Source: Alphaproteobacteria bacterium (GTDB lineage: Bacteria; Pseudomonadota; Alphaproteobacteria; Sphingomonadales; Kordiimonadaceae). From it: 64,000 bases of DNA. The notes beneath the pieces were generated by a model. That model worked only from the letters and a program-made list of their open reading frames with translations, searched no databases and had not been told where the DNA came from. Shown here one piece after another: positions 1 to 64,000 of this stretch; position 1 is the first letter of the stretch, and every line of letters starts with the position of its first letter. Position numbers and translations under genes: made by a program. The stretch spans positions 1 to 64,000 of the forward strand of contig SBGU01000011.1 of the NCBI GenBank assembly GCA_006226495.1. The letters are read 5' to 3'.

Positions 1-174
1 CCAACTCCGACGCCGGAACCAACACCGACGCCTACACCAGAGCCGACGCCTGAGCCGACACCGGAACCGACGCCTGAGCCGACACCGGAACCGACGCCTG
101 AGCCGACACCGGAGCCGACACCGGAACCGACGCCTGAACCGACGCCTGAGCCGACACCGGAACCAACGCCGGAA
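1..174 (+). repeat. In-frame PTPEPT-coding repeat
   Basis: Tandem degenerate repeat whose best copies share a 24-base unit (ccgacgcctgagccgacaccggaa with small variants). It lies inside the PEP-CTERM gene and keeps the reading frame, so copy number can vary without breaking the protein. It continues to the left of the window. Confidence 0.85.
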
Positions 175-663
175 ATCGTTGCCGAGGCCGGTATTTATGA
201 CCCGATTCCGCTTGGGGAAGACTTCACCCTCAACGGCTGCGGCAGTACGTTTGCCGCAGAGGTCCTTTGCAACCTCACGGACCTGTCGCAGTTCCAGTTG
301 GAATGGGTGCTGGGTGATCAGATCATCGGTACAGGTGACACCCTCCTGGTTCAGTCGGGCAGCGGTACCGTTTTCGACCATGCCGGCACCTATGAGGTAA
401 CCCTGAACGTGCGGTTTGATGGCAGCCTGCTGGGAGATGGCCGCTTTGTCGACCTGATCACCGGCGGCACCGTGTTCCTGCCGGGTGACCTGATCCTGAC
501 CAGTGTCGATACCGCCATCATTACGATCGTGGCATCGGTACCGGAACCGGCCGGTCTGTTCCTGTTGGCCCCGGGCATCGTCTATGTGGTGCGCCGTGAA
601 CGCAAGCGGCGCAAGGATGCCGCCGAAGCCGGGTCAGGCGACGAGCAAGATGTAGAAAGCTGA
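1..663 (+). CDS. PEP-CTERM surface protein, 3' part only
   Basis: The gene is cut by the window start; 220 residues are visible. The first ~58 residues are a Pro-Thr-Pro-Glu-Pro repeat, a rigid stalk of the kind found between cell wall or membrane and an exposed domain. Residues ~60-175 resemble a small beta-sandwich of PKD type, ending in a GTYEVTL-like strand. The C-terminus has the sorting signal V180-P-E-P183, a short hydrophobic stretch (184-197) and a basic cluster RRERKRRK (198-205). In known PEP-CTERM proteins this signal is cut by an exosortase. The tail continues about 15 acidic residues past the basic cluster, which is longer than usual. No exosortase gene is in view. Family call is by motif; function unknown. 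Confidence 0.75.
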   Translation, partial: PTPTPEPTPTPTPEPTPEPTPEPTPEPTPEPTPEPTPEPTPEPTPEPTPEPTPEPTPEIVAEAGIYDPIPLGEDFTLNGCGSTFAAEVLCNLTDLSQFQLEWVLGDQIIGTGDTLLVQSGSGTVFDHAGTYEVTLNVRFDGSLLGDGRFVDLITGGTVFLPGDLILTSVDTAIITIVASVPEPAGLFLLAPGIVYVVRRERKRRKDAAEAGSGDEQDVES

Positions 664-710
664 GCCTTTACAGGGGCGTGCCAAGTGTTCGTCCTTCCCA
701 TACAGGAAAC

Positions 711-744
711 AAAAAAAGCGCGCCCTTGCGGACGCGCTTTTTTC
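711..744. terminator. Bidirectional intrinsic terminator
   Basis: An A-run, GCGCG stem, short loop, CGCGC stem and T-run lie between two convergent genes. The A-run and T-run on either side let it work on both strands, ending the PEP-CTERM gene and the XRE regulator gene. Confidence 0.85.
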
Positions 745-761
745 TTGGGCAATGACCCTGG

Positions 762-1178
762 TTACATGCCGTATTCGTCCACGCCGCTCGAAAGCAGACG
801 GGCAAGGCCCAGGACTTTCTTGCGGATACGCGGGTCGGCAATGCGGTAATAGGCTTCGACCAGTTCCTGCGTTTCCTGCTTGTCGAAAGCATCCTCACCC
901 AGGGACTCAACGCTGTCGTTGTAGCCCGGAAGCTTGGTTTCTGCGCCTTCGAAGAAGTAGGATACCGGCACATCAAGGGTCGTCGACATCTTGAACAGGC
1001 GGCTGGAGCCGATACGGTTCGTGCCGCGCTCGTATTTCTGCACTTGCTGGAATGTCACACCCAGTTCTTTACCAAGCTGGGTTTGGGACAGGCCCAACAT
1101 CTTGCGGCGCGCACGGACCCTCTGCCCAACATGTATGTCGATGGGGTCGGGGTTCTTGATTGTAGGTTCAGAACTCAT
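762..1178 (-). CDS. XRE-family transcriptional regulator (PraR-like)
   Basis: 138-residue DNA-binding protein. A Cro/CI-type helix-turn-helix spans about residues 15-70, with the recognition region around GLSQTQLGKELGVTFQQVQK. The C-terminal half is a short helical segment rich in Glu and Arg. The HTH wording (RRKMLGLSQ, FQQVQKYERG, NRIG) is that of the small regulator family widespread in Alphaproteobacteria that includes rhizobial PraR; that placement is from memory of the family. The ATG overlaps the stop of a possible small upstream frame by 4 bases. A perfect palindrome at 1305-1320 could be its operator. Target genes cannot be read from the sequence. Confidence 0.85.
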   Translation of the reverse strand: MSSEPTIKNPDPIDIHVGQRVRARRKMLGLSQTQLGKELGVTFQQVQKYERGTNRIGSSRLFKMSTTLDVPVSYFFEGAETKLPGYNDSVESLGEDAFDKQETQELVEAYYRIADPRIRKKVLGLARLLSSGVDEYGM

Positions 1179-1366
1179 AGTTTGTTGTACTCTCTCTCTG
1201 GTGATTGGCTAGGGTTATTATAGGCTGTAAGCCATGGCATCTCTAGCCTGTCATGCCCCCTTGCTCGCATTAGTTGATACGCCTGACGACGCACGTCCCT
1301 TTCCTTGACATTTTTGTCAATAAATTCATGCACTAACGTGGTTAATGCAAAATTGACCACACCCAT
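1175..1366 (-). CDS. Possible small protein upstream of XRE regulator
   Basis: Weak candidate of about 63 residues ending in an ATGA overlap with the XRE start, which is how coupled genes often meet. The C-terminal part contains RRQAYQLMRARGHDRLEMPW, which looks protein-like. Against it: base composition is lower in GC than neighbours, there is no clear ribosome site, and I recognise no family. It may be a leader peptide, or chance. Confidence 0.25.
   Translation of the reverse strand: MGVVNFALTTLVHEFIDKNVKERDVRRQAYQLMRARGHDRLEMPWLTAYNNPSQSPEREYNKL
1305..1320. promoter_or_regulatory. Perfect inverted repeat TTGACA-TTTT-TGTCAA
   Basis: Six-base arms with a four-base spacer, 127 bases upstream of the XRE start. 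Each arm also reads as a -35 hexamer (TTGACA), so it may be a promoter element, an operator, or both. No good -10 was found at the right distance on the minus strand. Confidence 0.45.
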
Positions 1367-1443
1367 GCCCGGGGCTGCGATTTTCCACAATGCGAACGGT
1401 CGGGCGCCTATGCCTGCAAAAAGGTGCGCGAATCATTACAGTG

Positions 1444-4074
1444 TCATGTCAGCGATTTTTCAACGAGCTCGCGCACGTCGTCACTCAACCCATCATGGCT
1501 TGCAATCGCGCGCAAGGTTTCCTGCATCAACTGCCTTGAATCGCCACTCAGCCGGCGCCAGCGCCCAAGGGGCGCAACCAGCTTGGCTGCGGTTTGCGGG
1601 TTCAAACCATCGACCGTGACAATGGTGTCCGCCAGGAACCGGTACCCCGCGCCATCCGCGGCATGGAAACGAACCTGGTTCAGCATGGAGAAAGACGATA
1701 CCAGCGACCGGAGCCGGTTGGGATTCTTGAACGTAAAGGCTTCATGCCTGGTGAGCGCACGAACCTGTGCAACTGTATCAGGCCGCTTGCTCTGCGCCTG
1801 CACTGCGAACCATTTGTCGATCACGAGCGCGTTGTCGCGCCAGCGATTGTAAAAGTCGTCCAACAAGGCCTGGCGCCCGGCAAAATCACTGTGCGCGGCT
1901 TGCGCGAGTGCCGCGATACGGTCGGTCATGCAGGTCGCCTGGTCGTAATGACCTTTCACCAGTGTTTCGCCGCCCGGCAGCAGGGCCAGGTAGCTCAAAA
2001 GTACGTTCCTGAGCCGACGGCTGGCTTTCGCTCCCTGCTCCTGGCTGAATGTGCTAGTCGTCAGCGCATCATAACGTGCACGCAATTCAGTCGCAAAGGC
2101 GCCGGCGATCAAGCGCAACAGCGCTTCGCGGGCAGCATGCAGTTCTTCTGCCTTCAGGACTTCCAGTTTCTGGCCGACATCGATCTCGCTTGGCAGCACC
2201 AGCAGTTCGGAAATCAGCGCAGGGTCCGAGATGTTGTCCGCCAGCACTGCGGCAAAGGCACCATGGATATGTGGTGGCAAAGATGTGACCGGCCTGCCTG
2301 CTTCAACCGAACGAACCAGAAAGGCCGAAACGAGGGTCTGTGTTGCTTCCCAGCGCGCGAAAGCATCGCTGTCCTTGCCCGACAGGAAGGCCAGTTCAGC
2401 TTCCGTCAGGTCGCTTTTCATCTGCACAGGGCAGGAAAAACCACGCAACAAGCTCGGGATCGCGCCTTCCGGCACATCCCTGAAGGTGAATTGCTGGAAA
2501 TCTTTCCTCAGTTCAAGCCGGCAACCATCTTCGCCCCATGTGCCACCGTCGATTTCGGGACGCAGTTCGGTGCCATCCGCAGCGACCCAGCCAACCACAA
2601 GGGGCATATGGAACGGCAGTTTTTCCGCCTGACCCGGCGTCGGCGGGCAGGACTGTTCGACCGACAGCACGATGTCAGCGCCACGGCGTTCGCGCGCAAC
2701 CGTCAGGCGCGGCGTGCCGGCCTGGGAATACCACCGCCGGAACTGGCCGAGATCGACACCGCTTGCGTCTTCCATGGCGCAGACAAAGTCCTCGCAGGTG
2801 ACAGCCGCACCATCATGACGTTCGAAATACAGGTCCATTCCGGCCCGGAACGCCTTCGCACCGATCAAGCGGTGCATCATCCGGATGACTTCGGCGCCCT
2901 TGTTATAGACCGTGACCGTATAGAAGTTATTGATTTCTATATATGTTTCAGGGCGAACAGGATGCGCCAGCGGCCCCGCGTCCTCGGGGAACTGCAGCAT
3001 GCGCAGGGTGCGCACATCATCCAGACGCTTGACCGCGCGGGAGGTCATGTCGCTGGAGAATTCCTGGTCCCGGAACACGGTCAGCCCTTCCTTGAGGCTG
3101 AGCTGGAACCAGTCACGGCAGGTGACGCGGTTGCCTGTCCAGTTATGGAAATATTCGTGGCCGATCACACCTTCGATATTATCGAAGTCCACATCGGTCG
3201 CAGTGTCGGGGCTGGCCAGCACATATTTGGTATTGAAGACATTGAGGCCCTTGTTTTCCATGGCCCCCATGTTGAAGTCGCCAACGGCCACGATGTTATA
3301 GACATCAAGGTCATATTCGAGGCCGAAGACATCCTCGTCCCATTTCATGGACCGCTTCAGCGACTGCATGGCGTGGCCGCATTTATCGAGGTCCGCCTCG
3401 GCAGCATAGATGTTCAACGCCACCTCACGGCCGCTCCGGGTCGTGAAACTGTCGCTCAGCACACCCAGTTTGCCCGCTACAAGCGCAAACAGATAACTGG
3501 GTTTCAGGAAAGGGTCCTCCCATTCGGCAAAATGCCGGCCATCGCCCAGATCGCCGGTCGCGCCCGGGTTCCCGTTCGACAGCAGCACCGGAAAGGCTGC
3601 CTTGTCGGCCTCGATGCGCACGCGGAAGCGCGCCAGATTGTCTGGCCGATCAATGAAATAGGTGATGTGGCGGAAGCCCTCTGCCTCGCACTGGGTGCAG
3701 AAATTACCCCCGGAATAATAGAGCCCCTCAAGCCGGGTATTATCCTTCGGCTTCACCCGCGTGACGATGCTGAGGTCAAACTCGGCCGGCAGGTCGTGCA
3801 ACACCAGGTCGTCCGTGCCCAGGGTATAGGCATTGCCGGACAGCGCTTTGCCGTCGACCGCGACAGAGACCAGCTCCATATAGGGACCGCCGTCCAGAAC
3901 CAACGCGCCAGCGCCCGCATCCACGCGGCGCACGCGGGAGACGGCTTCAACTTCGGCAACGTCATCCTGCAGCCGGAAGGTCAGGCTGACATCCTCGATC
4001 CGGTAGGCTGGCGGTTTATAGTCCTCAAGGCGGATTTCAGTCTTGGGCTGTGACGCGGCGGTGCTGGCATCCAC
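1444..4074 (-). CDS. pepN: Aminopeptidase N (M1 zinc metallopeptidase)
   Basis: 876 residues, the normal length for proteobacterial PepN, a cytoplasmic enzyme that removes N-terminal amino acids from peptides. The exopeptidase motif GAMEN is near residue 270. The zinc motif HEYFHNWTGNR is near 303, followed by the second-helix glutamate in KEGLTVFRDQEF. The start is GTG at 4074, supported by GGAGGT eight bases before it; no ATG lies nearby. It sits three bases after the stop of the Lrp-type regulator, so the two are almost certainly co-transcribed and the regulator may control peptide or amino-acid use. Confidence 0.97.
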   Translation of the reverse strand: MDASTAASQPKTEIRLEDYKPPAYRIEDVSLTFRLQDDVAEVEAVSRVRRVDAGAGALVLDGGPYMELVSVAVDGKALSGNAYTLGTDDLVLHDLPAEFDLSIVTRVKPKDNTRLEGLYYSGGNFCTQCEAEGFRHITYFIDRPDNLARFRVRIEADKAAFPVLLSNGNPGATGDLGDGRHFAEWEDPFLKPSYLFALVAGKLGVLSDSFTTRSGREVALNIYAAEADLDKCGHAMQSLKRSMKWDEDVFGLEYDLDVYNIVAVGDFNMGAMENKGLNVFNTKYVLASPDTATDVDFDNIEGVIGHEYFHNWTGNRVTCRDWFQLSLKEGLTVFRDQEFSSDMTSRAVKRLDDVRTLRMLQFPEDAGPLAHPVRPETYIEINNFYTVTVYNKGAEVIRMMHRLIGAKAFRAGMDLYFERHDGAAVTCEDFVCAMEDASGVDLGQFRRWYSQAGTPRLTVARERRGADIVLSVEQSCPPTPGQAEKLPFHMPLVVGWVAADGTELRPEIDGGTWGEDGCRLELRKDFQQFTFRDVPEGAIPSLLRGFSCPVQMKSDLTEAELAFLSGKDSDAFARWEATQTLVSAFLVRSVEAGRPVTSLPPHIHGAFAAVLADNISDPALISELLVLPSEIDVGQKLEVLKAEELHAAREALLRLIAGAFATELRARYDALTTSTFSQEQGAKASRRLRNVLLSYLALLPGGETLVKGHYDQATCMTDRIAALAQAAHSDFAGRQALLDDFYNRWRDNALVIDKWFAVQAQSKRPDTVAQVRALTRHEAFTFKNPNRLRSLVSSFSMLNQVRFHAADGAGYRFLADTIVTVDGLNPQTAAKLVAPLGRWRRLSGDSRQLMQETLRAIASHDGLSDDVRELVEKSLT

Positions 4075-4077
4075 GGC

Positions 4078-4569
4078 TCAGGACCTCCGGCGACGACCGC
4101 GGCCCTGCTCGAGCGCATAATCGAGCGGCAGCGCGGTGGTGTATTTGATGCGTTCCATGGCAAAGGACGAGCTGACGTCGGTCAGTTGTACCTTCTTGAT
4201 CAGCTTCTTGTAGAAAGCGTCATAGGCCGCCATGTCGGGCACGACCACCCGCATCAGGTAATCGATCTCGCCGCTCATGCGGTAAAGCTCGACCACTTCA
4301 GGGAACTCGCACACCAGACGCGCGAATTCGTCCAGCCATTCCCAGTTGTGTTCATTGGTACGGATGGCAACAAACACATCAAGGGGCACATTGACCTTGT
4401 TGCGGTCCACAAGCGCGACCCGGCGTGTGATATAGCCTTCCTGCTCGAGAATCTGGATACGGCGCCAGCAGGGTGTGGTTGACAGGCCGACCGCTTCCGC
4501 GATGTCTGCAGTGGAGAGGGTTGCGTCTTTCTGCAGGAGGTTCAGTATTTTGCGGTCGATGTCGTCCAT
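4078..4569 (-). CDS. Lrp/AsnC-family transcriptional regulator
   Basis: 163 residues. An N-terminal winged HTH (residues 1-60, with STADIAEAVGLSTTPCWRRI) is followed by an AsnC-type ligand-binding and oligomerisation domain (about 65-145). Such proteins sense amino acids and often repress their own gene. The last residues are a basic tail (GRGRRRRS), somewhat unusual. The gene leads a two-gene unit with pepN, and a perfect inverted repeat lies 15-35 bases before its ATG. Confidence 0.93.
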   Translation of the reverse strand: MDDIDRKILNLLQKDATLSTADIAEAVGLSTTPCWRRIQILEQEGYITRRVALVDRNKVNVPLDVFVAIRTNEHNWEWLDEFARLVCEFPEVVELYRMSGEIDYLMRVVVPDMAAYDAFYKKLIKKVQLTDVSSSFAMERIKYTTALPLDYALEQGRGRRRRS

Positions 4570-4583
4570 GATTTATCCTTTTT

Positions 4584-4604
4584 TACGTAACAGGCAATTA
4601 CGTA
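4584..4604. promoter_or_regulatory. Putative Lrp operator, TACGTAA-N7-TTACGTA
   Basis: Perfect inverted repeat with 7-base arms and a 7-base spacer, placed 15-35 bases upstream of the lrp-like ATG in an AT-rich patch. Size and position fit an autoregulatory site of an Lrp/AsnC protein; the assignment is inferred from position. Confidence 0.55.
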
Positions 4605-4694
4605 CCAATATTGGCCTTTGTCTTAGCCGAATTTTGCAGCAAATAAAATAGAAAGCCGCGCGCGCGAAACCGCGCTACCGCACGATTTTGCCCT

Positions 4695-5153
4695 TCATTT
4701 GGGGTGCAGGCGATGCCGGATCAAGTGGTCAGGGGACATTCGGCCCGGCCCGAGCGCGAGAATGGCCAGCAGCGCAGCCGCCCATGTCAGGTGTTCGGCA
4801 AAATGGCCCGGATAAACCAAGGTCTGAATGATGATCGTCATCCCCAGAAGCGCAACAGCCGCGAAGCGCGCACCAAGCCCCAGCATCAGCAAAAGCGGCA
4901 GGAACGTCTCTGCATAGACCGAAAGTTGAGCCCAGGTCTCAGGCAGCAGCAGCGGCAGGCCATATTCATAGTCAAACAGTCCGATCGCAGAGGGGCTGAC
5001 CTCAAGCAGGCTGCCGCCGGTCTTGGTGCGCCCTGAGGCAAAAAAAATCCGGGCAACCCAGAGCCTGAGCCACAAGAGCATGAAATCGCCGGGCGTAACG
5101 CGGCTCTCGAGCCAGGTGACGATCTGGCAGGCCGAGTCTTTCAGCCGGGTCAT
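4695..5153 (-). CDS. DoxX-family membrane protein of the bufferin locus
   Basis: 152 residues with about four hydrophobic helices (for example around 23-40 and 75-140), matching the DoxX family. DoxX proteins are frequent last genes of DUF692 (MNIO) operons. The ATG overlaps the stop of the DUF2063 gene by 4 bases, so it belongs to that operon. It may handle redox chemistry or delivery at the membrane, but its precise role is not established. Confidence 0.85.
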   Translation of the reverse strand: MTRLKDSACQIVTWLESRVTPGDFMLLWLRLWVARIFFASGRTKTGGSLLEVSPSAIGLFDYEYGLPLLLPETWAQLSVYAETFLPLLLMLGLGARFAAVALLGMTIIIQTLVYPGHFAEHLTWAAALLAILALGPGRMSPDHLIRHRLHPK

Positions 5154-5872
5154 GCTTGTGTCTCCCCGTCTGTCAGCATGCCGCGGCCCGCAAGCGCCGG
5201 CAGGTGGACCAACTGTGCGGCGTCAGGTTCCTCGTCCCGCCAAAGAGTTTCGGCAAGTGTCTTGATCCCACCCTCCAGCGGTAGAAGCCTGATCTCCATA
5301 TCCGAAAGCACGATGGCTGCCGTCTGCCCACCAGCGTCAGGGTTTACGGCTTCGGGCGGCAGTTGGCCCGTGCCGGCCATCCACAGACTGGCCACAGGAT
5401 AACGGCTGACGACCAGCCGCACGTTGCCCGAAAGGCGGACCCTGCCCGCCTCAGGCAAAGCGGAGGTGGTCAGAACACCCTCCTCCACCGCATTCTGCAA
5501 TTCATGCATCGCCCATTCGACCCGGGCCACGTCGGCCACATAGGGCACCTGTGCTGCGGGCGGAAAATGGTCCAGAAAATCGGCGAACCCGGCGCCGTAG
5601 CCATACAGCATGGGCTCGGAAGGTGGATAGGCAACCACAAAATGGCGGAGCGCCGCTTTCAGAAAGGCCGGGCCCACGAAGGCCTGCACAACCGGAAAAA
5701 TCTCTGCGAGCGCTGTGCCCAGTCCCTGACGGAAATTGTTGCGATAAACATTGAGCCGAAGGGGTGCGGGGATGCCGTCCCCTTCAACACGTCCGCCAAG
5801 GCCGCCCACATCCGCGTCCGGCCCAAGGATCGCGGCGGCAAAATCCGCTTGCAGGCGTGCAAGTTCAGCCAT
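5150..5872 (-). CDS. bufC: DUF2063 partner protein (BufC-like)
   Basis: 240 residues. The N-terminal ~90 residues, including LRLNVYRNNFRQGLGTALAE, are the DUF2063 helical domain; the rest is a mixed domain with conserved LFDYE-poor sequence that I cannot assign further. In MNIO systems this protein pairs with the DUF692 enzyme and helps it bind the precursor peptide. The start chosen is ATG 5872, where it overlaps the DUF692 gene by 8 bases; a longer frame to 5977 exists but would run deep into the neighbour and lacks family similarity. Confidence 0.88.
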   Translation of the reverse strand: MAELARLQADFAAAILGPDADVGGLGGRVEGDGIPAPLRLNVYRNNFRQGLGTALAEIFPVVQAFVGPAFLKAALRHFVVAYPPSEPMLYGYGAGFADFLDHFPPAAQVPYVADVARVEWAMHELQNAVEEGVLTTSALPEAGRVRLSGNVRLVVSRYPVASLWMAGTGQLPPEAVNPDAGGQTAAIVLSDMEIRLLPLEGGIKTLAETLWRDEEPDAAQLVHLPALAGRGMLTDGETQA

Positions 5873-6740
5873 GGGCCGCCTTTCTCCGACCGGTCTCACC
5901 GGCGAGGATAACGGCCGCCTTTTCAGCTTCCGCCAGCAAGATCGGCAATGCCGGAATATCCGTATCCCATTCCACAAGGGTCGGGCGAGGTCCCACCCGG
6001 CGTATCAGGTGCCGGAACAGGTCCCATACTTCCTCTGAAACCGCCGATCCATGATCGTCAATCCTGAGCGGCAGACCATTGACTTCTTTGAGCGCATGGC
6101 CTGCCAGGTGGATTTCGCCAACAGCCGACGCGGGCACCGCATCAAGGTAGGCCCGCGCGTCCCAACCCATGTTGGACGCAGAAACAAATACATTGTTCAC
6201 GTCCAGAAGCAGGCCACAACCGGTACGTTCCGCAAGGCCGGCGAGGAAATCGACTTCCGGGATATGGCTGTCCACAAACGACAGGTAGGCCGACGGGTTT
6301 TCAACCAGCACCTGCCGCCCGATGGCGTCCTGCAAGGTGGAAACGTTTGCGACCAGAATCTCGAAAGTTTCCGTGGTCAGTGGCAGGGGCAGCAGGTCGT
6401 TCAGATAGGTCCCGCCGGTACGGCTCCAGGCCAGGTGTTCGGAAATCAGCCAGGGATCATATGCGTCAACCAGGCTCCTGAAGCGTCGGACATGGGCAGT
6501 ATCGAGCCCCTCGACCGAACCAAGCGACATGCCAACCCCATGCAGGGACAGGGCATAACGGTCTGAAACCGCATCAAGCCAGCGCCTGTGTGCGCCCCCC
6601 TTCATCATATAGTTTTCGGCATGGACCTCGAAAAAGGAAAGCGCGGGGCTTGTTGCCACAACATCCTGATAATGCTGGCTTTTAAGCCCCACGCCGATCT
6701 CTGTGCCGGCACTGGCTTCTGTTCGTTTCAAAATAGGCAT
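5865..6740 (-). CDS. bufB: MNIO (DUF692) peptide-modifying iron enzyme
   Basis: 291 residues, full length for the DUF692 / MbnB-like TIM-barrel family. Metal ligand motifs are all visible: HGVGMSLG, SEHLAW, ENPSAY, DVNN, EIHLAGH, DDHG and EWDTD. Characterised members use two or three iron ions and oxygen to convert cysteines of a small secreted peptide into thiooxazole or oxazolone-thioamide rings that bind copper. The gene follows two precursor genes and overlaps its DUF2063 partner. The product modified here is presumably the two DUF2282 peptides. Confidence 0.93.
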   Translation of the reverse strand: MPILKRTEASAGTEIGVGLKSQHYQDVVATSPALSFFEVHAENYMMKGGAHRRWLDAVSDRYALSLHGVGMSLGSVEGLDTAHVRRFRSLVDAYDPWLISEHLAWSRTGGTYLNDLLPLPLTTETFEILVANVSTLQDAIGRQVLVENPSAYLSFVDSHIPEVDFLAGLAERTGCGLLLDVNNVFVSASNMGWDARAYLDAVPASAVGEIHLAGHALKEVNGLPLRIDDHGSAVSEEVWDLFRHLIRRVGPRPTLVEWDTDIPALPILLAEAEKAAVILAGETGRRKAAHG

Positions 6741-6770
6741 GATGTCCAGGGCCGGGGTCCAGAGGCTTTG

Positions 6771-7043
6771 TCAGCCGCCGTTTTTCTTGGTTTCGGAAAC
6801 GCCGCCTGCAAGGCGGTCACACAGGCCCGCAGGCACATAGACCCACTCTTCCGGATGCGCGTCTTCAGCCGACTGGCCAGCGCAACTGTGAGTGGCGCTT
6901 GCACAGTCATTCATGCCCTTGGCAACAACGCCATAGCATTTTTCCTGCTTGGCCTTGCTGTCCTGTGCGGACACGCCCAGGCTGGTGGCACCTGCCACAA
7001 GGGCTGCGGCGCCCGTAGCCATCACGATAGACGAAACTTTCAT
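6771..7043 (-). CDS. Bufferin-type precursor peptide (DUF2282), copy 2
   Basis: About 90 residues: a Sec signal peptide (MKVSSIVMATGAAALVAGAT, then cleavage near VSA-QD) and a short core with four cysteines, KCYG, NDCAS, HSCAGQ and GLCDRL. This spacing is the DUF2282 (BufA1) pattern. In studied systems some of these cysteines become copper-binding thiooxazoles after MNIO action. The start is ATG 7043, preceded by GGGGAG at a normal distance; the longer frame has no signal-peptide logic. The enzyme gene begins 30 bases downstream. Confidence 0.9.
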   Translation of the reverse strand: MKVSSIVMATGAAALVAGATSLGVSAQDSKAKQEKCYGVVAKGMNDCASATHSCAGQSAEDAHPEEWVYVPAGLCDRLAGGVSETKKNGG

Positions 7044-7164
7044 TGCACAACTCCCCGTTTGAGTTCCCGTTGCATGTGGCGGGCCGTGCAATTTCGGCCA
7101 TCGGCCCGACCGCCATATTGTCCCCCAAAGGCACGGAAAAGGGAAATGCTAAAACACCGCCCGG

Positions 7165-7440
7165 TCAGGACTTTTTCGCGTCCTTCGAACCACCAGCCAG
7201 GCGATCGCACATGCCGGCAGGCACATAGATCCATTCTTCCGGATGTGCATCTTCAGCGGACTGGCCGGCGCAGGAATGGCTGGAAGTCGCACAGTCGTTC
7301 ATGCCCTTGGCCACGACGCCGAAGCACTTCTCCTTCTTGGCCTTCTTGTCGTCGGCGAGCGCGGTGCCTGCAAAGGCAGTCAGGGCAAACGCGGTGCCGG
7401 TCAGCGCCACTGCAGTCTTGGCAAAACGGTTCAGTTTCAT
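7165..7440 (-). CDS. Bufferin-type precursor peptide (DUF2282), copy 1
   Basis: 91 residues: a signal peptide (MKLNRFAKTAVALTGTAF..., cleavage near ALA-DD) and a core with the same four cysteines, KCFG, NDCAT, HSCAGQ and GMCDRL. From the first Cys onward it is almost identical to copy 2, while the signal peptides differ, so this is a duplication that kept the core. The start is ATG 7440 with GAGG eight bases before it. It is the first gene of the bufferin operon (bufA-bufA-bufB-bufC-DoxX). No clear promoter could be read upstream. Confidence 0.9.
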   Translation of the reverse strand: MKLNRFAKTAVALTGTAFALTAFAGTALADDKKAKKEKCFGVVAKGMNDCATSSHSCAGQSAEDAHPEEWIYVPAGMCDRLAGGSKDAKKS

Positions 7441-7655
7441 GTCATTTTCCTCGTTCATAGGTACATGGTGGTCAGGGGCGACACCATCGGTCGCGGGCCG
7501 CCCCAATGTGATTTGTATCCTGATGGTCACCCAGACCGCGCAAAAAGGAAAATGATAAAAGTGTCACGTATTGGTGAGAGAGGTGCGACCGAACGGGCAC
7601 CGTTTCGTGAGGTTTTCCGCGAGCTGCGGCAAAACACCCCAGCGCAGAAACCGTT

Positions 7656-8138
7656 TCAGCCAAACAATGCTTTGCGTCGTTCCAGGCTTTCAGCGGGCCA
7701 GTGTTCCTTGCTGGAATAATATTCCGGCACAGCAACAGCGCCGGGCGGTAAATGTACCCACGGCTGCTTGCTTTCGGTGAAAATATGGATGTCTGGCGGC
7801 AAACGGTCGGGATTGTCCAGGGTCCCCACGCGCAGGAACGCAAGCTTGTCGCCCGCGCCCATATAATGGCTCCAGACCGCAACGTGACAATGTGGGCAAC
7901 GGGCGATTTTCTGCCCCTTGCCGCTGTTGGACGGTGTGAGCACCAGATCAGGCGAACCAGCCGTAACTTCGATCCGGTCGGTTTCAATGAGGGCATTCAG
8001 GGCAAAGGCTGTGCCTGTTTCGCGTTGGCACCAGCGACAGTGGCAGCAATGTACAAACAGGGGCCGATTTTTGATGCTGTAGCGCACGGTACGGCAAGTA
8101 CATCCGCCTTCTGCGGCTTCAAAGGCGTGAGACTGCAT
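7656..8138 (-). CDS. GFA/CENP-V-family zinc protein
   Basis: 160 residues. Paired cysteines CTC (13-15), HCCHCRWC (~31-38) and CPHC (~90) form the two zinc sites of the GFA (glutathione-dependent formaldehyde-activating-like) fold. Most members are uncharacterised; few actually act on formaldehyde. The start is ATG 8138 with GGGGGAGG upstream; a TTG six codons earlier lies inside that ribosome site and is less likely. It stands alone between the bufferin locus and the motility block. Confidence 0.85.
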   Translation of the reverse strand: MQSHAFEAAEGGCTCRTVRYSIKNRPLFVHCCHCRWCQRETGTAFALNALIETDRIEVTAGSPDLVLTPSNSGKGQKIARCPHCHVAVWSHYMGAGDKLAFLRVGTLDNPDRLPPDIHIFTESKQPWVHLPPGAVAVPEYYSSKEHWPAESLERRKALFG

Positions 8139-8161
8139 GGCTTTACCCTCCCCCAAGGAAT

Positions 8162-11161
8162 TTAACGACCGTTGAAATCGCTCCGATAGTCACGCATGAA
8201 GGACTGGAGTTTTTCCACGCTGGCAATCTGGCTGGCAATCAGCCCCAGTTCACGTCCCGACAATTCCTGGTCGTTGGTCAGGAGGTCGAAGGCGTTGGCA
8301 AAGTCACCACCGCGCATCTGGGCGCCATACCGCCTGCGCATCTCGATCAGGCCGGACCGATCTTCAAGGAACGTGAGCGCGATGGTCAGCCGGATCAGGT
8401 TCAGGCGCTGCAGCGAGGTCAGGCTTTCGTTGCGGCGCCAGCCGTCACCCAGCAGGCGGCGCACCACAGGCGCCAGCTTGGACCAGTTCTTGGCACCCCA
8501 AAAGATGTCGGCCCGCAGGGTATCGGCGTCCTGGGTGCGGTCGTCTTCCAGCAGCACTTCGGCTTCTTCATACCGGCCCAGTTCGGTCAGGGCCCGTGCC
8601 TCCACCCAGCGGCGGTTGTTGTCGATATCTTCCGGCAGGCGCGGCTCGCGCGTGGCGCGCAATATCTCGATCGCCTTGTCGGGCTCCAGATTAAGGATAT
8701 AGATCTTGGCCAGGGTTGCCGCAATCTGGGCACGTGCCGCGCCTTCAGTGCGGACACGCACCTGATATTCATAAAGCTCGGCCGCGCGGTCCAGAAGATC
8801 GACCGAAACCAGCCGTTCGGCCAGCCGGCGGATCATCAGGTCGCCGTCGGTACCAAGCGGCGTCAGTTCGCGGAATTTGTAAAACAGGCTGATAGCCGCA
8901 ATCGGCGTCATCTTGTCTGCTTCCGAACCCAGGAACAGGTCGCGGAAGACCTGCCCCATGCGCAGCGTCATCTTGCGTTCAGCCGCCTGTTCCGGAAAAT
9001 AGGAGATAGCCTGCCTCAGCAGTTCAAGCCCTTGTTCAAACTGTTTGGTCTGGAAATACAGGCCGGCAAGATCGTCGATCAATTGAACTTCGAACCGGTC
9101 GCCACGCCAGGCATACCGCAGGCGCTCCAGTTGATCGATGGCGTCGATCGGCTGCAGGTCGCCGTTCTTGAGGCCGAACTTGATGCGGGAATACCGCGAC
9201 CGCGCGGCAATCCAGCGCTGCGGCGCATTGGCCAGGTCGTCATATTGCACAAGGGCTTCGGCCATCTGGCCTTGCCGCTCGGCAATACGGGCCGCCTGGT
9301 AGATGGACTCGTTCAGTTGCGCTTCCGAGAGGTCCAGTCCGTTCAGAAGCTCCAGCTCGCGCTGCGCCAGCTCGATATCGCCGGTCTCGATGGCCGACCG
9401 GACGACGGCAAGCTGAATTTCGGCACGGTCCGTGTCGTCATAGGTGCCCATGACATCCTTGCCACGGCGGTAGTGTTCAAGCGCCTGTTCATTATGACCA
9501 AGGGCTTCGGCAACAAGCGCGCGCCACAGTTCAGCATCCTGTTCGGCTTCCAGTTCCTTGGCCGCCAGATCTTTGGCTGCCTGTTCGAGGCGTCCTTGTT
9601 TGAAATTGGCAACGCCACGCACCGCGAGATAGTCGCTGTTTTGCGACAAAAGCGGGTCTTCACTCAGCATGCGTTCCAGCACGCCCAGACATTCGGCAGC
9701 ACGACCGAATGCAAGGTAATATTTCGCAAGTTTCCAGCGCACTTCGTTACGATCATCCGCCGGTCGAAGCGACAGTTCGTAATCGATCAGGGCCTTGTTC
9801 TGGCGATACTCCCATACTGGTCCCATGCGCCATGCCGCGAAGTCGATCAGGCGCTTGGGACCGCCTTCCTGTTCACCGCGCGACAGATGGGTCGCCGACA
9901 GGATGTCATTGCCGGAAAGGCGGATTGCGATGCCTTCCTTGAAGCGTTCGACATTCACGAGGTCGGAAAGCGGGATAACCACCACGCCCTGCGCGGTTTC
10001 CAAAAGGTTCGCCGCCGCATAGCTGTATGGTTGCGCCATGCCACGCCCTTCGCGCAGCATGGGCATGACCACCATAAGATCGCCAATTGCTGGGTCTTCA
10101 ATCTCTATCTTGCGACCGATATCTGAAGCAGGAATGAAAATCTGCTGGCCCTGGGCCGCTTCGGCCTGCCGGTCTGGAGCCAGCGGGAAACGCGGTTTTG
10201 CCGGTGTGTCCTTCAGGCTGATCACCCAACTGGTCTCGCGCCGTTCCACCACGGCATTCTCGGCCCCTCGAAGACCGAGGCGCAACACCAGCGCATCGGG
10301 GTTTTCGATAACATCCACCGATCGAATCAAGGAAGAGACGGTCGTGCCGGCATCCAGAAGCGGCTTGCCATCAAACTGGTAGGGTTTGTCGAAGACTACC
10401 CACAGAAAACCGCCACGTTCGAATGTGGCGGCCGCCACTTCTTCCGGCCATGGAAAGGTGAGGCTGATACCAGCTTCGATTTCCTGCACTGTCGGCGCAA
10501 TTACACTTGCGCCGACATCAGCAGTCGCCGCGCCCCCCGAAATACGCAGGGCACCTGGCGGTGTGTTGTCCCTGGGAGGGGCTATATCAGTGGTGCCGGC
10601 GCTGCCGCCGTCATTCGGTGTCGCCTGCGCCGCCGACTGGCTGTTGCCGCCAGCGGACGCAGCGCCTGTGTCGGTAGAGGTTTCATCTGTACCCGCCTGT
10701 CCCTGCGCCGGCGCAGGGGTCGGTGTCGGCTCAGGCGCCTGGGTGGGTGCGCTGGACTGTGTCTGCGGGGCAACGCTGTCTGAATAGACATCGAGGATCA
10801 GAAAGCGGCCCGAGCGGAAATCACGCGGGCCGGCATCTGCCGGCACCGTAAAGGTGATCAGGGTCCTGTTACCCGCGCGCGTGGCACGCGGCGACGAAAC
10901 CTGCCTGAGCCCCTGGGCACTGAAAGCACTGAAATCTGTATTGAACTGGCCGTCGATGCTCAGCACCAGGTTCGTACCCTGCTTCTGCACGCTATATTGA
11001 ACGCCGTCCGGCAGGTCGATCAGTATCCGGGCATAGGTGGCCTGCTGCGCCCCCTGCAGCCTGAGCGTGCCGGCATTCTGGGCATGCACAACCGAAGGCG
11101 CTGCCCATACCAGGGCAGCAGCCATCAGGCCTGCAAGATAATGCCGGTCAGAAAATGTCAT
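8162..11161 (-). CDS. Large periplasmic TPR protein of the motility block
   Basis: 999 residues with a clear signal peptide (cleavage after VVHA, ~28). Residues ~30-130 and ~225-320 are beta-rich, AMIN-like segments; between them (~135-215) is a disordered Pro/Ala/Ser/Thr linker. From about 430 to the end are many helical TPR-type repeats (for example LEQAAKDLAAKEL, NEQALEHYRRGKDV, KQFEQGLELLRQAI). It overlaps the MotB-like gene by 14 bases, so it is translated with motor genes. I infer an exported scaffold around the flagellar motor or peptidoglycan; no enzyme motif is visible. Confidence 0.7.
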   Translation of the reverse strand: MTFSDRHYLAGLMAAALVWAAPSVVHAQNAGTLRLQGAQQATYARILIDLPDGVQYSVQKQGTNLVLSIDGQFNTDFSAFSAQGLRQVSSPRATRAGNRTLITFTVPADAGPRDFRSGRFLILDVYSDSVAPQTQSSAPTQAPEPTPTPAPAQGQAGTDETSTDTGAASAGGNSQSAAQATPNDGGSAGTTDIAPPRDNTPPGALRISGGAATADVGASVIAPTVQEIEAGISLTFPWPEEVAAATFERGGFLWVVFDKPYQFDGKPLLDAGTTVSSLIRSVDVIENPDALVLRLGLRGAENAVVERRETSWVISLKDTPAKPRFPLAPDRQAEAAQGQQIFIPASDIGRKIEIEDPAIGDLMVVMPMLREGRGMAQPYSYAAANLLETAQGVVVIPLSDLVNVERFKEGIAIRLSGNDILSATHLSRGEQEGGPKRLIDFAAWRMGPVWEYRQNKALIDYELSLRPADDRNEVRWKLAKYYLAFGRAAECLGVLERMLSEDPLLSQNSDYLAVRGVANFKQGRLEQAAKDLAAKELEAEQDAELWRALVAEALGHNEQALEHYRRGKDVMGTYDDTDRAEIQLAVVRSAIETGDIELAQRELELLNGLDLSEAQLNESIYQAARIAERQGQMAEALVQYDDLANAPQRWIAARSRYSRIKFGLKNGDLQPIDAIDQLERLRYAWRGDRFEVQLIDDLAGLYFQTKQFEQGLELLRQAISYFPEQAAERKMTLRMGQVFRDLFLGSEADKMTPIAAISLFYKFRELTPLGTDGDLMIRRLAERLVSVDLLDRAAELYEYQVRVRTEGAARAQIAATLAKIYILNLEPDKAIEILRATREPRLPEDIDNNRRWVEARALTELGRYEEAEVLLEDDRTQDADTLRADIFWGAKNWSKLAPVVRRLLGDGWRRNESLTSLQRLNLIRLTIALTFLEDRSGLIEMRRRYGAQMRGGDFANAFDLLTNDQELSGRELGLIASQIASVEKLQSFMRDYRSDFNGR

Positions 11162-11879
11162 ACGGTCCTCGTTCCCGCTTTTCGTTTATTATAAGGATAT
11201 CAATTCGTTCCGCCAGTTGATTGCGTCGTGCACTACCAAGTTCGGCGCCGAGTTCGAAGAAGCGTGTGTCGGCATAGCCAAGTGCGGTGATCGGTTCGCG
11301 GTAACCGGCATCTGCCATGATGCCCGCAACGGTGCGGGTCCGGGCAAGCGACAATTCCCAATTTGAGCGGAACATGCGGTCGCGCACCGCCCGGTCGTCA
11401 GTGTGGCCGGCGATCAAAAGGCGATTGCGGACCTGCACCAGCGTACCGGCCAACTGTTTCAGCGCCTGAACGCCATCGGGGGTTGGTACAGCATCCTTAT
11501 CCCCGAATAGGAAGCTGGCGGGAACGCTGATCACCACATCATCGCGAACCCGGTGCACAATGGCATCTTTCAGAATGGGGTCCTGCGACAGGGTGCGGCT
11601 CAGAAGCGCAGTAAGATATGCCTGGTTCAGACCCGGCACTTTTTCCTTGAGCAAGGACTGCGGGGTGCTGTGCGGCTGCGGGTCAACCGCCACACGCTTG
11701 GGGTTGAACTGGTCCGACATGGTGCGCACAACAGACTTCCACTGATCGAACTGGATTGTGCTCATCGAAAACAGAAGCACAAAAAAGGTCAGCAACAGAG
11801 ACAGCAAGTCTGCGAAAGTGAGCATCCAGCTTGCGGAGTGATTGTCGGAATGCCGGAACGGGTTCTTGCGATCAGACAC
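11148..11879 (-). CDS. MotB-like motor protein with OmpA domain
   Basis: 243 residues. One N-terminal transmembrane helix, WMLTFADLLSLLLTFFVLLF, carries an Asp (D24) in the position of the proton-binding Asp of MotB. The C-terminal OmpA domain (~120-235) has a GHTDDRAV motif and conserved Arg residues for peptidoglycan binding. The start is GTG 11879, overlapping the upstream stop as GTGtcTGA and preceded by GGGGAGGG; an ATG at 11918 would overlap 47 bases. No MotA gene is adjacent. Confidence 0.85.
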   Translation of the reverse strand: MSDRKNPFRHSDNHSASWMLTFADLLSLLLTFFVLLFSMSTIQFDQWKSVVRTMSDQFNPKRVAVDPQPHSTPQSLLKEKVPGLNQAYLTALLSRTLSQDPILKDAIVHRVRDDVVISVPASFLFGDKDAVPTPDGVQALKQLAGTLVQVRNRLLIAGHTDDRAVRDRMFRSNWELSLARTRTVAGIMADAGYREPITALGYADTRFFELGAELGSARRNQLAERIDILIINEKRERGPYDIF

Positions 11880-12603
11880 CGGCGCCCTCCCCGCCCTGCG
11901 GCGCAGTTGCCGGAGCATCCTGATCTGTGCCCTGCTGGCTGAATTTCATGGTTTCGTCGCGGTTCAGCGAACTGCGGAACACAGCCACCACGTCCCCTTC
12001 CGGGATGGCGGCGAAGCCCGCAGAGAAGGTGCCCGAAGGCATACCCTGTTCCCTGAGATAGCGCGCCAGCGCACCGGCACGCCTGACCGCAAACTCCTGC
12101 GAACGGGTCATCTCGCGGCTTACCGGGCCAGCACCTGCGCCAAACAGAAATGCGACCTCCTGCCGGTTTTCAGGCGGCGCAGAGCGCACCGCAGCCACCA
12201 ACTGGTCGAGAAACGGCCCCATGTCCGACCGGACCTGGAACGAACCCTTGGCAAACAGATAATCCTGCGGGAATTGCACTTCAAAAACATTGCCGCCTGA
12301 CCGCAGGAACCGGCCTTCGATCTCGAATTCAGACAGGAAAGAGCGCTGGACGCTGGACAGAACCGTGTCTTGCGCCGCCGTATCGCTGTCGGACGGTCGC
12401 ACTTCAGGCACATCAGTCTGGCCGTCGCGAGCAAAGGTCTTGTTGACGGACTGCATGGCCGCAGCCGCGCGCACGACCGCCTGGTTCGACACAGATGTCA
12501 GAACAATGAAAAAGGCGAGCAAAATCAGATAGAGAGCGACAAAGAGCCCCATGGTATTGTCGCTGCCGAACAGGCGTCTGGTCTGTTGCTCTTCCGTATA
12601 CAT
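11872..12603 (-). CDS. MotB-related membrane protein lacking the channel Asp
   Basis: 243 residues with a single hydrophobic helix, MGLFVALYLILLAFFIVLTS (18-37), then a periplasmic domain with weak OmpA similarity around 110-215 (RAGALARYLREQGMP) and a disordered end. The helix resembles MotB but has no Asp, so it should not conduct ions by itself. It is encoded directly upstream of the Asp-containing MotB-like gene and overlaps it. A structural partner of the stator or of the TPR protein is an inference. Confidence 0.7.
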   Translation of the reverse strand: MYTEEQQTRRLFGSDNTMGLFVALYLILLAFFIVLTSVSNQAVVRAAAAMQSVNKTFARDGQTDVPEVRPSDSDTAAQDTVLSSVQRSFLSEFEIEGRFLRSGGNVFEVQFPQDYLFAKGSFQVRSDMGPFLDQLVAAVRSAPPENRQEVAFLFGAGAGPVSREMTRSQEFAVRRAGALARYLREQGMPSGTFSAGFAAIPEGDVVAVFRSSLNRDETMKFSQQGTDQDAPATAPQGGEGAGV

Positions 12604-12635
12604 GCAGCCTGCTATACCCGGGACTTGCCCTGGCT

Positions 12636-13289
12636 TCAGTCGAAACTGGCCAGGATGGCGTCAATTTCCGCCTGGCTGTTGCCTTCACCTTCAAGCTGCG
12701 GGCCGTGCAGCAATGCACTGTCGTCGGTGACAACGCCTTCGTCGTCGCGTTCGAGTTCCTCTTCGTCGGAAGGACGTACATATTCGTCGCCAATCGCGTC
12801 CGCAAGCGCGTTCAGGCGCTCCTCAAGATGCGCGAGCGTGCGGGTTACCTTGGTGATGCGCTGCCCGGTCAGATCCTGGAAGCTGGACGCCTGGAACAGA
12901 TTGGTCGACACGGTGGCAAGCTGCATGGCGATCTCGTCGTCCACGACTTCCGAGATGGCACCAACGGTTTCGGCAGCATCCATGATGGTGCCGGCGGCTT
13001 CTTCAGTTGAGCGCACAATGGCATCAAGCTGGTCATTGGCGTCCGGAATATCCCGGTTCGACAAGGACTTCGGCTGCATCCCCACAAGTTCTGATTTGGC
13101 GGCGCTGATATAGCCCAGCAAGTCCCGGAGTTCGGAGGCAACCTTGTTCAGGTCGTCGTCATGGGTCGTGCCCTTGACGAGGCTGCCCACCACATGGGTG
13201 ATTTCTTCGATGGCGACATTGTCACCCCGGTCCTTGCGCAACATCGTCGCGCGTTCTGCCAAACTGATAGGGGCTGCCTGTTTACCCAT
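12636..13289 (-). CDS. cheZ: CheZ-family CheY-P phosphatase
   Basis: 217 residues, mostly long helices. The catalytic signature FQDLTGQR (D139 and Q143, equivalent to D143/Q147 of E. coli CheZ) is present, and the C-terminal peptide QAEIDAILASFD is the CheY-docking helix. The protein speeds loss of phosphate from CheY and so resets motor switching. The start is ATG 13289, with AGGAG eight bases before it; an ATG seven codons upstream at 13310 overlaps that ribosome site. It lies in the motor block between MotE and the MotB-like genes. Confidence 0.93.
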   Translation of the reverse strand: MGKQAAPISLAERATMLRKDRGDNVAIEEITHVVGSLVKGTTHDDDLNKVASELRDLLGYISAAKSELVGMQPKSLSNRDIPDANDQLDAIVRSTEEAAGTIMDAAETVGAISEVVDDEIAMQLATVSTNLFQASSFQDLTGQRITKVTRTLAHLEERLNALADAIGDEYVRPSDEEELERDDEGVVTDDSALLHGPQLEGEGNSQAEIDAILASFD

Positions 13290-13357
13290 TCCCGAACTCC
13301 TGCGGGGCATCCGCCCCTTTTCCCTTCTTTACCCGCCCGCTGCCACGGACACGGCCC

Positions 13358-14026
13358 TCAGTTTCCGCTATTCTGGATTTCCTCGATGCGCGGCGGTTGC
13401 GCCAGGGTTGCCAGCTCGGTGGTCAGCACCGAGGCCGCCCGCGGCGACATTTCTTCCATGAGCGCGGCAACTTTGGCCGGTTTCATGCGCGTGACAAGGT
13501 CGATCTGGGTCTCAAGCCCAAGGGCTTCAAACCGCGGTGCCGCGTCTTTCGGCTTCATGGTTTCATAAACCTTGACGATCTGGTCCAGCTTCTCGGCTTC
13601 CTGTTTTTCAAACAGTTTCAGGTGCTGCTTGATGCGCTCTTCAAGCACCTGCAACTGGCCGATCTTGTCGTTGATGCGCTTTTCAGTGCCCGCCAGAAGC
13701 TGCTGCTGCAGGTCAAGCTGCTGTTCGCGCCTCTCAAGCTCGACGCGGCGTTCCCGCAACTGGGTAATCAGTTCCATTTCCTGGGTGCTGGGTACACCGA
13801 TCATCAGGGGCCGGTTGACAGCCTCTTCCACCGGCGCCTGCGCTTGCTGGGCCGCGCCTTCGGTGGCTTGCTGCGTCGCGTCAGCATCCTGTTCCTCAGC
13901 GGCGACAGGCTGCACCAGAAGGCCAACCCCCGTATACAGGCTGATGCCGCGCATGGTAAGCGCCACCACCGCCATCATGATCATGATGGGAAACAGCCGA
14001 AACCTGCTAATGACTGATCCGCTCAT
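13358..14026 (-). CDS. motE: MotE-like flagellar motor chaperone
   Basis: 222 residues: a signal/anchor helix (about 8-45), a Gln/Ala-rich linker, a long coiled coil (~80-140) and a C-terminal MgtE-N-like domain (~150-215, MKPAKVAALMEEMSP). This is the domain order of MotE, known in rhizobia as a periplasmic chaperone for the stator protein MotC. Gene order motE-DUF6468-fliM-fliL is typical of Alphaproteobacteria. No MotC is in the window; the MotB-like or TPR proteins downstream could be its clients here. Confidence 0.82.
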   Translation of the reverse strand: MSGSVISRFRLFPIMIMMAVVALTMRGISLYTGVGLLVQPVAAEEQDADATQQATEGAAQQAQAPVEEAVNRPLMIGVPSTQEMELITQLRERRVELERREQQLDLQQQLLAGTEKRINDKIGQLQVLEERIKQHLKLFEKQEAEKLDQIVKVYETMKPKDAAPRFEALGLETQIDLVTRMKPAKVAALMEEMSPRAASVLTTELATLAQPPRIEEIQNSGN

Positions 14027-14051
14027 TTGCCTTTATCCTTTGCAAAGGCCT

Positions 14052-14471
14052 TCAGCGCGCTTCCCTGAGCGCGGCCAGAAGTTCCTGTTGCTGTTTTTGC
14101 GCCGGTTTGGCGCCGCCCTGCGGCTCGGCACCACGGGTGCCAGCGCCGGTCAGGCCCTTCTCGATTCTGTCTGCAAGATTGTTGCCAGCTTCGGTAATCA
14201 TGCCCAGTTCGTCCGCAATCGCGCTGGCTTTCTGGGTCTGGACCTGCAACCGGCCCTCAATTTCGACCGCAGCATGCTTCAGGTTCGAAACACTGCGCTG
14301 CGCATCAAGAACTGCAGTATTCAGGCTGTCGACCAGGTCACGCAGTTCCGCCTGCCCTGCCTTGATGGTGCCAAGCCGACGATACACGATCGTGGACACG
14401 ACAATCACACCCAGAAGCAGGAAAGCCAGAATGCCGTCGACAATCAGTCCGGAAATGGGGGTCATGGTCAT
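14052..14471 (-). CDS. DUF6468 flagellar-cluster membrane protein
   Basis: 139 residues: one N-terminal transmembrane helix (about 8-28) followed by a coiled-coil-like region and a Gln/Ala-rich tail. The family is found between fliM and motE in many Alphaproteobacteria and has no settled function. The ATG overlaps the fliM stop as ATGA, so translation is coupled. Confidence 0.8.
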   Translation of the reverse strand: MTMTPISGLIVDGILAFLLLGVIVVSTIVYRRLGTIKAGQAELRDLVDSLNTAVLDAQRSVSNLKHAAVEIEGRLQVQTQKASAIADELGMITEAGNNLADRIEKGLTGAGTRGAEPQGGAKPAQKQQQELLAALREAR

Positions 14472-15607
14472 CAGTCATCCCCTGTCTGATGCAGGCGCTC
14501 GGCTGTCTGCCTGACCTGGACCGCCATATACTGGCCGGCCCTTCCGATCGCGCCGCTCACCATTGGTACGTCGCCGCATTTTAGCACAACTTCGTCCTTT
14601 GGTGTCTTGTTAAAGAGGATGGTCTGGCCGATCTCCAGATTCATCACTTCCCTGAGGGTCATGGTGGTTTCGTCCATGATGGCCATCAAGTCAACATCGG
14701 CGCGCCACAGTTCGGTCGCCAGGTGGGTTTCCCAGATGGTATCGCGGCCGAATTTCTCGCCCATGAAGCGCTGCAGCAGCAGTTCGCGCACGGGTTCGAG
14801 CGTGGCATAGGGGAACAGCACCTCGAGGCGCCCGCCCCGGTCTTCCATGTCGACACGCAGTTTCACCAGCACGGCGGCGTTGGGCGGCCTGGCGATGGTG
14901 GCGAAACGCGGGTTGGTTTCCAGCCGGTCGAAGGTGAAGTTCACCGGGCTCAGCGGCTCGAACGCACCGCACATGTCCTTGAGCACGACCGAGATCATGC
15001 GTTCGACCAGCGTCTGTTCAATGGTGGTATAGGGCCGGCCTTCGATCCGCATGGCGGCGGTGCCCCGACGACCGCCCAGGAGCACGTCCACGATCGAATA
15101 GATCAGGCTGCTGTCGATGGTCATCAGGCCGTAGTTGTCCCATTCCTCGGCCCGGAATACAGCCAGCATGGCCGGCAGCGGGATCGAGTTCAGGTAATCC
15201 CCGAAACGCACAGAGGTGATATTGTCGAGCGACACCTCGATATTGTCCGAGGTGAAGTTCCTGAGCGACGTGGACATCATGCGCACCATACGGTCGAAAA
15301 TGATGTCCAGCATCGGCAGGCGTTCGTAGGACACGAGCGCGCTGTTGATCAGGGCATGGATACCCGTGACCTCGCCCGCGTCGGCGTCGCCGTCAAAACC
15401 CAGGAGACTGTCGATTTCGTCCTGATCGAGCACACGACCCGGCGACGGGCCATGACGATCGTCGTCGTCTTCGCCACCGTCGCCACCGGCCATGGCTTCC
15501 CATTCGGCGGCCATGGCGTCCTGGTCGGCGGACGCATCGCCTGCGGCCATCTTTTCCCATTCCGCGGCGACGGCTTCGTCGTCAATTTCTTCGTCGTTGT
15601 CCGCCAT
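14471..15607 (-). CDS. fliM: Flagellar motor switch protein FliM
   Basis: 378 residues, longer than the usual ~330. FliM forms part of the C-ring and binds CheY-P and FliG. The CheY-binding peptide LDQDEIDSLLGF, normally at the extreme N-terminus, starts only at residue 60. Before it is an acidic extension with two copies of AAEWE-x-MA (14-20 and 33-39). The middle domain and the C-terminal SpoA domain (VMNLEIGQTILFN) are normal. It lies in the fliL-fliM-DUF6468-motE-cheZ unit. Confidence 0.96.
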   Translation of the reverse strand: MADNDEEIDDEAVAAEWEKMAAGDASADQDAMAAEWEAMAGGDGGEDDDDRHGPSPGRVLDQDEIDSLLGFDGDADAGEVTGIHALINSALVSYERLPMLDIIFDRMVRMMSTSLRNFTSDNIEVSLDNITSVRFGDYLNSIPLPAMLAVFRAEEWDNYGLMTIDSSLIYSIVDVLLGGRRGTAAMRIEGRPYTTIEQTLVERMISVVLKDMCGAFEPLSPVNFTFDRLETNPRFATIARPPNAAVLVKLRVDMEDRGGRLEVLFPYATLEPVRELLLQRFMGEKFGRDTIWETHLATELWRADVDLMAIMDETTMTLREVMNLEIGQTILFNKTPKDEVVLKCGDVPMVSGAIGRAGQYMAVQVRQTAERLHQTGDD

Positions 15608-15630
15608 ACGCTACTCCTTGACGCGCTTCA

Positions 15631-16194
15631 TCAACCCTGCACCAGGAAGTCCTGGATCAGGACAGCCTTCACGCGCGTGGGGGCCACGGCCTGGTTGATG
15701 CGCATCAGCAATTCTTCCTTCAGGCGGAACATGCCGGCCGAACCGTCCAGGTCTTCAGGCCGCAGCTCACGCATGTAGGTATTCAGTTCGTCCAGGATAC
15801 GGGGCATCTTGGTGGTCAATTCCGCCTTATAACTTTCCCGGTCGATTTCCAGCACGATCTTGGCACGCAGGAAACTGTCGCCCTGCCCGCCGGTCTGCAG
15901 GTTATAGACCTGGTCCGGCAATTCCATGAACAGGGTCTTGAGTTGTTCAACAGGCTTGTCGCTTTCAACCCGGGCGTTTTCCCGTTTGGCTGCGGCTTCT
16001 TCTGCCATCTGGTCCATCGGGTCGTCGCTGGCTTCGTCATGGCCGCCAAACATGGTCGACGCACCGACCGCAGCCAGCCCCACAACCACGACAAGGCCAA
16101 TGATGATCAGCATCTTCTTGCCGGCAAAACGCTTGCGTTCGAGGCCTTCCACCAGTTCGGCTTCGCCCAGGGTGTCTTCAATATCTTCGGCCAT
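15631..16194 (-). CDS. fliL: Flagellar basal-body protein FliL
   Basis: 187 residues: cytoplasmic N-terminus, one transmembrane helix (about 28-48), an acidic linker and the periplasmic stomatin-like FliL domain (~85-187) ending in AVLIQDFLVQG. FliL surrounds the stator and helps torque generation. It is the first gene of the minus-strand motor block; the promoter must lie in 16195-16559, where a TTATATATAA stretch occurs but no sigma-54 site faces this way. Confidence 0.95.
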   Translation of the reverse strand: MAEDIEDTLGEAELVEGLERKRFAGKKMLIIIGLVVVVGLAAVGASTMFGGHDEASDDPMDQMAEEAAAKRENARVESDKPVEQLKTLFMELPDQVYNLQTGGQGDSFLRAKIVLEIDRESYKAELTTKMPRILDELNTYMRELRPEDLDGSAGMFRLKEELLMRINQAVAPTRVKAVLIQDFLVQG

Positions 16195-16559
16195 AAGGAC
16201 CTGTCACCTTCCAGAATGCCTGACGACGCGCCCCGCAGCACCCTTATATATAAGAGCAAGCCGGCACCGCGCGCCCGATTGCCACGTCAACCGTAGCCAA
16301 TCGACTTTATCTTTATTTATCCATAGTTAACAAGCGGTGAAGGAACACACAAGAAACCTTGGTCCTGTCATGGGACAAAACTTGCCGCCCCCGGCAATTC
16401 CAACCGGCAAGGAACGCCGGCAAAAGCGCCCTCTGTCTGGCAAAAAATCGTGTTTTTCTTTGATTTCAATGAGTTAAAAAATTGGCACGGTTCATGCTCC
16501 TTCTCCGGCAAACCAAAACTGCGCAATAAGCAGAAACTGCAAGATGCAGGAGAAATGTT
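16195..16559. other. Divergent intergenic region fliL / flgF
   Basis: 365 bases without a gene. It holds the sigma-54 promoter of flgF at 16482-16499 and, nearer fliL, an AT-rich palindromic TTATATATAA around 16245 and a GTTAAC near 16327. No coding potential was seen beyond antisense frames. Confidence 0.6.
16482..16499 (+). promoter_or_regulatory. Sigma-54 promoter of flgF
   Basis: TTGGCACGGTTCATGCTC: -24 GG and -12 GC are exactly 12 bases apart, as the RpoN consensus requires. It lies 60 bases before the flgF ATG and would drive flgF, flgG, flgA and flgH. Confidence 0.85.
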
Positions 16560-17306
16560 ATGGACACCGCACTTTATGTCGGGTTGGCACACAGAGCAGC
16601 GCTTCAGAGGCGCATGGACGTTGTCGCACACAATATTGCGAACATGTCGACGACCGCGTTCAACAAGGAAAAGGTAATTTTCCAACAGTATCTGATTGAT
16701 GTCCCGGGTGCCGCAGCAACCACTGGCGGCAAGATCGCGTCCGTTATCGACAAGGGCGTGATGCGCAACCTGGACACCGGCACCCTGATCCCGACCGACA
16801 ATCCGCTTGATGTCTTCATCCATGGCCGCGGCTACCTGAGCGTTCAGGGCACGGACGGCAAGACCGTTTACACCCGTAACGGCCGGATGATGATCGATTC
16901 CGAAAGCGAACTGGCCCTCCTGTCCGGCGAGAAGGTTCTCGACGAAAACGGCCAGACCATCCAGTTCGACCCCGAAGACATCGACGTTCACATTTCTTCC
17001 GACGGCGTTATCTCGACCAACAATGGCGAGAAAGGCAACATCGGCCTCGTATCCTTCTCGAACGAACAGAATATGAAGCGCCGCGGCTCGTCGCTCTATG
17101 AGACCGACCAGGCCCCGATCGCCCGCGAAAACATGACCGGCGTGAAGCTTCAGAGCAAGGCAATCGAAAGTTCGAACGTGAATGCCATCGAATCCATGGT
17201 CGAGATGATCGACGTGATGCGGGCCTATGAGAAGGCCTCCAAAAGCGGCTCCGACTATGAAGAAATGCGTAAGGACAGCCTCGACCGGCTTGCCCGCGTG
17301 CAATAG
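16560..17306 (+). CDS. flgF: Flagellar proximal-rod protein FlgF
   Basis: 248 residues. The N-terminus (LAHRAALQRRMDVVAHNIAN) is the rod-protein helix; the C-terminus (SSNVNAIESMVEMIDVMRAYE) is the matching helix. Between them is the FlgE/F/G beta domain. It forms part of the rod crossing the periplasm. It opens the flgFGAH unit behind a sigma-54 promoter. Confidence 0.96.
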   Translation: MDTALYVGLAHRAALQRRMDVVAHNIANMSTTAFNKEKVIFQQYLIDVPGAAATTGGKIASVIDKGVMRNLDTGTLIPTDNPLDVFIHGRGYLSVQGTDGKTVYTRNGRMMIDSESELALLSGEKVLDENGQTIQFDPEDIDVHISSDGVISTNNGEKGNIGLVSFSNEQNMKRRGSSLYETDQAPIARENMTGVKLQSKAIESSNVNAIESMVEMIDVMRAYEKASKSGSDYEEMRKDSLDRLARVQ

Positions 17307-17343
17307 CCAGCCTGAGACCAGGACCTGAGGAAAGGACAGTAAA

Positions 17344-18129
17344 ATGAAATCGCTCTCGACCGCAGCAACCGGCATGTTGGCTCAGCAGCTCAATATCGAG
17401 GTCATCTCGAACAACATCGCCAACATGAACACCACGGGCTTCAAGCGCCAGCGCGCTGAGTTCCAGGATCTTCTGTATCAGAACATTGAACGGGTTGGTG
17501 CCAACTCGTCGGACGCCGGTACCGTGGTACCAAGCGGTATCCAGGTCGGTGTGGGTGTCCGCGCTGCCGGTGTATATCGCATCTCCGACCAGGGCAGCCT
17601 GTCGAACACCGGCAACCAGTATGACCTGGCCATCAACGGTCGCGGTTTCTTCCGCATCCAGTTGCCGGACGGCCAGGACGCATACACCCGCGCAGGTTCG
17701 TTCCAGATCGACCAGAACGGCCAGATGGTGACCCCGGAAGGTTTTGTCGTCCAGCCGGCGATCACGATCCCGACCGACGCCCTCGACGTATCGATCAACG
17801 AACAGGGTGAGGTTTCGATCAAACAGCAGGGCACCACTGCCCCGACCCAGATCGGCCAGCTTGACCTGGTCATGTTCCCGAACGAGATCGGCCTCGAAGC
17901 CATCGGCGGCAATATGTTCCTGGAAAGCCAGGCATCGGGCGCACCGACCATCGGCACCCCGGGCCAACAGGGTTTCGGTACCATCACCCAGGGTTTCCTG
18001 GAACTGTCGAACGTGAACGCCGTCAGTGAAATCACCGCCATGATTTCCGCGCAGCGCGCTTACGAGCTGAACTCCAAGGTCATCCAGACCTCGGACGAGA
18101 TGCTGCAAGCAGCCAATAACCTGCGCTGA
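17344..18129 (+). CDS. flgG: Flagellar distal-rod protein FlgG
   Basis: 261 residues, standard length. It starts with MKSLSTAATGMLAQQLNIEV and ends with the rod signature ELSNVNAVSEITAMISAQRAYE. FlgG builds the distal rod, assembled after FlgF. The gene begins 37 bases after flgF with GAGGAAAGG as ribosome site. Confidence 0.98.
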   Translation: MKSLSTAATGMLAQQLNIEVISNNIANMNTTGFKRQRAEFQDLLYQNIERVGANSSDAGTVVPSGIQVGVGVRAAGVYRISDQGSLSNTGNQYDLAINGRGFFRIQLPDGQDAYTRAGSFQIDQNGQMVTPEGFVVQPAITIPTDALDVSINEQGEVSIKQQGTTAPTQIGQLDLVMFPNEIGLEAIGGNMFLESQASGAPTIGTPGQQGFGTITQGFLELSNVNAVSEITAMISAQRAYELNSKVIQTSDEMLQAANNLR

Positions 18130-18141
18130 TAGGAGGCTTTG

Positions 18142-19128
18142 ATGTCGGTAAAAACAATGGCATATGAAGCGAGCCTCAGGGCAGTCCGCCTCGGCGCCCT
18201 TGTTGGTACCTTCCTGTCGCTCAGCTTTGTGGCAGAAGCCGCTACCCTCAAGGACCGTGTGGTTGTGGACGATACGATGGTGCGCCTTGGCGACCTGTTC
18301 AACGATGCCGGCGAACATGCTGGTGCCGTTGTGATGGAAGCGCCGGCGCCCGGCCAGAGTGGGCACCTGACCATCTATGAACTGGACAGGATTGCCACGC
18401 AGTATGGCCTTGACTGGCAGCGCCCCACATTCCTGCGCCGCATCGATATCGTGCGCGACGGTGTTCCGTTCAGCATCGACGACCTGCAGCAGATGGTTCT
18501 GGACGAAGCTGTGGCCCAGGGGGCCTCGACCGATGTCGAAATCCGTCTCTATGGTCGCAAGAACGGCCTGTATCTGCCGCAGGGCTTTGGTGTCGCCGAC
18601 ATCAGCTTCGAACGCTTCGACCTGAGCGACCGCAAGGACCGGTTCACGGCTGTGGCCCTGATCCCGACGGGTACCGGCCAGCCGGTACGGCTGAACCTGA
18701 CCGGTGCGCTTGAGGAAATGCGGCTTGTTCCCATGTTCAATCGCGTGGTTGCCCCGGGCGAAGTTGTCACCAAACGCGACATCTCCTGGGAGAAATTTCC
18801 GGTGCGCCGTATCAATACCCGCACGGTTATGGATACGACGAGCCTCGTGGGCCAGACGGTAAAACGTGCCCAGCAGCCCGGCAAACCAATCCTGGACAGC
18901 GATGTCGCCATGCCGGTTGTCATCGCCAAGGGCAGCATGGTCACCATGACCGCCCGCATGGGCCCGATGGTCCTGACCGCAGCCGGTCGTGCCCTTGAGG
19001 ACGGTGGCCAGGGCGAGATCATCCGCGTGATGAACAACAAATCCAAACAGATGGTTGATGTGCGTGTGGTACGCGCCGGCCAGGCCGAAGTTGTCGGCAG
19101 CAGCAGTTTGACCCTCGCCGCCAATTGA
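18142..19128 (+). CDS. flgA: P-ring assembly chaperone FlgA
   Basis: 328 residues: a signal peptide (cleavage near AEA-AT, about 33) and a C-terminal SAF domain (about 200-325). FlgA is a periplasmic helper for P-ring (FlgI) assembly. The start is ATG 18142 with a perfect AGGAGG five bases before it; a TTG one codon upstream is not needed. It lies between flgG and flgH, as in many Alphaproteobacteria. Confidence 0.93.
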   Translation: MSVKTMAYEASLRAVRLGALVGTFLSLSFVAEAATLKDRVVVDDTMVRLGDLFNDAGEHAGAVVMEAPAPGQSGHLTIYELDRIATQYGLDWQRPTFLRRIDIVRDGVPFSIDDLQQMVLDEAVAQGASTDVEIRLYGRKNGLYLPQGFGVADISFERFDLSDRKDRFTAVALIPTGTGQPVRLNLTGALEEMRLVPMFNRVVAPGEVVTKRDISWEKFPVRRINTRTVMDTTSLVGQTVKRAQQPGKPILDSDVAMPVVIAKGSMVTMTARMGPMVLTAAGRALEDGGQGEIIRVMNNKSKQMVDVRVVRAGQAEVVGSSSLTLAAN

Positions 19129-19159
19129 TGGCGGGAAGAGACCAGGCAGGAGAACAGCC

Positions 19160-19960
19160 ATGATTGCAACCATGATCAAACGGGCCGGACTGGCCGCCAT
19201 GCTGGTATCGCTGGCAGCCTGTGGCGCCGCAGACCGCATCTCCAACATCGGCAAGGCCCCGGACATGACACCGATCAAGGACGTGAAAGCGCCGGTCGCC
19301 CAGCGCTCGATCAGCCTGCCGATGCCCAGCGACACGCCGGACAAATACCGGCCAAATTCGCTGTGGCGCACGGGTGCCCGCGCCTTCTTCAAGGACCAGC
19401 GGGCCTCGAATGTCGGCGACATCCTGACCGTGAATATCGACATTGCGGACAATGCCAAGATCGGCAACTCGACGTCACGTACCCGGGCAACAGCAGAAGG
19501 CGCTGGCGTCAGCAACTTCGGCGGCCTCGAGCAGGCGATCCCGAACCTCTATTCCAGCCGCTCGCGTGCCGCTGCCGACACAGGTGGCACCGACGCCGCC
19601 GTGCGCGGGGCCTACGACCCCTCGGCGCTGGTGGGTGCGGACTCGTCGTCCTCTTATGCCGGCACCGGTGCGGTTGACCGCTCGGAAGCCATCAAACTGA
19701 CTGTGGCCGCCATCGTTACCGATGTGCTGCCGAACGGCAACCTGGTCATCCAGGGCCGCCAGGAAGTGCGCGTGAACTTCGAAAAGCGTGAACTTCTGAT
19801 CGCCGGGATCGTGCGCCCCGAGGATATTTCCTCCGGCAACACGATTTCCCACACCCAAATCGCCGAAGCCCGCATCTCGTATGGTGGCAAAGGCCAGATT
19901 ACTGATGTCCAACAGCCGCGTTATGGGACCCAACTGTACGACATCATTTTCCCGTTCTGA
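19160..19960 (+). CDS. flgH: L-ring lipoprotein FlgH
   Basis: 266 residues. The signal ends in the lipobox LAAC with C21 as the lipidated residue. Typical FlgH wording follows (SLWRTGARAFFKDQRA, VGDILTV, LVIQGRQEVRVNFE, ending RYGTQLYDIIFPF). It forms the outer-membrane bushing of the flagellum and is the last gene of the unit; a terminator lies about 70 bases downstream. Confidence 0.97.
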   Translation: MIATMIKRAGLAAMLVSLAACGAADRISNIGKAPDMTPIKDVKAPVAQRSISLPMPSDTPDKYRPNSLWRTGARAFFKDQRASNVGDILTVNIDIADNAKIGNSTSRTRATAEGAGVSNFGGLEQAIPNLYSSRSRAAADTGGTDAAVRGAYDPSALVGADSSSSYAGTGAVDRSEAIKLTVAAIVTDVLPNGNLVIQGRQEVRVNFEKRELLIAGIVRPEDISSGNTISHTQIAEARISYGGKGQITDVQQPRYGTQLYDIIFPF

Positions 19961-20030
19961 TAAATCAGGATCATAGGAGGAGCCTACTGCAGACTTAGGA
20001 CTACTTACCGAAATAAAGCCAACTCAACAA

Positions 20031-20066
20031 AGGCCGGCCCCAATTGGAGACCGGCCTCTTTTTTTG
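20031..20066 (+). terminator. Intrinsic terminator after flgH
   Basis: AGGCCGG stem, 13-base loop, CCGGCCT stem and a run of seven Ts. It ends the flgF-flgH unit. Confidence 0.85.
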
Positions 20067-20144
20067 TCCGCCCCCTGCCCCCATGTATTTCTTAACAGTC
20101 GCCAACAAGACTGGTACCAATGGGCGGAAACGAGGGGGCAACAG

Positions 20145-20735
20145 ATGATTGCCGAATTTTTACTTGCACTGTTCCTGATCGGCATTCCGCTGGGTTTGCT
20201 GTCCTATTTCCTTGTCCGCTGGTCACTGGCGGCAGAGGCGCACAAACCCGGCAGCGACGACAAGTCGATGAAGGAATGGCTGAAGGCGCTGAAGAAGCGA
20301 CCCAAAAAGGAACGCAAATCCACCAATATGGTCCATGACAAATGGATGCGGTTTGGCGGCGGCTTTTATGGTTGCATGTCGGTCTTCACCTACCTGTATA
20401 TCGAAGTGAAGGAGGTCCTGCAGTTCATTGCCGGCCTTGCAAACCTCGCCGACTGGCTCAGCAAGCTGGGCTTCGACCTTCTGGTCCAGTTCTTCATCAA
20501 TTCCCTGATGAATTTCCTGAAAGCGATCCTCTGGTTCACCTACTGGCCCGATGAGGTTGGTGCAGACAACCCGTTCGTGTGGCTGCTCGCTGCATTCGTG
20601 GGCTATTATGTCGGCTCGAAGCTTGCCTGGCACGAAGCGGCGGGAGACGTGACCCTGCCGGACTGGAAGCAACACGGCCTGGACCCGGCCGCCTGGAAGC
20701 GGCGTTTCATGCCTGGCTCCAAGCAGGACAATTGA
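20145..20735 (+). CDS. Membrane protein of unknown function
   Basis: 196 residues. A hydrophobic N-terminal helix (about 1-25, MIAEFLLALFLIGIPLGLLS) is followed by a strongly basic stretch (LKALKKRPKKERK), a hydrophobic middle (~100-145) and a C-terminal helix AAFVGYYVGSKLAW. I recognise no family. The start is ATG 20145 with GAGGGGG upstream; an earlier frame would run through the preceding terminator. It stands alone between the flgH and dksA terminators. Confidence 0.7.
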   Translation: MIAEFLLALFLIGIPLGLLSYFLVRWSLAAEAHKPGSDDKSMKEWLKALKKRPKKERKSTNMVHDKWMRFGGGFYGCMSVFTYLYIEVKEVLQFIAGLANLADWLSKLGFDLLVQFFINSLMNFLKAILWFTYWPDEVGADNPFVWLLAAFVGYYVGSKLAWHEAAGDVTLPDWKQHGLDPAAWKRRFMPGSKQDN

Positions 20736-20753
20736 CCTTCCCCAAAAAGCAAA

Positions 20754-20790
20754 AGGGAGCCGAAGCTCCCTCACTGTCGTCTTTACCGGC
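20754..20790 (-). terminator. Intrinsic terminator for dksA
   Basis: GGGAGC-CGAA-GCTCCC hairpin. Read on the minus strand the loop is TTCG and the stem is followed by TTTTGCTTTTT, a good terminator for dksA; read on the plus strand the T-tract is weak. Confidence 0.75.
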
Positions 20791-20802
20791 CTGATTTCAG
20801 GC

Positions 20803-21246
20803 TCAGTCCTCGCGGTGCACTTTCTCGGCACGCTCGTGCGCTTCCTGCGCTTCGATGGTCATGGTCGCAATCGGCCGCGCATCCAGGCGCCGAAGACTGA
20901 TCGGCTCGCCGGTCACTTCGCAGTAACCATAATCGCCGGTCTCGATGCGGCGCAGGGCAGAGTCAATCTTGGCAACCAGCTTGCGCTGACGGTCGCGGGT
21001 CCGAAGTTCCACCGACCAGTCGGTCTCGGACGAAGCACGGTCGGCAATATCCGGTTCCCGAAGGTTGTCATGCTGCAGGTTATGCAGGGTTTCTGCGGAT
21101 TCCCTGAGAATATCATCTTTCCAGTTCAGCAGCTTGCGACGAAAATACTCAAGCTGTTGCGGATTCATGAACTCTTCGTCAGGTGACGGCTGATAGCCAA
21201 CAGGCAGTTCAATTGCCTGCGCGGGCTTCGTCAACGTTTTGGTCAT
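20803..21246 (-). CDS. dksA: RNA polymerase-binding regulator DksA
   Basis: 147 residues: N-terminal coiled coil, then the degenerate zinc-finger region YCEVTGEPISLRRLDARP. Only one Cys remains there, so it cannot hold zinc in the classic four-Cys way; this is common among alphaproteobacterial DksA proteins. DksA binds the RNA polymerase secondary channel and works with ppGpp. The start is ATG 21246, preceded by AGGGAG; a GTG two codons upstream sits too close to it. It interrupts the flagellar genes, an arrangement seen in related bacteria. Confidence 0.92.
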   Translation of the reverse strand: MTKTLTKPAQAIELPVGYQPSPDEEFMNPQQLEYFRRKLLNWKDDILRESAETLHNLQHDNLREPDIADRASSETDWSVELRTRDRQRKLVAKIDSALRRIETGDYGYCEVTGEPISLRRLDARPIATMTIEAQEAHERAEKVHRED

Positions 21247-21406
21247 TGTCACTCCCTAACAATAAGCAACCCTTGGCCTTCACCTCAGAACATCCCCCGA
21301 AGGCACGCGTTATATAATGACTTACAGCCGCAAGCACAAGAAGTAATAGAATCAGGGATGATGACGTTTTCTTGACAGACCCCAAGCATAAGCTAAGCGT
21401 TTGAAA

Positions 21407-21826
21407 TCAAACACCCAGCTTTGCAAGCTCCACTTCAGCCCGCAGCTCGATATCGGCCATGATACTGTCGAGGCGCGGGTCGCCGCTTTTGCCACGCTGA
21501 TTCCGTGCCAGGTCGGCAAGCGTGCGCAGGTTGGCTGCGGGAATGGCGCCCAGGAGAAGCCCCTTGCGGACTTCTTCCAGCATGTCGAGCATTTCATTGG
21601 CACGTTTCAGGCCCTTGGAGCGGCCCTGTGTGGCGTCCGGCACTTCCTGCAGCGCCAACAGGGCGTCGACACTGGCGATGGGTGAGGCGCCGCCTACGGA
21701 ATGGCTCGCGGAAGCCGGGGCAGCGTCGGACAGCGCACCGGCAAACGAAGCACCGCTCGTTCCCTTCTTGGACGAGGTCTTCTTGATCGACTTTGACTGA
21801 ACTTGTCCGGGGCCGCTGATCTTCAT
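21407..21826 (-). CDS. fliX: Flagellar assembly regulator FliX
   Basis: 139 residues. The signature SVDALLALQEV-like segment, GLKRANEMLDMLEEVRKGLL and the ending ELRAEVELAKLGV match FliX of Caulobacter and relatives. There FliX links completion of early flagellar structures to the sigma-54 activator FlbD. It is divergent to flgI, again as in Caulobacter. FlbD itself is not in the window. Confidence 0.92.
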   Translation of the reverse strand: MKISGPGQVQSKSIKKTSSKKGTSGASFAGALSDAAPASASHSVGGASPIASVDALLALQEVPDATQGRSKGLKRANEMLDMLEEVRKGLLLGAIPAANLRTLADLARNQRGKSGDPRLDSIMADIELRAEVELAKLGV

Positions 21827-21960
21827 ACCAATAACTTATTCCTTAAGGGCTTTGCGGGCAAGTCCCGTCCCGAATTGCTGTTGGCGGACTGTACTGCCGC
21901 AGGCGCCGCGACGCCAGCCCGTTTTTCCCCGGGGCGTTGCCACACCCCTGTGCCGGCAAC

Positions 21961-21977
21961 TTGGCACAATCCTCGCA
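21961..21977 (+). promoter_or_regulatory. Sigma-54 promoter of flgI
   Basis: TTGGCACAATCCTCGCAT: GG and GC 12 bases apart, 69 bases before the flgI ATG. It should drive flgI and the three genes behind it. Confidence 0.8.
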
Positions 21978-22045
21978 TATATACTGGCGAAACCAGTGCG
22001 ATCCGGCAAAAACAGCCGGTATCAGAGCAAGCAGGGATACAGAAT

Positions 22046-23173
22046 ATGTCACGCTTTTTCGTTTCCAGGATCACCGTTACCGCCTTTGCGGTGTTGGCCG
22101 CCATGCTGTTGCCGACGGCAGCAAATGCTGCGTCCCGGATCAAGGATATCGTGACAATTGAAGGGGTTAGGGACAACCAGCTCATCGGCTATGGCCTTGT
22201 GGTTGGCCTCAATGGCTCGGGCGATACGCTCCGGAACACCCCTTATACCGAACAAAGCCTGACCGCCATGCTGGAACGCCTTGGTGTCAACGCCAAGGGC
22301 GAAACCATGCGGCCGGAAAATGTTGCCGCCGTGATGGTCACGGCGAACCTGCCCGCTTTTGCCCGCCAGGGTAACCGTCTCGATGTGTCCGTCAGCTCCA
22401 TGGGCGACGCCAGCGACCTCAAGGGTGGTACCCTGATCGCGACCCCGCTGATGGGTGCCGACGGTGAAGTTTATGCCGTGGCCCAGGGTGCGGTGGCCGT
22501 TGCCGGCTTCAGCGCACAGGGTGAAGCAGCTTCTGTCGTGCAGGGCGTGCCGACCAACGGCCGCATCGCCAACGGCGGCATCGTTGAACGCGAAATCCCG
22601 TTCGAACTGACCGACCTCACCTCGGTGAAGCTGTCGCTCCACAACCCGGACCTGACGACCGCGCGCCGCATTGCGCAGGCCATCAATGAAAACATGAAGG
22701 GTGACCTTGCCCGCGCGCTTGACCCGTCGACCATCCAACTGGATCGCCCGATCGGCTATGACCTCGCACTTGTCGATATCCTGACCAATATCGAGCAACT
22801 GACCGTTATCCCGGACCAGAAAGCCAAGGTCGTTATCGACGAACGCACCGGTATCATTGTCATGGGCGCGGATGTGCGCATCAATTCGGTCGCCATCGCC
22901 CAGGGCAACCTGACCATCAGCATCTCGGAACAGCCGCAGGTATCGCAGCCCCAGGCCTTCAGCCAGGGCGGCCAGACCCAGACCGTACCGCGCAGCAGCG
23001 TGTCGGTCGAAGAAAACGGCACCGAAGGCCTTGCCGTACTGCCGAGCGCCGTGACCCTGCAGGAACTGGTGGATGGCCTGAACGCCCTTGGTGTCGGCCC
23101 GCGTGACATGATCTCGATCCTGCAGGCGATCAAGGCCGCCGGCGCGATGCAAGCCGAAATCCAGGTGATGTAA
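22046..23173 (+). CDS. flgI: Flagellar P-ring protein FlgI
   Basis: 375 residues with a signal peptide (cleavage after ANA, about 24) and the unmistakable FlgI start ASRIKDIVTIEGVRDNQLIGY and GLVVGLNGSGDTL. It forms the P-ring in the peptidoglycan layer. The start is ATG 22046 downstream of the sigma-54 promoter; the open frame extends back to 21803 but overlaps fliX and lacks a signal sequence. Confidence 0.97.
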   Translation: MSRFFVSRITVTAFAVLAAMLLPTAANAASRIKDIVTIEGVRDNQLIGYGLVVGLNGSGDTLRNTPYTEQSLTAMLERLGVNAKGETMRPENVAAVMVTANLPAFARQGNRLDVSVSSMGDASDLKGGTLIATPLMGADGEVYAVAQGAVAVAGFSAQGEAASVVQGVPTNGRIANGGIVEREIPFELTDLTSVKLSLHNPDLTTARRIAQAINENMKGDLARALDPSTIQLDRPIGYDLALVDILTNIEQLTVIPDQKAKVVIDERTGIIVMGADVRINSVAIAQGNLTISISEQPQVSQPQAFSQGGQTQTVPRSSVSVEENGTEGLAVLPSAVTLQELVDGLNALGVGPRDMISILQAIKAAGAMQAEIQVM

Positions 23174-23174
23174 C

Positions 23175-23504
23175 ATGCAGATGATGTCCTTCAATACCGC
23201 CAATGCCCAGGTGCTGGACGCGCAAGCCGCCGCCGCCCGGGCCGGTATCGAAAACCCGACGGTTGCCGCGAACCACAAAAAGGCCCGCGAAGCCGCAGAA
23301 CAGTTTGAAGCCGTGTTCCTGTCGCAGATGCTGGCGCCCATGTTCTCGACCGTGGAAACCGACAGCATGATGGGCGGTGGCCCGGGCGAAGAAGTCTTCC
23401 GCTCGATGATGGTCGAAGAAGTTGGCAAACAGGTCGCGCGTCGCGGCGGTATCGGCATTGCCGATCAGGTTTATCGTGAAATCCTGAAAATGCAGGAGGC
23501 ATAA
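23175..23504 (+). CDS. flgJ: Rod-binding protein, FlgJ N-domain type
   Basis: 109 residues containing only the rod-binding domain (AAEQFEAVFLSQMLAPMF, GGGPGEEVFRSMMVEEVG), without the muramidase half of enterobacterial FlgJ. Short FlgJ is normal in Alphaproteobacteria; a separate lytic enzyme is then used. It starts one base after the flgI stop and is co-transcribed. Confidence 0.92.
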   Translation: MQMMSFNTANAQVLDAQAAAARAGIENPTVAANHKKAREAAEQFEAVFLSQMLAPMFSTVETDSMMGGGPGEEVFRSMMVEEVGKQVARRGGIGIADQVYREILKMQEA

Positions 23505-23505
23505 T

Positions 23506-23988
23506 ATGCCACTCGATCCCCTACCGACCCGTGCTGAAAAACCAGGCCTGATCCCGGTCCTTTCGGGACACGCCGACAAACTCGCCAAGCTGACCATTTC
23601 GCTGACCGAACTGATCGCGCGCGAAACCGGGCTCCTGAAGAACCGGCGCCCGCGCGACGCCCAGAAGCTGCATGGCGAAAAAAGCCGGCTGATGGCCGAA
23701 TATCGTGAGTCCCTCAATAATGTGCGGGTCAACAGCCATCTTCTGGGGCCGGACAATTCGAAGGAACGCAAATATCTGCGCCAGTTGACAGACGGCTTGC
23801 GCGAAGCCCTGCGTGACCACGCCCGTATCGTGCTGCGGCTCAAGTCCGTTGCCGAAGGGCTGATCAAGAGTGTGGGGGAAGAAGTGGCCCGGCAAAACAG
23901 CCCGGTTATGTCCTATGGCAAGAATGCGGCGATCCAGAAGTATGGGTCCGCCCGGCCGACATCGCTCAGCCTCAACCAGGTGATCTGA
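23506..23988 (+). CDS. FlgN/FlbY-like flagellar protein
   Basis: 160 residues, largely helical, with LAKLTISLTELIARETGLL near the N-terminus and SLNQVI at the end. Size, helical pattern and position after flgJ match the FlgN/FlbY-type export chaperone of Alphaproteobacteria, which escorts hook-filament junction proteins. The ribosome site AGGAGG lies inside the end of flgJ. Similarity is modest, so the family call is probable rather than certain. Confidence 0.7.
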   Translation: MPLDPLPTRAEKPGLIPVLSGHADKLAKLTISLTELIARETGLLKNRRPRDAQKLHGEKSRLMAEYRESLNNVRVNSHLLGPDNSKERKYLRQLTDGLREALRDHARIVLRLKSVAEGLIKSVGEEVARQNSPVMSYGKNAAIQKYGSARPTSLSLNQVI

Positions 23989-24332
23989 TGACCAATATAC
24001 CGGTCCCGCCGCCCGGCGGGATCTTTCTGCCGCCCGCTGGCAGTTCTCCTTCCGCGGCACCCGCCGCAGACCAGTCGCTCAGGATGCTGTTTGGCGAGCA
24101 TCTGTCCAGGATGCTGTCAAGCGGCAGCCCGACCAGTTCCTCAAGCCAGCAGTTCCTGACCAGCCAGCGGTCGCTCCTTCGCCCGCCGGTATTCCTGCCC
24201 GACATAAACCCGCAGAATGCCCAGGCGGCAGTGGCCATGCCCTGCCCGACCAGCAGCCGCAGCGGCGGCGATCAGAAAAAGAAGAAAAAGCGGCCCGCAA
24301 CAAGCCCGTCGCAATTCCCGTCGAAAAGCTGA
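23988..24332 (+). CDS. Small Pro/Ser-rich protein of unknown function
   Basis: 114 residues with no recognised domain. The N-terminus is Pro-rich (MTNIPVPPPGGIFLPPAG), the middle has a short amphipathic stretch (SLRMLFGEHLSRML) and the C-terminus a lysine run (DQKKKKKRPATSPS). Its ATG shares bases with the previous stop (TGATG), so it is translationally coupled to the FlgN-like gene. It may be a flagellar accessory factor; it looks disordered. Confidence 0.55.
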   Translation: MTNIPVPPPGGIFLPPAGSSPSAAPAADQSLRMLFGEHLSRMLSSGSPTSSSSQQFLTSQRSLLRPPVFLPDINPQNAQAAVAMPCPTSSRSGGDQKKKKKRPATSPSQFPSKS

Positions 24333-24559
24333 CCTGCCTGAACCGTGCCCGGGCGCGCCACTGCCGGATGCCCGGCAATCCAGACGCTGTGTGCGCAGGC
24401 ATGATGCTGCCGGCAAAATCTGTCCGACCCCGATTATCTGCGCATCGCCTTACACGCCCGACTGGCAGCAACCATTCCCAAAACCGCATTATCCAGCACC
24501 AACGCCCGGCAACAATGGCATGCCGATCTTGCCAAAGGGCTGAATCTTCTACCGGTTTT

Positions 24560-24589
24560 TCCCCGCTTTTGGGCCGGGGAGGATTTTTC
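24560..24589 (+). terminator. Probable terminator of flgI unit
   Basis: TCCCCG stem, nine-base loop, CGGGGA stem, then TTTTT after three bases. Lies between the flgI unit and the flagellin. Confidence 0.5.
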
Positions 24590-24659
24590 TTCCCAGTGCA
24601 CATTTTGTAGAAATATATTTTTTATCGTTATTTTTCATAGTGTTACGACAAATAAAAAA

Positions 24660-24677
24660 CTGGCACACCCGTTGCAT
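24660..24677 (+). promoter_or_regulatory. Sigma-54 promoter of the lone flagellin
   Basis: CTGGCACACCCGTTGCAT: near-perfect RpoN consensus with GG and GC 12 bases apart, 59 bases before the -10 side of the ribosome site AGGGAGAGG and the ATG at 24736. Confidence 0.88.
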
Positions 24678-24735
24678 TGAAGAGGGCAAGCCGCAGAGAG
24701 CGGCCAGCAGAAACGTCATGATAGGGAGAGGTTAA

Positions 24736-25566
24736 ATGACCTTTTCAATTAACGTAAACTCCAGTGCCCTTGATGCACTTCGCAACCTGAATGGCACCAG
24801 CAAGCAACTGGAGACCACCCAGACCCACATCAACACGGGTCTCAAGATTTCGTCCGCCAAGGACAATGCCGCCGTCTTCTCGATCGCGCAGAAACTGCGT
24901 GGCGACCTGAAAGGCCTGAACGCTGTTAAACAGTCGCTCGACCGCGGTATCTCCACCGTTGACGTGGCCCTCGCCGCCGCCAGCGCCATCTCCGACCTGC
25001 TCCTTGAAATGAAGGAAAAGGCCGTTGCCGCCGCGGACCAGGGTCTCGACAGCACCAGCCGGACCGCTCTTTCGCAAGACTTTGCAGCGCTTCGCAACCA
25101 GATCACCTCGATCGTGGAAAACGCCGAATTCAACGGCACGAACCTGATCGACGGCGGTACGGACGCGATTGTCGCCATCACCAACGCCGACGCGACCCAG
25201 ACCCTGACGGTTTCGCACCAGGACCTGACCCTCGGCAGCGCGGCGATCCCGATTTCCGCATCGCAGGATATCTCGACCCAGAGCGCAGCCTCGCTGGCTG
25301 TGACGACCCTGGGCTCGGCGATCAACAACCTGAACTCTATCCTGACCCAACTGGGCGCCGGTTCGACCACCCTCGAACAGAACCGCTCCTTCGCCGGCAA
25401 ACTGGCCGACGTGATCGAAGTGGGTATCGGCAACCTTGTCGACGCCGACATGGCCAAGGAAAGTGCGAACTTGCAGGCCCTGCAGGTCAAGCAACAGCTT
25501 GGTATCCAGGCGCTGTCGATCGCCAACCAGTCGCCGCAAGCGATCCTGTCGCTGTTCCAGGGCTAA
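24736..25566 (+). CDS. Flagellin, divergent lone copy
   Basis: 276 residues made of the D0/D1 core only, typical of short alphaproteobacterial flagellins. It keeps the conserved blocks SAKDNAAVFSIAQKLRGDL, ENAEFNGTNLIDGG and the C-terminal QVKQQLGIQALSIANQSPQA. It differs from the three tandem flagellins (starts MTFSINVNSSALDALRNLNG), so it may be a specialised filament segment such as the hook-proximal one, as known for some Caulobacter flagellins. It is placed beside the sugar island and converges with pseC. Confidence 0.95.
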   Translation: MTFSINVNSSALDALRNLNGTSKQLETTQTHINTGLKISSAKDNAAVFSIAQKLRGDLKGLNAVKQSLDRGISTVDVALAAASAISDLLLEMKEKAVAAADQGLDSTSRTALSQDFAALRNQITSIVENAEFNGTNLIDGGTDAIVAITNADATQTLTVSHQDLTLGSAAIPISASQDISTQSAASLAVTTLGSAINNLNSILTQLGAGSTTLEQNRSFAGKLADVIEVGIGNLVDADMAKESANLQALQVKQQLGIQALSIANQSPQAILSLFQG

Positions 25567-25687
25567 GGCCGGGACAGTGACCCCAGAATACCATGACGTT
25601 TCATCTGCGCACGCCGCCAGTCCCCAAGAATGGGGGCTGGCACGGCGGGCAGATCCCCTCCCCCGGTCCGCGTCAGCCGTCTCTATT

Positions 25688-26881
25688 TCACGCTGAAAGA
25701 ACTGATCCCAGAACCGCCGCCACATGGCGCACATCGTCGTCCGACATGGCTGGGAATATCGGCAGGCTGAGCACCCGCCGGTAATAGGCCGCAGCACCCG
25801 GCAGCGGCAGGTCGCCATAAAGGCCCCGATAATAGGGTTGCCAGGCCACCGGCAGATAATGCACCTGCGTACCGACCCCTTCTGACGCCAGAGCTTTCAT
25901 CACATTCGACCGGTCGCGCCCCAGGGCTTCGAAGTCAATCAGCACCGGATACAGGTGCCAGGCAGACCGGCAGGTCGGCGATTTCGATACCGGCACAAGC
26001 CCTGGCGCAAGCGGTGCCAACAGGTCATCATACATATCGGCAATTTCTGCCCTGCGTGCGACAAACCGGTCCAGCTTGCCAAGCTGGCTAAGCCCCAGCG
26101 CACACTGAAGGTCGGTGGCCCGGTAGTTGTAGGCCAGTTCCTGCATCTCGTAATACCACGGGTTGGCCTCGCCATCGGCGCCAAAGGCCAGTTCCGGGTT
26201 CTGCCAGCCGTTTTCGCCGCGCTCCATGCCGTGGCTGCGCAGGCGTCTGAGCCGCGCGGCTGTTTCGGCGTCACGCGCCGTCACCACCCCGCCCTCGCCC
26301 ATCGCGATCGACTTAACCGGATGCAGGGAAAAACAGCCCAGGTCTTCGAACCGGCCGTCCCCCGGCGCACCGCCATCCAGATAGCTGGCGCCAAGGGCAT
26401 GGCAGCAGTCGCTGACGATCCTGAGGTCATGATTGTCGGCCAGGGCCCGCAGGCCGGCCACGTCACCCGCCTGCCCGTTCATATGTACGGGCAACACGGC
26501 TTTCGCCCGGTTGCCGGCACGGGCAATGGCTTCGGCCAGCGTGTCAGGCGTCATCAGCCCGGTATCGGAGCAAACATCGGCAAATACCACATCGGCCCCA
26601 CACATGCGCACCGCGTTCGCCGTGGCAAGGAAGGTCATGGCCGGCACGATGGCCACATCGCCCGGCCCAACACCGCAGGCCACCAGCGCCAGATGCAGCG
26701 CCGTGGTGCCGTTCGAACAGACCACAGCCTCGGCTGCACCAATCTTTTTGGCAAACGACGCTTCGAATTCCGCCACCTTGGGGCCGCAGGTCAGGGCACC
26801 ATGGCGCAATACATCCACGACCGCGGCGATGTCATCTTCCTCGATCAGGTGCCGGCCATAGGGCAGGAACTGCGCGGGCAT
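25688..26881 (-). CDS. pseC: PseC-like sugar aminotransferase
   Basis: 397 residues, DegT/DnrJ/EryC1 family with PLP. The PLP-binding lysine lies in GCFSLHPVKSIAMGEGG. In the pseudaminic acid pathway PseC puts an amino group at C4 of the PseB product. It begins four bases after pseB, which favours PseC over other sugar aminotransferases. The start is ATG 26881; an upstream in-frame start would overlap pseB. Confidence 0.9.
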   Translation of the reverse strand: MPAQFLPYGRHLIEEDDIAAVVDVLRHGALTCGPKVAEFEASFAKKIGAAEAVVCSNGTTALHLALVACGVGPGDVAIVPAMTFLATANAVRMCGADVVFADVCSDTGLMTPDTLAEAIARAGNRAKAVLPVHMNGQAGDVAGLRALADNHDLRIVSDCCHALGASYLDGGAPGDGRFEDLGCFSLHPVKSIAMGEGGVVTARDAETAARLRRLRSHGMERGENGWQNPELAFGADGEANPWYYEMQELAYNYRATDLQCALGLSQLGKLDRFVARRAEIADMYDDLLAPLAPGLVPVSKSPTCRSAWHLYPVLIDFEALGRDRSNVMKALASEGVGTQVHYLPVAWQPYYRGLYGDLPLPGAAAYYRRVLSLPIFPAMSDDDVRHVAAVLGSVLSA

Positions 26882-26885
26882 GGAG

Positions 26886-27923
26886 TTATTCCCCACCCTC
26901 GGGGATGGTGGCCAGAACGGCACGCAGGTCTTCGACCGTCAGCCAGGTGTCGTTCTTGTCGCTTGTGTATTCGAAGCCCTCAGGCATGGTCGGGTATCCG
27001 TCCTCGACATGGTCGCGCCGGTCCCAGAAGCTCCATTCCGGATCGATGACATAACGGTCGCCCATATCCAGCGTATGGCTGGCGCTGTGTTCCGTGATCA
27101 TGATCTCATGCAGCTTTTCGCCGGGCCGGATGCCGACAATCTTCTGCGTGCTGCCGGGTGCCATGGCTTCCACCAGGTCGACAATGCGCATGGACGGGAT
27201 CTTGGGCACAAAAATCTCGCCGCCCCGCATGATCGGCAGGCACGACAGGGTAAAGGCCACCGCCTGGTCAAGCGTGATCCAGAAACGGGTCATGCGTTCG
27301 TCGGTAACCGGCAGTTCGGTCGCACCGTCTTTCAGAAGACTGCGGAAGAAGGGAATGACACTGCCGCGCGAGCCCAGCACGTTGCCGTAGCGCACCACAC
27401 AGAAGCGGGTGCCAGTGCCGGACGCCAGGGCGTTCGCAGCCACAAAAATCTTGTCGGACGCCAGTTTGCTGGCGCCATACAGGTTGATCGGGTTCACGGC
27501 CTTGTCGGTCGACAGCGCGATCACCTGTTTCACACCCGCCCGGATCGAGGCCTGCACCACGTTTTCGGCGCCGATCACATTGGTGCGGATACATTCAAAC
27601 GGGTTATATTCCGCCAGCGGCACCTGCTTTTGTGCTGCGGCATGCACCACGATATCGACACCGCGCATGGCCATGATCAGGCGGTCCTGGTCGCGCACGT
27701 CGCCGATGAAGAAACGGACACGCTTGCGGTCCTTGGCCTCAATCGAATTCTGCAAAAGGTAATGGTTATATTCACCGCGCGCCAGGATGATCACCCGCCG
27801 GGGCGAATAGTGGGCCAGGATATGCTTCAACAGGGTCTTGCCGAATGACCCGGTGCCGCCCGTGATAAGGATCGATTTCCCGTTCAGGTCCGTCGCCGAA
27901 TGGTCAAAGCTCGCAAATGTCAT
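26886..27923 (-). CDS. pseB: UDP-GlcNAc 4,6-dehydratase (inverting), PseB
   Basis: 345 residues, an extended SDR. NAD-binding motif ITGGTGSFGKTLL is near the N-terminus; the catalytic stretch STDKAVNPINLYGASK supplies Asp-Lys and Tyr-x3-Lys. It performs the first step to pseudaminic acid: dehydration with C5 inversion of UDP-GlcNAc. The start is ATG 27923. Ninety bases separate it from the gene before, enough for its own promoter. Confidence 0.94.
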   Translation of the reverse strand: MTFASFDHSATDLNGKSILITGGTGSFGKTLLKHILAHYSPRRVIILARGEYNHYLLQNSIEAKDRKRVRFFIGDVRDQDRLIMAMRGVDIVVHAAAQKQVPLAEYNPFECIRTNVIGAENVVQASIRAGVKQVIALSTDKAVNPINLYGASKLASDKIFVAANALASGTGTRFCVVRYGNVLGSRGSVIPFFRSLLKDGATELPVTDERMTRFWITLDQAVAFTLSCLPIMRGGEIFVPKIPSMRIVDLVEAMAPGSTQKIVGIRPGEKLHEIMITEHSASHTLDMGDRYVIDPEWSFWDRRDHVEDGYPTMPEGFEYTSDKNDTWLTVEDLRAVLATIPEGGE

Positions 27924-27961
27924 AGGGTGTCTCCGCTTCCCCGGGCCGGTTTCTTGGGCAA

Positions 27962-27989
27962 AGACTAGCACTCTGCCGGGCGCAATCAA
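27962..27989 (-). promoter_or_regulatory. Possible sigma-70-type promoter of pseBC
   Basis: On the minus strand TTGATT, 16 bases, TAGTCT, about 40 bases before the pseB ATG. Both hexamers are imperfect, so this is a tentative call. Confidence 0.25.
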
Positions 27990-28013
27990 AGAACTTCTAT
28001 ATTTTAGAGGGCG

Positions 28014-30005
28014 TTAGGTGTTGGGGCCCAGCACAATTGCATAGCGGATAACCGGCGCACCCAGCCGTTCCGACGCCCCGAGCGCGGGCCGCACGGAGGT
28101 TTCGTCGCATTCCCGCAGGCTGACGGCAGCCCGCACGAAAAAACTGTCGCCAACCGACTGGCAGCTCAGCATGCCAACCCCGGCTGCATCGGTGCGTTTC
28201 ATTTCAAGCCGTACCCAGCGGTTCACATCACCCAGTTCGATCACACCACCGGTCATGCCCAGCGCGGTCTGTGCCGTCACAAGCCGCGACACAGGCCGGC
28301 CATGGTCGATCTCCAAGAGCCGCCCCTGATGCCACAATTCGTGCCGTTCCAGGGTGTCGCTGCCGTTGTGGCAGGCAAAATACAGGCTTTCCTGATCAAA
28401 AGCACGCGGGTTCAGGGTCACATGCCCGATTCTGAGCGTGCCATCGACGGGGCAATCCCACAAAGGCGCATAGGCAATTTCAACACGGCCAGAATCGACC
28501 TCGAACCTGAGGGTTTTATGCACCTTGCCCATGGCCGTGGGAATATCGGCCGAAATTTCGACGGTCCGCGCATCCGGCAGCCAGCGCCAGGTGGGTGTGC
28601 AGGCGGCAAGGTCGGTCACCTTTGCGCTGTTGTGCGGCTCGAAAATCAGGTGGCCGGTGTAAAAATCGGCGCCAAACAGGATGTCCCGGTAAAAGCCGTG
28701 CGCCAAGGTACCCACAAGGCCATCCGGTCCCGGGCTGCCGGTAATCTGTTGCCCCGCCGGCCCAAAACCGAAGGACTGGATGACAAGACCCCTGAACAGC
28801 TTCAGCATCAGGTGAAATTTTGGTGTCTCGATCATCAGGTAGCGGCGGCTGAGGGTTACCTGGATATCGTCCGGCAAGGACGCTTCGGCCTCCGATATGA
28901 ATGCAGGGAGCGCCACCGGCGTTTGTGCGCCCAGCATCTTCAGCCAGCGCTTTTCGGTGATATGAGTGCGGAAATCGCTGGCCCACAACAGGCACAAATC
29001 ACGCCATTCGACCTCGCCAACCTCCGCGCGCGCCTTCAGGGCCTCGTAATGCCGCCAGCAATATGTATTGAGGCTGAGATCGTCCCGCCCGGTCACCCCC
29101 CAGCGGGTCAAGTTATATTTACGCTGCTTTTTCACCGGCACCGGCACCGAGGGGCATTCGAGCCTGAGGCGCGGGCCATCCGGGTCCAAAAGTGCCAGCA
29201 CGTCGGACGGAACACCCAGCCGGATGTCGCCCATGCGGCTAAGGGCCGTCAGCAGCACGCGAATACGCTCGAATTCCGAAACACCCGCGATGGCGGCTTC
29301 GGTCGCAAAACGCCCCGGGCGAAAATCGAAGATTTCGGCATCGTTGGTGTAAAGTGGCAGGGCGCGCGCGCCATTGCCCAGTTGGTCGGTCAGGAACTCG
29401 ACATAATCTTCGGGGTCCAGTTCACCATGAACATAGCGCTGGAATTTCTGGAACGAAATGGCGTCGGACCAGATGACCGGAATCTCGCTGCCGTCCGCAC
29501 CCGCAATCATCTGCGGCGCCAGTGCCATATCGGCCGGCCATTCGGCATGGTGGCTCGCGGGTTCGGCCCAGTCCATGATCAGCGCCTCGAAACCGAGGCC
29601 GCGATAGATGGGCACCAGTCCCGGCGCATAGGCCTGTTCGTTCACCAGCGCAATGCGCGGCCGCACGCCCAGGATTTCTTCATAGTCCCTGAGACCGTAT
29701 TCAAAGTTCCGCCGCGTGATATCGGGTGGCACCAGGGGGGCGATCATCTGCACAAAACCACTGGCGATCAGCTCAATCCGGCCTTCGCGGATCAGCTCGG
29801 CCAGGCGCTTTATCCATTCGGGATCAATGGCTTGAACGGTTTTCAGGGTAAAGGACGTTATCTCGACGCCCAGCGGGAAGCCGCTTTCTGCAAGCCGCAG
29901 CAGGGGCCAGTAACAGCGTTCGATGACGGTAGGCCGCGCCTCTTCCTCGATCGAGGAAAAGGCCAGGTTCAGGTGGAATGCCGTATAGAGAACCGGTGCT
30001 GCCAT
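28014..30005 (-). CDS. GH57-family glycoside hydrolase/transferase-like protein
   Basis: 663 residues. The N-terminal ~330 residues form a GH57 barrel: the conserved Glu region reads ALVNEQAYAPG and the conserved Asp region YTNDAEIFDFRPGRF. The rest is a beta-rich C-terminal domain. GH57 enzymes act on alpha-glucans or alpha-galactosides, but a role inside a sugar-synthesis island is unexplained; trimming or transferring a glycan is possible. The start is ATG 30005, 19 bases after the ATP-grasp stop. Confidence 0.82.
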   Translation of the reverse strand: MAAPVLYTAFHLNLAFSSIEEEARPTVIERCYWPLLRLAESGFPLGVEITSFTLKTVQAIDPEWIKRLAELIREGRIELIASGFVQMIAPLVPPDITRRNFEYGLRDYEEILGVRPRIALVNEQAYAPGLVPIYRGLGFEALIMDWAEPASHHAEWPADMALAPQMIAGADGSEIPVIWSDAISFQKFQRYVHGELDPEDYVEFLTDQLGNGARALPLYTNDAEIFDFRPGRFATEAAIAGVSEFERIRVLLTALSRMGDIRLGVPSDVLALLDPDGPRLRLECPSVPVPVKKQRKYNLTRWGVTGRDDLSLNTYCWRHYEALKARAEVGEVEWRDLCLLWASDFRTHITEKRWLKMLGAQTPVALPAFISEAEASLPDDIQVTLSRRYLMIETPKFHLMLKLFRGLVIQSFGFGPAGQQITGSPGPDGLVGTLAHGFYRDILFGADFYTGHLIFEPHNSAKVTDLAACTPTWRWLPDARTVEISADIPTAMGKVHKTLRFEVDSGRVEIAYAPLWDCPVDGTLRIGHVTLNPRAFDQESLYFACHNGSDTLERHELWHQGRLLEIDHGRPVSRLVTAQTALGMTGGVIELGDVNRWVRLEMKRTDAAGVGMLSCQSVGDSFFVRAAVSLRECDETSVRPALGASERLGAPVIRYAIVLGPNT

Positions 30006-30024
30006 GGGCGCCGATCTTACTGTG

Positions 30025-31251
30025 CTATTCGGCAGATTCCACTTCAAACTGAATGCGGGCTGCACAATCTTCGGCGCGGACAGTTGCCTCTTCGTAGGTT
30101 TCGCCCTCCGCCATCACGGTACCCGCGCGCGCACCGTGGCTTTCGATGGCGCCCTGCAGGTCCCCAGGCTTCCGGTAGACCAGCAGTTCATGCACATAGT
30201 CGAGCGCTTCCACCTCCGCGGCACCATGCACCGCGACCACCCTGCCCTTTGGCGGAAAGAAATAGCGCACACCAAGGTAACGCTGGCGTGTCGGCTGCAG
30301 CCGTTCCGGGTCTACCCTGTGTCCAAGGCTCAGGTCGATGACCGCGCCCACAAGATCGACGCCATAGGCAAAGGGAATATGGTGGGTGGCCAGATAATTG
30401 CCCGACAGGCGGCCGGCCAGTTCGATGATCGCGGGTTCGCCCTCGGGCCCCAAGACGATATCGGCTTTCACCACACCCCAGGTCAGGCCCAGCGCATTGG
30501 CGCCGGCTTCGATAACCGCGCGGATTTTTTCCTGCATGTCGGCGCCGAAGCGCGACGGCAAGGTACCGCCGTCCTCGACGATATAGGGTTTGGTCTTGGG
30601 CAGGTTCGAATAGTTGCGGTCGGCATAGGCCACACAGTGGTAGGTGCCATCCACGAACATGCCTTCGACCGACAATTGCGGCCCGGCATAAAAATCCTCG
30701 ACCAGCAACAGGCCGTTCGCGCACGCCGCCATGGCGTGGCCAAAGGCCCAGTCGAGATCGGTATCTTTTTCGAGATACAAGACACCTTTTGACCCACGGC
30801 CGTCTGACGGCTTCAGGATCACCGGGAACTTCAGCGCCGCGCAGGCCGCCTTCAGGGCCGCCGGTGTGCGTACTTCGCAGAAGGCTGGCGTTGCCACCCC
30901 GGCCTGGTCGAAGGCGCGTTTCATGGCGCCCTTGTTGGTCAGCCGCTGTACGGCATCGGCGGGCGCACCGGGCAGGCCCAGCATTTCCGCGACCTTGGCC
31001 ACCGTATAGGGCACGTCGTTCGCAATGGTCATCACACCATGGACGGGGTGTGTTTTGGCAAATTCGGCCACAACGGCGCAGGTCTCGGCCATATCGCGGG
31101 TGCTGGCGATCAGCTTGTGGTCGGCAAATTCGAAGGCGGGGGCGCCCGCGTCCATGTCGGTGCCCACAACGGTCAGGCCCTTGGCTTTCGCAAGCTTGTA
31201 GGCCGGCACCTGTTCAAGGCCAGCACCGATAATCAGCAGGGTTTCAGGCAT
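30025..31251 (-). CDS. ATP-grasp ligase, substrate unknown
   Basis: 408 residues with the order pre-ATP-grasp domain (1-110, LLIIGAGLEQVPAYKLAKAK), ATP-grasp (about 115-310, FPVILKPSDGRGSKGV and AIIELAGRLSGN), and a C-terminal part like carbamoyl-phosphate-synthase or PurK-type ligases. Such enzymes join a carboxylate to an amine or another nucleophile through an acyl phosphate. In this island it might attach an amino acid or acid to a sugar amine. It overlaps the dehydrogenase gene by 8 bases. Confidence 0.85.
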   Translation of the reverse strand: MPETLLIIGAGLEQVPAYKLAKAKGLTVVGTDMDAGAPAFEFADHKLIASTRDMAETCAVVAEFAKTHPVHGVMTIANDVPYTVAKVAEMLGLPGAPADAVQRLTNKGAMKRAFDQAGVATPAFCEVRTPAALKAACAALKFPVILKPSDGRGSKGVLYLEKDTDLDWAFGHAMAACANGLLLVEDFYAGPQLSVEGMFVDGTYHCVAYADRNYSNLPKTKPYIVEDGGTLPSRFGADMQEKIRAVIEAGANALGLTWGVVKADIVLGPEGEPAIIELAGRLSGNYLATHHIPFAYGVDLVGAVIDLSLGHRVDPERLQPTRQRYLGVRYFFPPKGRVVAVHGAAEVEALDYVHELLVYRKPGDLQGAIESHGARAGTVMAEGETYEEATVRAEDCAARIQFEVESAE

Positions 31252-32416
31252 GTTCGCCCCGCCAGACCAGATCGAAAAGGCCGCGCACGTCCGCGGGCGT
31301 CACCGCAATCACATTGGTGCGAATGGCGCCGATTTCCATGGCGTCGTCGGTCAGCATATCCAGATCGCTTTCCGGCACTTCATAGCTTGCAAGCCGAAGG
31401 TCGATACCGAACTTTTCCGCCCAGGCAGTGTAGGTGCCGATCACGGCCGCGGCCGCCGTGTCCGGCGACTTGACCGTGTGGCCCATCAGCGCCGCGACCT
31501 GCATATATTTGTCGCCAACATGGGCGCGGTTGAACCAGATGGCCGGGCGTGTGCACAGGGCGACCGCGCGGCCATGCTGGATGTCATATCGGCCAGACAG
31601 CGGGTGGCTCATGGCATGCGCCAGGTTCACGTCTACAAGGCCGATGGACCGGCCCGCCAGTGACGCGCCCCAGGCCATGCGACCCTTGGCCTCCAGATCG
31701 TCCGGCGCGTCAAAACAGCGTTCCAGGTTGGCGATGATATACTTCAGCGCGCTCAGGCCATAAAACTCTGAATGCAAAGTGCTTTTGCCCGACGTGAAGC
31801 CTTCTATCGCCTGTCCGAACGCATCAAACCCGGTGACAGCAATCTGTTCAGGCGGCATCAGCGCCAGCAATTCCGGGTCAAGGATCGCGAGGTCGGGGTA
31901 CAGGTGCGGGCTGCCCATGCCCTTTTTCATACGGGTGACCGCATGGGTGATCACGGCATAGGGCGTGGCCTCGGACCCGGCGCCAGACGTGGTCGGCACC
32001 GCGACCAGCTTGGTCACCCGCCGTTCGATCTTGCGCGCCTTCTGGCCCGGCGCGTTGATATAGTCCCAACTACCGCCGCCATTGTCCACGAGCAGCGCAA
32101 CCATCTTGGCGATATCGATGCTGCTGCCACCACCAAGGCCCATAATGCAATCGGCGCCAAACGCGCGGCAGGCATCGGCAATTTCATCGACTTCGACATT
32201 GGTCGGATTGGTGTTCACACCCCGGTGGATATGCAGCGCAATGTCGTTGGCGGCAGAAACATCTGCCAGCCGGTCCAGAACACCCGCGCGCGCCATGGCC
32301 GAATGGCCAGTCACGACAAACAGGCGTTTGACCGCGCCGGCCATCAGCTCGGGAAACCGGCGGTAGCCGCCGGCTTCGATCACCAGCTTAGTGGGATAAT
32401 AGCTCTGGGAAGTCAC
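31244..32416 (-). CDS. Iron-containing alcohol dehydrogenase with altered metal site
   Basis: 390 residues, type III (Fe-ADH) fold: GGGSSIDIAKM nucleotide motif near 95-105 and PTTSGAGSEATPYAV near 141-155. Of the four metal ligands Asp-His-His-His, D198, H267 and H281 are present but the second is Gln (GFDAFGQAIEG, Q202). It may bind a different metal or work differently. The start is GTG 32416 with GAGGTGG before it, overlapping the transketolase gene by 29 bases. Substrate unknown, probably a sugar or sugar phosphate. Confidence 0.85.
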   Translation of the reverse strand: MTSQSYYPTKLVIEAGGYRRFPELMAGAVKRLFVVTGHSAMARAGVLDRLADVSAANDIALHIHRGVNTNPTNVEVDEIADACRAFGADCIMGLGGGSSIDIAKMVALLVDNGGGSWDYINAPGQKARKIERRVTKLVAVPTTSGAGSEATPYAVITHAVTRMKKGMGSPHLYPDLAILDPELLALMPPEQIAVTGFDAFGQAIEGFTSGKSTLHSEFYGLSALKYIIANLERCFDAPDDLEAKGRMAWGASLAGRSIGLVDVNLAHAMSHPLSGRYDIQHGRAVALCTRPAIWFNRAHVGDKYMQVAALMGHTVKSPDTAAAAVIGTYTAWAEKFGIDLRLASYEVPESDLDMLTDDAMEIGAIRTNVIAVTPADVRGLFDLVWRGEHA

Positions 32417-33341
32417 GCGCCACCTCTTTCACACGCTTCACAACCGCGTCGGCGTCCATTTCATATTTGCGGAACAGGTCTGCGGGCGGTCCGCACTCAG
32501 CAAAATGCGGCCCCAGGCCCAGCCGGACGATGCGCTTGGGCGCATGTTCGCTGAACAGTTCGGCCAATATGCCGCCGAGGCCACCCTGTTTCGAATGATC
32601 CTCAAGGGTTACGACAAAGCTGGTGCCGTCAAACGCAGCCATCAGGGCCGTTTCATCGACGCCCGCCAGGGTGCTGACGTTTACCACGCGGGGGTCGAAG
32701 CCGTCCGCGGCCAGCGCCTCGGCTGCCTTCAGCGCCCGTTCGGCCATCACGCCATTTGTTGCAATTGCAACACCTTTGCCCGCGCGCACGACCGACGGAC
32801 AGCCGGCCTTGAAGCGGTAATCCGGCCCATGCACATTCGGCACACCGCTTTTGCCGGACTTGATGATCACCGGTCCCTGATGCGCAATCGCCCAGTCGAC
32901 CATCTGCGCCATCTCTATGGAATCTGCGGGGTGCAGCAGCACCAGGTTCGGGATCGTGCGGAAAATCGCGACGTCTTCGGTCAACTGGTGGGTGACCCCG
33001 TCCGCGCCGGTATCAAGGCCATGATGGCTGAGCACGATTTTGACGTTCAGGTTCGGGTATGCGACCGCGTTGCGCACCTGATCGAGGGCGCGCATGGCAA
33101 TGAACATGCTGTAGCTGTTCACAAACGGGATCAGGCCCATGGTCGCCATGCCGGCGGCGGCGGTGACCATATCCTGTTCGGCGATCCCGAAAGAAAAGGC
33201 GCGGTCCGGGAAGCGGGCGGCGAACTTGTCGGCCAATGTTGCCTCGCGGGAATCCGTATCCAGCGATACGATGGCCGGGTTGCTTTCGGCATGCTCGATC
33301 AGCCGTTCGACATAGACCTTGCGCAGGTTGAACCTATCCAT
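32388..33341 (-). CDS. Transketolase, C-terminal subunit (pair 1)
   Basis: 317 residues covering the pyrimidine-binding and C-terminal domains. The cofactor-activating Glu is in FSFGIAEQDM. It pairs with the gene at 33334, which it overlaps by 8 bases, to form a split transketolase that moves two-carbon units between sugars. The start is ATG 33341. A housekeeping transketolase is normally a single chain, so this split pair looks dedicated to the island. Confidence 0.9.
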   Translation of the reverse strand: MDRFNLRKVYVERLIEHAESNPAIVSLDTDSREATLADKFAARFPDRAFSFGIAEQDMVTAAAGMATMGLIPFVNSYSMFIAMRALDQVRNAVAYPNLNVKIVLSHHGLDTGADGVTHQLTEDVAIFRTIPNLVLLHPADSIEMAQMVDWAIAHQGPVIIKSGKSGVPNVHGPDYRFKAGCPSVVRAGKGVAIATNGVMAERALKAAEALAADGFDPRVVNVSTLAGVDETALMAAFDGTSFVVTLEDHSKQGGLGGILAELFSEHAPKRIVRLGLGPHFAECGPPADLFRKYEMDADAVVKRVKEVARDFPELLSH

Positions 33342-34188
33342 GCTGCACCCCCAGGTCCGCGAGCGCACGTTCGAGGTAGCCCTGATCGAACTTTGGACCA
33401 CCCGTATGCCACAGGTTGTCGCCTTCCATGAAGCTGACCCCCTTGCCCTTGACCGTGTTGGCAATCATCAGCTTCGGTTTGTCGGGCTCGAAGGCCGCCA
33501 TACAGTCGGCCAGCGCGCCGAAATCATGGCCGTCCACCGCCTGCACATCCCAGCCGAAGGCGCGCCATTTGTCGGCCAGCGGTTCCAGTTCCATGACATC
33601 ATGGCTGGAACGGTCACCCTGGAACACATTGCGGTCGATGATGTTGATGACATTCGAAAGCTTGTAATGGCCCGCGGTCATCGCCGCTTCCCACACCTGG
33701 CCTTCCTGCTGTTCGCCGTCACCCAGAATGCAGAAAAACCTGAGGTCATTCAGGCCCTTGTAACGCGCAGCCAGCGCCATACCGTTGGCCGCGCTCAGGC
33801 CCATGCCCAGGCTGCCGCTGGTGAAATCGATGGCCGGGATGGTGTCATATTCCGGGTGCGTCTGCAGCCGGGTCTCGAAGCCCCGGAAACCCATCAGCTC
33901 GTTTTCCGACAGCCAGCCAAGCTTGGCAAAAATGGAATAATAGGCCGGGGCCGCCTGCCCCTTGGACAGGATCAGCCGGTCGCGGTCGGCATCGCGGCAA
34001 TCGGCGCGGTTGATGTGCATTTCATGGAAATAGAGCCACACCAGTACATCGACGATCGAAAGCGTGCTGCCCGGGTTGCCCGACCCCGCATGCTGGATCA
34101 TGCGCACACTGTCGATGCGCACGATGCGGGCGAGTTCCGCCAGTTCCGCGGCCTTTGCCGCCGATATGGAGCGGGCCTGCCGCATCAT
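33334..34188 (-). CDS. Transketolase, N-terminal subunit (pair 1), His-to-Asn variant
   Basis: 284 residues, the TPP-binding domain: LGDGEQQEGQVWEAAMTAGH supplies the GDG...magnesium/TPP motif. In the substrate-channel motif normally written SGHPG, the His is Asn (SGNPGST, N38). That His takes part in catalysis in known transketolases, so this pair may have a different substrate or reaction. The ATG overlaps the KdsA-like stop as ATGATGA. Confidence 0.88.
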   Translation of the reverse strand: MMRQARSISAAKAAELAELARIVRIDSVRMIQHAGSGNPGSTLSIVDVLVWLYFHEMHINRADCRDADRDRLILSKGQAAPAYYSIFAKLGWLSENELMGFRGFETRLQTHPEYDTIPAIDFTSGSLGMGLSAANGMALAARYKGLNDLRFFCILGDGEQQEGQVWEAAMTAGHYKLSNVINIIDRNVFQGDRSSHDVMELEPLADKWRAFGWDVQAVDGHDFGALADCMAAFEPDKPKLMIANTVKGKGVSFMEGDNLWHTGGPKFDQGYLERALADLGVQHG

Positions 34189-35048
34189 GCCAGGCGCCCG
34201 GAGACGGCAGCATCCACGGCCACCAGGTCCTTCAGCACATCCTCGACGTCCTTGAGCGCCAGGGTGCCCGCGCCGTCACTCAGCGCCTTGTCAGGGTCCG
34301 GATGCACTTCGATAAACACACCATCAATGCCGTTCGCGGCAGCACTGCGCGCCAGCGGGCGAATGAATTCCCGGTGCTTGAGCCCAGTGCCGCTGGAAAT
34401 CAGGTCGTGGCCATGCACGGTGTGCGAGGCATCGAAAATCACCGGCTTGCCGAAGCTGGACATGATCTGCAGGCCGCGCATGTCGACAATCATGGTCTGG
34501 TAGCCGAACATATAACCCCGGTCGGTGACCATGGTGTTCTCGTAACCATCGTCAGTGAGGCGCGAGATGACATTGTTCATCTCCCACGGCGCCGTGAACT
34601 GGCCTTTTTTGATATTGACCGGTTTGCCGGTAGCGGCCGCCGCCTTGATCAGGTCGATCTGCTTGGACAGGAGCGCCGGGATCTGCAGGAGATCCAGCAC
34701 TTCGGCGGCTTCTTCGCACTGGCCGGGTTCATGCACGTCGCTGGTGGCGCTGACGCCTGCGACAGCTTTCACATGCTTCAGCACATCCAGGCCGCTGTCG
34801 ACACCGGGGCCACGGTACGAACCCTTGATGGTCTTGTTGGCCTTGTCGTAGCTGGCCTTGAACAGGTACGTCAGGCCAAGGCTGTCGGTCACGCGCTTCA
34901 CTTCGGTGGCGATCTCGGCGCACAGGCCCTTGTCTTCAACCACACAGGGGCCGGCGATCACCATCAGCGGCCTGCCGCCACCGATGACGGCATTGCCGCA
35001 CTGTATCTCTTTGATATGGCTGCGAAACTTACGGATGGACATGGTCAT
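34185..35048 (-). CDS. KdsA-family ulosonate synthase with altered substrate motif
   Basis: 287 residues, same length and fold as KDO-8-phosphate synthase, which joins PEP to arabinose-5-phosphate. C35 in IAGPCVVED marks the metal-dependent type. The arabinose-phosphate motif KANRSS is KANKTI here (69-74), and the GGRR loop near the C-terminus is also changed (HDLISSGTGLKHREF). I therefore read it as a paralogue using another aldose. It overlaps both neighbours, a transketolase and a dehydrogenase, which could make and process that aldose. Confidence 0.85.
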   Translation of the reverse strand: MTMSIRKFRSHIKEIQCGNAVIGGGRPLMVIAGPCVVEDKGLCAEIATEVKRVTDSLGLTYLFKASYDKANKTIKGSYRGPGVDSGLDVLKHVKAVAGVSATSDVHEPGQCEEAAEVLDLLQIPALLSKQIDLIKAAAATGKPVNIKKGQFTAPWEMNNVISRLTDDGYENTMVTDRGYMFGYQTMIVDMRGLQIMSSFGKPVIFDASHTVHGHDLISSGTGLKHREFIRPLARSAAANGIDGVFIEVHPDPDKALSDGAGTLALKDVEDVLKDLVAVDAAVSGRLA

Positions 35049-36235
35049 TCTCCGTCGATGATCTGGTCGACGATGGGTTTGAGCGTTTGGGCATCAAACT
35101 CCACCGGATGTTGTTTGAGCGGGCGAAACTTGAAGCGCATGATGCTGTCGATCAGGCGCGGGGCAAGCCCGTCCGAGGCGGCATCACCAATGATGTCGCG
35201 CACGGTTTTCTTCAGGTCCACAGACGCAATCAAGCCCTCCAGCGCATCGACAAAATGGGTCGCGGCTGCGGTCGGGCTGTCGAAGCCCTCTGCACCACAT
35301 ACGTCTTTCGCCAGGCGAGCAAGGCTTTCCGGCGCATGCGGGATGGTCGCGCGCAAAACCGGCACGGTGCTGACGGTGACACCCAGGCCATGCGGAATGT
35401 GGGTCAGTGCGCCTAAAGGTTCGGCAATGGCGTGCGCCGTGGTGGTGCCCCGGTGCGAAATCGCCATGCCGGCCAGGGTGGCGGCAAAAGCCATCTGCTG
35501 GCGCGCTTCCAGGTTCTGGCCGTCTGCATAGGCGACGGGCAGCCATTTCATGACCCGTTTCATGGCTTCGATGCCGAACAGTTCGGCCATCGGCGCAACC
35601 TTCGAGATATTGATCGTGGCTTCAAGGGCATGGGCGAAAGCATCCATGCCGGTCGCAGCCGTCAGGTTTTTGGGCATCGAAGCGGTGAGCACCGGGTCCA
35701 CCAGCGCAACCTTCGGGAAAATCGCCGGTTCCTGGATCGTGCCCTTCTGCTGGGTGTCTTCCTTGGTCAGCACCGCATAGGGCGTGACCTCGGAGCCCGT
35801 GCCCGACGTGGTCGGCAGCGCGATGACCGGCAGCACAGGCGCCAGAAGCGGCAGCGGCGGCCGGTTCGACAGATTGGCATACATCCAGATGCCTTCGGAC
35901 TGGGTGAGCGAAATGGCGAAGGCTTTTGCGAGATCGATGGCGCTGCCGCCACCAAAGCCCACGACCACTTCGAAACCCTCCAGCTTCCGGAGGTCAGCGG
36001 TCGCGGCGTCAATGAAGTCACAGGTCGGCTCCGGGTCTTTCTGTTCCCAGCCGGTGACCACCAATTTCGCAGCCTGCAGGTCCGCGATAATGCCCGCAGC
36101 CTGCGCCTTCAGGTCCGCAGGGTAAACGAACAGCACTCGCGCGCCATAACCGGCACAAAGTTCCGGCAGCCGCCTGGCGGCACCTTCTTCGACAAAAACC
36201 TTGGTCGGCTGGAAAAATCCGAACGCTTCAACCAA
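35045..36235 (-). CDS. Iron-containing alcohol dehydrogenase (second copy)
   Basis: 396 residues, Fe-ADH fold with GGGSAIDLAKA and PTTSGTGSEVTPYAV. All four metal ligands are intact: Asp and His in GMDAFAHALEA, His in HAIAEPLG and His in HIPHGLG. It is clearly diverged from the copy at 31244, so the two likely act at different steps. The start is TTG 36235, supported by GGTAGGAG seven bases before it. It overlaps the KdsA-like gene by 4 bases. Confidence 0.88.
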   Translation of the reverse strand: MVEAFGFFQPTKVFVEEGAARRLPELCAGYGARVLFVYPADLKAQAAGIIADLQAAKLVVTGWEQKDPEPTCDFIDAATADLRKLEGFEVVVGFGGGSAIDLAKAFAISLTQSEGIWMYANLSNRPPLPLLAPVLPVIALPTTSGTGSEVTPYAVLTKEDTQQKGTIQEPAIFPKVALVDPVLTASMPKNLTAATGMDAFAHALEATINISKVAPMAELFGIEAMKRVMKWLPVAYADGQNLEARQQMAFAATLAGMAISHRGTTTAHAIAEPLGALTHIPHGLGVTVSTVPVLRATIPHAPESLARLAKDVCGAEGFDSPTAAATHFVDALEGLIASVDLKKTVRDIIGDAASDGLAPRLIDSIMRFKFRPLKQHPVEFDAQTLKPIVDQIIDGE

Positions 36236-36249
36236 TTTGATACTCCTAC

Positions 36250-36990
36250 CTAGAAATAGAGGCCGCCGTTGACATTGATCGTTTGGGCGGTGACATAACT
36301 TGATCGGTCGCTGGCCAGAAACACAGCCGCGTTCGCGATTTCATCGGTCGACCCCATACGCTTCAGAGGCACGCTGTCCGCCGCCGCCTTCACCGCCGGG
36401 TTCGACAGCGCGCTTGCCGCCATTTCGGAAGCCACAAGGCCGGCCGCCAGCGTATTGCTGCGCACCCCGTCCTTGGCGAGGAAACGGGCGATCACCTGCC
36501 CCAGCGAAATGAGGCCCGCCTTCGATGCGGCATAATGGGCGGTACGCGGCCCGCCATACTGGCCGGAAACCGAGCCCATATGGATGACACTGCCGTTCCC
36601 GGAAGCACGCAACAGCGCCAGTGCTTCCTGCGTAACCACAAACGGGCCCTTCAGGTTGACCGCCATGATCTCGTCCCAGTCGCCGTCGGTGATCTGGTCG
36701 AAGTCCGTGGGTTTGTTGATGCCGGCATTGTTCACCAGCACATCCAGCCGGCCTTCGGCCTTGCCAACCGCATCCAGCGCCGCGCGCACGGCCAATCGGT
36801 CGCGCACGTCTGCTTTCAGGGCACGGCTTTCATCAAGGCCCGCCAGCGCGCAGGTTTCTTTTGCTGCCGCTTCATTGCCGGCATAGGTGAAATAGACGGT
36901 CGCGCCTTCACGCACGAAGGCCTGCACCACAGCCCGGCCAATGCCGCGGCTGCCACCGGTTACAAGGGCAATCTTGTCCTTCAGTTCCAT
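36250..36990 (-). CDS. Short-chain dehydrogenase/reductase (FabG-like)
   Basis: 246 residues, classical SDR. NADP motif TGGSRGIG, NNAG, and the catalytic triad Ser-Tyr-Lys in GSVSGQYGGPRTAHYAASK. FabG proteins of this shape reduce keto groups on fatty acids or small molecules; within this island a sugar keto group is the likely target. It is six bases from the transketolase subunit before it. Confidence 0.88.
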   Translation of the reverse strand: MELKDKIALVTGGSRGIGRAVVQAFVREGATVYFTYAGNEAAAKETCALAGLDESRALKADVRDRLAVRAALDAVGKAEGRLDVLVNNAGINKPTDFDQITDGDWDEIMAVNLKGPFVVTQEALALLRASGNGSVIHMGSVSGQYGGPRTAHYAASKAGLISLGQVIARFLAKDGVRSNTLAAGLVASEMAASALSNPAVKAAADSVPLKRMGSTDEIANAAVFLASDRSSYVTAQTINVNGGLYF

Positions 36991-36995
36991 CGGGA

Positions 36996-37958
36996 TCAGC
37001 CTTTCACCAGCGCACGCGCGGCGGCGGCAATGTCTTCCACCGCAATGCCAAAGGCCGCCGGCAGGTTGGTGTGTTCACCTGATTTGCCGAACCGGTCCCT
37101 AACCGCAACAAATCGCATGCGTGCCGGGTGACGTTCGGCCAGGCATTCGGCAACGGCGCTGCCAAGGCCACCAAAGACGTTATGGTCTTCAGCGGTGACA
37201 ATACCGCCGGTTTCTGTGGCTGCGGCCACCAGTTCGTCGGCATCGATGGGTTTGATCGACGCCATATTGACGACACGGGCCGAGATACCTTCGCCTGCCA
37301 GCATGTCCGCGGCCTTGAGTGCGCGGGCGACCGCAACACCGGTTCCGACGAGCGTGACATCCGTACCTTCGCGAAGGCGCTTGGCCTTGCCGATTTTGAA
37401 CGGTGCATCCGCCTCGGTAACAACCGGGGTCGGGCTGCGGCCGATACGCATATAAACCGGGCCTTCATGTTCCAGGATCGCCTGGAAGGCCTGCATGAAT
37501 TCGTTGGCATCTGCCGGGCTGATGACCGTGACACCCGGGATGGCGCGCATGGTGGCCAGGTCTTCAAGCATCTGGGCGGTGGCACCGTCCGGCCCGACAT
37601 CAAGCCCGATGTGCGAACAGCACAGCTTCACATTGCGGTTCGGGTAAGCAATGGCGGTGCGGAACTGTTCGTGCGCCCGCATGCAGCCAAAGGCCGCGAA
37701 GGTGGAAACAACGGGGATCAGGCCCGTATCAGCCATGCCGCCGGCGGCGGCCATCATATTCTGTTCGGCAATACCGAACTGCACAACACGATCCGGGTAC
37801 GCACCCACAAGCGGCTTGGCGCCGGTGCCGCCCGCCACGTCGGCGTCCAACAGCACCCAGTCCTTGCGCACATTGGCCATATGCACGAGCACCCGGCCAA
37901 AGGCATCGCGCACCGAAACGTCGGCCCCTATGGGCCAAAATTGCAGGTCAGCCATCAT
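36996..37958 (-). CDS. Transketolase, C-terminal subunit (pair 2)
   Basis: 320 residues with the activating Glu in VQFGIAEQNMMAAAGG and a normal C-terminal domain. It overlaps its N-terminal partner as ATGATGA. Sequence differs clearly from pair 1, so the two pairs are not a recent duplication. Confidence 0.9.
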   Translation of the reverse strand: MMADLQFWPIGADVSVRDAFGRVLVHMANVRKDWVLLDADVAGGTGAKPLVGAYPDRVVQFGIAEQNMMAAAGGMADTGLIPVVSTFAAFGCMRAHEQFRTAIAYPNRNVKLCCSHIGLDVGPDGATAQMLEDLATMRAIPGVTVISPADANEFMQAFQAILEHEGPVYMRIGRSPTPVVTEADAPFKIGKAKRLREGTDVTLVGTGVAVARALKAADMLAGEGISARVVNMASIKPIDADELVAAATETGGIVTAEDHNVFGGLGSAVAECLAERHPARMRFVAVRDRFGKSGEHTNLPAAFGIAVEDIAAAARALVKG

Positions 37959-38812
37959 GCAGCCTCCAACTCGGCGAGGGCTTTTTCAAGCTCCTCGTCT
38001 TTCATGGTCACACTGCCGTGCCAGTAGAGAACATTTTCCATGAAGCTGACGCCCTTGCCCTTGACCGTGTCGGCAAAGATGAAGGTCGGGCGGCCTTTTT
38101 CCGACCGCGCGGTCGCGAGCGCCGACTGGATAGCGCCCACATCATGGCCGTCAATTTTCAGGGTATGCCAGCCGAACTGTCCCACCTTTGCCGCCACATC
38201 GCCCATATCAAGCTGGGTGGCCACAGGCGCGTCGCCCTGCAGCTTGTTGGAGTCGTAAATGGCGACCAGATTGTCCATCTTCTTGTGGCCTGCCGACATG
38301 ACAGCTTCCCAGGTATTGCCTTCCTGCATGTCGCCGTCGCCCAAAATCACATAGGTGCGGAAATCAAGGCCCTGCAGCTTGGCGCCGATCGCCATGCCAA
38401 GCCCCTGGCTCAGCCCCATGCCGAGCGAACCCGACGGTGCGTCGACACCCGGGATACGCACATCAGGGTGGCCTTCCATGAAACCTTCCAGCTTCCTGAG
38501 CTTCAGCGCTTCTTCCATCGGGAAATAACCCCTCAGCGCCAGGGCGACATAAAGCGCCGGGCAGGCATGACCCTTCGACAGTACGAAGCGGTCGCGCGTG
38601 CGCAACGCCGGTTTTGCGGGGTCGATGTTCATTTCGTCGAAATACAGCACCGACAGCATGTCGGCGATTGACAGGCTGCCGCCCGGATGGCCGGAACGCG
38701 CGGCATAAACGGCCTTCAGGCACTGGCGCCGGATCTCGGTCGCGCGCGCTGCCAGTTCCTTCACGGAAAGGGCATTGTGCGGCAGGTCCGGGCGCATGGA
38801 ATTATCGGTCAT
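37955..38812 (-). CDS. Transketolase, N-terminal subunit (pair 2)
   Basis: 285 residues, TPP-binding domain with LGDGDMQEGNTWEAVMSAGH. Unlike pair 1 the SGHPGGS motif keeps its His (H42). It is the first gene of the 38812-to-28014 run. The start is ATG 38812; no strong ribosome site is visible, and ATG 38797 is an alternative. The 147-base gap upstream should hold a promoter but none is clear. Confidence 0.88.
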   Translation of the reverse strand: MTDNSMRPDLPHNALSVKELAARATEIRRQCLKAVYAARSGHPGGSLSIADMLSVLYFDEMNIDPAKPALRTRDRFVLSKGHACPALYVALALRGYFPMEEALKLRKLEGFMEGHPDVRIPGVDAPSGSLGMGLSQGLGMAIGAKLQGLDFRTYVILGDGDMQEGNTWEAVMSAGHKKMDNLVAIYDSNKLQGDAPVATQLDMGDVAAKVGQFGWHTLKIDGHDVGAIQSALATARSEKGRPTFIFADTVKGKGVSFMENVLYWHGSVTMKDEELEKALAELEAA

Positions 38813-38959
38813 GGCAAGGAAATCCCGTTTGATCAGGACGGCGGGCAGCGGCCACGGCAGCAAGCCGGCGCATTGGCCCGCACGTCAGCTTCTGAGAAGC
38901 CTGTATAACCCTGCCCAGCGAAAAAAGATACCGTGTTTCAACATCATAGGCTGCGGCGG

Positions 38960-40162
38960 TCATGCGCTGGCCCCCACCGGTTTGTGGGCCAACACCAGCC
39001 CGGCGGTCACCTTCGCAGGCAGGGTCTCCGGCAGGTTGTCGCGGCTACCCAGATGCAGGAAAGCATGGCGCTGTTTCACCCACACATCGTCGATGACAAA
39101 ACCACCGGCTTCCACATCGGCCAGAAGGTCGGGCAGCAGATATTCTTTTTCATGCCAGGGCACCAGCGGCATGCCCATCGGATGCGCCATCAGAAGCGGC
39201 ACCTCGAGAAGCAGGCGCCCGCCCGGCTTCAGGTTCCTGTCGGTACATTCAAAGAACCGTTCGGGATGCCCCAGATGTTCAAGCGTATGCAGCGAAATGA
39301 CGGCGTCGAAAGCGCCCTCTTCCAGGAAGGTTTCGGCGTCGCCCAACCGGTAATCCAGCCCTGCAATATGGCCATTGTCGGCGCGGGCCTGCGCGATATT
39401 GTCGGGGTCGAGGTCCACACCCACCGCTTCGGCGCAGAATTCGCCAAGGCAGCGCACGCCCTGCCCCTTGCCGCAGGCAATGTCCAGCACCCGCCAGTCG
39501 TCTTTCAGATACTGGCCGAGGAAACGGTAGGACGATGCCGGGAAATTCCAGGCAAAATGGGTCTGGTTCTCGCTCAGGATCTTGCGGTATTTAGCCCGGA
39601 TCGCATGGGCGCGTTCGGGTGTGTATGCCGGACCACCGTCCACGGCAACGACCGGGAACCGGTCCGGATGGCGTTCCATATAGACCCAGGGCGAAAAGCG
39701 GAAGGATGCCTGGTCGCGGCCTTCGGGCAGCGCGTCGATTTCCTCCACGGCGCGCGCTAGGGCATCGGCGGTGCAGACATCACCCGCCAGCGCATAATTA
39801 TAGTCCGCCGGCAAGGTGACATAGGCGGCACCTGCGACCCTCAACGCCGAAACCATACGGGCAACCTGATCGGTATCCAGATAGAATTGCCTGAGCAGCA
39901 CCCGCACAACGATGTCGGCATCATGGGCGCGCGCCGCCATCAACAGCCGGTGCCCGACATTGAATTCGTCGCCCCGATGGCAGGGCACATCCCATTTGGC
40001 GGCCAGGTCTTCAAGCGCGGTCGATGCAGGCTGGTCGGGGCACGCCAGCGCCACCGCGTCAAACAGCCCGCTTTCGCGGCAGATGCCGATGGCATAATCG
40101 TCCGGCTCGGCCGAACGACCGATATCGCCCGCAGTACACTGGATCAGGGCAACAATCTTCAT
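38960..40162 (-). CDS. Nucleotidyltransferase-like/SAM methyltransferase fusion
   Basis: 400 residues. The N-terminal ~210 resemble SpsF-type cytidylyltransferases but lack the substrate-binding SRLPxK motif, so this half may be inactive. The C-terminal ~180 are a class I methyltransferase: VLDIACGKGQGV for SAM, FDAVISLHTLEHLGHPERFF and LKPGGRLLLEVPLL. Methylating a sugar acid is a reasonable guess. The ATG 40162 overlaps the previous stop by 4 bases. I do not recall a described protein with this pairing. Confidence 0.75.
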   Translation of the reverse strand: MKIVALIQCTAGDIGRSAEPDDYAIGICRESGLFDAVALACPDQPASTALEDLAAKWDVPCHRGDEFNVGHRLLMAARAHDADIVVRVLLRQFYLDTDQVARMVSALRVAGAAYVTLPADYNYALAGDVCTADALARAVEEIDALPEGRDQASFRFSPWVYMERHPDRFPVVAVDGGPAYTPERAHAIRAKYRKILSENQTHFAWNFPASSYRFLGQYLKDDWRVLDIACGKGQGVRCLGEFCAEAVGVDLDPDNIAQARADNGHIAGLDYRLGDAETFLEEGAFDAVISLHTLEHLGHPERFFECTDRNLKPGGRLLLEVPLLMAHPMGMPLVPWHEKEYLLPDLLADVEAGGFVIDDVWVKQRHAFLHLGSRDNLPETLPAKVTAGLVLAHKPVGASA

Positions 40163-41388
40163 GCCAGCGCCCCCAGAATAGTGGGGATATGTTGGCGTGC
40201 GGTTTCGCGCAGGTGGGCCACCCGCGGGGCCATGGCGGCCTTCAGGGTATCGCGGTCCGTCCATGTTTTGTGCGCGAGCGCACGGACTGCCGGCCAATCG
40301 GTCATTGCGGCCACCTGCCCCGGCACGCCAAGATCAGCGGCGAACGGCGGCATATGGCCCTGCAGTGAACCGGCGAGCGCGGCGAACGGCACCTGGTTCA
40401 TAGCGGCAAAAATGCAGGAATGGCGGCGGTTGGACACATGCATGTCCAGCAGCGAAAACAGCGCGAAGGTTTCGAAGACGCTGAGGTCCTGGCTGACCGA
40501 GCGGGCATGGGCACGGTGTTTCATGTCCGCCATCATGCCGGCATGGACCACACGGTCGTCCTGCCATTTGTTGGACTGGGTATAGGTGCAGTTGGGTACA
40601 AACAGCACCTGCGCGCACAGGCTTTCGACCAGTTCGTCCAGCAGCGCCGAAACCTGCCTGCCAATGGCCAGGAATTCCTCGTCGCCGCCCTTCCAGTATT
40701 CATAACGGAAACCGACACCGATGACCGGGCGGCCTTCTTCAAGCTCGATGCCCTCGCGGGCCAGGATCGCGCGCGCATCCTGTTTGGGGCAGTCGAAACC
40801 GAAGGCCGGGTCGCCCAGCACATGCATGTTGCGGTCGCCGATGCCCAGATCGGTCAGGTAATTCTTGCCGCTTTCCTCACGCATCGTGACCGCAATGGCA
40901 TTGCCGGCCAGGAAGCGGGCGTGCGCCTGCGTGGTTTCCTGCGTTATATCGTCCACCACATTGGCACCAAAAAGTGCGATGGGCGTGCCGACAAATTTGG
41001 CGAAGGTCGCCAGGGTGGCGGCGTAGCTTGAGATGCCTTTCAGGAAGCCGTTCGGAAACAGTTCCATGAAGCTGTTGCCCCCGATGATCAGAAGGTCGGC
41101 CTCCGCGATCGCGCGCGCCATCGCCTTCAGGTGATCGTCCGGGTCACCCGGATTCATGCCCCAGAAAATGCGGCCTGCCGCGGCTTCGCGGGTGTCGTGG
41201 TCCAGGTTCTTGAGGGACTTGAAGCCGAACACACGGTCATAATCGGCATCCGGATGGCGGGCCAGGAAGCTGATGTCGCAGCCCGGATGGGCGGCCTTCA
41301 AACCCTGGACCATCGTTGCCAGCATGGCATCGTCGCCCATGTTTTTGACACCATAGGTGCTGGCGCCTGTCACAACGAATTTTTTCAC
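40159..41388 (-). CDS. Polysaccharide pyruvyltransferase-like protein
   Basis: 409 residues, PF04230 (WcaK/CsaB) type, with the hallmark YGVKNMGDDAMLATMV at the N-terminus and LIIGGNSF near 95. Members add pyruvate as a ketal to sugars. The start is GTG 41388. About 80 bases upstream on the minus strand is a good -10 hexamer TATAAT (41466-41471), but its -35 is poor. Confidence 0.82.
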   Translation of the reverse strand: MKKFVVTGASTYGVKNMGDDAMLATMVQGLKAAHPGCDISFLARHPDADYDRVFGFKSLKNLDHDTREAAAGRIFWGMNPGDPDDHLKAMARAIAEADLLIIGGNSFMELFPNGFLKGISSYAATLATFAKFVGTPIALFGANVVDDITQETTQAHARFLAGNAIAVTMREESGKNYLTDLGIGDRNMHVLGDPAFGFDCPKQDARAILAREGIELEEGRPVIGVGFRYEYWKGGDEEFLAIGRQVSALLDELVESLCAQVLFVPNCTYTQSNKWQDDRVVHAGMMADMKHRAHARSVSQDLSVFETFALFSLLDMHVSNRRHSCIFAAMNQVPFAALAGSLQGHMPPFAADLGVPGQVAAMTDWPAVRALAHKTWTDRDTLKAAMAPRVAHLRETARQHIPTILGALA

Positions 41389-41490
41389 AGCCTGTCCCTT
41401 CGGCCTTCTCTCGTCCTGCGCGTTCGGGGCGTGCCACGACCCGGGGCACAGGCAGTCCCGGTTCCATTATAATAACTTACAAAGCATGCT

Positions 41491-43272
41491 TCATGCCATG
41501 TTTGAAGGCGTGGCCAGCTTTTGGACGAGCGCACTGACCGGATGCATGCCATCCACGCGCCGGTCGAAGCCCCAGTCATGCCGGGTCAGGTGCGCGAGCG
41601 CGGCCTTGTCGGCCATCAGGGCCACCAGGTCCTTGACCGCGGATGCCGGGTCGATGGTATTCACCCGGGCGCCGGCGTCGCGCAAAGTAGCCACCTCGGT
41701 TTCGAATCCCCTGGTGCGCGCAAGGTAACCCAGTACCGGGATGCCCTGGCGCAGGCATTCATAATAGCTGACACCATAGACGGTCAGCGCCATGCCGTGG
41801 CTGGCAGCAAGGCCGGCGATGGCAACGGGCGACCGTTCGACATCGAAACTGCGGCCTTCGGACACCGCGCCAAGATCGGGATCAGGTGCAAAGGGCCCCT
41901 GCACCCAGGTGATGGCCACCTGCGGCGGCAACAGCCGATCAAGGAGTTCGGGCCACACTTCACCAAGGCCAAAGGCGTCGCTGCCGCCAGACAGGACAAG
42001 CAGGCGGTTCGCGTCGCGCGGCACTGCGGGGACCGCCGGCGGCAGAAGGTAACAGTTCCAGCCGCCGACCACAGGGGCGCCAAACTTCGCTTCAGCCCCT
42101 TCCGGCACACGAACGGCCGGCAGGTAACAGGCATCGAAGGGTTTGCCGGCACCAGGCGCCGGCAACTTGTCAATGCAGATGGCTTTTTTGCCGGTGCGGG
42201 TGCGCCATTCGCTGACCGCAGAAAGGATTGCCGGCGTCAGGACCGGTACATCCACCAGCAACATATCTGTATTGTCTTCAAACGCTGCCGGCAGGGCCTG
42301 TTCGTCGGCCACTTGCCGGTGCCTGAGCATGGTGAACCAGGGTTCATGGACCGGATCACCGAATGCGACCAGTTCAACCCCGGCGCCCAGGTCGTCCTGC
42401 AGGTGACGGGCGGCCACCGACATGCGCCTGAGGTGCCCGAGACCGACGGTCTTGCTGGCCGCCGCAACAAGCTGGATGCGCAGCGACATTTCCTTCACGG
42501 TCTTCTGGTGCACATGGGCATTGATGCGCACCAGCGCCGTGTCGGCCTTCAATTCATGGATCACCCACGCAAGGTCGACAAGGCTGTCCGGTTCATTGTG
42601 GGCATACCAGCGGTCATACACGCGGCTCATGAAGTCGTAATCGCTGGGTGTATCGACCGAGATGCGGTGCTGCAGCTCGGAAAAGATCGCCGCTTCGTGG
42701 GAAACGGCGACATGATCCGCCTGAATTTTCTCAAGCTTGTGGAATGCCGAGCCGACATGTTCGCGCTCGAACGGCTCGACCGAGGCGGCCATCAGCCGGT
42801 CCCAGAAGGCCCGGCGATAGACCATGAACCCTTCATGGATATAGTGCCTGCCAGCCGGCAGATCGGCGAGACGCGACCAGTCGGCAGCCGGGTCGGCCCG
42901 AAGTGCGCGAATGAGTGTGTCGATGGTCGCGGGTTCCAACAGGGGACAGTCGCCACAAATATAGACGACAATATCTGCATCTTTGGCGCGGACCACGGCA
43001 TCCGCCCTGCCCATCAGGTTGTTGACATCGCCTTCATAGGCAAGAACCGCCTTGCCCGCTTCCATGCCCCAGCGCACCAGATCGGCATTATAATCGTCAG
43101 CGGTGGTCGCGAGCACAATCTGATCCAGCGATGGCACCGCCTCGAGCCGGTCGAAGATATGCGCGATCATCGGACGACCGCTGAGCGGCAGCAAATGCTT
43201 GCGCGGCAGGCGGCTGGAATTCAGCCGGGCACCAACGATGGCAACCGCCTTTTCCCGCCCCGCACCTACCAT
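41491..43272 (-). CDS. Fused cytidylyltransferase and PseG-like enzyme
   Basis: 593 residues. Residues ~1-240 are an SpsF/PseF-type cytidylyltransferase with GARLNSSRLPRKHLLPLSG and YICGDCPLLEP, able to activate an ulosonic acid as its CMP form. Residues ~275-590 resemble PseG, the UDP-sugar hydrolase (GLGHLRRMSVAARHLQ, LLVLSGGSDAFGLGE). Two steps of pseudaminic acid synthesis usually made by separate proteins are thus joined. The start is ATG 43272, overlapping the synthase gene by 7 bases. Confidence 0.85.
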   Translation of the reverse strand: MVGAGREKAVAIVGARLNSSRLPRKHLLPLSGRPMIAHIFDRLEAVPSLDQIVLATTADDYNADLVRWGMEAGKAVLAYEGDVNNLMGRADAVVRAKDADIVVYICGDCPLLEPATIDTLIRALRADPAADWSRLADLPAGRHYIHEGFMVYRRAFWDRLMAASVEPFEREHVGSAFHKLEKIQADHVAVSHEAAIFSELQHRISVDTPSDYDFMSRVYDRWYAHNEPDSLVDLAWVIHELKADTALVRINAHVHQKTVKEMSLRIQLVAAASKTVGLGHLRRMSVAARHLQDDLGAGVELVAFGDPVHEPWFTMLRHRQVADEQALPAAFEDNTDMLLVDVPVLTPAILSAVSEWRTRTGKKAICIDKLPAPGAGKPFDACYLPAVRVPEGAEAKFGAPVVGGWNCYLLPPAVPAVPRDANRLLVLSGGSDAFGLGEVWPELLDRLLPPQVAITWVQGPFAPDPDLGAVSEGRSFDVERSPVAIAGLAASHGMALTVYGVSYYECLRQGIPVLGYLARTRGFETEVATLRDAGARVNTIDPASAVKDLVALMADKAALAHLTRHDWGFDRRVDGMHPVSALVQKLATPSNMA

Positions 43273-44123
43273 TCGGCGCGAACCGATTTGAAGGGCCTCA
43301 GGCCGTCTGACGGATCGGCCCGCCACAGCCTGTCCGGTAGTTCTGCAGAGGTTGGTTCCTTGATGCCGGTACCATCCGCCACCGACAGGGCCTTGCGGTC
43401 CGCGATGACCGGGCCGATTTCGTCAGGCAGCCAGCAGTGGCCGGTCTTGTATTCGGCGCCCTCGCGGTCCAGGTCGATATGAAATTCGATGGCCACGGCG
43501 CCCCAGCGGTCAATGGCACGGTTGACCACACCCGGATTCCGGGAATGGTCGGACCAGCCCACAGGCAGGCCGGTAGCCGTGCGAATAGTTTCGATGGCCG
43601 CCAGGTTGCAATGCTCGGGTGCAACCGGATAGCCCGATACACAGTGCAGCAGGGTCAGGCTTTCGCCGCCTGCCAGCCGAAACACGGCCACAGCATGGCG
43701 AATTTCATCAAGGGTTGCCATGCCGGTCGACAATACAAGCGGCTTGCCTGTGCGGGCACAGGCGGCGATCAGGTCGTCCCACAGCAGTTCGTATGACGCG
43801 ATCTTGTAGAAATCGACAAAAGGTTCCAGTTCCGCCACGGCATCCAGGTAAAATGGCGTGCAGGAGAATTTCACGCCGGCGGCACGACAGGCGGCCTTCA
43901 GGTCAGGCAGAAACTCGACCGGCAATTCCCACTGCCGCCGGGCGCGGTGCTCGGCGCTTTTGGCCAGAATTTCGGGGGCGAACAGTTCGTCGATACGGAA
44001 TAACTGGAACTTGACGGCATCGCAGCCGATTTCAGCCGAGCGCCGAATGAATTCACGGCAACGGTCCAGGTCCCGGGCATGGTTGCTCGACACTTCGGCG
44101 ATAAACACAGGCGATGTGGTCAT
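43266..44123 (-). CDS. NeuB/PseI-type nonulosonate synthase, short form
   Basis: 285 residues. NeuB-type barrel motifs include FIAEVSSNHARDL, DAVKFQLF, KFSCTPF, KIASYE, LSTGMA and LHCVSGYP. It condenses PEP with a 6-carbon amino sugar to make a nine-carbon ulosonic acid such as pseudaminic acid. Usual enzymes are ~340-350 residues and end in a SAF (antifreeze-like) domain that completes the partner's active site; that domain is absent here. The ATG overlaps the glycosyltransferase stop as ATGA. Confidence 0.88.
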   Translation of the reverse strand: MTTSPVFIAEVSSNHARDLDRCREFIRRSAEIGCDAVKFQLFRIDELFAPEILAKSAEHRARRQWELPVEFLPDLKAACRAAGVKFSCTPFYLDAVAELEPFVDFYKIASYELLWDDLIAACARTGKPLVLSTGMATLDEIRHAVAVFRLAGGESLTLLHCVSGYPVAPEHCNLAAIETIRTATGLPVGWSDHSRNPGVVNRAIDRWGAVAIEFHIDLDREGAEYKTGHCWLPDEIGPVIADRKALSVADGTGIKEPTSAELPDRLWRADPSDGLRPFKSVRAEW

Positions 44124-45856
44124 GATGAAAGCCCCAGGCGGGTCCGCACACGGTTGGCGGTGTCCTCAACAATTTCTTCCCAGGCGCTATCCGGCCCCGG
44201 TATCCCGAATGTACAATCCTTGATGAATGGAATGCGCCCGTCGGCGCCAAAACACCACCAGGGCGAAAAGCGTGACAGCAGGATGGTGGGCCGGCCCAGC
44301 GACATGGCAAAATGCGCGGGCGCCGTGTGGGCAGCCACCATCACGTCCAGATTGTCCATGATTGCCAGGTTGGCTTCGATATCGCCCTTGAGGTCGACAT
44401 CATCAAACTGGATGACATCAACCCCGAACATGTCCCTGGCGCGCGCCAGTTCGTCCTTGCAATTGTCATACTGAAGGCAGACGAAATCGACCTGGTCCTT
44501 GAGGGCAAACAACGGCCCCATATCTTCAATGTCGGCATAGCCATTTGTGCGCCCGACACCGGTGAAACCGCTACGCCAGGCGATACCGACCTTCGGCCTG
44601 GCGCTGACCCCGGCCAACTGTTCCCTGAATTCCCGCGCTCGTTCAGGATCGGCGATGAGGAACCCCTCAGGATGCGGTTTGATATCGGCGGTGCTGCGCC
44701 AGGCATAGCGCGCGGCGCTGCCGATACGGATGCTGGCATCAATCGTCAGCGCACCCGCACGTTTGGCCTTTTCGACCTCGACCACCGACCTGTAGCGGTA
44801 GCCCTGGTGGAAACCGTCGCGGTAGCGTTCGACAATCGCATCGGGAAAACGGCGCTGATAGATGGACACCAGTCGCCGGTCACAGCTAATGATCAGCTTT
44901 TCCGCCTGATCATACAGGAATGGCAGATAGTTGCCGAACATGACCTCGTCGCCGATGCCCTGCTCTGCCGCGACCAGAAGGGTTTTGCCTTCAAGGCTGC
45001 TGCCATCCCATTCGGGCACGCCATGGGTGAAAATCTGCGACTGGTTCTGTTTGCGCCGACCGCTGTAGCGGTAGTCATAATAGTCCCAGCCTTTGTCCAG
45101 CATGCCCTTGTGGAACAACAGGACCGCGGCACCGACACGGGGTTCAGGATTATCCGGCTTCAGCGCGATCGCGCGCTCGAACAGGTCGAGGGCCTTGTCC
45201 AGATGCACACGCGCGCCCTGTGAAAGCGCATAGTTGCTGAGCGCCTTGAAATTCCGCGGGTTCAGGCGCAGAGATTCTTCATAGAAGACATCGGCCGCCT
45301 CGACCCCGTCCCGGAAACGCACAATCGACGCCAGGTTGTTCCAGAGATCCGAATGTTCGGGATGCCGCTGCAGCACCTGCTGCAGGAGCGCAATGCCTTC
45401 ATCATAGCGGCCGGCACTGCCGTAGGCCGACGCCAGGTTGACATAATGGTTGGGCTGGTCCGGGTCCATCTGCACCAGGACATGGCCGACCTTGATGGCG
45501 ATATCATACATCTCCATCTCGTTGGCCATCTGCAGCATGATCGCACAGACATTGGCATTGGGTTCCTGCTTGGTCAGGATATGTTGCAGGACCTCGATGG
45601 CTTTTTCCCGCACCCCGAGCTGCACAAGCGCATTGGCCAGAAGGGTCAGCACATCGCTGTTGTCCGGCAGGCCGTCCCAGGCAATCAGAAGCTGCTTGAC
45701 CGCTTCCGGCCATTCCTTGGCCTGCGAATGCCGCTGGCCAGCCGCGAATGCCTTGATGGCCTGGCTGGCTTTTTTTGACATGGCCGCGGGCGGGAACCCC
45801 GGCTGAGTATGGAGCAATGGCCCCTTCTGCTTTTTTTTGGAAGCCGTCACCGGCAT
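44120..45856 (-). CDS. TPR-glycosyltransferase, FlmG-like flagellin modifier
   Basis: 578 residues. About 25-290 are TPR repeats (DEGIALLQQVLQRHPEHSDL, LDLFERAIALKPDNP); about 300-575 form a GT-B-like domain (LLVAAEQGIGDEVMFGNYLP, VAAHTAPAHFAMSLGRPTI). This layout matches Caulobacter FlmG, whose TPRs bind flagellin and whose transferase half adds pseudaminic acid. Context agrees: it leads the sugar island and faces flbT/flaF and three flagellins. The start is ATG 45856 with AAGGGA upstream; ATG 45781 is possible. Confidence 0.85.
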   Translation of the reverse strand: MPVTASKKKQKGPLLHTQPGFPPAAMSKKASQAIKAFAAGQRHSQAKEWPEAVKQLLIAWDGLPDNSDVLTLLANALVQLGVREKAIEVLQHILTKQEPNANVCAIMLQMANEMEMYDIAIKVGHVLVQMDPDQPNHYVNLASAYGSAGRYDEGIALLQQVLQRHPEHSDLWNNLASIVRFRDGVEAADVFYEESLRLNPRNFKALSNYALSQGARVHLDKALDLFERAIALKPDNPEPRVGAAVLLFHKGMLDKGWDYYDYRYSGRRKQNQSQIFTHGVPEWDGSSLEGKTLLVAAEQGIGDEVMFGNYLPFLYDQAEKLIISCDRRLVSIYQRRFPDAIVERYRDGFHQGYRYRSVVEVEKAKRAGALTIDASIRIGSAARYAWRSTADIKPHPEGFLIADPERAREFREQLAGVSARPKVGIAWRSGFTGVGRTNGYADIEDMGPLFALKDQVDFVCLQYDNCKDELARARDMFGVDVIQFDDVDLKGDIEANLAIMDNLDVMVAAHTAPAHFAMSLGRPTILLSRFSPWWCFGADGRIPFIKDCTFGIPGPDSAWEEIVEDTANRVRTRLGLSS

Positions 45857-45970
45857 CTCCCGTTCCCTTTGCCCGGCTCGCTCGCCCGGCGATAGAATTA
45901 TGCATTAGTTGTCATGACTTGCAAGACACAGGCCAACCAACAATTCATTGGCCAAATGGGGAAAAACACG

Positions 45971-45983
45971 TATGGTAACCATA
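45971..45983. promoter_or_regulatory. Palindrome TATGGTAACCATA between flmG-like gene and flbT
   Basis: Perfect 13-base palindrome in the 189-base divergent region, 63 bases before flbT. It could be an operator acting on both directions; no regulator is identified and no sigma-54 site is present here. Confidence 0.35.
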
Positions 45984-46045
45984 ATAAATGTTACTCGCCA
46001 TAGACATAGCGGTGCTTGGGGGCCGTATCCGAGGGAGGAAAATGA

Positions 46046-46444
46046 ATGGCGTTAAAGCTTTCTTTAAAACCTGATGAGAAACTTGTTATCAATGGCGCGG
46101 TTATTGCAAACGGCGACAGAAGGGCGACCTTGATCGTCCATAACAAGGCTTCGATCCTGAGGGAGAAAGATATCCTGCAGGAAGACGAGGTTGATACGCC
46201 GGCCAAACGGATCTATTTCCCGATCATGCTGATGTACATGGACGGGGAGCAAACGGGCCGGTACTACGACGAGTTCGTGTTGCGCATGACAGAATTCATG
46301 GGGGCGATCAGTTCGCCGAGCGCAATTGACCTCTGCGTGAAGATCAGTCGTGATGTGATGGACAGGAACTATTATCGCGCGCTGATCAACTGTAAGAAAC
46401 TGCTGGCGTTCGAGCAGGAAAGGCTTGGAGGCTCAGCGGATTAG
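46046..46444 (+). CDS. flbT: Flagellin mRNA regulator FlbT
   Basis: 132 residues with family features KLVINGAVIANG, RATLIVHNKASILREKD and the helical C-terminus. FlbT in Caulobacter binds flagellin mRNA and lowers its stability, tying flagellin output to hook completion. The ribosome site GAGGGAGG precedes ATG 46046. It is paired with flaF as usual. Confidence 0.95.
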   Translation: MALKLSLKPDEKLVINGAVIANGDRRATLIVHNKASILREKDILQEDEVDTPAKRIYFPIMLMYMDGEQTGRYYDEFVLRMTEFMGAISSPSAIDLCVKISRDVMDRNYYRALINCKKLLAFEQERLGGSAD

Positions 46445-46465
46445 GACCGTAAACCGGATTTGTGA

Positions 46466-46885
46466 ATGTCTTACCAAGCGTACCAGAAGGCCCAACAGTC
46501 AGCCGAGACCCCCAGCCAGGTCGAATATCGCCTGTTTGCACAGGTGACCAATGCGCTGATCGCGGCACGCGACCGGGGCAAACGTGACGCAAAAATGGCG
46601 GAAGCGCTCGACTGGAACCGGCGCATGTGGTCGGTATTGTCCACCGACTGCGGCGCCGAAGGCAATGCCCTGCCCGCACAGTTGCGGGCCGGTATTGTGT
46701 CCCTGTCTATCTGGGTATCCAAACATTCAACTGCGGTGATGCGCGGCCAGGAATCGGTTGACGACCTGATCAATATCAACCGCACCATCATGGAAGGCCT
46801 GGCAGCCCAGGCCAAGCTTCAGGCACAGGCCGCCCAGGCCGGCGGCGCGCCCGCACAGCCCAACCCCGTCAATTCGACACTTTAA
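46466..46885 (+). CDS. flaF: Flagellin synthesis regulator FlaF
   Basis: 139 residues. Family wording SAETPSQVEYRLFAQVTNAL, DWNRRMWSVLSTDC, and RAGIVSLSIWVSKHS. FlaF works opposite to FlbT and is needed for flagellin translation or secretion. Its last ~20 residues are an Ala/Gln/Pro tail. It ends shortly before a terminator. Confidence 0.95.
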   Translation: MSYQAYQKAQQSAETPSQVEYRLFAQVTNALIAARDRGKRDAKMAEALDWNRRMWSVLSTDCGAEGNALPAQLRAGIVSLSIWVSKHSTAVMRGQESVDDLININRTIMEGLAAQAKLQAQAAQAGGAPAQPNPVNSTL

Positions 46886-46891
46886 AGCCAA

Positions 46892-46920
46892 AAGGCCCGC
46901 CCCCGCAGGCCTTGCTTTTT
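46892..46920 (+). terminator. Terminator after flaF
   Basis: AAGGCC stem, ten-base loop, GGCCTT stem and a T-run (gcttttt). Confidence 0.75.
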
Positions 46921-47224
46921 CATGCCACAGCATCATCCCGTGCGCCGACACCGCAGCCCATACCTGCGCAGGCAGGGGGCCATTTTCAGACCAGCCCTCT
47001 TTTACGGATTGGCCCTGCCTGCCACCACCAACATGCGCCCGCCCGACGCCATTACCTGCCACAACCCGGCACTTTTTGCCCACTCCCTCCCTGCAGAAAA
47101 TTCCACATAGGTAAAAATTACCTACAATTTTAGACATTGCCTGACGTCGCGGATTTATTCGGCCCGCAATTTTTGCCTAGTAATTTCAATTAGATATGAA
47201 ATTTCTGCCGGGACCCCGGCAAAA

Positions 47225-47242
47225 TTGGCACAGCAAATGCGT
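47225..47242 (+). promoter_or_regulatory. Sigma-54 promoter of flagellin 2
   Basis: TTGGCACAGCAAATGCGT with GG and GC 12 bases apart, 71 bases before the ATG. Confidence 0.82.
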
Positions 47243-47312
47243 GAAGTTGAGCCGGAAAGCAAAATGCCTTCCCGAGCAAAATGCTCAATCAATCTCAGAA
47301 TGGAGAACATAA

Positions 47313-48140
47313 ATGGCCTTCTCAGTAAACACCAATGCCGGTGCGTTTGCCGCCCTGCAAAACCTCAACAAAACCAACTCCCAGCTCAGCACCACTCAGA
47401 CCCAGATCAACACGGGCCTGAAGGTCGCGTCCGCCAAGGACGACGCGGCAACCTTCTCGATCGCGCAAAAACTGCGTGGCGACGTTGCCGGCCTGAACGC
47501 CGTTAAAGCTTCGCTCGACCGTGCTACCTCGACCCTCGACGTCGCAATCGCCGCCGGTGAAGCCGTTTCCGACCTGCTCATCGAACTCAAGGAAAAAGCC
47601 GTTGCTGCAAAAGACGCCGGTCTTGACAGCGCCAGCCGTACCTCGCTGAACGATGACTTCGCCCAACTGCGTGACCAGATCACCTCGATCGTACAGAACG
47701 CTGAATTCAACGGCACCAACGTTGTTGACAGCAGCAACACCTCTGTGATCGCGATCACCAACGATACCGGTGACAACACGATCTCGGTTGCTTCGCAGAA
47801 CCTCGAACTCGGTGGCTCCATCGTGACCATCAGTGCGGGCACCACCATCAGCACGTCGACCGACGCTGCCACTGCCGTTACCGCGATCGAATCCTCGATC
47901 ACCAACGTCAACACCTCGCTGTCGGCTCTTGGCGCCGGTGCAAACCGTGTCGAACTGCAGCGCAGCTTCGTTGACAAGCTGTCTGACAGCATCGAAGTCG
48001 GTATCGGTAACCTCGTCGACGCCGACCTGGCAAAAACCAGTGCGAACCTGCAATCGCTGCAAGTTAAACAGCAACTCGGCCTGCAGGCTCTGTCGATCGC
48101 CAACCAGGCGCCCGGTACGGTACTGTCCCTCTTCCGGTAA
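47313..48140 (+). CDS. Flagellin (tandem copy 1 of 3)
   Basis: 275 residues, D0/D1 core only. Begins MAFSVNTNAGAFAALQNLNK and ends QVKQQLGLQALSIANQAPGT. Very similar to the copy at 49529, less so to 48424. It has its own sigma-54 promoter and terminator, so dosage may be set separately. Glycosylation by the FlmG-like protein next door is likely but cannot be read from sequence. Confidence 0.97.
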   Translation: MAFSVNTNAGAFAALQNLNKTNSQLSTTQTQINTGLKVASAKDDAATFSIAQKLRGDVAGLNAVKASLDRATSTLDVAIAAGEAVSDLLIELKEKAVAAKDAGLDSASRTSLNDDFAQLRDQITSIVQNAEFNGTNVVDSSNTSVIAITNDTGDNTISVASQNLELGGSIVTISAGTTISTSTDAATAVTAIESSITNVNTSLSALGAGANRVELQRSFVDKLSDSIEVGIGNLVDADLAKTSANLQSLQVKQQLGLQALSIANQAPGTVLSLFR

Positions 48141-48165
48141 GTGGTTCCTGAGAACCGCAAACTTT

Positions 48166-48188
48166 AGGGCCCTGCGGGGCCCTTTTTT
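48166..48188 (+). terminator. Terminator after flagellin 2
   Basis: AGGGCCC stem, TGCG loop, GGGCCCT stem, then TTTTT. Confidence 0.9.
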
Positions 48189-48351
48189 ATTGTCCTGACG
48201 CCGCCCGAAGCTGTGGTTTTCCCTTAGCACCACTACCTGCACACCTACCCGGATTGCACCTCGGGCGGCAATTCCTGCCGGTAGAAACTGCCCAGCAGCG
48301 GCATGCAATCGATGCACGCCAACTTTTCTCCTTCTTTTTCAATGATTTAAA

Positions 48352-48369
48352 TTGGCACACCCCTTGCGC
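48352..48369 (+). promoter_or_regulatory. Sigma-54 promoter of flagellin 3
   Basis: TTGGCACACCCCTTGCGC; GG and GC 12 bases apart, 55 bases before the ATG. Nearly the RpoN consensus. Confidence 0.88.
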
Positions 48370-48423
48370 TTGCAGGGGCAAGAGCAGAACCGCTCGGTAA
48401 TCATTCTCAAAAGGAGACACACT

Positions 48424-49254
48424 ATGGCTTTTTCGATCAACACCAATGCGTCCGCGCTGTCCGCCCTCCAGAACCTGGGCATCACAGAAAAGTCGCTTGG
48501 TAAAGTACAGACCCAGATCAACACAGGTTTGAAAGTGGCATCAGCTAAAGACAACGGCGCAATCTATTCGATCGCACAGACCCTCCGGGCTGATGTGGCC
48601 GGCCTGAGCGCTGCCAAGGCTTCGCTGGACCGCGCCTCTTCCACGCTTGATGTTGCCATCGCGGCCGGAGAAGCTGTGTCGGACCTCCTCATTGAACTGA
48701 AGGAAAAGGCAGTTGCTGCAAAAGACGGTGGTCTTGACAGCGCCAGCCGTTCTTCGCTCAATGACGACTTCACTCAGCTTCGCGACCAGATCACCTCGAT
48801 CGTGGAAAATGCTGAATTCAACGGCACCAACGCCGTGAACGGCAACGACCGCATCGTGGCGATCACGGACTCGAGCGGTTCTTCGAGCAATGTCATCAGC
48901 ATCGCTCCGCAGGATCTGTCGCTTGGCGCCGGTAACGTTACCATCAGCGCCAACACGGGCATCGACACGCAAACCAACGCGTCGAACGCCGTGACCTTGA
49001 TCGAGTCCTCGATCACCAACGTCAATACCGTGCTTTCGAACCTGGGTTCCGGTGCCAAACGTGTCGAGCTGCAGCGCAACTTCGTGAACAAGTTGTCCGA
49101 CAGCATCGAAGTCGGTATCGGCAACCTGGTTGATGCGGATCTGGCAAAAGCCTCGGCAAGCCTGCAGGCGCTGCAGGTCAAGCAACAGCTTGGTCTTCAG
49201 GCCCTGGGCATTGCCAACCAGGCTCCGCAGGCTATCACCAGCCTGTTCCAATAA
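48424..49254 (+). CDS. Flagellin (tandem copy 2 of 3)
   Basis: 276 residues starting MAFSINTNASALSALQNLGI. Compared with its two neighbours it differs in the first 25 residues and in the surface-facing middle (NGNDRIVAITDSSGSS). Start ATG 48424 with AAAAGGAGA upstream; the frame extends further back but without flagellin sequence. Own sigma-54 promoter and terminator. Confidence 0.97.
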   Translation: MAFSINTNASALSALQNLGITEKSLGKVQTQINTGLKVASAKDNGAIYSIAQTLRADVAGLSAAKASLDRASSTLDVAIAAGEAVSDLLIELKEKAVAAKDGGLDSASRSSLNDDFTQLRDQITSIVENAEFNGTNAVNGNDRIVAITDSSGSSSNVISIAPQDLSLGAGNVTISANTGIDTQTNASNAVTLIESSITNVNTVLSNLGSGAKRVELQRNFVNKLSDSIEVGIGNLVDADLAKASASLQALQVKQQLGLQALGIANQAPQAITSLFQ

Positions 49255-49268
49255 GAGCCAAAACATAT

Positions 49269-49301
49269 CCGGGTTCCCCTGCGGGGGAGCCCGGTATTTT
49301 T
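49269..49301 (+). terminator. Terminator after flagellin 3
   Basis: CCGGGTTCCCC / GGGGGAGCCCGG hairpin followed by a run of Ts. Confidence 0.9.
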
Positions 49302-49440
49302 TTCCCTTTTTGCCGACCCCTGCTGCATTTTTTGCCTAGTCCGGCAATTTATGCCTAGCAAATACCCCGTCCCCGACCTGTTGTATTAAATAAAACAGAA
49401 TATATTTCATATACTTATGATAATTCGCGCCAACCGATTA

Positions 49441-49459
49441 TTTGGCACTCATTTTGCAA
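49441..49459 (+). promoter_or_regulatory. Sigma-54 promoter of flagellin 4
   Basis: TTTGGCACTCATTTTGCAA; GG and GC 12 bases apart, 70 bases before the ATG. Confidence 0.88.
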
Positions 49460-49528
49460 GTATCAGTGCGGGACAAAAGGTCCTGTGGGCAAAATGCCCG
49501 ATATATAACTCCAAAAAGGAGAAGCAAA

Positions 49529-50353
49529 ATGGCTTTTTCGGTAAACACCAACGCAGGTGCGTTCCTTGCTCTGCAGAACTTGAATAAAACGAGCTCCTCG
49601 CTCAACACGACCCAAAGCCGCATCAACACCGGCCAGAAGGTCTCCTCCGCCAAAGACGATGCCGCTACCTTCGCAATCGCGCAGAAACTGCGTGGCGACG
49701 TTGCCGGCCTCAACGCCGTCAAGTCCTCGCTTGACCGCGCTGCCTCCACTCTCGATGTTGCAATCGCGGCCGGCGAAGCCGTGTCCGACCTGCTCATCGA
49801 ACTGAAGGAAAAAGCGGTTGCCGCAAAAGACGCCGGTCTCGACAGTGCAAGCCGCACCTCGCTGAACGACGACTTCTCGCAGCTCCGTGACCAGATCACC
49901 TCGATCGTACAGAACGCCGAGTTCAACGGCACCAACGTCGTGAACGGTAACTCGCCGGTGGTTGCTATCACCAGCGACGACGGCGGCAACACCATCTCGG
50001 TTGCGTCGCAGAACCTGTCGCTTGGTGGCTCCTCCGTGACCATCAGCTCGGGCACCACCATCAGCACGGCAACCGATGCCGCGTCGGCTGTGACCGCGAT
50101 CGAATCCTCGATCTCCAACGTCAACACCTCGCTGTCGGCCCTGGGCGCCGGTGCAAAACGCGTCGAACTGCAGCGTACCTTCGTTGACAAGCTGTCTGAC
50201 AGCATCGAGGTTGGTATCGGTAACCTCGTGGATGCGGACCTGGCCAAAGAATCTGCCAGCTTGCAGGCTTTGCAAGTTAAGCAGCAGCTTGGCCTGCAGG
50301 CCCTGTCGATCGCCAACCAGGCGCCGTCGACGGTACTGGGTCTCTTCCGTTAA
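49529..50353 (+). CDS. Flagellin (tandem copy 3 of 3)
   Basis: 274 residues starting MAFSVNTNAGAFLALQNLNK; closest relative is the copy at 47313. Start ATG 49529 with AAAAGGAGA before it. A hairpin without a T-run follows, so some transcripts may run on into flaG. Confidence 0.97.
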   Translation: MAFSVNTNAGAFLALQNLNKTSSSLNTTQSRINTGQKVSSAKDDAATFAIAQKLRGDVAGLNAVKSSLDRAASTLDVAIAAGEAVSDLLIELKEKAVAAKDAGLDSASRTSLNDDFSQLRDQITSIVQNAEFNGTNVVNGNSPVVAITSDDGGNTISVASQNLSLGGSSVTISSGTTISTATDAASAVTAIESSISNVNTSLSALGAGAKRVELQRTFVDKLSDSIEVGIGNLVDADLAKESASLQALQVKQQLGLQALSIANQAPSTVLGLFR

Positions 50354-50369
50354 GGCTAAGCCATTGGTA

Positions 50370-50393
50370 TGGGGCCCGCGTGCGTGGGCCCCA
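50370..50393 (+). other. Strong hairpin after flagellin 4, no U-tract
   Basis: TGGGGCCC stem, eight-base loop GCGTGCGT, GGGCCCCA stem. Lacking a T-run, it is more likely an mRNA 3'-end stabiliser or a leaky terminator before flaG. Confidence 0.6.
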
Positions 50394-50493
50394 CGCCAAA
50401 CGGCACTCTAGTCTGTTGCGGAAAAGACAGTCCTTCTGGACAAACGCGCAAACACCGGAGACCCGGTAACGGAAATCCGAGTGGAGTGGAAAG

Positions 50494-50898
50494 ATGACGG
50501 AAATTGGCAATACAGGAGCAGTGGTAAGCCTGCGCTCCGATCCGGTCAGGAGCCCGACGGCTTCTTCCGGTGCAAGCCGCTTTTCCGCCGAACCAGTCGG
50601 TCAGGAGAAAGGCACTGACGTGTCCGTGGCCAAAGTCGAACAAGTCCCGGGCGACGAACCCGTGGGCGATCCCCTGGAAAAGGCGGCAAAAGCGTTGCAA
50701 GAGTTCCTCCCCGAGGCGGATTTTCCGCCCAAAACCAAACTGAGAATCGATCGGGACGAAGAGACCGGCCGTTTCATCTACAGGAACGTGGACAAGGAAA
50801 CAGGCGAAGTAATCAAACAGTTCCCGCCTGACAAGATTATCGAGTTCATTTCCTATTACCGCGATCTTGAAGGCATTGTGGTAGACGACAAGGCATAG
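50494..50898 (+). CDS. flaG: FlaG-family flagellar protein
   Basis: 134 residues: a disordered N-terminal half and a conserved FlaG domain (~75-130) with LRIDRDEETGRFIYRNVDKE and VIKQFPPDKIIEFISYYRD. FlaG affects filament length in several bacteria. It follows the flagellin array, and a GC-rich hairpin (around 50897-50940) without T-run follows it. Confidence 0.9.
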   Translation: MTEIGNTGAVVSLRSDPVRSPTASSGASRFSAEPVGQEKGTDVSVAKVEQVPGDEPVGDPLEKAAKALQEFLPEADFPPKTKLRIDRDEETGRFIYRNVDKETGEVIKQFPPDKIIEFISYYRDLEGIVVDDKA

Positions 50899-51114
50899 AC
50901 GCCGCGTCCGCGACCGGAAAACCGGAAGGCGGCGGCGTCTGTGTTACCTGATTTTCGGAATCCTGCTTTTCCCTGCGCATGACAGGTGTTCAAGCGGGCT
51001 TTTTCTGTTTGTGCCGCCTGATATGCCGCCAATTCCTGTTGGACATGTGGCGTGTGCGCGCTAGATCATTTGGTCAGAGAAAAGTTAACAGACCATTTCA
51101 TTCGGAGAGTATTG

Positions 51115-51960
51115 ATGAAATTTGCCGGCACGCAGAATTATGTCGCGACCGATGACCTGAAAGTGGCCGTAAACGCCGCCGCGACCCTTCGCCGCCCGCT
51201 GCTGATCAAGGGGGAGCCGGGCACCGGCAAGACCGTGCTGGCGCAGGAAGTGGCCGATGCGTTTGGCATGCGCCTCATTGAATGGCACATCAAATCCACG
51301 ACCAAGGCCCAGCAGGGTCTTTATGAATATGATGCCGTCTCACGCCTGCGCGACAGCCAGCTTGGCGACGAGAAGGTGAAGGACATCCGCAATTATATCA
51401 AGAAAGGCAAGCTGTGGGAGGCCTTCGCAAGCGAAGAGACCCCCGTGCTGCTGATCGACGAGATCGACAAGGCCGATATCGAATTTCCGAACGACCTGCT
51501 CCTTGAGCTCGACCGTATGGAATTCCATGTCTATGAAACCGGCGAAACCGTGAAGGCGAAAAACCGCCCGATCGTCATCATTACCTCGAACAACGAAAAA
51601 GAACTGCCGGACGCCTTCCTGCGCCGCTGTTTCTTCCATTTCATCAAGTTCCCGGACAAGGACACCATGCGCGCCATCATCGACGTGCATTATCCGGACA
51701 TCCAGAACGAGCTGGTCAAGGAAGCCCTGAATGTCTTTTTCGATATCCGCGACGTACCGGGGCTGAAGAAAAAGCCGTCGACCAGCGAGCTCCTGGACTG
51801 GCTGAAACTGCTGATGGCCGAAGACCTGCCGGTCGAGGTACTGAAATCGAAGGACCCGTCGAAGCTTATCCCGCCGCTGCATGGCGCGCTTCTGAAAAAC
51901 GAGCAGGACGTGCATCTCTTTGAGCGCCTGGCCTTCATGAACCGCCGGCAGTCGAACTGA
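51115..51960 (+). CDS. MoxR-family AAA+ ATPase
   Basis: 281 residues. Walker A GEPGTGKT (33-40), Walker B VLLIDEIDKAD (~113-123), sensor-1 IITSNNEKELPDAFLRRC. MoxR proteins act as chaperones with VWA-domain partners to insert cofactors or activate complexes. Its partner lies 18 bases downstream. The start is ATG 51115 with CGGAGAG upstream; the open frame extends back without similarity. Confidence 0.93.
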   Translation: MKFAGTQNYVATDDLKVAVNAAATLRRPLLIKGEPGTGKTVLAQEVADAFGMRLIEWHIKSTTKAQQGLYEYDAVSRLRDSQLGDEKVKDIRNYIKKGKLWEAFASEETPVLLIDEIDKADIEFPNDLLLELDRMEFHVYETGETVKAKNRPIVIITSNNEKELPDAFLRRCFFHFIKFPDKDTMRAIIDVHYPDIQNELVKEALNVFFDIRDVPGLKKKPSTSELLDWLKLLMAEDLPVEVLKSKDPSKLIPPLHGALLKNEQDVHLFERLAFMNRRQSN

Positions 51961-51978
51961 CGGCAGGAAGCCCGCGCC

Positions 51979-53154
51979 ATGTTCACCAATTTCTTCTACG
52001 ACCTGAAAGACGCCGGCATCCCGGTCAGCATCAAGGAATATCTGATGCTGTGCGAGGCCATGAAGGCCGGTTGCAGCGGCTACAGCGTCGATGAATTCTA
52101 TTTCCTGGCCCGTGCCACCTTCGTGAAGGACGAAAAGAACCTGGACAAGTTTGACCGGGTGTTCGGCAAGACCTTCAGTGGCATCGAATTCATCGGTGAC
52201 GACGAAACAGCACAGATTCCCGACGAGTGGCTGAAGAAGCTGGCCGAACTGTATCTGTCCAAAGAGGAAATGGAAAAGATCGAATCCCTCGGCAGTTGGG
52301 AAGAGATCATGGAAACCCTCAAAAAGCGGCTCGAGGAACAGAAGGAACGCCACCAGGGCGGCAACAAATGGATCGGCACCGCCGGCAAAAGCCCGTTTGG
52401 TGCCTATGGCTATAACCCCGAAGGCGTGCGCATCGGCCAGAAGGAAGGCCGGCATGGCCGTGCCATCAAGGTATGGGACAAGCGCGAATACAAGAACCTT
52501 GACGACAGTGTCGAACTTGGCACCCGCAATATCAAGGTTGCGCTCCGGAAACTGCGGCAATTCGCACGTGAGGGTGAAGCCAGCGAACTTGACCTTGAGG
52601 ACACCATTCGTTCAACCGCCCACAAGGGCTGGCTGGATATCAAGATGGTGCCCGAACGCCACAATGCCGTGAAGGTGCTGCTGTTCCTGGATGTCGGCGG
52701 CTCCATGGACCCGCATATCAAGGTGTGCGAGGAACTGTTTTCGGCTGCGCGCAGCGAATTCAAGCATCTGGAATTCTTCTATTTCCACAATTGCCTGTAT
52801 GAAAAGGTCTGGCGCGACAACAGCCGCCGCCACAGCGACACCATGAACATGATGGATGTGCTGCACACCTACCCGCATGATTATAAGGTGATCATCGTCG
52901 GTGACGCATCCATGAGCCCCTACGAGATTGTCTATCCCGGTGGCTCGGTCGAACACTGGAACGAGGAATCCGGTGAAGTATGGATGAAGCGCCTGACCAA
53001 TATCTACCAGCGCAGTGTCTGGCTGAACCCGATTCCGGAGACACACTGGGATTATTCCCAGTCGATCCAGATCATGAAGACCCTGATGGAAGACCGTATG
53101 TTCCCGCTGACCATCGGCGGCATCGACCGGGCCATGCGCGACCTCAGGCGCTAG
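51979..53154 (+). CDS. VWA-domain protein (CoxE-like)
   Basis: 391 residues. The N-terminal ~190 are helical with a Glu/Lys-rich stretch; the C-terminal VWA domain has the metal site LFLDVGGSMDPH, where the usual D-x-S-x-S is D-V-G-G-S, and a later VGDASMSPYE. Forms the standard MoxR/VWA pair with the gene before it. The client complex is not evident; CoxE proper serves CO dehydrogenase, which is not in view. Confidence 0.9.
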   Translation: MFTNFFYDLKDAGIPVSIKEYLMLCEAMKAGCSGYSVDEFYFLARATFVKDEKNLDKFDRVFGKTFSGIEFIGDDETAQIPDEWLKKLAELYLSKEEMEKIESLGSWEEIMETLKKRLEEQKERHQGGNKWIGTAGKSPFGAYGYNPEGVRIGQKEGRHGRAIKVWDKREYKNLDDSVELGTRNIKVALRKLRQFAREGEASELDLEDTIRSTAHKGWLDIKMVPERHNAVKVLLFLDVGGSMDPHIKVCEELFSAARSEFKHLEFFYFHNCLYEKVWRDNSRRHSDTMNMMDVLHTYPHDYKVIIVGDASMSPYEIVYPGGSVEHWNEESGEVWMKRLTNIYQRSVWLNPIPETHWDYSQSIQIMKTLMEDRMFPLTIGGIDRAMRDLRR

Positions 53155-53173
53155 CCAGAAACCTGCCGGCATC

Positions 53174-53204
53174 AAAAAAAGGGCCGCGCGATGCGGCCCT
53201 TTTC
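53174..53204. terminator. Bidirectional terminator
   Basis: A7, GGGCCGC stem, GCGAT loop, GCGGCCC stem, TTTT between convergent genes. Confidence 0.85.
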
Positions 53205-53232
53205 CATTATGGTTCCGGTTCGGGGGCTGAAC

Positions 53233-53727
53233 CTATTCGTCGGCATCCTCCAGGATTTCGATGCTGGCCATCATCGGCGCACCGTTGGCCGCCAGTTCCT
53301 GCCCGGTCACGCGGCCTTCACGCTTGAGCGCGGCGGCCTCTTCCGGCGAATTGGCGATCGCGTAAACCAGCTTCACGCCGAAGGTCATCTTGGCCTTGCC
53401 GGCCGGCAGCGCCGGGAAATCGGCTTTCTGGATCACCTTCTTGGCCGCGCCGTTGATCATGTTGCTGAAAGCGCGCTCGGTCTGTTCGACATTCACCACG
53501 TCGCCGTCGGCATTCACCGTGACGCGGAAATGGGTATTGCCCTCTTCACCGCGCAGCAGGGCCAGCCGCGGGTAGGCCATGACGGCGTCAACCGATTGGC
53601 CAGCGTCCTTCGCCCAGCTCCGCAGGTTGGCAGGCGCACTTTCGCCGGCAAAGGCGCTTGTGGCGATCAGGGCGCTGACAGCCAGGCCGGCCAGCGGTTT
53701 CGCAGCTTTCAGAATAAAATTGGTCAT
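53233..53727 (-). CDS. Periplasmic TonB-C-domain-like protein
   Basis: 164 residues with a signal peptide (cleavage after AFA, ~28). The mature part (THFRVTVNADGDVVNVEQTE, AFSNMINGAAKKVIQKADFP, LPAGKAKMTFGVKLVYAI) matches the TonB C-terminal fold, but no transmembrane anchor or Pro-rich linker is present, so it is not a working TonB. The start is ATG 53727 with GAGGAGAAAG upstream. Function unknown. Confidence 0.75.
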   Translation of the reverse strand: MTNFILKAAKPLAGLAVSALIATSAFAGESAPANLRSWAKDAGQSVDAVMAYPRLALLRGEEGNTHFRVTVNADGDVVNVEQTERAFSNMINGAAKKVIQKADFPALPAGKAKMTFGVKLVYAIANSPEEAAALKREGRVTGQELAANGAPMMASIEILEDADE

Positions 53728-54061
53728 TTGCTTTCTCCTCGCATGTTGTGTCGTGTGTCGTGTTGGCTTTTTTGTTTTCGGCCTTCTTTGTGGCCTGCCC
53801 CTATCCTGCACACGCGGCGCCACTTGTCGCATATGCATGCGATGAACGGTTGATCCCGTGCGGGCAGCCGCTAAACCGCTAGGCCGAAAGTTGGGCGCAG
53901 ACTAATCCCCCGACCTTCGCCTGGCCCAACTGCGACAATTTTTCACACCCGCGTGTTCCTGACCCAAAAGCTTCAAAATCGGCTTTTAAAGAAGGGAGTG
54001 ACTTGCTAAGGCTTTTGCCTGCGCCCTTAGCCCTGCGAACAACGCAACCAAGGAAACAACC
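53728..54061. other. Divergent region upstream of phoA
   Basis: 334 bases without a gene. Contains a self-complementary stretch GCATATGCATGC near 53828 and, closer to phoA, an AAAAGC/GCTTTT inverted pair near 53968-53990. No convincing Pho box was found. Confidence 0.5.
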
Positions 54062-55549
54062 ATGAAATTGAAAAGTTTGGCGTCCCTGAGCCTCGCGGCG
54101 GTGCTTTCCGGCACTTGTCTGGCGGGCGATGTCGATTTCGGCACCGAACAATCCTGGCTTGATGCTGGCGCCAAGGCCGTGCAAGACCGCCTTCAGGTCA
54201 AACCCAATACCAAACGCGCCAAGAACGTCATCCTGTTCATCGGCGACGGTATGAGCATTACCACGCTCACGGCTTCGCGCATCCTCGAGGGACAGATGGA
54301 AGGCCGCTCTGGCGAAGAGAATTACCTAAGCTTCGAGGAATTTCCCTATACCGCGCTTGTGAAGACCTACAATGTCGACGCACAGGTGCCGGATTCCGCA
54401 GGCACGGCGTCGTCCATCAACACCGGTTCCAAGACCCGCATGGGTGTCATCAACACCGGCCCGGCGCAGCCGCAGGGCGTGTGCAAGGGTATCGCCGACA
54501 ACCTCCTGACGCCGCTGGCCTATTATGCTGAACAGGCCGGGCTTTCGACCGGCGTTGTTTCGACCGCGCGCCTGACGCACGCCACGCCGGCCGCTGTGTA
54601 TGCCCACAGCCCGGACCGGGACTGGGAAGCCGATATCGACCTGCCGGACGAGGCCAAGGAAAACGGCTGTGCCGATATCGCACAGCAGATTACGGCCGAC
54701 ATGGGCGGCAACGGCCTTGAAATCGCGCTCGGCGGCGGCCGCCAGAACTTCCTGCCCAAAGGTACAGGTGTCGGCAAACGCGCCGATGGCCGCAACATCA
54801 CCGACGAATGGCTGAAAGCCCATGACGGCGCGGCCTATGTCGAAAATCTTGCCGACCTGCAGGCTGTCGACCTGTCCAAGACCAAGCACCTCCTTGGCCT
54901 GTTCAGCAAGTCGCACATGGACTATGACGCTGACCATTCGGCGGAGCAGCCCGACCTGGCCACCATGACCGAAACCGCCATCAAGATGCTCAGCCAGAAC
55001 AAGAAAGGCTATTATCTGATGGTCGAGGCCGGCCGTATCGACCATGGTCACCATGACGGCAACGCCTATAACGCGCTGCATGACGCTGTTGCATTGTCCA
55101 AGGCCGTGGCCCGCGCCCGTGAACTGGTGAACCTGGATGATACCCTGATCCTGGTGACCGCGGACCATGCCCACACCTTCACCATGGCCGGCTACCCGAA
55201 ACGTGGCAACCCGATCCTGGGCCTGGTGTCTGCGGTCGGCCAGAAGGACGGCGAATATCTTATGGCCAAGGACGGCAAGCCCTACACCACGGTGGGCTAC
55301 CAGAACGGCCCCGGCGCCATCAAGGGCGAACGCGAGACCCTGACCGAAGAACAGGTCATGGCGCCCGACTTCCACCAGCAGGCCGCTTATCCCACCAGCA
55401 GCGAAACCCATGGCGGCGAGGATGTTGGCCTGTTTGCCATCGGGCCGCGCTCCTATGTCGTGCATGGTACCATGGAACAGAATGTGGTCTTCCACCTGAT
55501 GGACCATGCACTGGACCTGCGCGAACGCGCGGCCAAAGCCAAAAAATAG
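54062..55549 (+). CDS. phoA: Alkaline phosphatase, PhoA family
   Basis: 495 residues with a signal peptide (cleavage near CLA-GD, ~20). Metal and nucleophile motifs: FIGDGMS (Asp), PDSAGTASSINTGSKT (Ser ~112), EAGRIDHGHHDGN, TADHAHTF and SETHGGEDV. A periplasmic enzyme that frees phosphate from organic esters. It is transcribed alone and ends at a strong terminator. Confidence 0.95.
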   Translation: MKLKSLASLSLAAVLSGTCLAGDVDFGTEQSWLDAGAKAVQDRLQVKPNTKRAKNVILFIGDGMSITTLTASRILEGQMEGRSGEENYLSFEEFPYTALVKTYNVDAQVPDSAGTASSINTGSKTRMGVINTGPAQPQGVCKGIADNLLTPLAYYAEQAGLSTGVVSTARLTHATPAAVYAHSPDRDWEADIDLPDEAKENGCADIAQQITADMGGNGLEIALGGGRQNFLPKGTGVGKRADGRNITDEWLKAHDGAAYVENLADLQAVDLSKTKHLLGLFSKSHMDYDADHSAEQPDLATMTETAIKMLSQNKKGYYLMVEAGRIDHGHHDGNAYNALHDAVALSKAVARARELVNLDDTLILVTADHAHTFTMAGYPKRGNPILGLVSAVGQKDGEYLMAKDGKPYTTVGYQNGPGAIKGERETLTEEQVMAPDFHQQAAYPTSSETHGGEDVGLFAIGPRSYVVHGTMEQNVVFHLMDHALDLRERAAKAKK

Positions 55550-55572
55550 TCCAGACGCTGCCTTTAGACGAC

Positions 55573-55605
55573 AAAGGGCCGCAAATCGCGGCCCTTTCTT
55601 TTTGT
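55573..55605. terminator. Terminator between phoA and Hpt gene
   Basis: AAAGGGCCGC stem, AAATC loop, GCGGCCCTTT stem, then CTTTTT. Convergent genes; best oriented for phoA. Confidence 0.85.
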
Positions 55606-55624
55606 GTCACCTGTCCCCGGCGGA

Positions 55625-56128
55625 TCAGGCTTTGTTATATTTCTCGATGGCTTCGTTGAGGCTTTCGGTCAGCTTCTTGCCGATCTCGCCGCCGTCGCCG
55701 CTGACCCGGCCGCGAATGATGGCGCGCATGGCGTCCACATGGGCCTTGATCAGTTCCACATGGTGGTCGCTGATACCGTCGCGGATGTGGGTGAAACCAT
55801 AAAGGCTGTCGGCGAAGCTGGTGATCAGCGGATACCCGAAGGTGCCGCCCTGCCCTTTCATATCATGGGCGATATGGTGGATGGCTTCAAAACAGTCGCG
55901 CCGTTTTTCGGGCGTATCGACACAGCGGCCATGCTGTTCCTGCAGTTTCACAATCAGGCCGGATACCCAGTCCGGGTAATCCTCGGCCATTTTCTGCAGG
56001 GCCTTTTCCGCGGCTTCCAGCGCTTCGGGCGAAATGCTCACCTTGCCGGGGGCCAGACCTGCGGTTTTTTCCTTCAGGCGGTTCTTGAAGCGGTAGAACC
56101 GCACGATCACGGGTTTCTTTTCAGCCAC
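55625..56128 (-). CDS. Hpt-domain phosphotransfer protein
   Basis: 167 residues. A helical Hpt-like domain with H88 in HHIAHDMKGQGGTFGY, the place for a phospho-His. N-terminal ~50 residues are basic. The start is GTG 56128, overlapping the receiver gene stop by 8 bases, so it is made together with that receiver protein. It could receive phosphate from a kinase elsewhere. Confidence 0.82.
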   Translation of the reverse strand: MAEKKPVIVRFYRFKNRLKEKTAGLAPGKVSISPEALEAAEKALQKMAEDYPDWVSGLIVKLQEQHGRCVDTPEKRRDCFEAIHHIAHDMKGQGGTFGYPLITSFADSLYGFTHIRDGISDHHVELIKAHVDAMRAIIRGRVSGDGGEIGKKLTESLNEAIEKYNKA

Positions 56129-56672
56129 GGATGATCTCCACGCCTTCGCTCTTGTCGGTCAGGACACGGCGGTCAGGGCCGTCAGGCTCCACATGCTGCC
56201 GGCGCCGGTCGGGTCCAAAATAGTCCTTGGTATGCACAAACTGGCGCGGGCGCTCGATGATGGAAATCAGCTTTTCACCGATATTCTTGATGGTGAAGGG
56301 CTTCGCCAGCATCTCGTTCACGCCCATTTCGCGGGCCTGCAACACCCGTTCGGGCTCGGTATAGCTTGTGATCATCATGAAAGGCACAAACCGGTCGGGG
56401 CTGTCCTTGTGCCGGCGCACCCAGCGCAGGAACATCATGCCGTCGATCGGGTGCATGTCCCAGTTGGAGATGATGATGTCGATCTGCTGCACCCCCACAC
56501 GCATGGGCTCGTTTTTCACGCGCTGCAGGAAATGGATCGCGTCGCCGCCATGTTCGACCGCATAAACGTTGCCGACGCCAAGCACCTTCAGCGAATTGAC
56601 AAGCAACGACCGAATGAACTGGCTGTCTTCAACCAGAAGCACATTCACGCGGTCAAAATCATAATCACTCAT
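56121..56672 (-). CDS. Receiver-domain protein lacking the phosphoacceptor Asp
   Basis: 183 residues. A CheY-like domain (about 8-138) with the acidic pair E15-D16, T102 and K124, but the phosphorylated Asp position is Asn (IIISNWDMHP, N70; codon AAC). A basic/polar tail of ~45 residues follows with DRRRQHVEPDGPDRR. It is likely a pseudo-receiver that signals by binding rather than phosphorylation, or uses D72. It leads the two-gene unit with an Hpt protein. Confidence 0.88.
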   Translation of the reverse strand: MSDYDFDRVNVLLVEDSQFIRSLLVNSLKVLGVGNVYAVEHGGDAIHFLQRVKNEPMRVGVQQIDIIISNWDMHPIDGMMFLRWVRRHKDSPDRFVPFMMITSYTEPERVLQAREMGVNEMLAKPFTIKNIGEKLISIIERPRQFVHTKDYFGPDRRRQHVEPDGPDRRVLTDKSEGVEIIRG

Positions 56673-56750
56673 AAGCTGACCTTAATTTGTGCCGCGTACC
56701 GGGCATGTTCAGATTCTTCTAGCCCTCTTGTCGTCGGGCGGTCAATCGTT

Positions 56751-57119
56751 TCAGTCATAGGCCAGGGCCTGGCATCTGGTTTCAATTGCCCCGAGCAACT
56801 GGCCCAGACGCTCCTGCATTTCGACAAGGACCGCCTGCCGGCGTGGATCGTCCGCGCGCGGGTTGCCCATGAATTCCGCCCGTTCGGCCGCACGGGCAAG
56901 CCGCCATGCCCCGATGCTGCGGGCGGCTCCCTTCAGCTTGTGGGCATCCGACTTCCAGCTTTCGCATTCTGCGGACTTGAGGGTGTCCAGATAGCCGGGT
57001 GCATTTTCGGAAAATATCTGCAGCACCTGACGCTCGAGATCCTCGTCCCCCATGGTGAAGCCGCTGAGGTGCCGGTCGTCCAGGACAACGGTTTCGTCCC
57101 AGTCGCTTTCAACTGCCAC
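56751..57119 (-). CDS. Hpt-domain protein
   Basis: 122 residues, single Hpt domain with H60 in DAHKLKGAARSIGAWRLA. A phosphorelay intermediate with no kinase next to it. The start is uncertain: GTG 57119 has GGGAAAGG upstream and overlaps the previous gene by 11 bases; TTG 57137 is the alternative. Confidence 0.85.
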   Translation of the reverse strand: MAVESDWDETVVLDDRHLSGFTMGDEDLERQVLQIFSENAPGYLDTLKSAECESWKSDAHKLKGAARSIGAWRLARAAERAEFMGNPRADDPRRQAVLVEMQERLGQLLGAIETRCQALAYD

Positions 57120-57384
57120 GCTTCTTGCCTTTCCCAAGCGCGGTGCGACCGGCGTCGGTAAGCTTGCAGATCAGCCAGTCCGGTTTGATGGGATTACGGG
57201 CCCAGGGTTCACACCAGCCATGGTCCATGCAGGCCTGTATGGTCTTGCCCTTGATTCGCTGGCCGTTGCGGTCGAACAGCGGCAATTTGCCGCCGGGTTC
57301 GCCCAGGCCGCGTTCCAGATATTGCCTTTGTGCCCTGCTGGGCGCGGATGTGGCGGTTTCCGTCCGATCCCCGGTGCCTTGCAT
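57109..57384 (-). CDS. Small basic protein of unknown function
   Basis: 91 residues with RAQRQYLERGLGEPGGKLPL and a C-terminal segment DWLICKLTDAGRTALGKGKK that looks like a small winged-helix end, so DNA binding is possible. I recognise no named family. The start is ATG 57384 with AAGGGGAT upstream. It overlaps the Hpt gene and is probably co-expressed with it. Confidence 0.65.
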   Translation of the reverse strand: MQGTGDRTETATSAPSRAQRQYLERGLGEPGGKLPLFDRNGQRIKGKTIQACMDHGWCEPWARNPIKPDWLICKLTDAGRTALGKGKKRGS

Positions 57385-57553
57385 GCCGATCCCCTTTATC
57401 CCCCATATAGAATAACGCTTTTCCCTAATAATGCCATAACTTGTCGCCAGACTGTCATTTTCCTGCCACGTCGGGGCTAGCAATGGTTGACCTCGTTGTC
57501 GTAATCGTAAAGGCTAGCGGAGTGAAGGCACCCGGGCGTGCCGGAGGGGTGAG

Positions 57554-60328
57554 ATGTCAAAACTGGAAACGGACTTTCGTGAAAGCGCCACGGCGGACGG
57601 CGGCGACGGCGCCGCCCTGCAAGGCGATCCGGGTGCCGCAAAAGCGCGCAATTTCAGGCGCATGGTGCCGTTCCTGACTGCCAGCCTGATGTCTGTCCTG
57701 TGGATCGGCGGCGTTGTCTTCTATCTGTTCCAGACTGGTGACCTTGCCACCATGGCCGCCAATGCGACCGGGCTTCTGGCGCTTGTCAGCGCGCTCAGCA
57801 CCCCGGCTGCCGTCTTCTGGCTCATTGCCCTCGCCTTCCAGCGTACCGACCCCCTGCTTGAGCGACGTGTTGCAATTGCAACAAATCTCCATAAGGCGAT
57901 CGCGCCGGTCGAGGCCGCCGAACAGCGGGTCGCGCAACTGAGCCGGGGCATCAAAAAGGAACTGCAGAACCTTGAAGCCGTTGCCGATCTGGCGTCCGAC
58001 CGTATCGGCAACCTGGAGAACCGGTTCCAGGAACAGATCAGCAATCTATTCTCCGCCACCGCAGATACCGAAGCCCGCACCACCAGCATCCGCGACCTTC
58101 TGGAGCGCGAACGCGGTGCGGTCGGCAGCCTGACCGCCGAGTTGGAGACCCGTTTCAAGACGCTTGAGGACATGGTCCGCGAAATGGCATCCCGCATCGA
58201 AGGCGCGAGCCTTTATGCCGATGAACAGGCCACCAGTGCGCGCCAGAAAGTGGACGACAGCCTGGGCGCCCTGAACCGCGCCGCCGACGGGCTGGAGAGC
58301 CGCCTGTCGCGCACCGGCGAGGACATCAGCGACCGTGCCGAGCGTGTGAATGAAATCGCGGTCGATGTCGAACTGCGCCTGCAGGCGATTTCCGACAATG
58401 TATTGAACGGCATGGACCGTTTCCGCCACGATATCGAAGGGCTCGAGGGCCGCTCGGCAGAACTGTCGGACCATATGAAAACCCAGGCCCATGTTCTGCA
58501 GGAACTGGCCGAACTGGCGGCCAAGGAATCCGCAAAAATCGAGGAAAGCCTGAAAAGCCATGTCGGCGAGGTGCGCGCGGCGGCAACCGAAGCGCTGGAC
58601 CACACGAGCACGGTCGGCAGCCAGTTCAGCGAACGCGCGCAGGCCATGTCGGCGCAGGTGATCGAGACGGTGAACAATGCCAAGGCGCTTCTGGAAGACG
58701 CCGGCCGTTCGCTTGAGGCTCACTGCCAATCGGCGCTGGCGACCAGCGAACAGGTCAACAGCCGCACGATTGAGACCACCGAAGCGACGGGCCGCAAGGT
58801 CGCCGAACATGCCGAACAGGTGGATCAGGTGCTGACCGCAGGCCTTGAGCGTGCCAAACAGGCACTTGAGGCTACCATGATCGCCATCGACGGGCACAGC
58901 AGCAACGCGGTATCGCAGGCCGAAAATGTCGCCGAACGCACCCTGCAGCATATCCGCCAGTTGCGCGCCGGCGTCGAAGAACAGCTTGAACAGCTTGCCG
59001 CTGCGGGCGAAAGCACCGGGGCCGCCCTTGATGCCAGCGCCAGCGCCATCGCCGACAAAGCCAGCGACATGGCCGAAAAGGCCCGTGCTTCAAGTGCGGA
59101 GCTGGACCGGGTGCGTGACAAGATGGACGACCAGAGCGATGTGCTGACCAGCGTCCTGAACGAAACCCGGCAAAAGCTTGCCCGGCTGGAAGACGACCTG
59201 ACCCGCCAGCGCGCGGCCCTGAATGCTGCGTCGGGTGAAGCCGCCGAACGGGTGATCGAAGCTGCCGAACGCTTTGCCAGCCAGACCAAAAGCCTGACCG
59301 AAGCCGCAGATGCGAGCCGCGCCACCCTGGATGGCCGTGCAGGCGAGATCGTGTCCATGATTGACCGCCTCGGCCAGTCGGGTGACGATACCGCCGACCG
59401 GCTGGCCGGTTCCGCCAAGGCACTGGCGGACCAAAGCACCATGTTGAAGGCAGAGCTGTCAGATTCCAGCAAGGCGCTGGGTGCCGCCGCCGAGGCCTTC
59501 GCGGGCGAACGTGGCCGTATCCGGGACGAAAGCGAAGCTGTGGTTTCGCGCCTCAATGAAGCGTCGGACGCCATGAGCCGCGAGATGGACCGCTTCACCG
59601 AAGGCTCGATGGAAGCGGCGAGCAGGCTGGATGCCGCGACCCAGTCGCTGATGGACCAGACCCAGCGCGCGCAGGAAGACATGCAGCGCGCCGTAAGCGA
59701 CACCCGCGACGAACTGGCCGCCAACATGCAGGATATCGGCGACCGCGCGTCCGAACGCATCACATACCTGCGTGAGGAACTTCAGGCGACCCTGAACCGG
59801 GTCCTGTCCGACTATCAGGAAACCGCCGACCAGGCCGAGAAGGAAAGTGCGCTTCTGGCCATGCGCCTTGGCAACGAGGCCGAGAAGATCGCCCAGCGCG
59901 CCGAACAGTTTATCGACAAGACCGCCGAGATCGAAAAACGCATCGCGTCGGCCACCAAGAACGACTTTGCCCGCACGTCGCAGCTTCTGACCGAAAGCCT
60001 GCAGTCGGCATCCATCGACATCAACAAGGCACTGTCCTTCGACCTGCCGGACGATGTATGGGAAGGTTTCCTGGCGGGCGACCGCTCGGTATTCATGCGC
60101 CGCACGCTGAAGATGGCGGACCGGCGCACCAAGAAGATCATTGCCGAAAAATTCCGCGGCGACCGCGAATTCCGCGAAACCGTCAGCCGCTATTGCCGGG
60201 ATTTCGAAAGCATGATGGAACGGGTGATGATGGGCGATCGGGGAAGCGCCCTTGCTGTCACCCTCATATCTTCGGATATGGGCAAACTTTATGTCCTGTT
60301 GGGACAGGCGCTGAAAAAATTCGGCTGA
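57554..60328 (+). CDS. Giant coiled-coil inner-membrane protein
   Basis: 924 residues. Two transmembrane helices (about 37-59 and 76-95) are followed by ~700 residues of almost continuous coiled coil rich in Ala, Glu, Asp and Ser with recurring ~11-residue patterns. A compact C-terminal domain (~820-924) includes DDVWEGFLAGDRSVFMRR and YCRDFESMMERVMM. Similar proteins in Alphaproteobacteria are often labelled kinesin- or apolipoprotein-like only because of the coils. A structural or envelope role is likely but unproved. Confidence 0.8.
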   Translation: MSKLETDFRESATADGGDGAALQGDPGAAKARNFRRMVPFLTASLMSVLWIGGVVFYLFQTGDLATMAANATGLLALVSALSTPAAVFWLIALAFQRTDPLLERRVAIATNLHKAIAPVEAAEQRVAQLSRGIKKELQNLEAVADLASDRIGNLENRFQEQISNLFSATADTEARTTSIRDLLERERGAVGSLTAELETRFKTLEDMVREMASRIEGASLYADEQATSARQKVDDSLGALNRAADGLESRLSRTGEDISDRAERVNEIAVDVELRLQAISDNVLNGMDRFRHDIEGLEGRSAELSDHMKTQAHVLQELAELAAKESAKIEESLKSHVGEVRAAATEALDHTSTVGSQFSERAQAMSAQVIETVNNAKALLEDAGRSLEAHCQSALATSEQVNSRTIETTEATGRKVAEHAEQVDQVLTAGLERAKQALEATMIAIDGHSSNAVSQAENVAERTLQHIRQLRAGVEEQLEQLAAAGESTGAALDASASAIADKASDMAEKARASSAELDRVRDKMDDQSDVLTSVLNETRQKLARLEDDLTRQRAALNAASGEAAERVIEAAERFASQTKSLTEAADASRATLDGRAGEIVSMIDRLGQSGDDTADRLAGSAKALADQSTMLKAELSDSSKALGAAAEAFAGERGRIRDESEAVVSRLNEASDAMSREMDRFTEGSMEAASRLDAATQSLMDQTQRAQEDMQRAVSDTRDELAANMQDIGDRASERITYLREELQATLNRVLSDYQETADQAEKESALLAMRLGNEAEKIAQRAEQFIDKTAEIEKRIASATKNDFARTSQLLTESLQSASIDINKALSFDLPDDVWEGFLAGDRSVFMRRTLKMADRRTKKIIAEKFRGDREFRETVSRYCRDFESMMERVMMGDRGSALAVTLISSDMGKLYVLLGQALKKFG

Positions 60329-60359
60329 CGGCCGGGCAAGACCGGCAGAGGGGGAGGAT

Positions 60360-61427
60360 ATGAATAAACGCGCACTTTGGGCGGCGACGTTGCTGTTGGT
60401 AATGGCCGGCTGCGGACCCGACAAGCAGGACGCCACACCCGCCGCCAGCACAGGCGAGCCCGTGCACTGGCGCATGACCAGCACCTATCCTTCAAGCCTG
60501 TTTCTTGTCGGCACCCTTGGCAAGCGTGTTGGCGACGAGTTGCGCACCATCACGAACGGCGACATCGATATCAAATTCTATGAGCCCGGCGTGCTGTCGC
60601 CGCCCTTTGAGACCTTCGATGCCGTCAGTTATGGCGCTGTGGAAGCCGGCTGGTCCACCCCCGGCTATTGGGCCGGCAAGGAACCGGCGCTGCAGCTTTT
60701 TGCGTCTGTGCCCTTTGGGCCACCCGCGCCCGAATACCTGGCCTGGTACGATTTTGGCGGTGGCCGCGAAATCTTCGAGGAACTGTATCACCGGCACAAT
60801 ATCCACAGCGTGATCTGCGGCCTGATCCCGCCCGAAGCCTCGGGCTGGTTCAAGAAGGAGATCAAAAGCCTTGACGATTTCAAAGGCCTGAAGATCCGCT
60901 TCTTTGGCCTTGGCGCCAAGGTGATGGAAGAAGTCGGTGCCGCGCCGCAACTGATCGCGGGTGGCGAAATTTACCAGGCGCTGGAACTGGGTACCATCGA
61001 CGCCACCGAATATTCCATGCCGGCCATCGACTACAAGCTGGGCTTCTATGAGGTGGCCAAACATTATTATTTCCCGGGCTGGCACCAGCAGTCGACCTTC
61101 TTTGAACTGATGGTGAACCTGGATGCCTGGAACGCGCTGAATGCCACACAGCGCGAACAGATCGAAGCCGCCTGTTCGGCCAACATCCGCTACGGCATTT
61201 CGGAAGGCGAAGCAGCCCAGATGGACGCGCTGGCCAAGATTGAAGCCGCAGGTGTACAGATCCATACCTGGTCGCCCGAAATCCTCGCTGGTCTCAACAA
61301 GGCCTGGGACAAGGTGGCAACCGACCTGTCCGCCGAAGACCCGGATTTCGCCCGTGCCTGGAACTCGCTCAAGGATTTCCGGCAGAAATACCGGACCTGG
61401 TTCGAGCGTGGTTACCTGAAGGAATAG
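60360..61427 (+). CDS. dctP: TRAP transporter solute-binding lipoprotein (DctP type)
   Basis: 355 residues with the lipobox MAGC (C18), so it is membrane-anchored rather than free in the periplasm. Core DctP motifs: GLKIRFFGLGAKVMEEVGA and YQALELGTIDATEYSMP. The ligand-carboxylate Arg appears to lie in KIRFFG. Family members near this type bind organic or keto acids. First gene of the dctPQM unit. Confidence 0.92.
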   Translation: MNKRALWAATLLLVMAGCGPDKQDATPAASTGEPVHWRMTSTYPSSLFLVGTLGKRVGDELRTITNGDIDIKFYEPGVLSPPFETFDAVSYGAVEAGWSTPGYWAGKEPALQLFASVPFGPPAPEYLAWYDFGGGREIFEELYHRHNIHSVICGLIPPEASGWFKKEIKSLDDFKGLKIRFFGLGAKVMEEVGAAPQLIAGGEIYQALELGTIDATEYSMPAIDYKLGFYEVAKHYYFPGWHQQSTFFELMVNLDAWNALNATQREQIEAACSANIRYGISEGEAAQMDALAKIEAAGVQIHTWSPEILAGLNKAWDKVATDLSAEDPDFARAWNSLKDFRQKYRTWFERGYLKE

Positions 61428-61430
61428 GCC

Positions 61431-61994
61431 ATGGGCATGCTTTTGACCCTGTCGCAGTGGCTTGAGGGCGCCAGTAGCCTGGTCGGCCGCATGGGCGCAT
61501 GGCTGATGCTGGCCCTGATGGCCGTGATCATGGGCGACGTAACGCTCAGGCATTTTTTCGTGATCGGTTCCACCAAGCTGCAGGAGCTTGAATGGCACCT
61601 GCATGGCGCCCTGTTCCTGCTGGTGCTGGGCTGGGCCTATTCGCGCGGTGCGCATGTGCGTATCGAACTGGTGAGCGAACGGCTGTCGGCGCGCGCGCAG
61701 GCCTGGATCGAACTTCTGGGCTGCCTTGTGTTCCTGATCCCCTATGTGATTGCGATCCTGCATTTTGGCTATGACTATATGTCATATGCCATCAACTATC
61801 ATGAGGCATCGGCGTCGCCGACCGGGTTGCCGGACCGCTGGATCATCAAATCCATGATCCTGGTCGGTTTCTTTTTCCTGGGCCTCGCGGCGCTGTCGCG
61901 TGTATGCCAGGCGCTGGTATTCCTGTTCGGACCCGCCGAGCAATCGGCCCAAACTGTTTTTGCCGAAAAGCATGAACAGGAAGGGGCAAGCTGA
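61431..61994 (+). CDS. dctQ: TRAP transporter small membrane subunit (DctQ type)
   Basis: 187 residues, four transmembrane helices, with GDVTLRHFFVIGSTKLQELEWH and RGAHVRIELVSERLS typical of DctQ. It starts three bases after dctP and its stop shares bases with the dctM start (TGATG). Confidence 0.93.
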   Translation: MGMLLTLSQWLEGASSLVGRMGAWLMLALMAVIMGDVTLRHFFVIGSTKLQELEWHLHGALFLLVLGWAYSRGAHVRIELVSERLSARAQAWIELLGCLVFLIPYVIAILHFGYDYMSYAINYHEASASPTGLPDRWIIKSMILVGFFFLGLAALSRVCQALVFLFGPAEQSAQTVFAEKHEQEGAS

Positions 61995-63355
61995 TGGAAT
62001 TCCTTGTAGATGCCCTGCCCTTTGTGATGTTCCTGGTGCTGGTGCCGCTGTTGTTCAGCGGCTATCCGGTCGCCTTTGTGCTGGGCGGCACCGGCCTGCT
62101 GTTCTGGCTGATTGCTGTCGGCATTGGCATCGAAAACCCCAACAGCTTCTTCCTTGTGGTCAGCCGCATCTTCGGCGGTGTGGTCAGCAAGCTGGTACTG
62201 GTTGCGATCCCAATGTTCATCTTCATGGGCACGATGCTGGAAAAAAGCGGCGTTGCCCGCGACCTGTTGAACACCCTGCAATTGCTGACGCGCCGGGTGC
62301 CGGGCGGGCTCGCGCTGTCGGTCACCTTGCTGGGTGTCATCCTCGCGGCCACCACCGGCATTATCGGCGCCAGCGTGGTGATGATGACCCTCCTGGCGCT
62401 GCCGGTGATGATCGAACGTGGCTATGACAAGGCGCTGGCAACCGGCACTATCGCTGCCTCGGGCACCTTGGGCATCCTGCTGCCGCCCTCGATCATGCTG
62501 GTGGTGATGTCGGACCTTCTGGCCACATCCGCCGGTGGCCTGTTCATGGCGGCGATCGGCCCCAGCCTGTTCCTGGCCGCGCTCTATATGGCCTACATCT
62601 TCATCCGTGCCTGGCGGAACCCTGGGCTTGCGCCCGCGCTCGGGGCCGATGAAGCCGCAGGCCAGCTTACGGTATGGCGTGTGGTGCGCAGCTTCCTGCC
62701 GCCCGTGTTCCTGATCCTTGCCGTGCTGGGGTCCATCTTCGGCGGTTTTGCAACACCAACGGAAGCCAGTGGCGTTGGCGCCTTTGGTGCGCTTCTGCTC
62801 GCGCTCCTGAACGGGCGCCTGAACCTGAAGACCCTCAGGGACGTTGTCGAAAGTTCTGCGCTGACTACCAGCATGCTGTTTGGCCTGTTTGTCGGCGCCA
62901 CGGCCTTCTCGTATGTCTTTGCGCTCCTTGGCGGGCACGACGGCATCCTGCACCTGATCGAAACCACCGGCACCGGTCCATGGGCCATCCTGGCAATCCT
63001 GATGGTCGCCGTGTTCCTGCTGGGCTTTTTCTTCGACTGGATCGAGATCACGCTCATCATCCTGCCGGTGTTCGCACCTGTGGTCATGAAGCTGAATTTC
63101 GGCGACCATCTGGTCGATCCGTCCACCACGGTGGTCTGGTTCGCGATCCTGATGGCGGTGAACCTGCAGACCAGTTTCCTGACCCCGCCCTTCGGATTTG
63201 CGCTTTTCTACATGAAGGGCTCGGCGCCTGCGGGCGTGAAGCTGGCCGACATCTACCGCGGCATTGTGCCTTTCGTGCTGTTGCAGCTTCTGGGCCTTGT
63301 GGTGCTGCTGTTTTGGCCTGACCTGGCGCTGTGGTTACCGCGCATGCTGAACTGA
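61994..63355 (+). CDS. dctM: TRAP transporter large membrane subunit (DctM type)
   Basis: 453 residues with about 12 transmembrane helices. Motifs ATTGIIGASVVMM, SGTLGILLPPSIMLVVM, GGFATPTEASGVGAFGA. It is the transport channel, driven by the sodium or proton gradient. Confidence 0.95.
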   Translation: MEFLVDALPFVMFLVLVPLLFSGYPVAFVLGGTGLLFWLIAVGIGIENPNSFFLVVSRIFGGVVSKLVLVAIPMFIFMGTMLEKSGVARDLLNTLQLLTRRVPGGLALSVTLLGVILAATTGIIGASVVMMTLLALPVMIERGYDKALATGTIAASGTLGILLPPSIMLVVMSDLLATSAGGLFMAAIGPSLFLAALYMAYIFIRAWRNPGLAPALGADEAAGQLTVWRVVRSFLPPVFLILAVLGSIFGGFATPTEASGVGAFGALLLALLNGRLNLKTLRDVVESSALTTSMLFGLFVGATAFSYVFALLGGHDGILHLIETTGTGPWAILAILMVAVFLLGFFFDWIEITLIILPVFAPVVMKLNFGDHLVDPSTTVVWFAILMAVNLQTSFLTPPFGFALFYMKGSAPAGVKLADIYRGIVPFVLLQLLGLVVLLFWPDLALWLPRMLN

Positions 63356-63378
63356 AGCAGGCCTTGATGGCAAAAGAA

Positions 63379-63401
63379 AAAGGGCGCCGGAATTGGCGCC
63401 C
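63379..63401 (-). terminator. Terminator for the DUF2336 gene
   Basis: GGGCGCC-GGAATT-GGCGCCC hairpin. Read on the minus strand it is followed by TTTTTCTTTT, so it ends the leftward gene; on the plus strand the tail is weak. Confidence 0.8.
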
Positions 63402-63425
63402 TGCTCCTGTCCCTCACTGCGGCCT

Positions 63426-64000
63426 TCAGGCTGCATCTGAGTCCTTATGGACCACCTTCTGCAATTTGCCGATCAGGTAATCCAGGTTTTCGGTGTCGAT
63501 GTCGTTTTCGGTCGCGGTCAGCACGCGCTCGATGATCAATTGGCGCAGGAGTTCGCGGTCGTCACCACCGGTCTTGACCGTTTCTTCCGCCACATCAAGC
63601 GCGGCGCGCGCCACCGGCAGCAATTGCAACGGCATCTCTGCCGCCTCGAACAGGCGCTTCAGGCCCAGGTCGCCCTTGTCATGCACCAGTTGGTAGGCGT
63701 TGATGACCGGAATACCCACACGTTTCGCCAGCGCAGTTTCGAAGAAAGTGGTGTCGCCCATGCACAGCGCCCTCAGCATCAGGGTCGGGGTCAGGCGGCC
63801 ATTGTCGTAAAGCTGGTCCACCAGTTCCATCACGGTTGCGCTTTGTTTGCCACCTTCAAGAAGCGACACGGTCGCCTTCTCGCGGCTTTCAAGCAAGAGG
63901 TCGCTGGCCATGGCCGGCGAAATCTCGTGGTGGGTCATGATATGGTCGCGCAGTTGCTCGGACACCAGGGTCACCAGCCGCTCGGCCACCGCAATCGGCA
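63426..64000 (-). CDS. DUF2336 protein, C-terminal part
   Basis: 191 residues visible; the frame stays open to the window edge, so the start is outside. Helical repeats such as AERLVTLVSEQLRDHIMTHH and LTPTLMLRALCMGDTTFFE are those of DUF2336, an alphaproteobacterial family without a firm role. An internal GTG at 63989 is not the real start because the family similarity continues upstream of it. Confidence 0.85.
   Translation of the reverse strand, partial: PIAVAERLVTLVSEQLRDHIMTHHEISPAMASDLLLESREKATVSLLEGGKQSATVMELVDQLYDNGRLTPTLMLRALCMGDTTFFETALAKRVGIPVINAYQLVHDKGDLGLKRLFEAAEMPLQLLPVARAALDVAEETVKTGGDDRELLRQLIIERVLTATENDIDTENLDYLIGKLQKVVHKDSDAA

Follow-up and report, generated by a model that had tools for sequence, protein, structure and literature searches.

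What is the role of a closely packed run of transketolase, KdsA-family, dehydrogenase and ATP-grasp genes among the flagellin glycosylation genes of an alphaproteobacterium? The window (the whole stretch analysed, positions 1-64,000 of contig SBGU01000011.1, Alphaproteobacteria bacterium, GCA_006226495.1) carries this run at positions 28014-38815. An earlier note had described a tightly packed set with many overlaps at 28014-38812 and proposed that it encodes an undescribed pathway to an unusual keto-acid sugar. All ten proteins named there were recovered by ORF translations and Pfam searches on the minus strand, from 38815 down to 28014, in the order TKN1, TKC1, SDR, FeADH-A, KDSX, TKN2, TKC2, FeADH-B, ATP-grasp and GH57 (Table 1). 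Overlaps occur at six of the nine junctions between TKN1 and GH57 (4, 4, 4, 8, 29 and 8 bases) and gaps of 5, 14 and 25 bases at the other three, these lengths depending on the start codons assigned in the present analysis. The packing and the position of the run were as described, but the unit extends further, from pseC to flmG at about 25.7 to 45.9 kb: FlmG, NeuB and cytidylyltransferase genes flank the ten genes on one side, and pseB, pseC and a flagellin gene on the other. The TPR glycosyltransferase is presumably FlmG-like, a name that we take over from the earlier note.

Table 1. Features of the flagellin-sugar island and neighbouring flagellin genes in the window
Feature	Position	Strand	Family or profile
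FlmG-like TPR glycosyltransferase (flagellin modification)	44120..45856	-	TPR families
Short divergent NeuB, 285 aa	43266..44123	-	PF03102
Fusion: cytidylyltransferase domain and putative PseG-like C-terminal half	41491..43269	-	PF02348 81.2 bits, N-terminal part
Polysaccharide pyruvyl transferase family protein	40159..41388	-	PF04230
Methyltransferase; N-terminal region at best a degenerate nucleotidyltransferase	38960..40162	-	PF08241
Split transketolase 1, N half (TKN1)	37955..38815	-	PF00456; start codon assigned here
Split transketolase 1, C half (TKC1)	36996..37958	-	PF02779/PF02780
SDR, FabG-like ketone reductase	36250..36990	-	PF00106/PF13561
Iron-containing alcohol dehydrogenase A (FeADH-A)	35045..36235	-	PF00465
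KdsA paralogue (KDSX), putative PEP-condensing synthase	34185..35048	-	DAHP_synth_1/KdsA
Split transketolase 2, N half (TKN2)	33334..34188	-	PF00456
Split transketolase 2, C half (TKC2)	32388..33341	-	PF02779/PF02780
Iron-containing alcohol dehydrogenase B (FeADH-B)	31244..32416	-	PF00465
ATP-grasp ligase, L-amino-acid-ligase C-terminal domain (LAL_C2)	30025..31251	-	PF18603, PF02655
GH57-family enzyme	28014..29999	-	PF03065
PseB	26886..27923	-	TIGR03589 496.5 bits, cut-off 407.75
PseC	25688..26881	-	TIGR03588 450.1 bits, cut-off 423.5
Flagellin	24736..25566	+	Translation
Three further flagellins	47313, 48352, 49442	+	Flagellin_N/C in both scanned (48352, 49442)

Nonulosonic-acid genes of the island

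The earlier claim that the gene set exceeds the standard pseudaminic acid route was borne out. PseB and PseC pass their cut-offs; none of the standard pseudaminic PseI, PseF and PseG equivalogs was found in the island (PseI, PseG and PseF pass their cut-offs in L186). The short NeuB scored 158.5 bits against the curated NnaB model (cut-off 399.65) and 151.6 bits against PseI (cut-off 340.25), passing neither, and the C-terminal region of PseI-type rows is missing from it (alignment A4). The fusion protein gave no TIGR03584 (PseF) or TIGR03590 (PseG) match at E<=1e-5 and its C-terminal half no Pfam match at E<=1; we read this half as PseG-like, and in L237 the NeuB gene stands between a stand-alone cytidylyltransferase gene and one whose product shares 23% identity with PseG. 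No PseH above the cut-off was found in the host genome (best 28 bits vs 93.1). PseH exceeded its cut-off in just 1 of the 29 family genomes, PseI-type ones included, so its absence from the host proves little; as a clean discriminator it failed.

The Caulobacter system (PseB-C-H-G-I-F plus FlmG; available sections of PMC7591256) and the window have PseB, PseC, an FlmG-type transferase and a flagellin target in common, whereas the window differs in its divergent or fused forms of NeuB, cytidylyltransferase and the PseG-like part, in the lack of a PseH match above the cut-off and in the additional ten-gene cassette. For the N-terminal 200 aa of the methyltransferase no Pfam match was obtained at E<=1, and the L174 copy of this region matched CTP_transf_3 with 16 bits, under the cut-off of 22.6. 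The PF04230 pyruvyl-transferase-family protein (62% in L174-L176) travels with KDSX: in all four genomes with the cassette, KDSX is accompanied by the PF04230 gene and by the methyltransferase with the nucleotidyltransferase-like remnant. The link between the PF04230 gene and KDSX could mean a second residue and counts against reading the island as the source of a single decoration.

The KdsA paralogue and the other cassette enzymes

KDSX scored 328.6 bits against NF003543 (cut-off 242) and 306.9 bits against TIGR01362 (cut-off 314), and its closest PDB entry by sequence is 6mdy. The earlier note had seen a changed substrate motif, and indeed KANRSS of ordinary KdsA reads KANKTI in KDSX; position 72, an R throughout the 124 comparison rows of the KdsA family, is K in the window protein and its orthologue rows. 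KDSX has lost nine residues that do not vary among the 124 other rows. R72, R129, T131, Q212, P214 and G224 (each 124/124) are all changed in KDSX and in five orthologue rows from three genomes. Besides position 72, KDSX differs in 17 columns with a conservation of 85% or more among the 124 rows (18 in total); RQTD has become KQID and the QxPGG loop is altered as well. The residues that we take to form the PEP and metal sides are absent from the 18 changed columns, and several of the nine lost invariant positions lie, as judged from the sequence, on the sugar-phosphate side. Known acceptor-side contacts of KdsA are Arg58/Asn57/Phe112 (available sections of PMC6650799), and nothing on acceptor residues was found in the passages of PMC3052366 searched. 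KDSX is near KdsA (Kdo-8-phosphate synthase) in family-level score, above the cut-off of one model and below that of the other, but differs in its motifs and stands in an island without an isomerase partner; its step probably uses a different acceptor from that of ordinary KdsA.

KDSX and its orthologues form a separate group in the tree (SH-aLRT 100). An ordinary KdsA is encoded elsewhere in the host genome (C47, 42%); two related genomes (G015 and G021) likewise carry both forms, and in G022 (83%-complete) the paralogue alone was seen. The paralogue was found in none of the other class genomes (385 searched). At the set limits, the class-wide search gave KDSX matches in 21/385 genomes and FeADH-A matches in 28/385, with identities outside the host genome of at most 47% and 40%, respectively, and none of the other cassette genes at those loci (short, about 3-4 kb). 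Among plasmids, 33 records matched FeADH-A and 89 KDSX, with less than 60% identity among the matches listed (25 for each protein); in six annotated plasmid kdsA stretches, a KpsF/GutQ isomerase gene adjoined kdsA or lay one gene off in three, and the TK/Fe-ADH cassette was found in none.

Both transketolase pairs keep the TPP GDG motif and the catalytic Glu motif GIAEQ. TKC1 matched the solved split transketolase 6yaj with 274.6 bits; the 6yaj His position is occupied by Ala in TKC1 and in 16 relatives from the islands, by Gln in the human enzyme and by His in the L221 copy. TKN2 has KGQA in place of KGHA, and TKC2 IKSGK in place of MRIGR. The best NCBIfam match of the SDR (NF004198) remained under its cut-off, FeADH-A has a 73% counterpart in G012, and the solved structures nearest by sequence to the ATP-grasp ligase are 4dim and 3vot (L-amino acid ligase). 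The GH57 structure model (pLDDT 83.8) had its lowest E-value match in the 4-alpha-glucanotransferase 1k1x (2.3e-21; TM 0.43), followed by GH38 mannosidases (TM about 0.6), and E121 and D220 are invariant across 13 aligned rows.

Distribution and exchange of modules

The same ten genes occur in the same order in 4 of the 19 genus genomes (the host, G015, G021 and G022, in the last of which GH57 is cut by the contig end); the shared order in the three relatives argues against a chance assembly. The genes keep together in these relatives, but the module does not simply track with FlmG-like genes, a point that the earlier note had proposed to check: an FlmG-like match at E<=1e-60 is present in 27 of the 29 family genomes, and the module in four. 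Among 27 family islands read, 18 have the short NeuB together with GH57, and nine have PseI-type genes instead. ATP-grasp adjoins GH57 in 13 of the 17 GH57 islands with a continuing contig and lies one gene off in four; type D islands (n=4) have a GFO/IDH gene between the two. TK1 and SDR were found in 11 of the 18 short-NeuB/GH57 islands, and KDSX, TK2 and FeADH-B are missing from 7 of these 11 islands with TK1, SDR, ATP-grasp and GH57.

The carbon-chain enzymes differ between family islands (split transketolase, DXS-like enzyme or a second NeuB). The place of KDSX-TK2-FeADH-B is taken in G012 by two genes on the opposite strand, one for a DXS-like enzyme (TIGR00204 467.5 bits, cut-off 465.95) and one for a zinc ADH. 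In G144 and G042, from other families, an acetolactate-synthase-like enzyme replaces the transketolase (no ATP-grasp gene was found within the 15 kb read in G144); the ilvB-type TPP form was found in L204 and L212, and a gene in G698, outside the class, shares 38% identity with the DXS-like one. Two class-wide searches, for the short NeuB (10/385 genomes) and for GH57 (10/372), yielded the same ten genomes. In G027 the ATP-grasp protein is 59% identical to that of the window, yet FeADH-A, KDSX, TK2 and FeADH-B are lacking, so the type of ligase does not follow the type of cassette. No TK, ATP-grasp or GH57 matches to the window proteins were found at the 78 loci other than the two orthologues (80 named loci kept of 543 relatives; many short). 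The ten genes are one exchangeable cassette within a flagellin-sugar island.

Likeness to the Shewanella sfm genes and a possible pathway

Compared by protein kind, the island resembles sfmABCDE of Shewanella oneidensis MR-1, which encode a NeuB-like protein of 290 aa, an ilvB-type TPP enzyme of 581 aa, a FabG-type SDR, a methyltransferase and an ATP-grasp protein (PMC3765264; this and the following statements on S. oneidensis refer to its available sections). The window likewise has a short NeuB-like protein (285 aa, against about 290 aa), a TPP enzyme with a FabG-type SDR, and a SAM methyltransferase with an ATP-grasp ligase. Both systems rest on PseB/PseC-based flagellin glycosylation; in the island PseB and PseC lie above their cut-offs and NeuB below that of PseI, and for S. 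oneidensis the authors reported no clear PseH, PseG, PseI or PseF (PMC3765264). Unlike in sfm, the TPP enzyme of the window is a split transketolase, present as two pairs, with additional Fe-ADHs, a KdsA paralogue and GH57, and the transferase is FlmG-like, whereas Maf proteins were suggested for sfm (PMC3765264).

The S. oneidensis flagellin carries a mono-N-acetyl pseudaminic acid (274 Da, authors' formula) and a nitrogen-free, O-methylated outer group of 236, 250 or 264 Da (PMC3765264). From the published formulae we computed C9H16O7 plus 0-2 CH2 for the outer group, which, if an acyl group, would be a saturated polyhydroxy acid; the formula of the 236 Da group equally fits hexose plus glycerol. 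Mutants without sfmA, B, C or D had flagellin of unmodified size, whereas those without sfmE (ATP-grasp) showed a smaller shift and remained motile (PMC3765264). If the TPP enzyme and the SDR only made the group attached by SfmE, these mutants should match, so the sfmE phenotype counts against such a division of labour, and the published mutant fits a decoration imperfectly.

We tentatively favour, with slightly less conviction than doubt, an island of the sfmABCDE type whose cassette builds a polyhydroxy decoration, probably of acyl type, that the ATP-grasp ligase attaches to the nonulosonic acid of flagellin. Besides the sfmE phenotype, the PF04230 gene linked to KDSX, the ligase of G027, the G144 stretch in which no ATP-grasp gene was found, the opposite strand of the DXS-like gene in G012 and the alternative fit of hexose plus glycerol weigh against this reading. 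For the substrates, the order of steps, the amide linkage and every enzyme activity we infer the following route. PseB and PseC would supply a UDP-4-amino sugar, and the cassette would assemble a polyhydroxylated chain without nitrogen, one carbon-carbon bond at a time: transketolase 1 would transfer a two-carbon ketol onto an aldehyde, the SDR would reduce the resulting ketone, FeADH-A would make (or consume) a terminal aldehyde, KDSX would condense PEP with this aldehyde, and transketolase 2 and FeADH-B would add and then reduce a further unit. The ATP-grasp ligase would most likely couple the carboxyl group of this chain to the free amine (the position acetylated by PseH), and the divergent PseG-like/NeuB/cytidylyltransferase set and FlmG would complete the transfer of the decorated nonulosonic acid to flagellin; GH57, a core member, might supply or transfer a sugar unit. 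It is possible, though doubtful, that KDSX with a new acceptor works with the two split transketolases and the two Fe-ADHs to lengthen an aldehyde-acid in two- and three-carbon steps, that the ATP-grasp enzyme attaches the resulting long polyhydroxy acid to the nonulosonic acid of flagellin, and that different bacteria exchange modules to alter the chain.

If the decoration reading is right, flagella of varied alphaproteobacteria bear a rapidly changing family of sugar-acid decorations, the products of relatives of transketolase, DXS, acetolactate synthase and KdsA put to new use, the KdsA family gains a new acceptor, and names such as "kdsA" or "transketolase" mislead in these islands. It would also hint at the genes behind the 236-264 Da Shewanella group, unsolved in the available sections of PMC3765264. 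A different mass is predicted per island type, which makes the idea directly testable by glycoproteomics.

The literature searched agrees with an undescribed, FlmG-tied multi-enzyme route (no transketolase/KdsA cassette in flagellin glycosylation was described among the open-access matches listed); the keto-acid sugar of its own that the earlier note had proposed was not supported. In that model, which we consider unlikely, the transketolases supply an aldose (phosphate) from which KDSX makes a distinct 3-deoxy-ulosonic acid, which after tailoring and CMP activation is attached as a second sugar. The KdsA-family score, the unchanged PEP- and metal-side residues and the PF04230 and methyltransferase genes beside KDSX would suit it. 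Against it, the product of the sfm analogue is a decoration, free of nitrogen, that sits on pseudaminic acid (available sections of PMC3765264), 7 of the 11 core islands do without KDSX, TK2 and FeADH-B, and profile searches revealed no sugar-phosphate isomerase, phosphatase or second credible cytidylyltransferase among the island genes scanned. Yersiniose-like (YerE/YerF) chemistry, a two-carbon branching followed by reduction, offers another explanation, for the PseB product is a 4-keto sugar: the TPP enzyme would branch the keto sugar nucleotide and the SDR reduce it, giving a branched nonulosonic acid. The recurrence of TPP enzyme and SDR as a pair, with split TK, acetolactate-synthase-like or DXS-like enzyme (G698), speaks for it, and it would account for the loss of the whole modification in sfmB and sfmC mutants (PMC3765264, in part). 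It is decidedly unlikely, however: the family islands retain PseC, which would use up the 4-keto group; in S. oneidensis the inner sugar is the 274 Da mono-N-acetyl form (same source); and ATP-grasp and PEP condensation are left unexplained.

Very unlikely, too, is a GH57 that transfers a glucosyl-type unit, with a glycoside as the outer group (e.g., hexose plus glycerol, C9H16O7, by our arithmetic) and something else added by ATP-grasp: the glucanotransferase match, the two invariant residues and the part of the modification retained in the sfmE mutant (PMC3765264, in part) are consistent with it, but TK, KDSX and Fe-ADH are given no role, and GH57 is not mentioned for S. oneidensis in the available sections. 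That KDSX and the transketolases serve Kdo/LPS or pentose metabolism in an incidental location is extremely improbable; the NF003543 score would earn KDSX the NCBIfam name kdsA, but ordinary KdsA coexists with it in three genomes, among the class genomes searched it was found only in those with the cassette, and nine invariant residues are lost. This reading was dropped, partner genes being lacking.

The aminoshikimate pathway also combines a split transketolase with a PEP-condensing synthase, there DAHP synthase. No dehydroquinate-synthase or shikimate genes were found among the island genes scanned, and this reading was dropped for absence of partner genes. In the KdnA/KdnB route to 8-amino-Kdo an Fe-ADH acts on the product of the KdsA pathway; unlike that system, the island has no aminotransferase beyond PseC, and in both an Fe-ADH stands alongside a KdsA-type pathway.

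The island and conservation of the ten-gene cassette

The island lies on the minus strand, with flagellin beyond it on the plus strand. TKN1/TKC1 and TKN2/TKC2 are the N and C halves of split transketolases 1 and 2, KDSX is the KdsA paralogue, and FeADH-A and FeADH-B are iron-containing alcohol dehydrogenases. The earlier note described the gene run accurately: the named enzymes are all there, and genes overlap at six of the nine junctions from TKN1 to GH57. It further proposed that the run makes an unusual keto-acid sugar, which is partly supported: the gene set is real and is kept together in relatives, but support for a separate keto-acid sugar as product was lacking, and we prefer a sugar-acid decoration of the flagellin sugar.

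Coordinates and gene content of the features
Feature	Coordinates	Strand	Content
Island, first part	window, from 45856 downwards	-	FlmG-like, short NeuB, fused cytidylyltransferase/PseG-like, pyruvyl-transferase-family protein, methyltransferase
Island, middle part		-	TKN1, TKC1, SDR, FeADH-A, KDSX, TKN2, TKC2, FeADH-B, ATP-grasp, GH57
Island, last part	window, down to 25688	-	PseB, PseC
KDSX	window, 34185-35048	-	KdsA paralogue
FeADH-A	window, 35045-36235
FeADH-B	window, 31244-32416
Ordinary KdsA of the own genome	C47:17764-18576
Gene upstream of TKN1, type A islands	L174:9652-11037; L175:8517-9911; L176:11625-13010		Asparagine-synthase/GATase-like
PseI-type flagellin island of G018	L221:5115-19901		split TK, SDR, acyl-AMP-ligase-type, LuxE-like, two radical-SAM genes
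Leuconostoc mesenteroides plasmid pML2P1	L168:13950-15741		kdsA with KpsF/GutQ isomerase gene

KDSX (74% identity or more) was found in 4 of the 29 family genomes (own, G015, G021, G022), all within the own genus (4 of 19 genomes), and the order TKN1-TKC1-SDR-FeADH-A-KDSX-TKN2-TKC2-FeADH-B-ATP-grasp-GH57 is kept in all four (the GH57 of G022 is cut by the contig end; loci L035, from OFTM305, and L036, from MH1_Bin8, were taken with G021:C47 and G015:C13 and counted once). Some KdsA-family match is present in 29 of 29 family genomes. The own genome also has an ordinary KdsA (42%), G015 and G021 likewise carry an ordinary copy besides the paralogue, and in G022 (83% complete) the paralogue alone was seen. 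Elsewhere in the 385 class genomes neither a close KDSX (best others 44-47%) nor a close FeADH-A (others at most 40%) was found. Where the three other type A islands have the Asparagine-synthase/GATase-like gene, the window has no more than about 145 bases.

Sister islands within and beyond the family

FlmG was located in 27 of the 29 family genomes, as was PseB, and the island of every FlmG-bearing genome was compared (the window, L174-L193 and six further genomes; gene labels are best BLAST matches). Short NeuB, a divergent form (285 aa for the window copy), occurs together with GH57 in 18 of the 27.

Gene content of the 27 islands
Content	Genomes
Type A, with KDSX	own, G015, G021, G022
Type B: TK1, SDR, FeADH-A, then zinc ADH and DXS-like (other strand), then ATP-grasp, GH57	G012
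TK1-SDR without Fe-ADH	G010, G011, G007, G027; G026 and G017 with another SDR
Type D: no TK; FkbM methyltransferase, ATP-grasp, GFO/IDH oxidoreductase	G013, G020, G009, G025
Second NeuB and Fe-ADH	G023
Cut by contig end	G019 (SDR, ATP-grasp, GH57 visible); G006 (GH57 only)
PseI-type genes instead (9 islands)	G024, G016, G018, G004, G005, G002, G003, G008, G028

The ATP-grasp gene adjoins GH57 in 13 of 17 GH57 islands (without G006, whose contig stops) and is one gene apart in the four of type D. The invariable core consists of PseB/C, the short NeuB, the cytidylyltransferase, GH57 and, in almost every case, ATP-grasp; most of the exchanged enzymes form carbon-carbon bonds beside an aldehyde or ketone, with later reduction. 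In the PseI-type island of G018, acyl-activating and radical-SAM genes are accompanied by a split transketolase (41-44%) and an SDR (33%) of its own, and TK and SDR are therefore also a movable unit; a PseH-like match (90.1 bits) lies on the same contig. This stretch of G018 is possibly another decoration cassette.

In the class, GH57 of the window kind (10 of 385 genomes) and short NeuB (10 of 372) occur in the identical ten genomes. Among the nine non-own genomes, six have a split TK with SDR and two an acetolactate-synthase-like gene with SDR (G144, G042), and the contig of the ninth, G396, is too short to type or to show ATP-grasp. ATP-grasp is present in seven of the nine; none was seen within the 15 kb read in G144. 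Short NeuB occurs in 4 of 339 phylum genomes, one of them outside the class (G698, 64%), with the island PseB-PseC-cytidylyltransferase-NeuB-PseG-like-two methyltransferase-type genes-DXS-like-SDR-ATP-grasp-GH57 and, upstream, genes 29-30% identical to flagellin. A sulfotransferase-family gene in loci L207, L208, L209 and L211 (Pfam in L207; BLAST matches of 50-53% in L208, L209 and L211) hints at sulfated versions.

Residue comparisons and the GH57 model

Compared with 124 KdsA-family rows taken from the fetched loci, KDSX of the window deviates at 18 columns that are 85% or more conserved among those rows. Nine positions invariant in 124/124 rows (R72, R129, T131, K163, L186, T208, Q212, P214, G224) are occupied by K, K, I, R, M, S, H, H/N and K/S/N, respectively, in the window copy and the orthologues (five rows from three genomes: L006; L007 and L035; L008 and L036). 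L005, a duplicate row of the own genome, was excluded. K72 and K129 align with R49 and R106 of Aquifex KdsA 1fwn, which we take to hold the pentose phosphate. The acceptor-side role of such positions is partly backed, in Neisseria numbering, by Arg58/Asn57 and Phe112 in the consulted part of PMC6650799. A quick tree from 128 rows unites the four paralogues (SH-aLRT 100); their shared branch is long, at 1.48 changes per column, which leaves the exact placement of the group uncertain. There are related kdsA matches on plasmid records of Leuconostoc citreum and Bacillus velezensis (H36, H43), besides that of the Gram-positive L. mesenteroides.

In both split transketolase pairs the TPP and catalytic-Glu motifs are intact. 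At a position occupied by His in the solved split enzyme 6yaj and by Gln in the human one, TKC1 and 16 island relatives carry Ala; TKC2 retains His there, with IKSGK replacing MRIGR, and TKN2 has KGQA in place of KGHA. The changed positions presumably serve binding, as assigned from yeast transketolase. FeADH-B and its three orthologues do not match the metal-site pattern D..H; inspection by eye shows Gln instead of the His. At the place of the second His in HAMSHP of FeADH-B, FeADH-A and its four orthologues carry Glu (HAIAEP). The GH57 structure model (13 rows, mean pLDDT 83.8) gave as top E-value match the GH57 4-alpha-glucanotransferase 1k1x (TM 0.43), followed by GH38 mannosidases (TM about 0.6); E121 and D220, assumed to be the catalytic residues, are invariant.

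Reading of the cassette and the Shewanella system

Types A and B share FeADH-A and diverge beyond it, type A continuing with KDSX-TK2-FeADH-B and type B with the DXS-like gene and zinc ADH. We therefore tentatively place at FeADH-A the aldehyde that would be lengthened by KDSX or by the DXS-like enzyme. The ATP-grasp enzyme is of the L-amino-acid-ligase type and might cap the PseC-made amine via an amide, being the only amide-forming candidate for that amine among the island's scanned genes. Against such capping, G027 has a similar ligase within a much smaller cassette, and in Shewanella oneidensis the sfmE mutant keeps part of the modification, whereas sfmA-D mutants lose all of it (consulted part of PMC3765264).

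According to the same part of that paper, sfmABCDE encodes a NeuB-like protein (290 aa), an ilvB-type TPP enzyme (581 aa), a 3-oxoacyl-ACP-reductase-type SDR (255 aa), a methyltransferase (395 aa) and an ATP-grasp protein (412 aa), and the authors noted PseB and PseC and no clear PseH, G, I or F. The flagellin sugar of 274 Da corresponds, as the source reads, to pseudaminic acid with one acetyl, and its additional group of 236, 250 or 264 Da was considered to be O-methylated and to contain no nitrogen. Using the paper's ion formulae, we computed C9H16O7 plus 0-2 CH2 for this outer group, i.e., a saturated acid C9H18O8 if acyl; if a glycoside, it could be hexose plus glycerol. All five protein kinds of sfmABCDE recur in the G042 island (L212). 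The kind of system to which the window cassette belongs is already known, though little studied.
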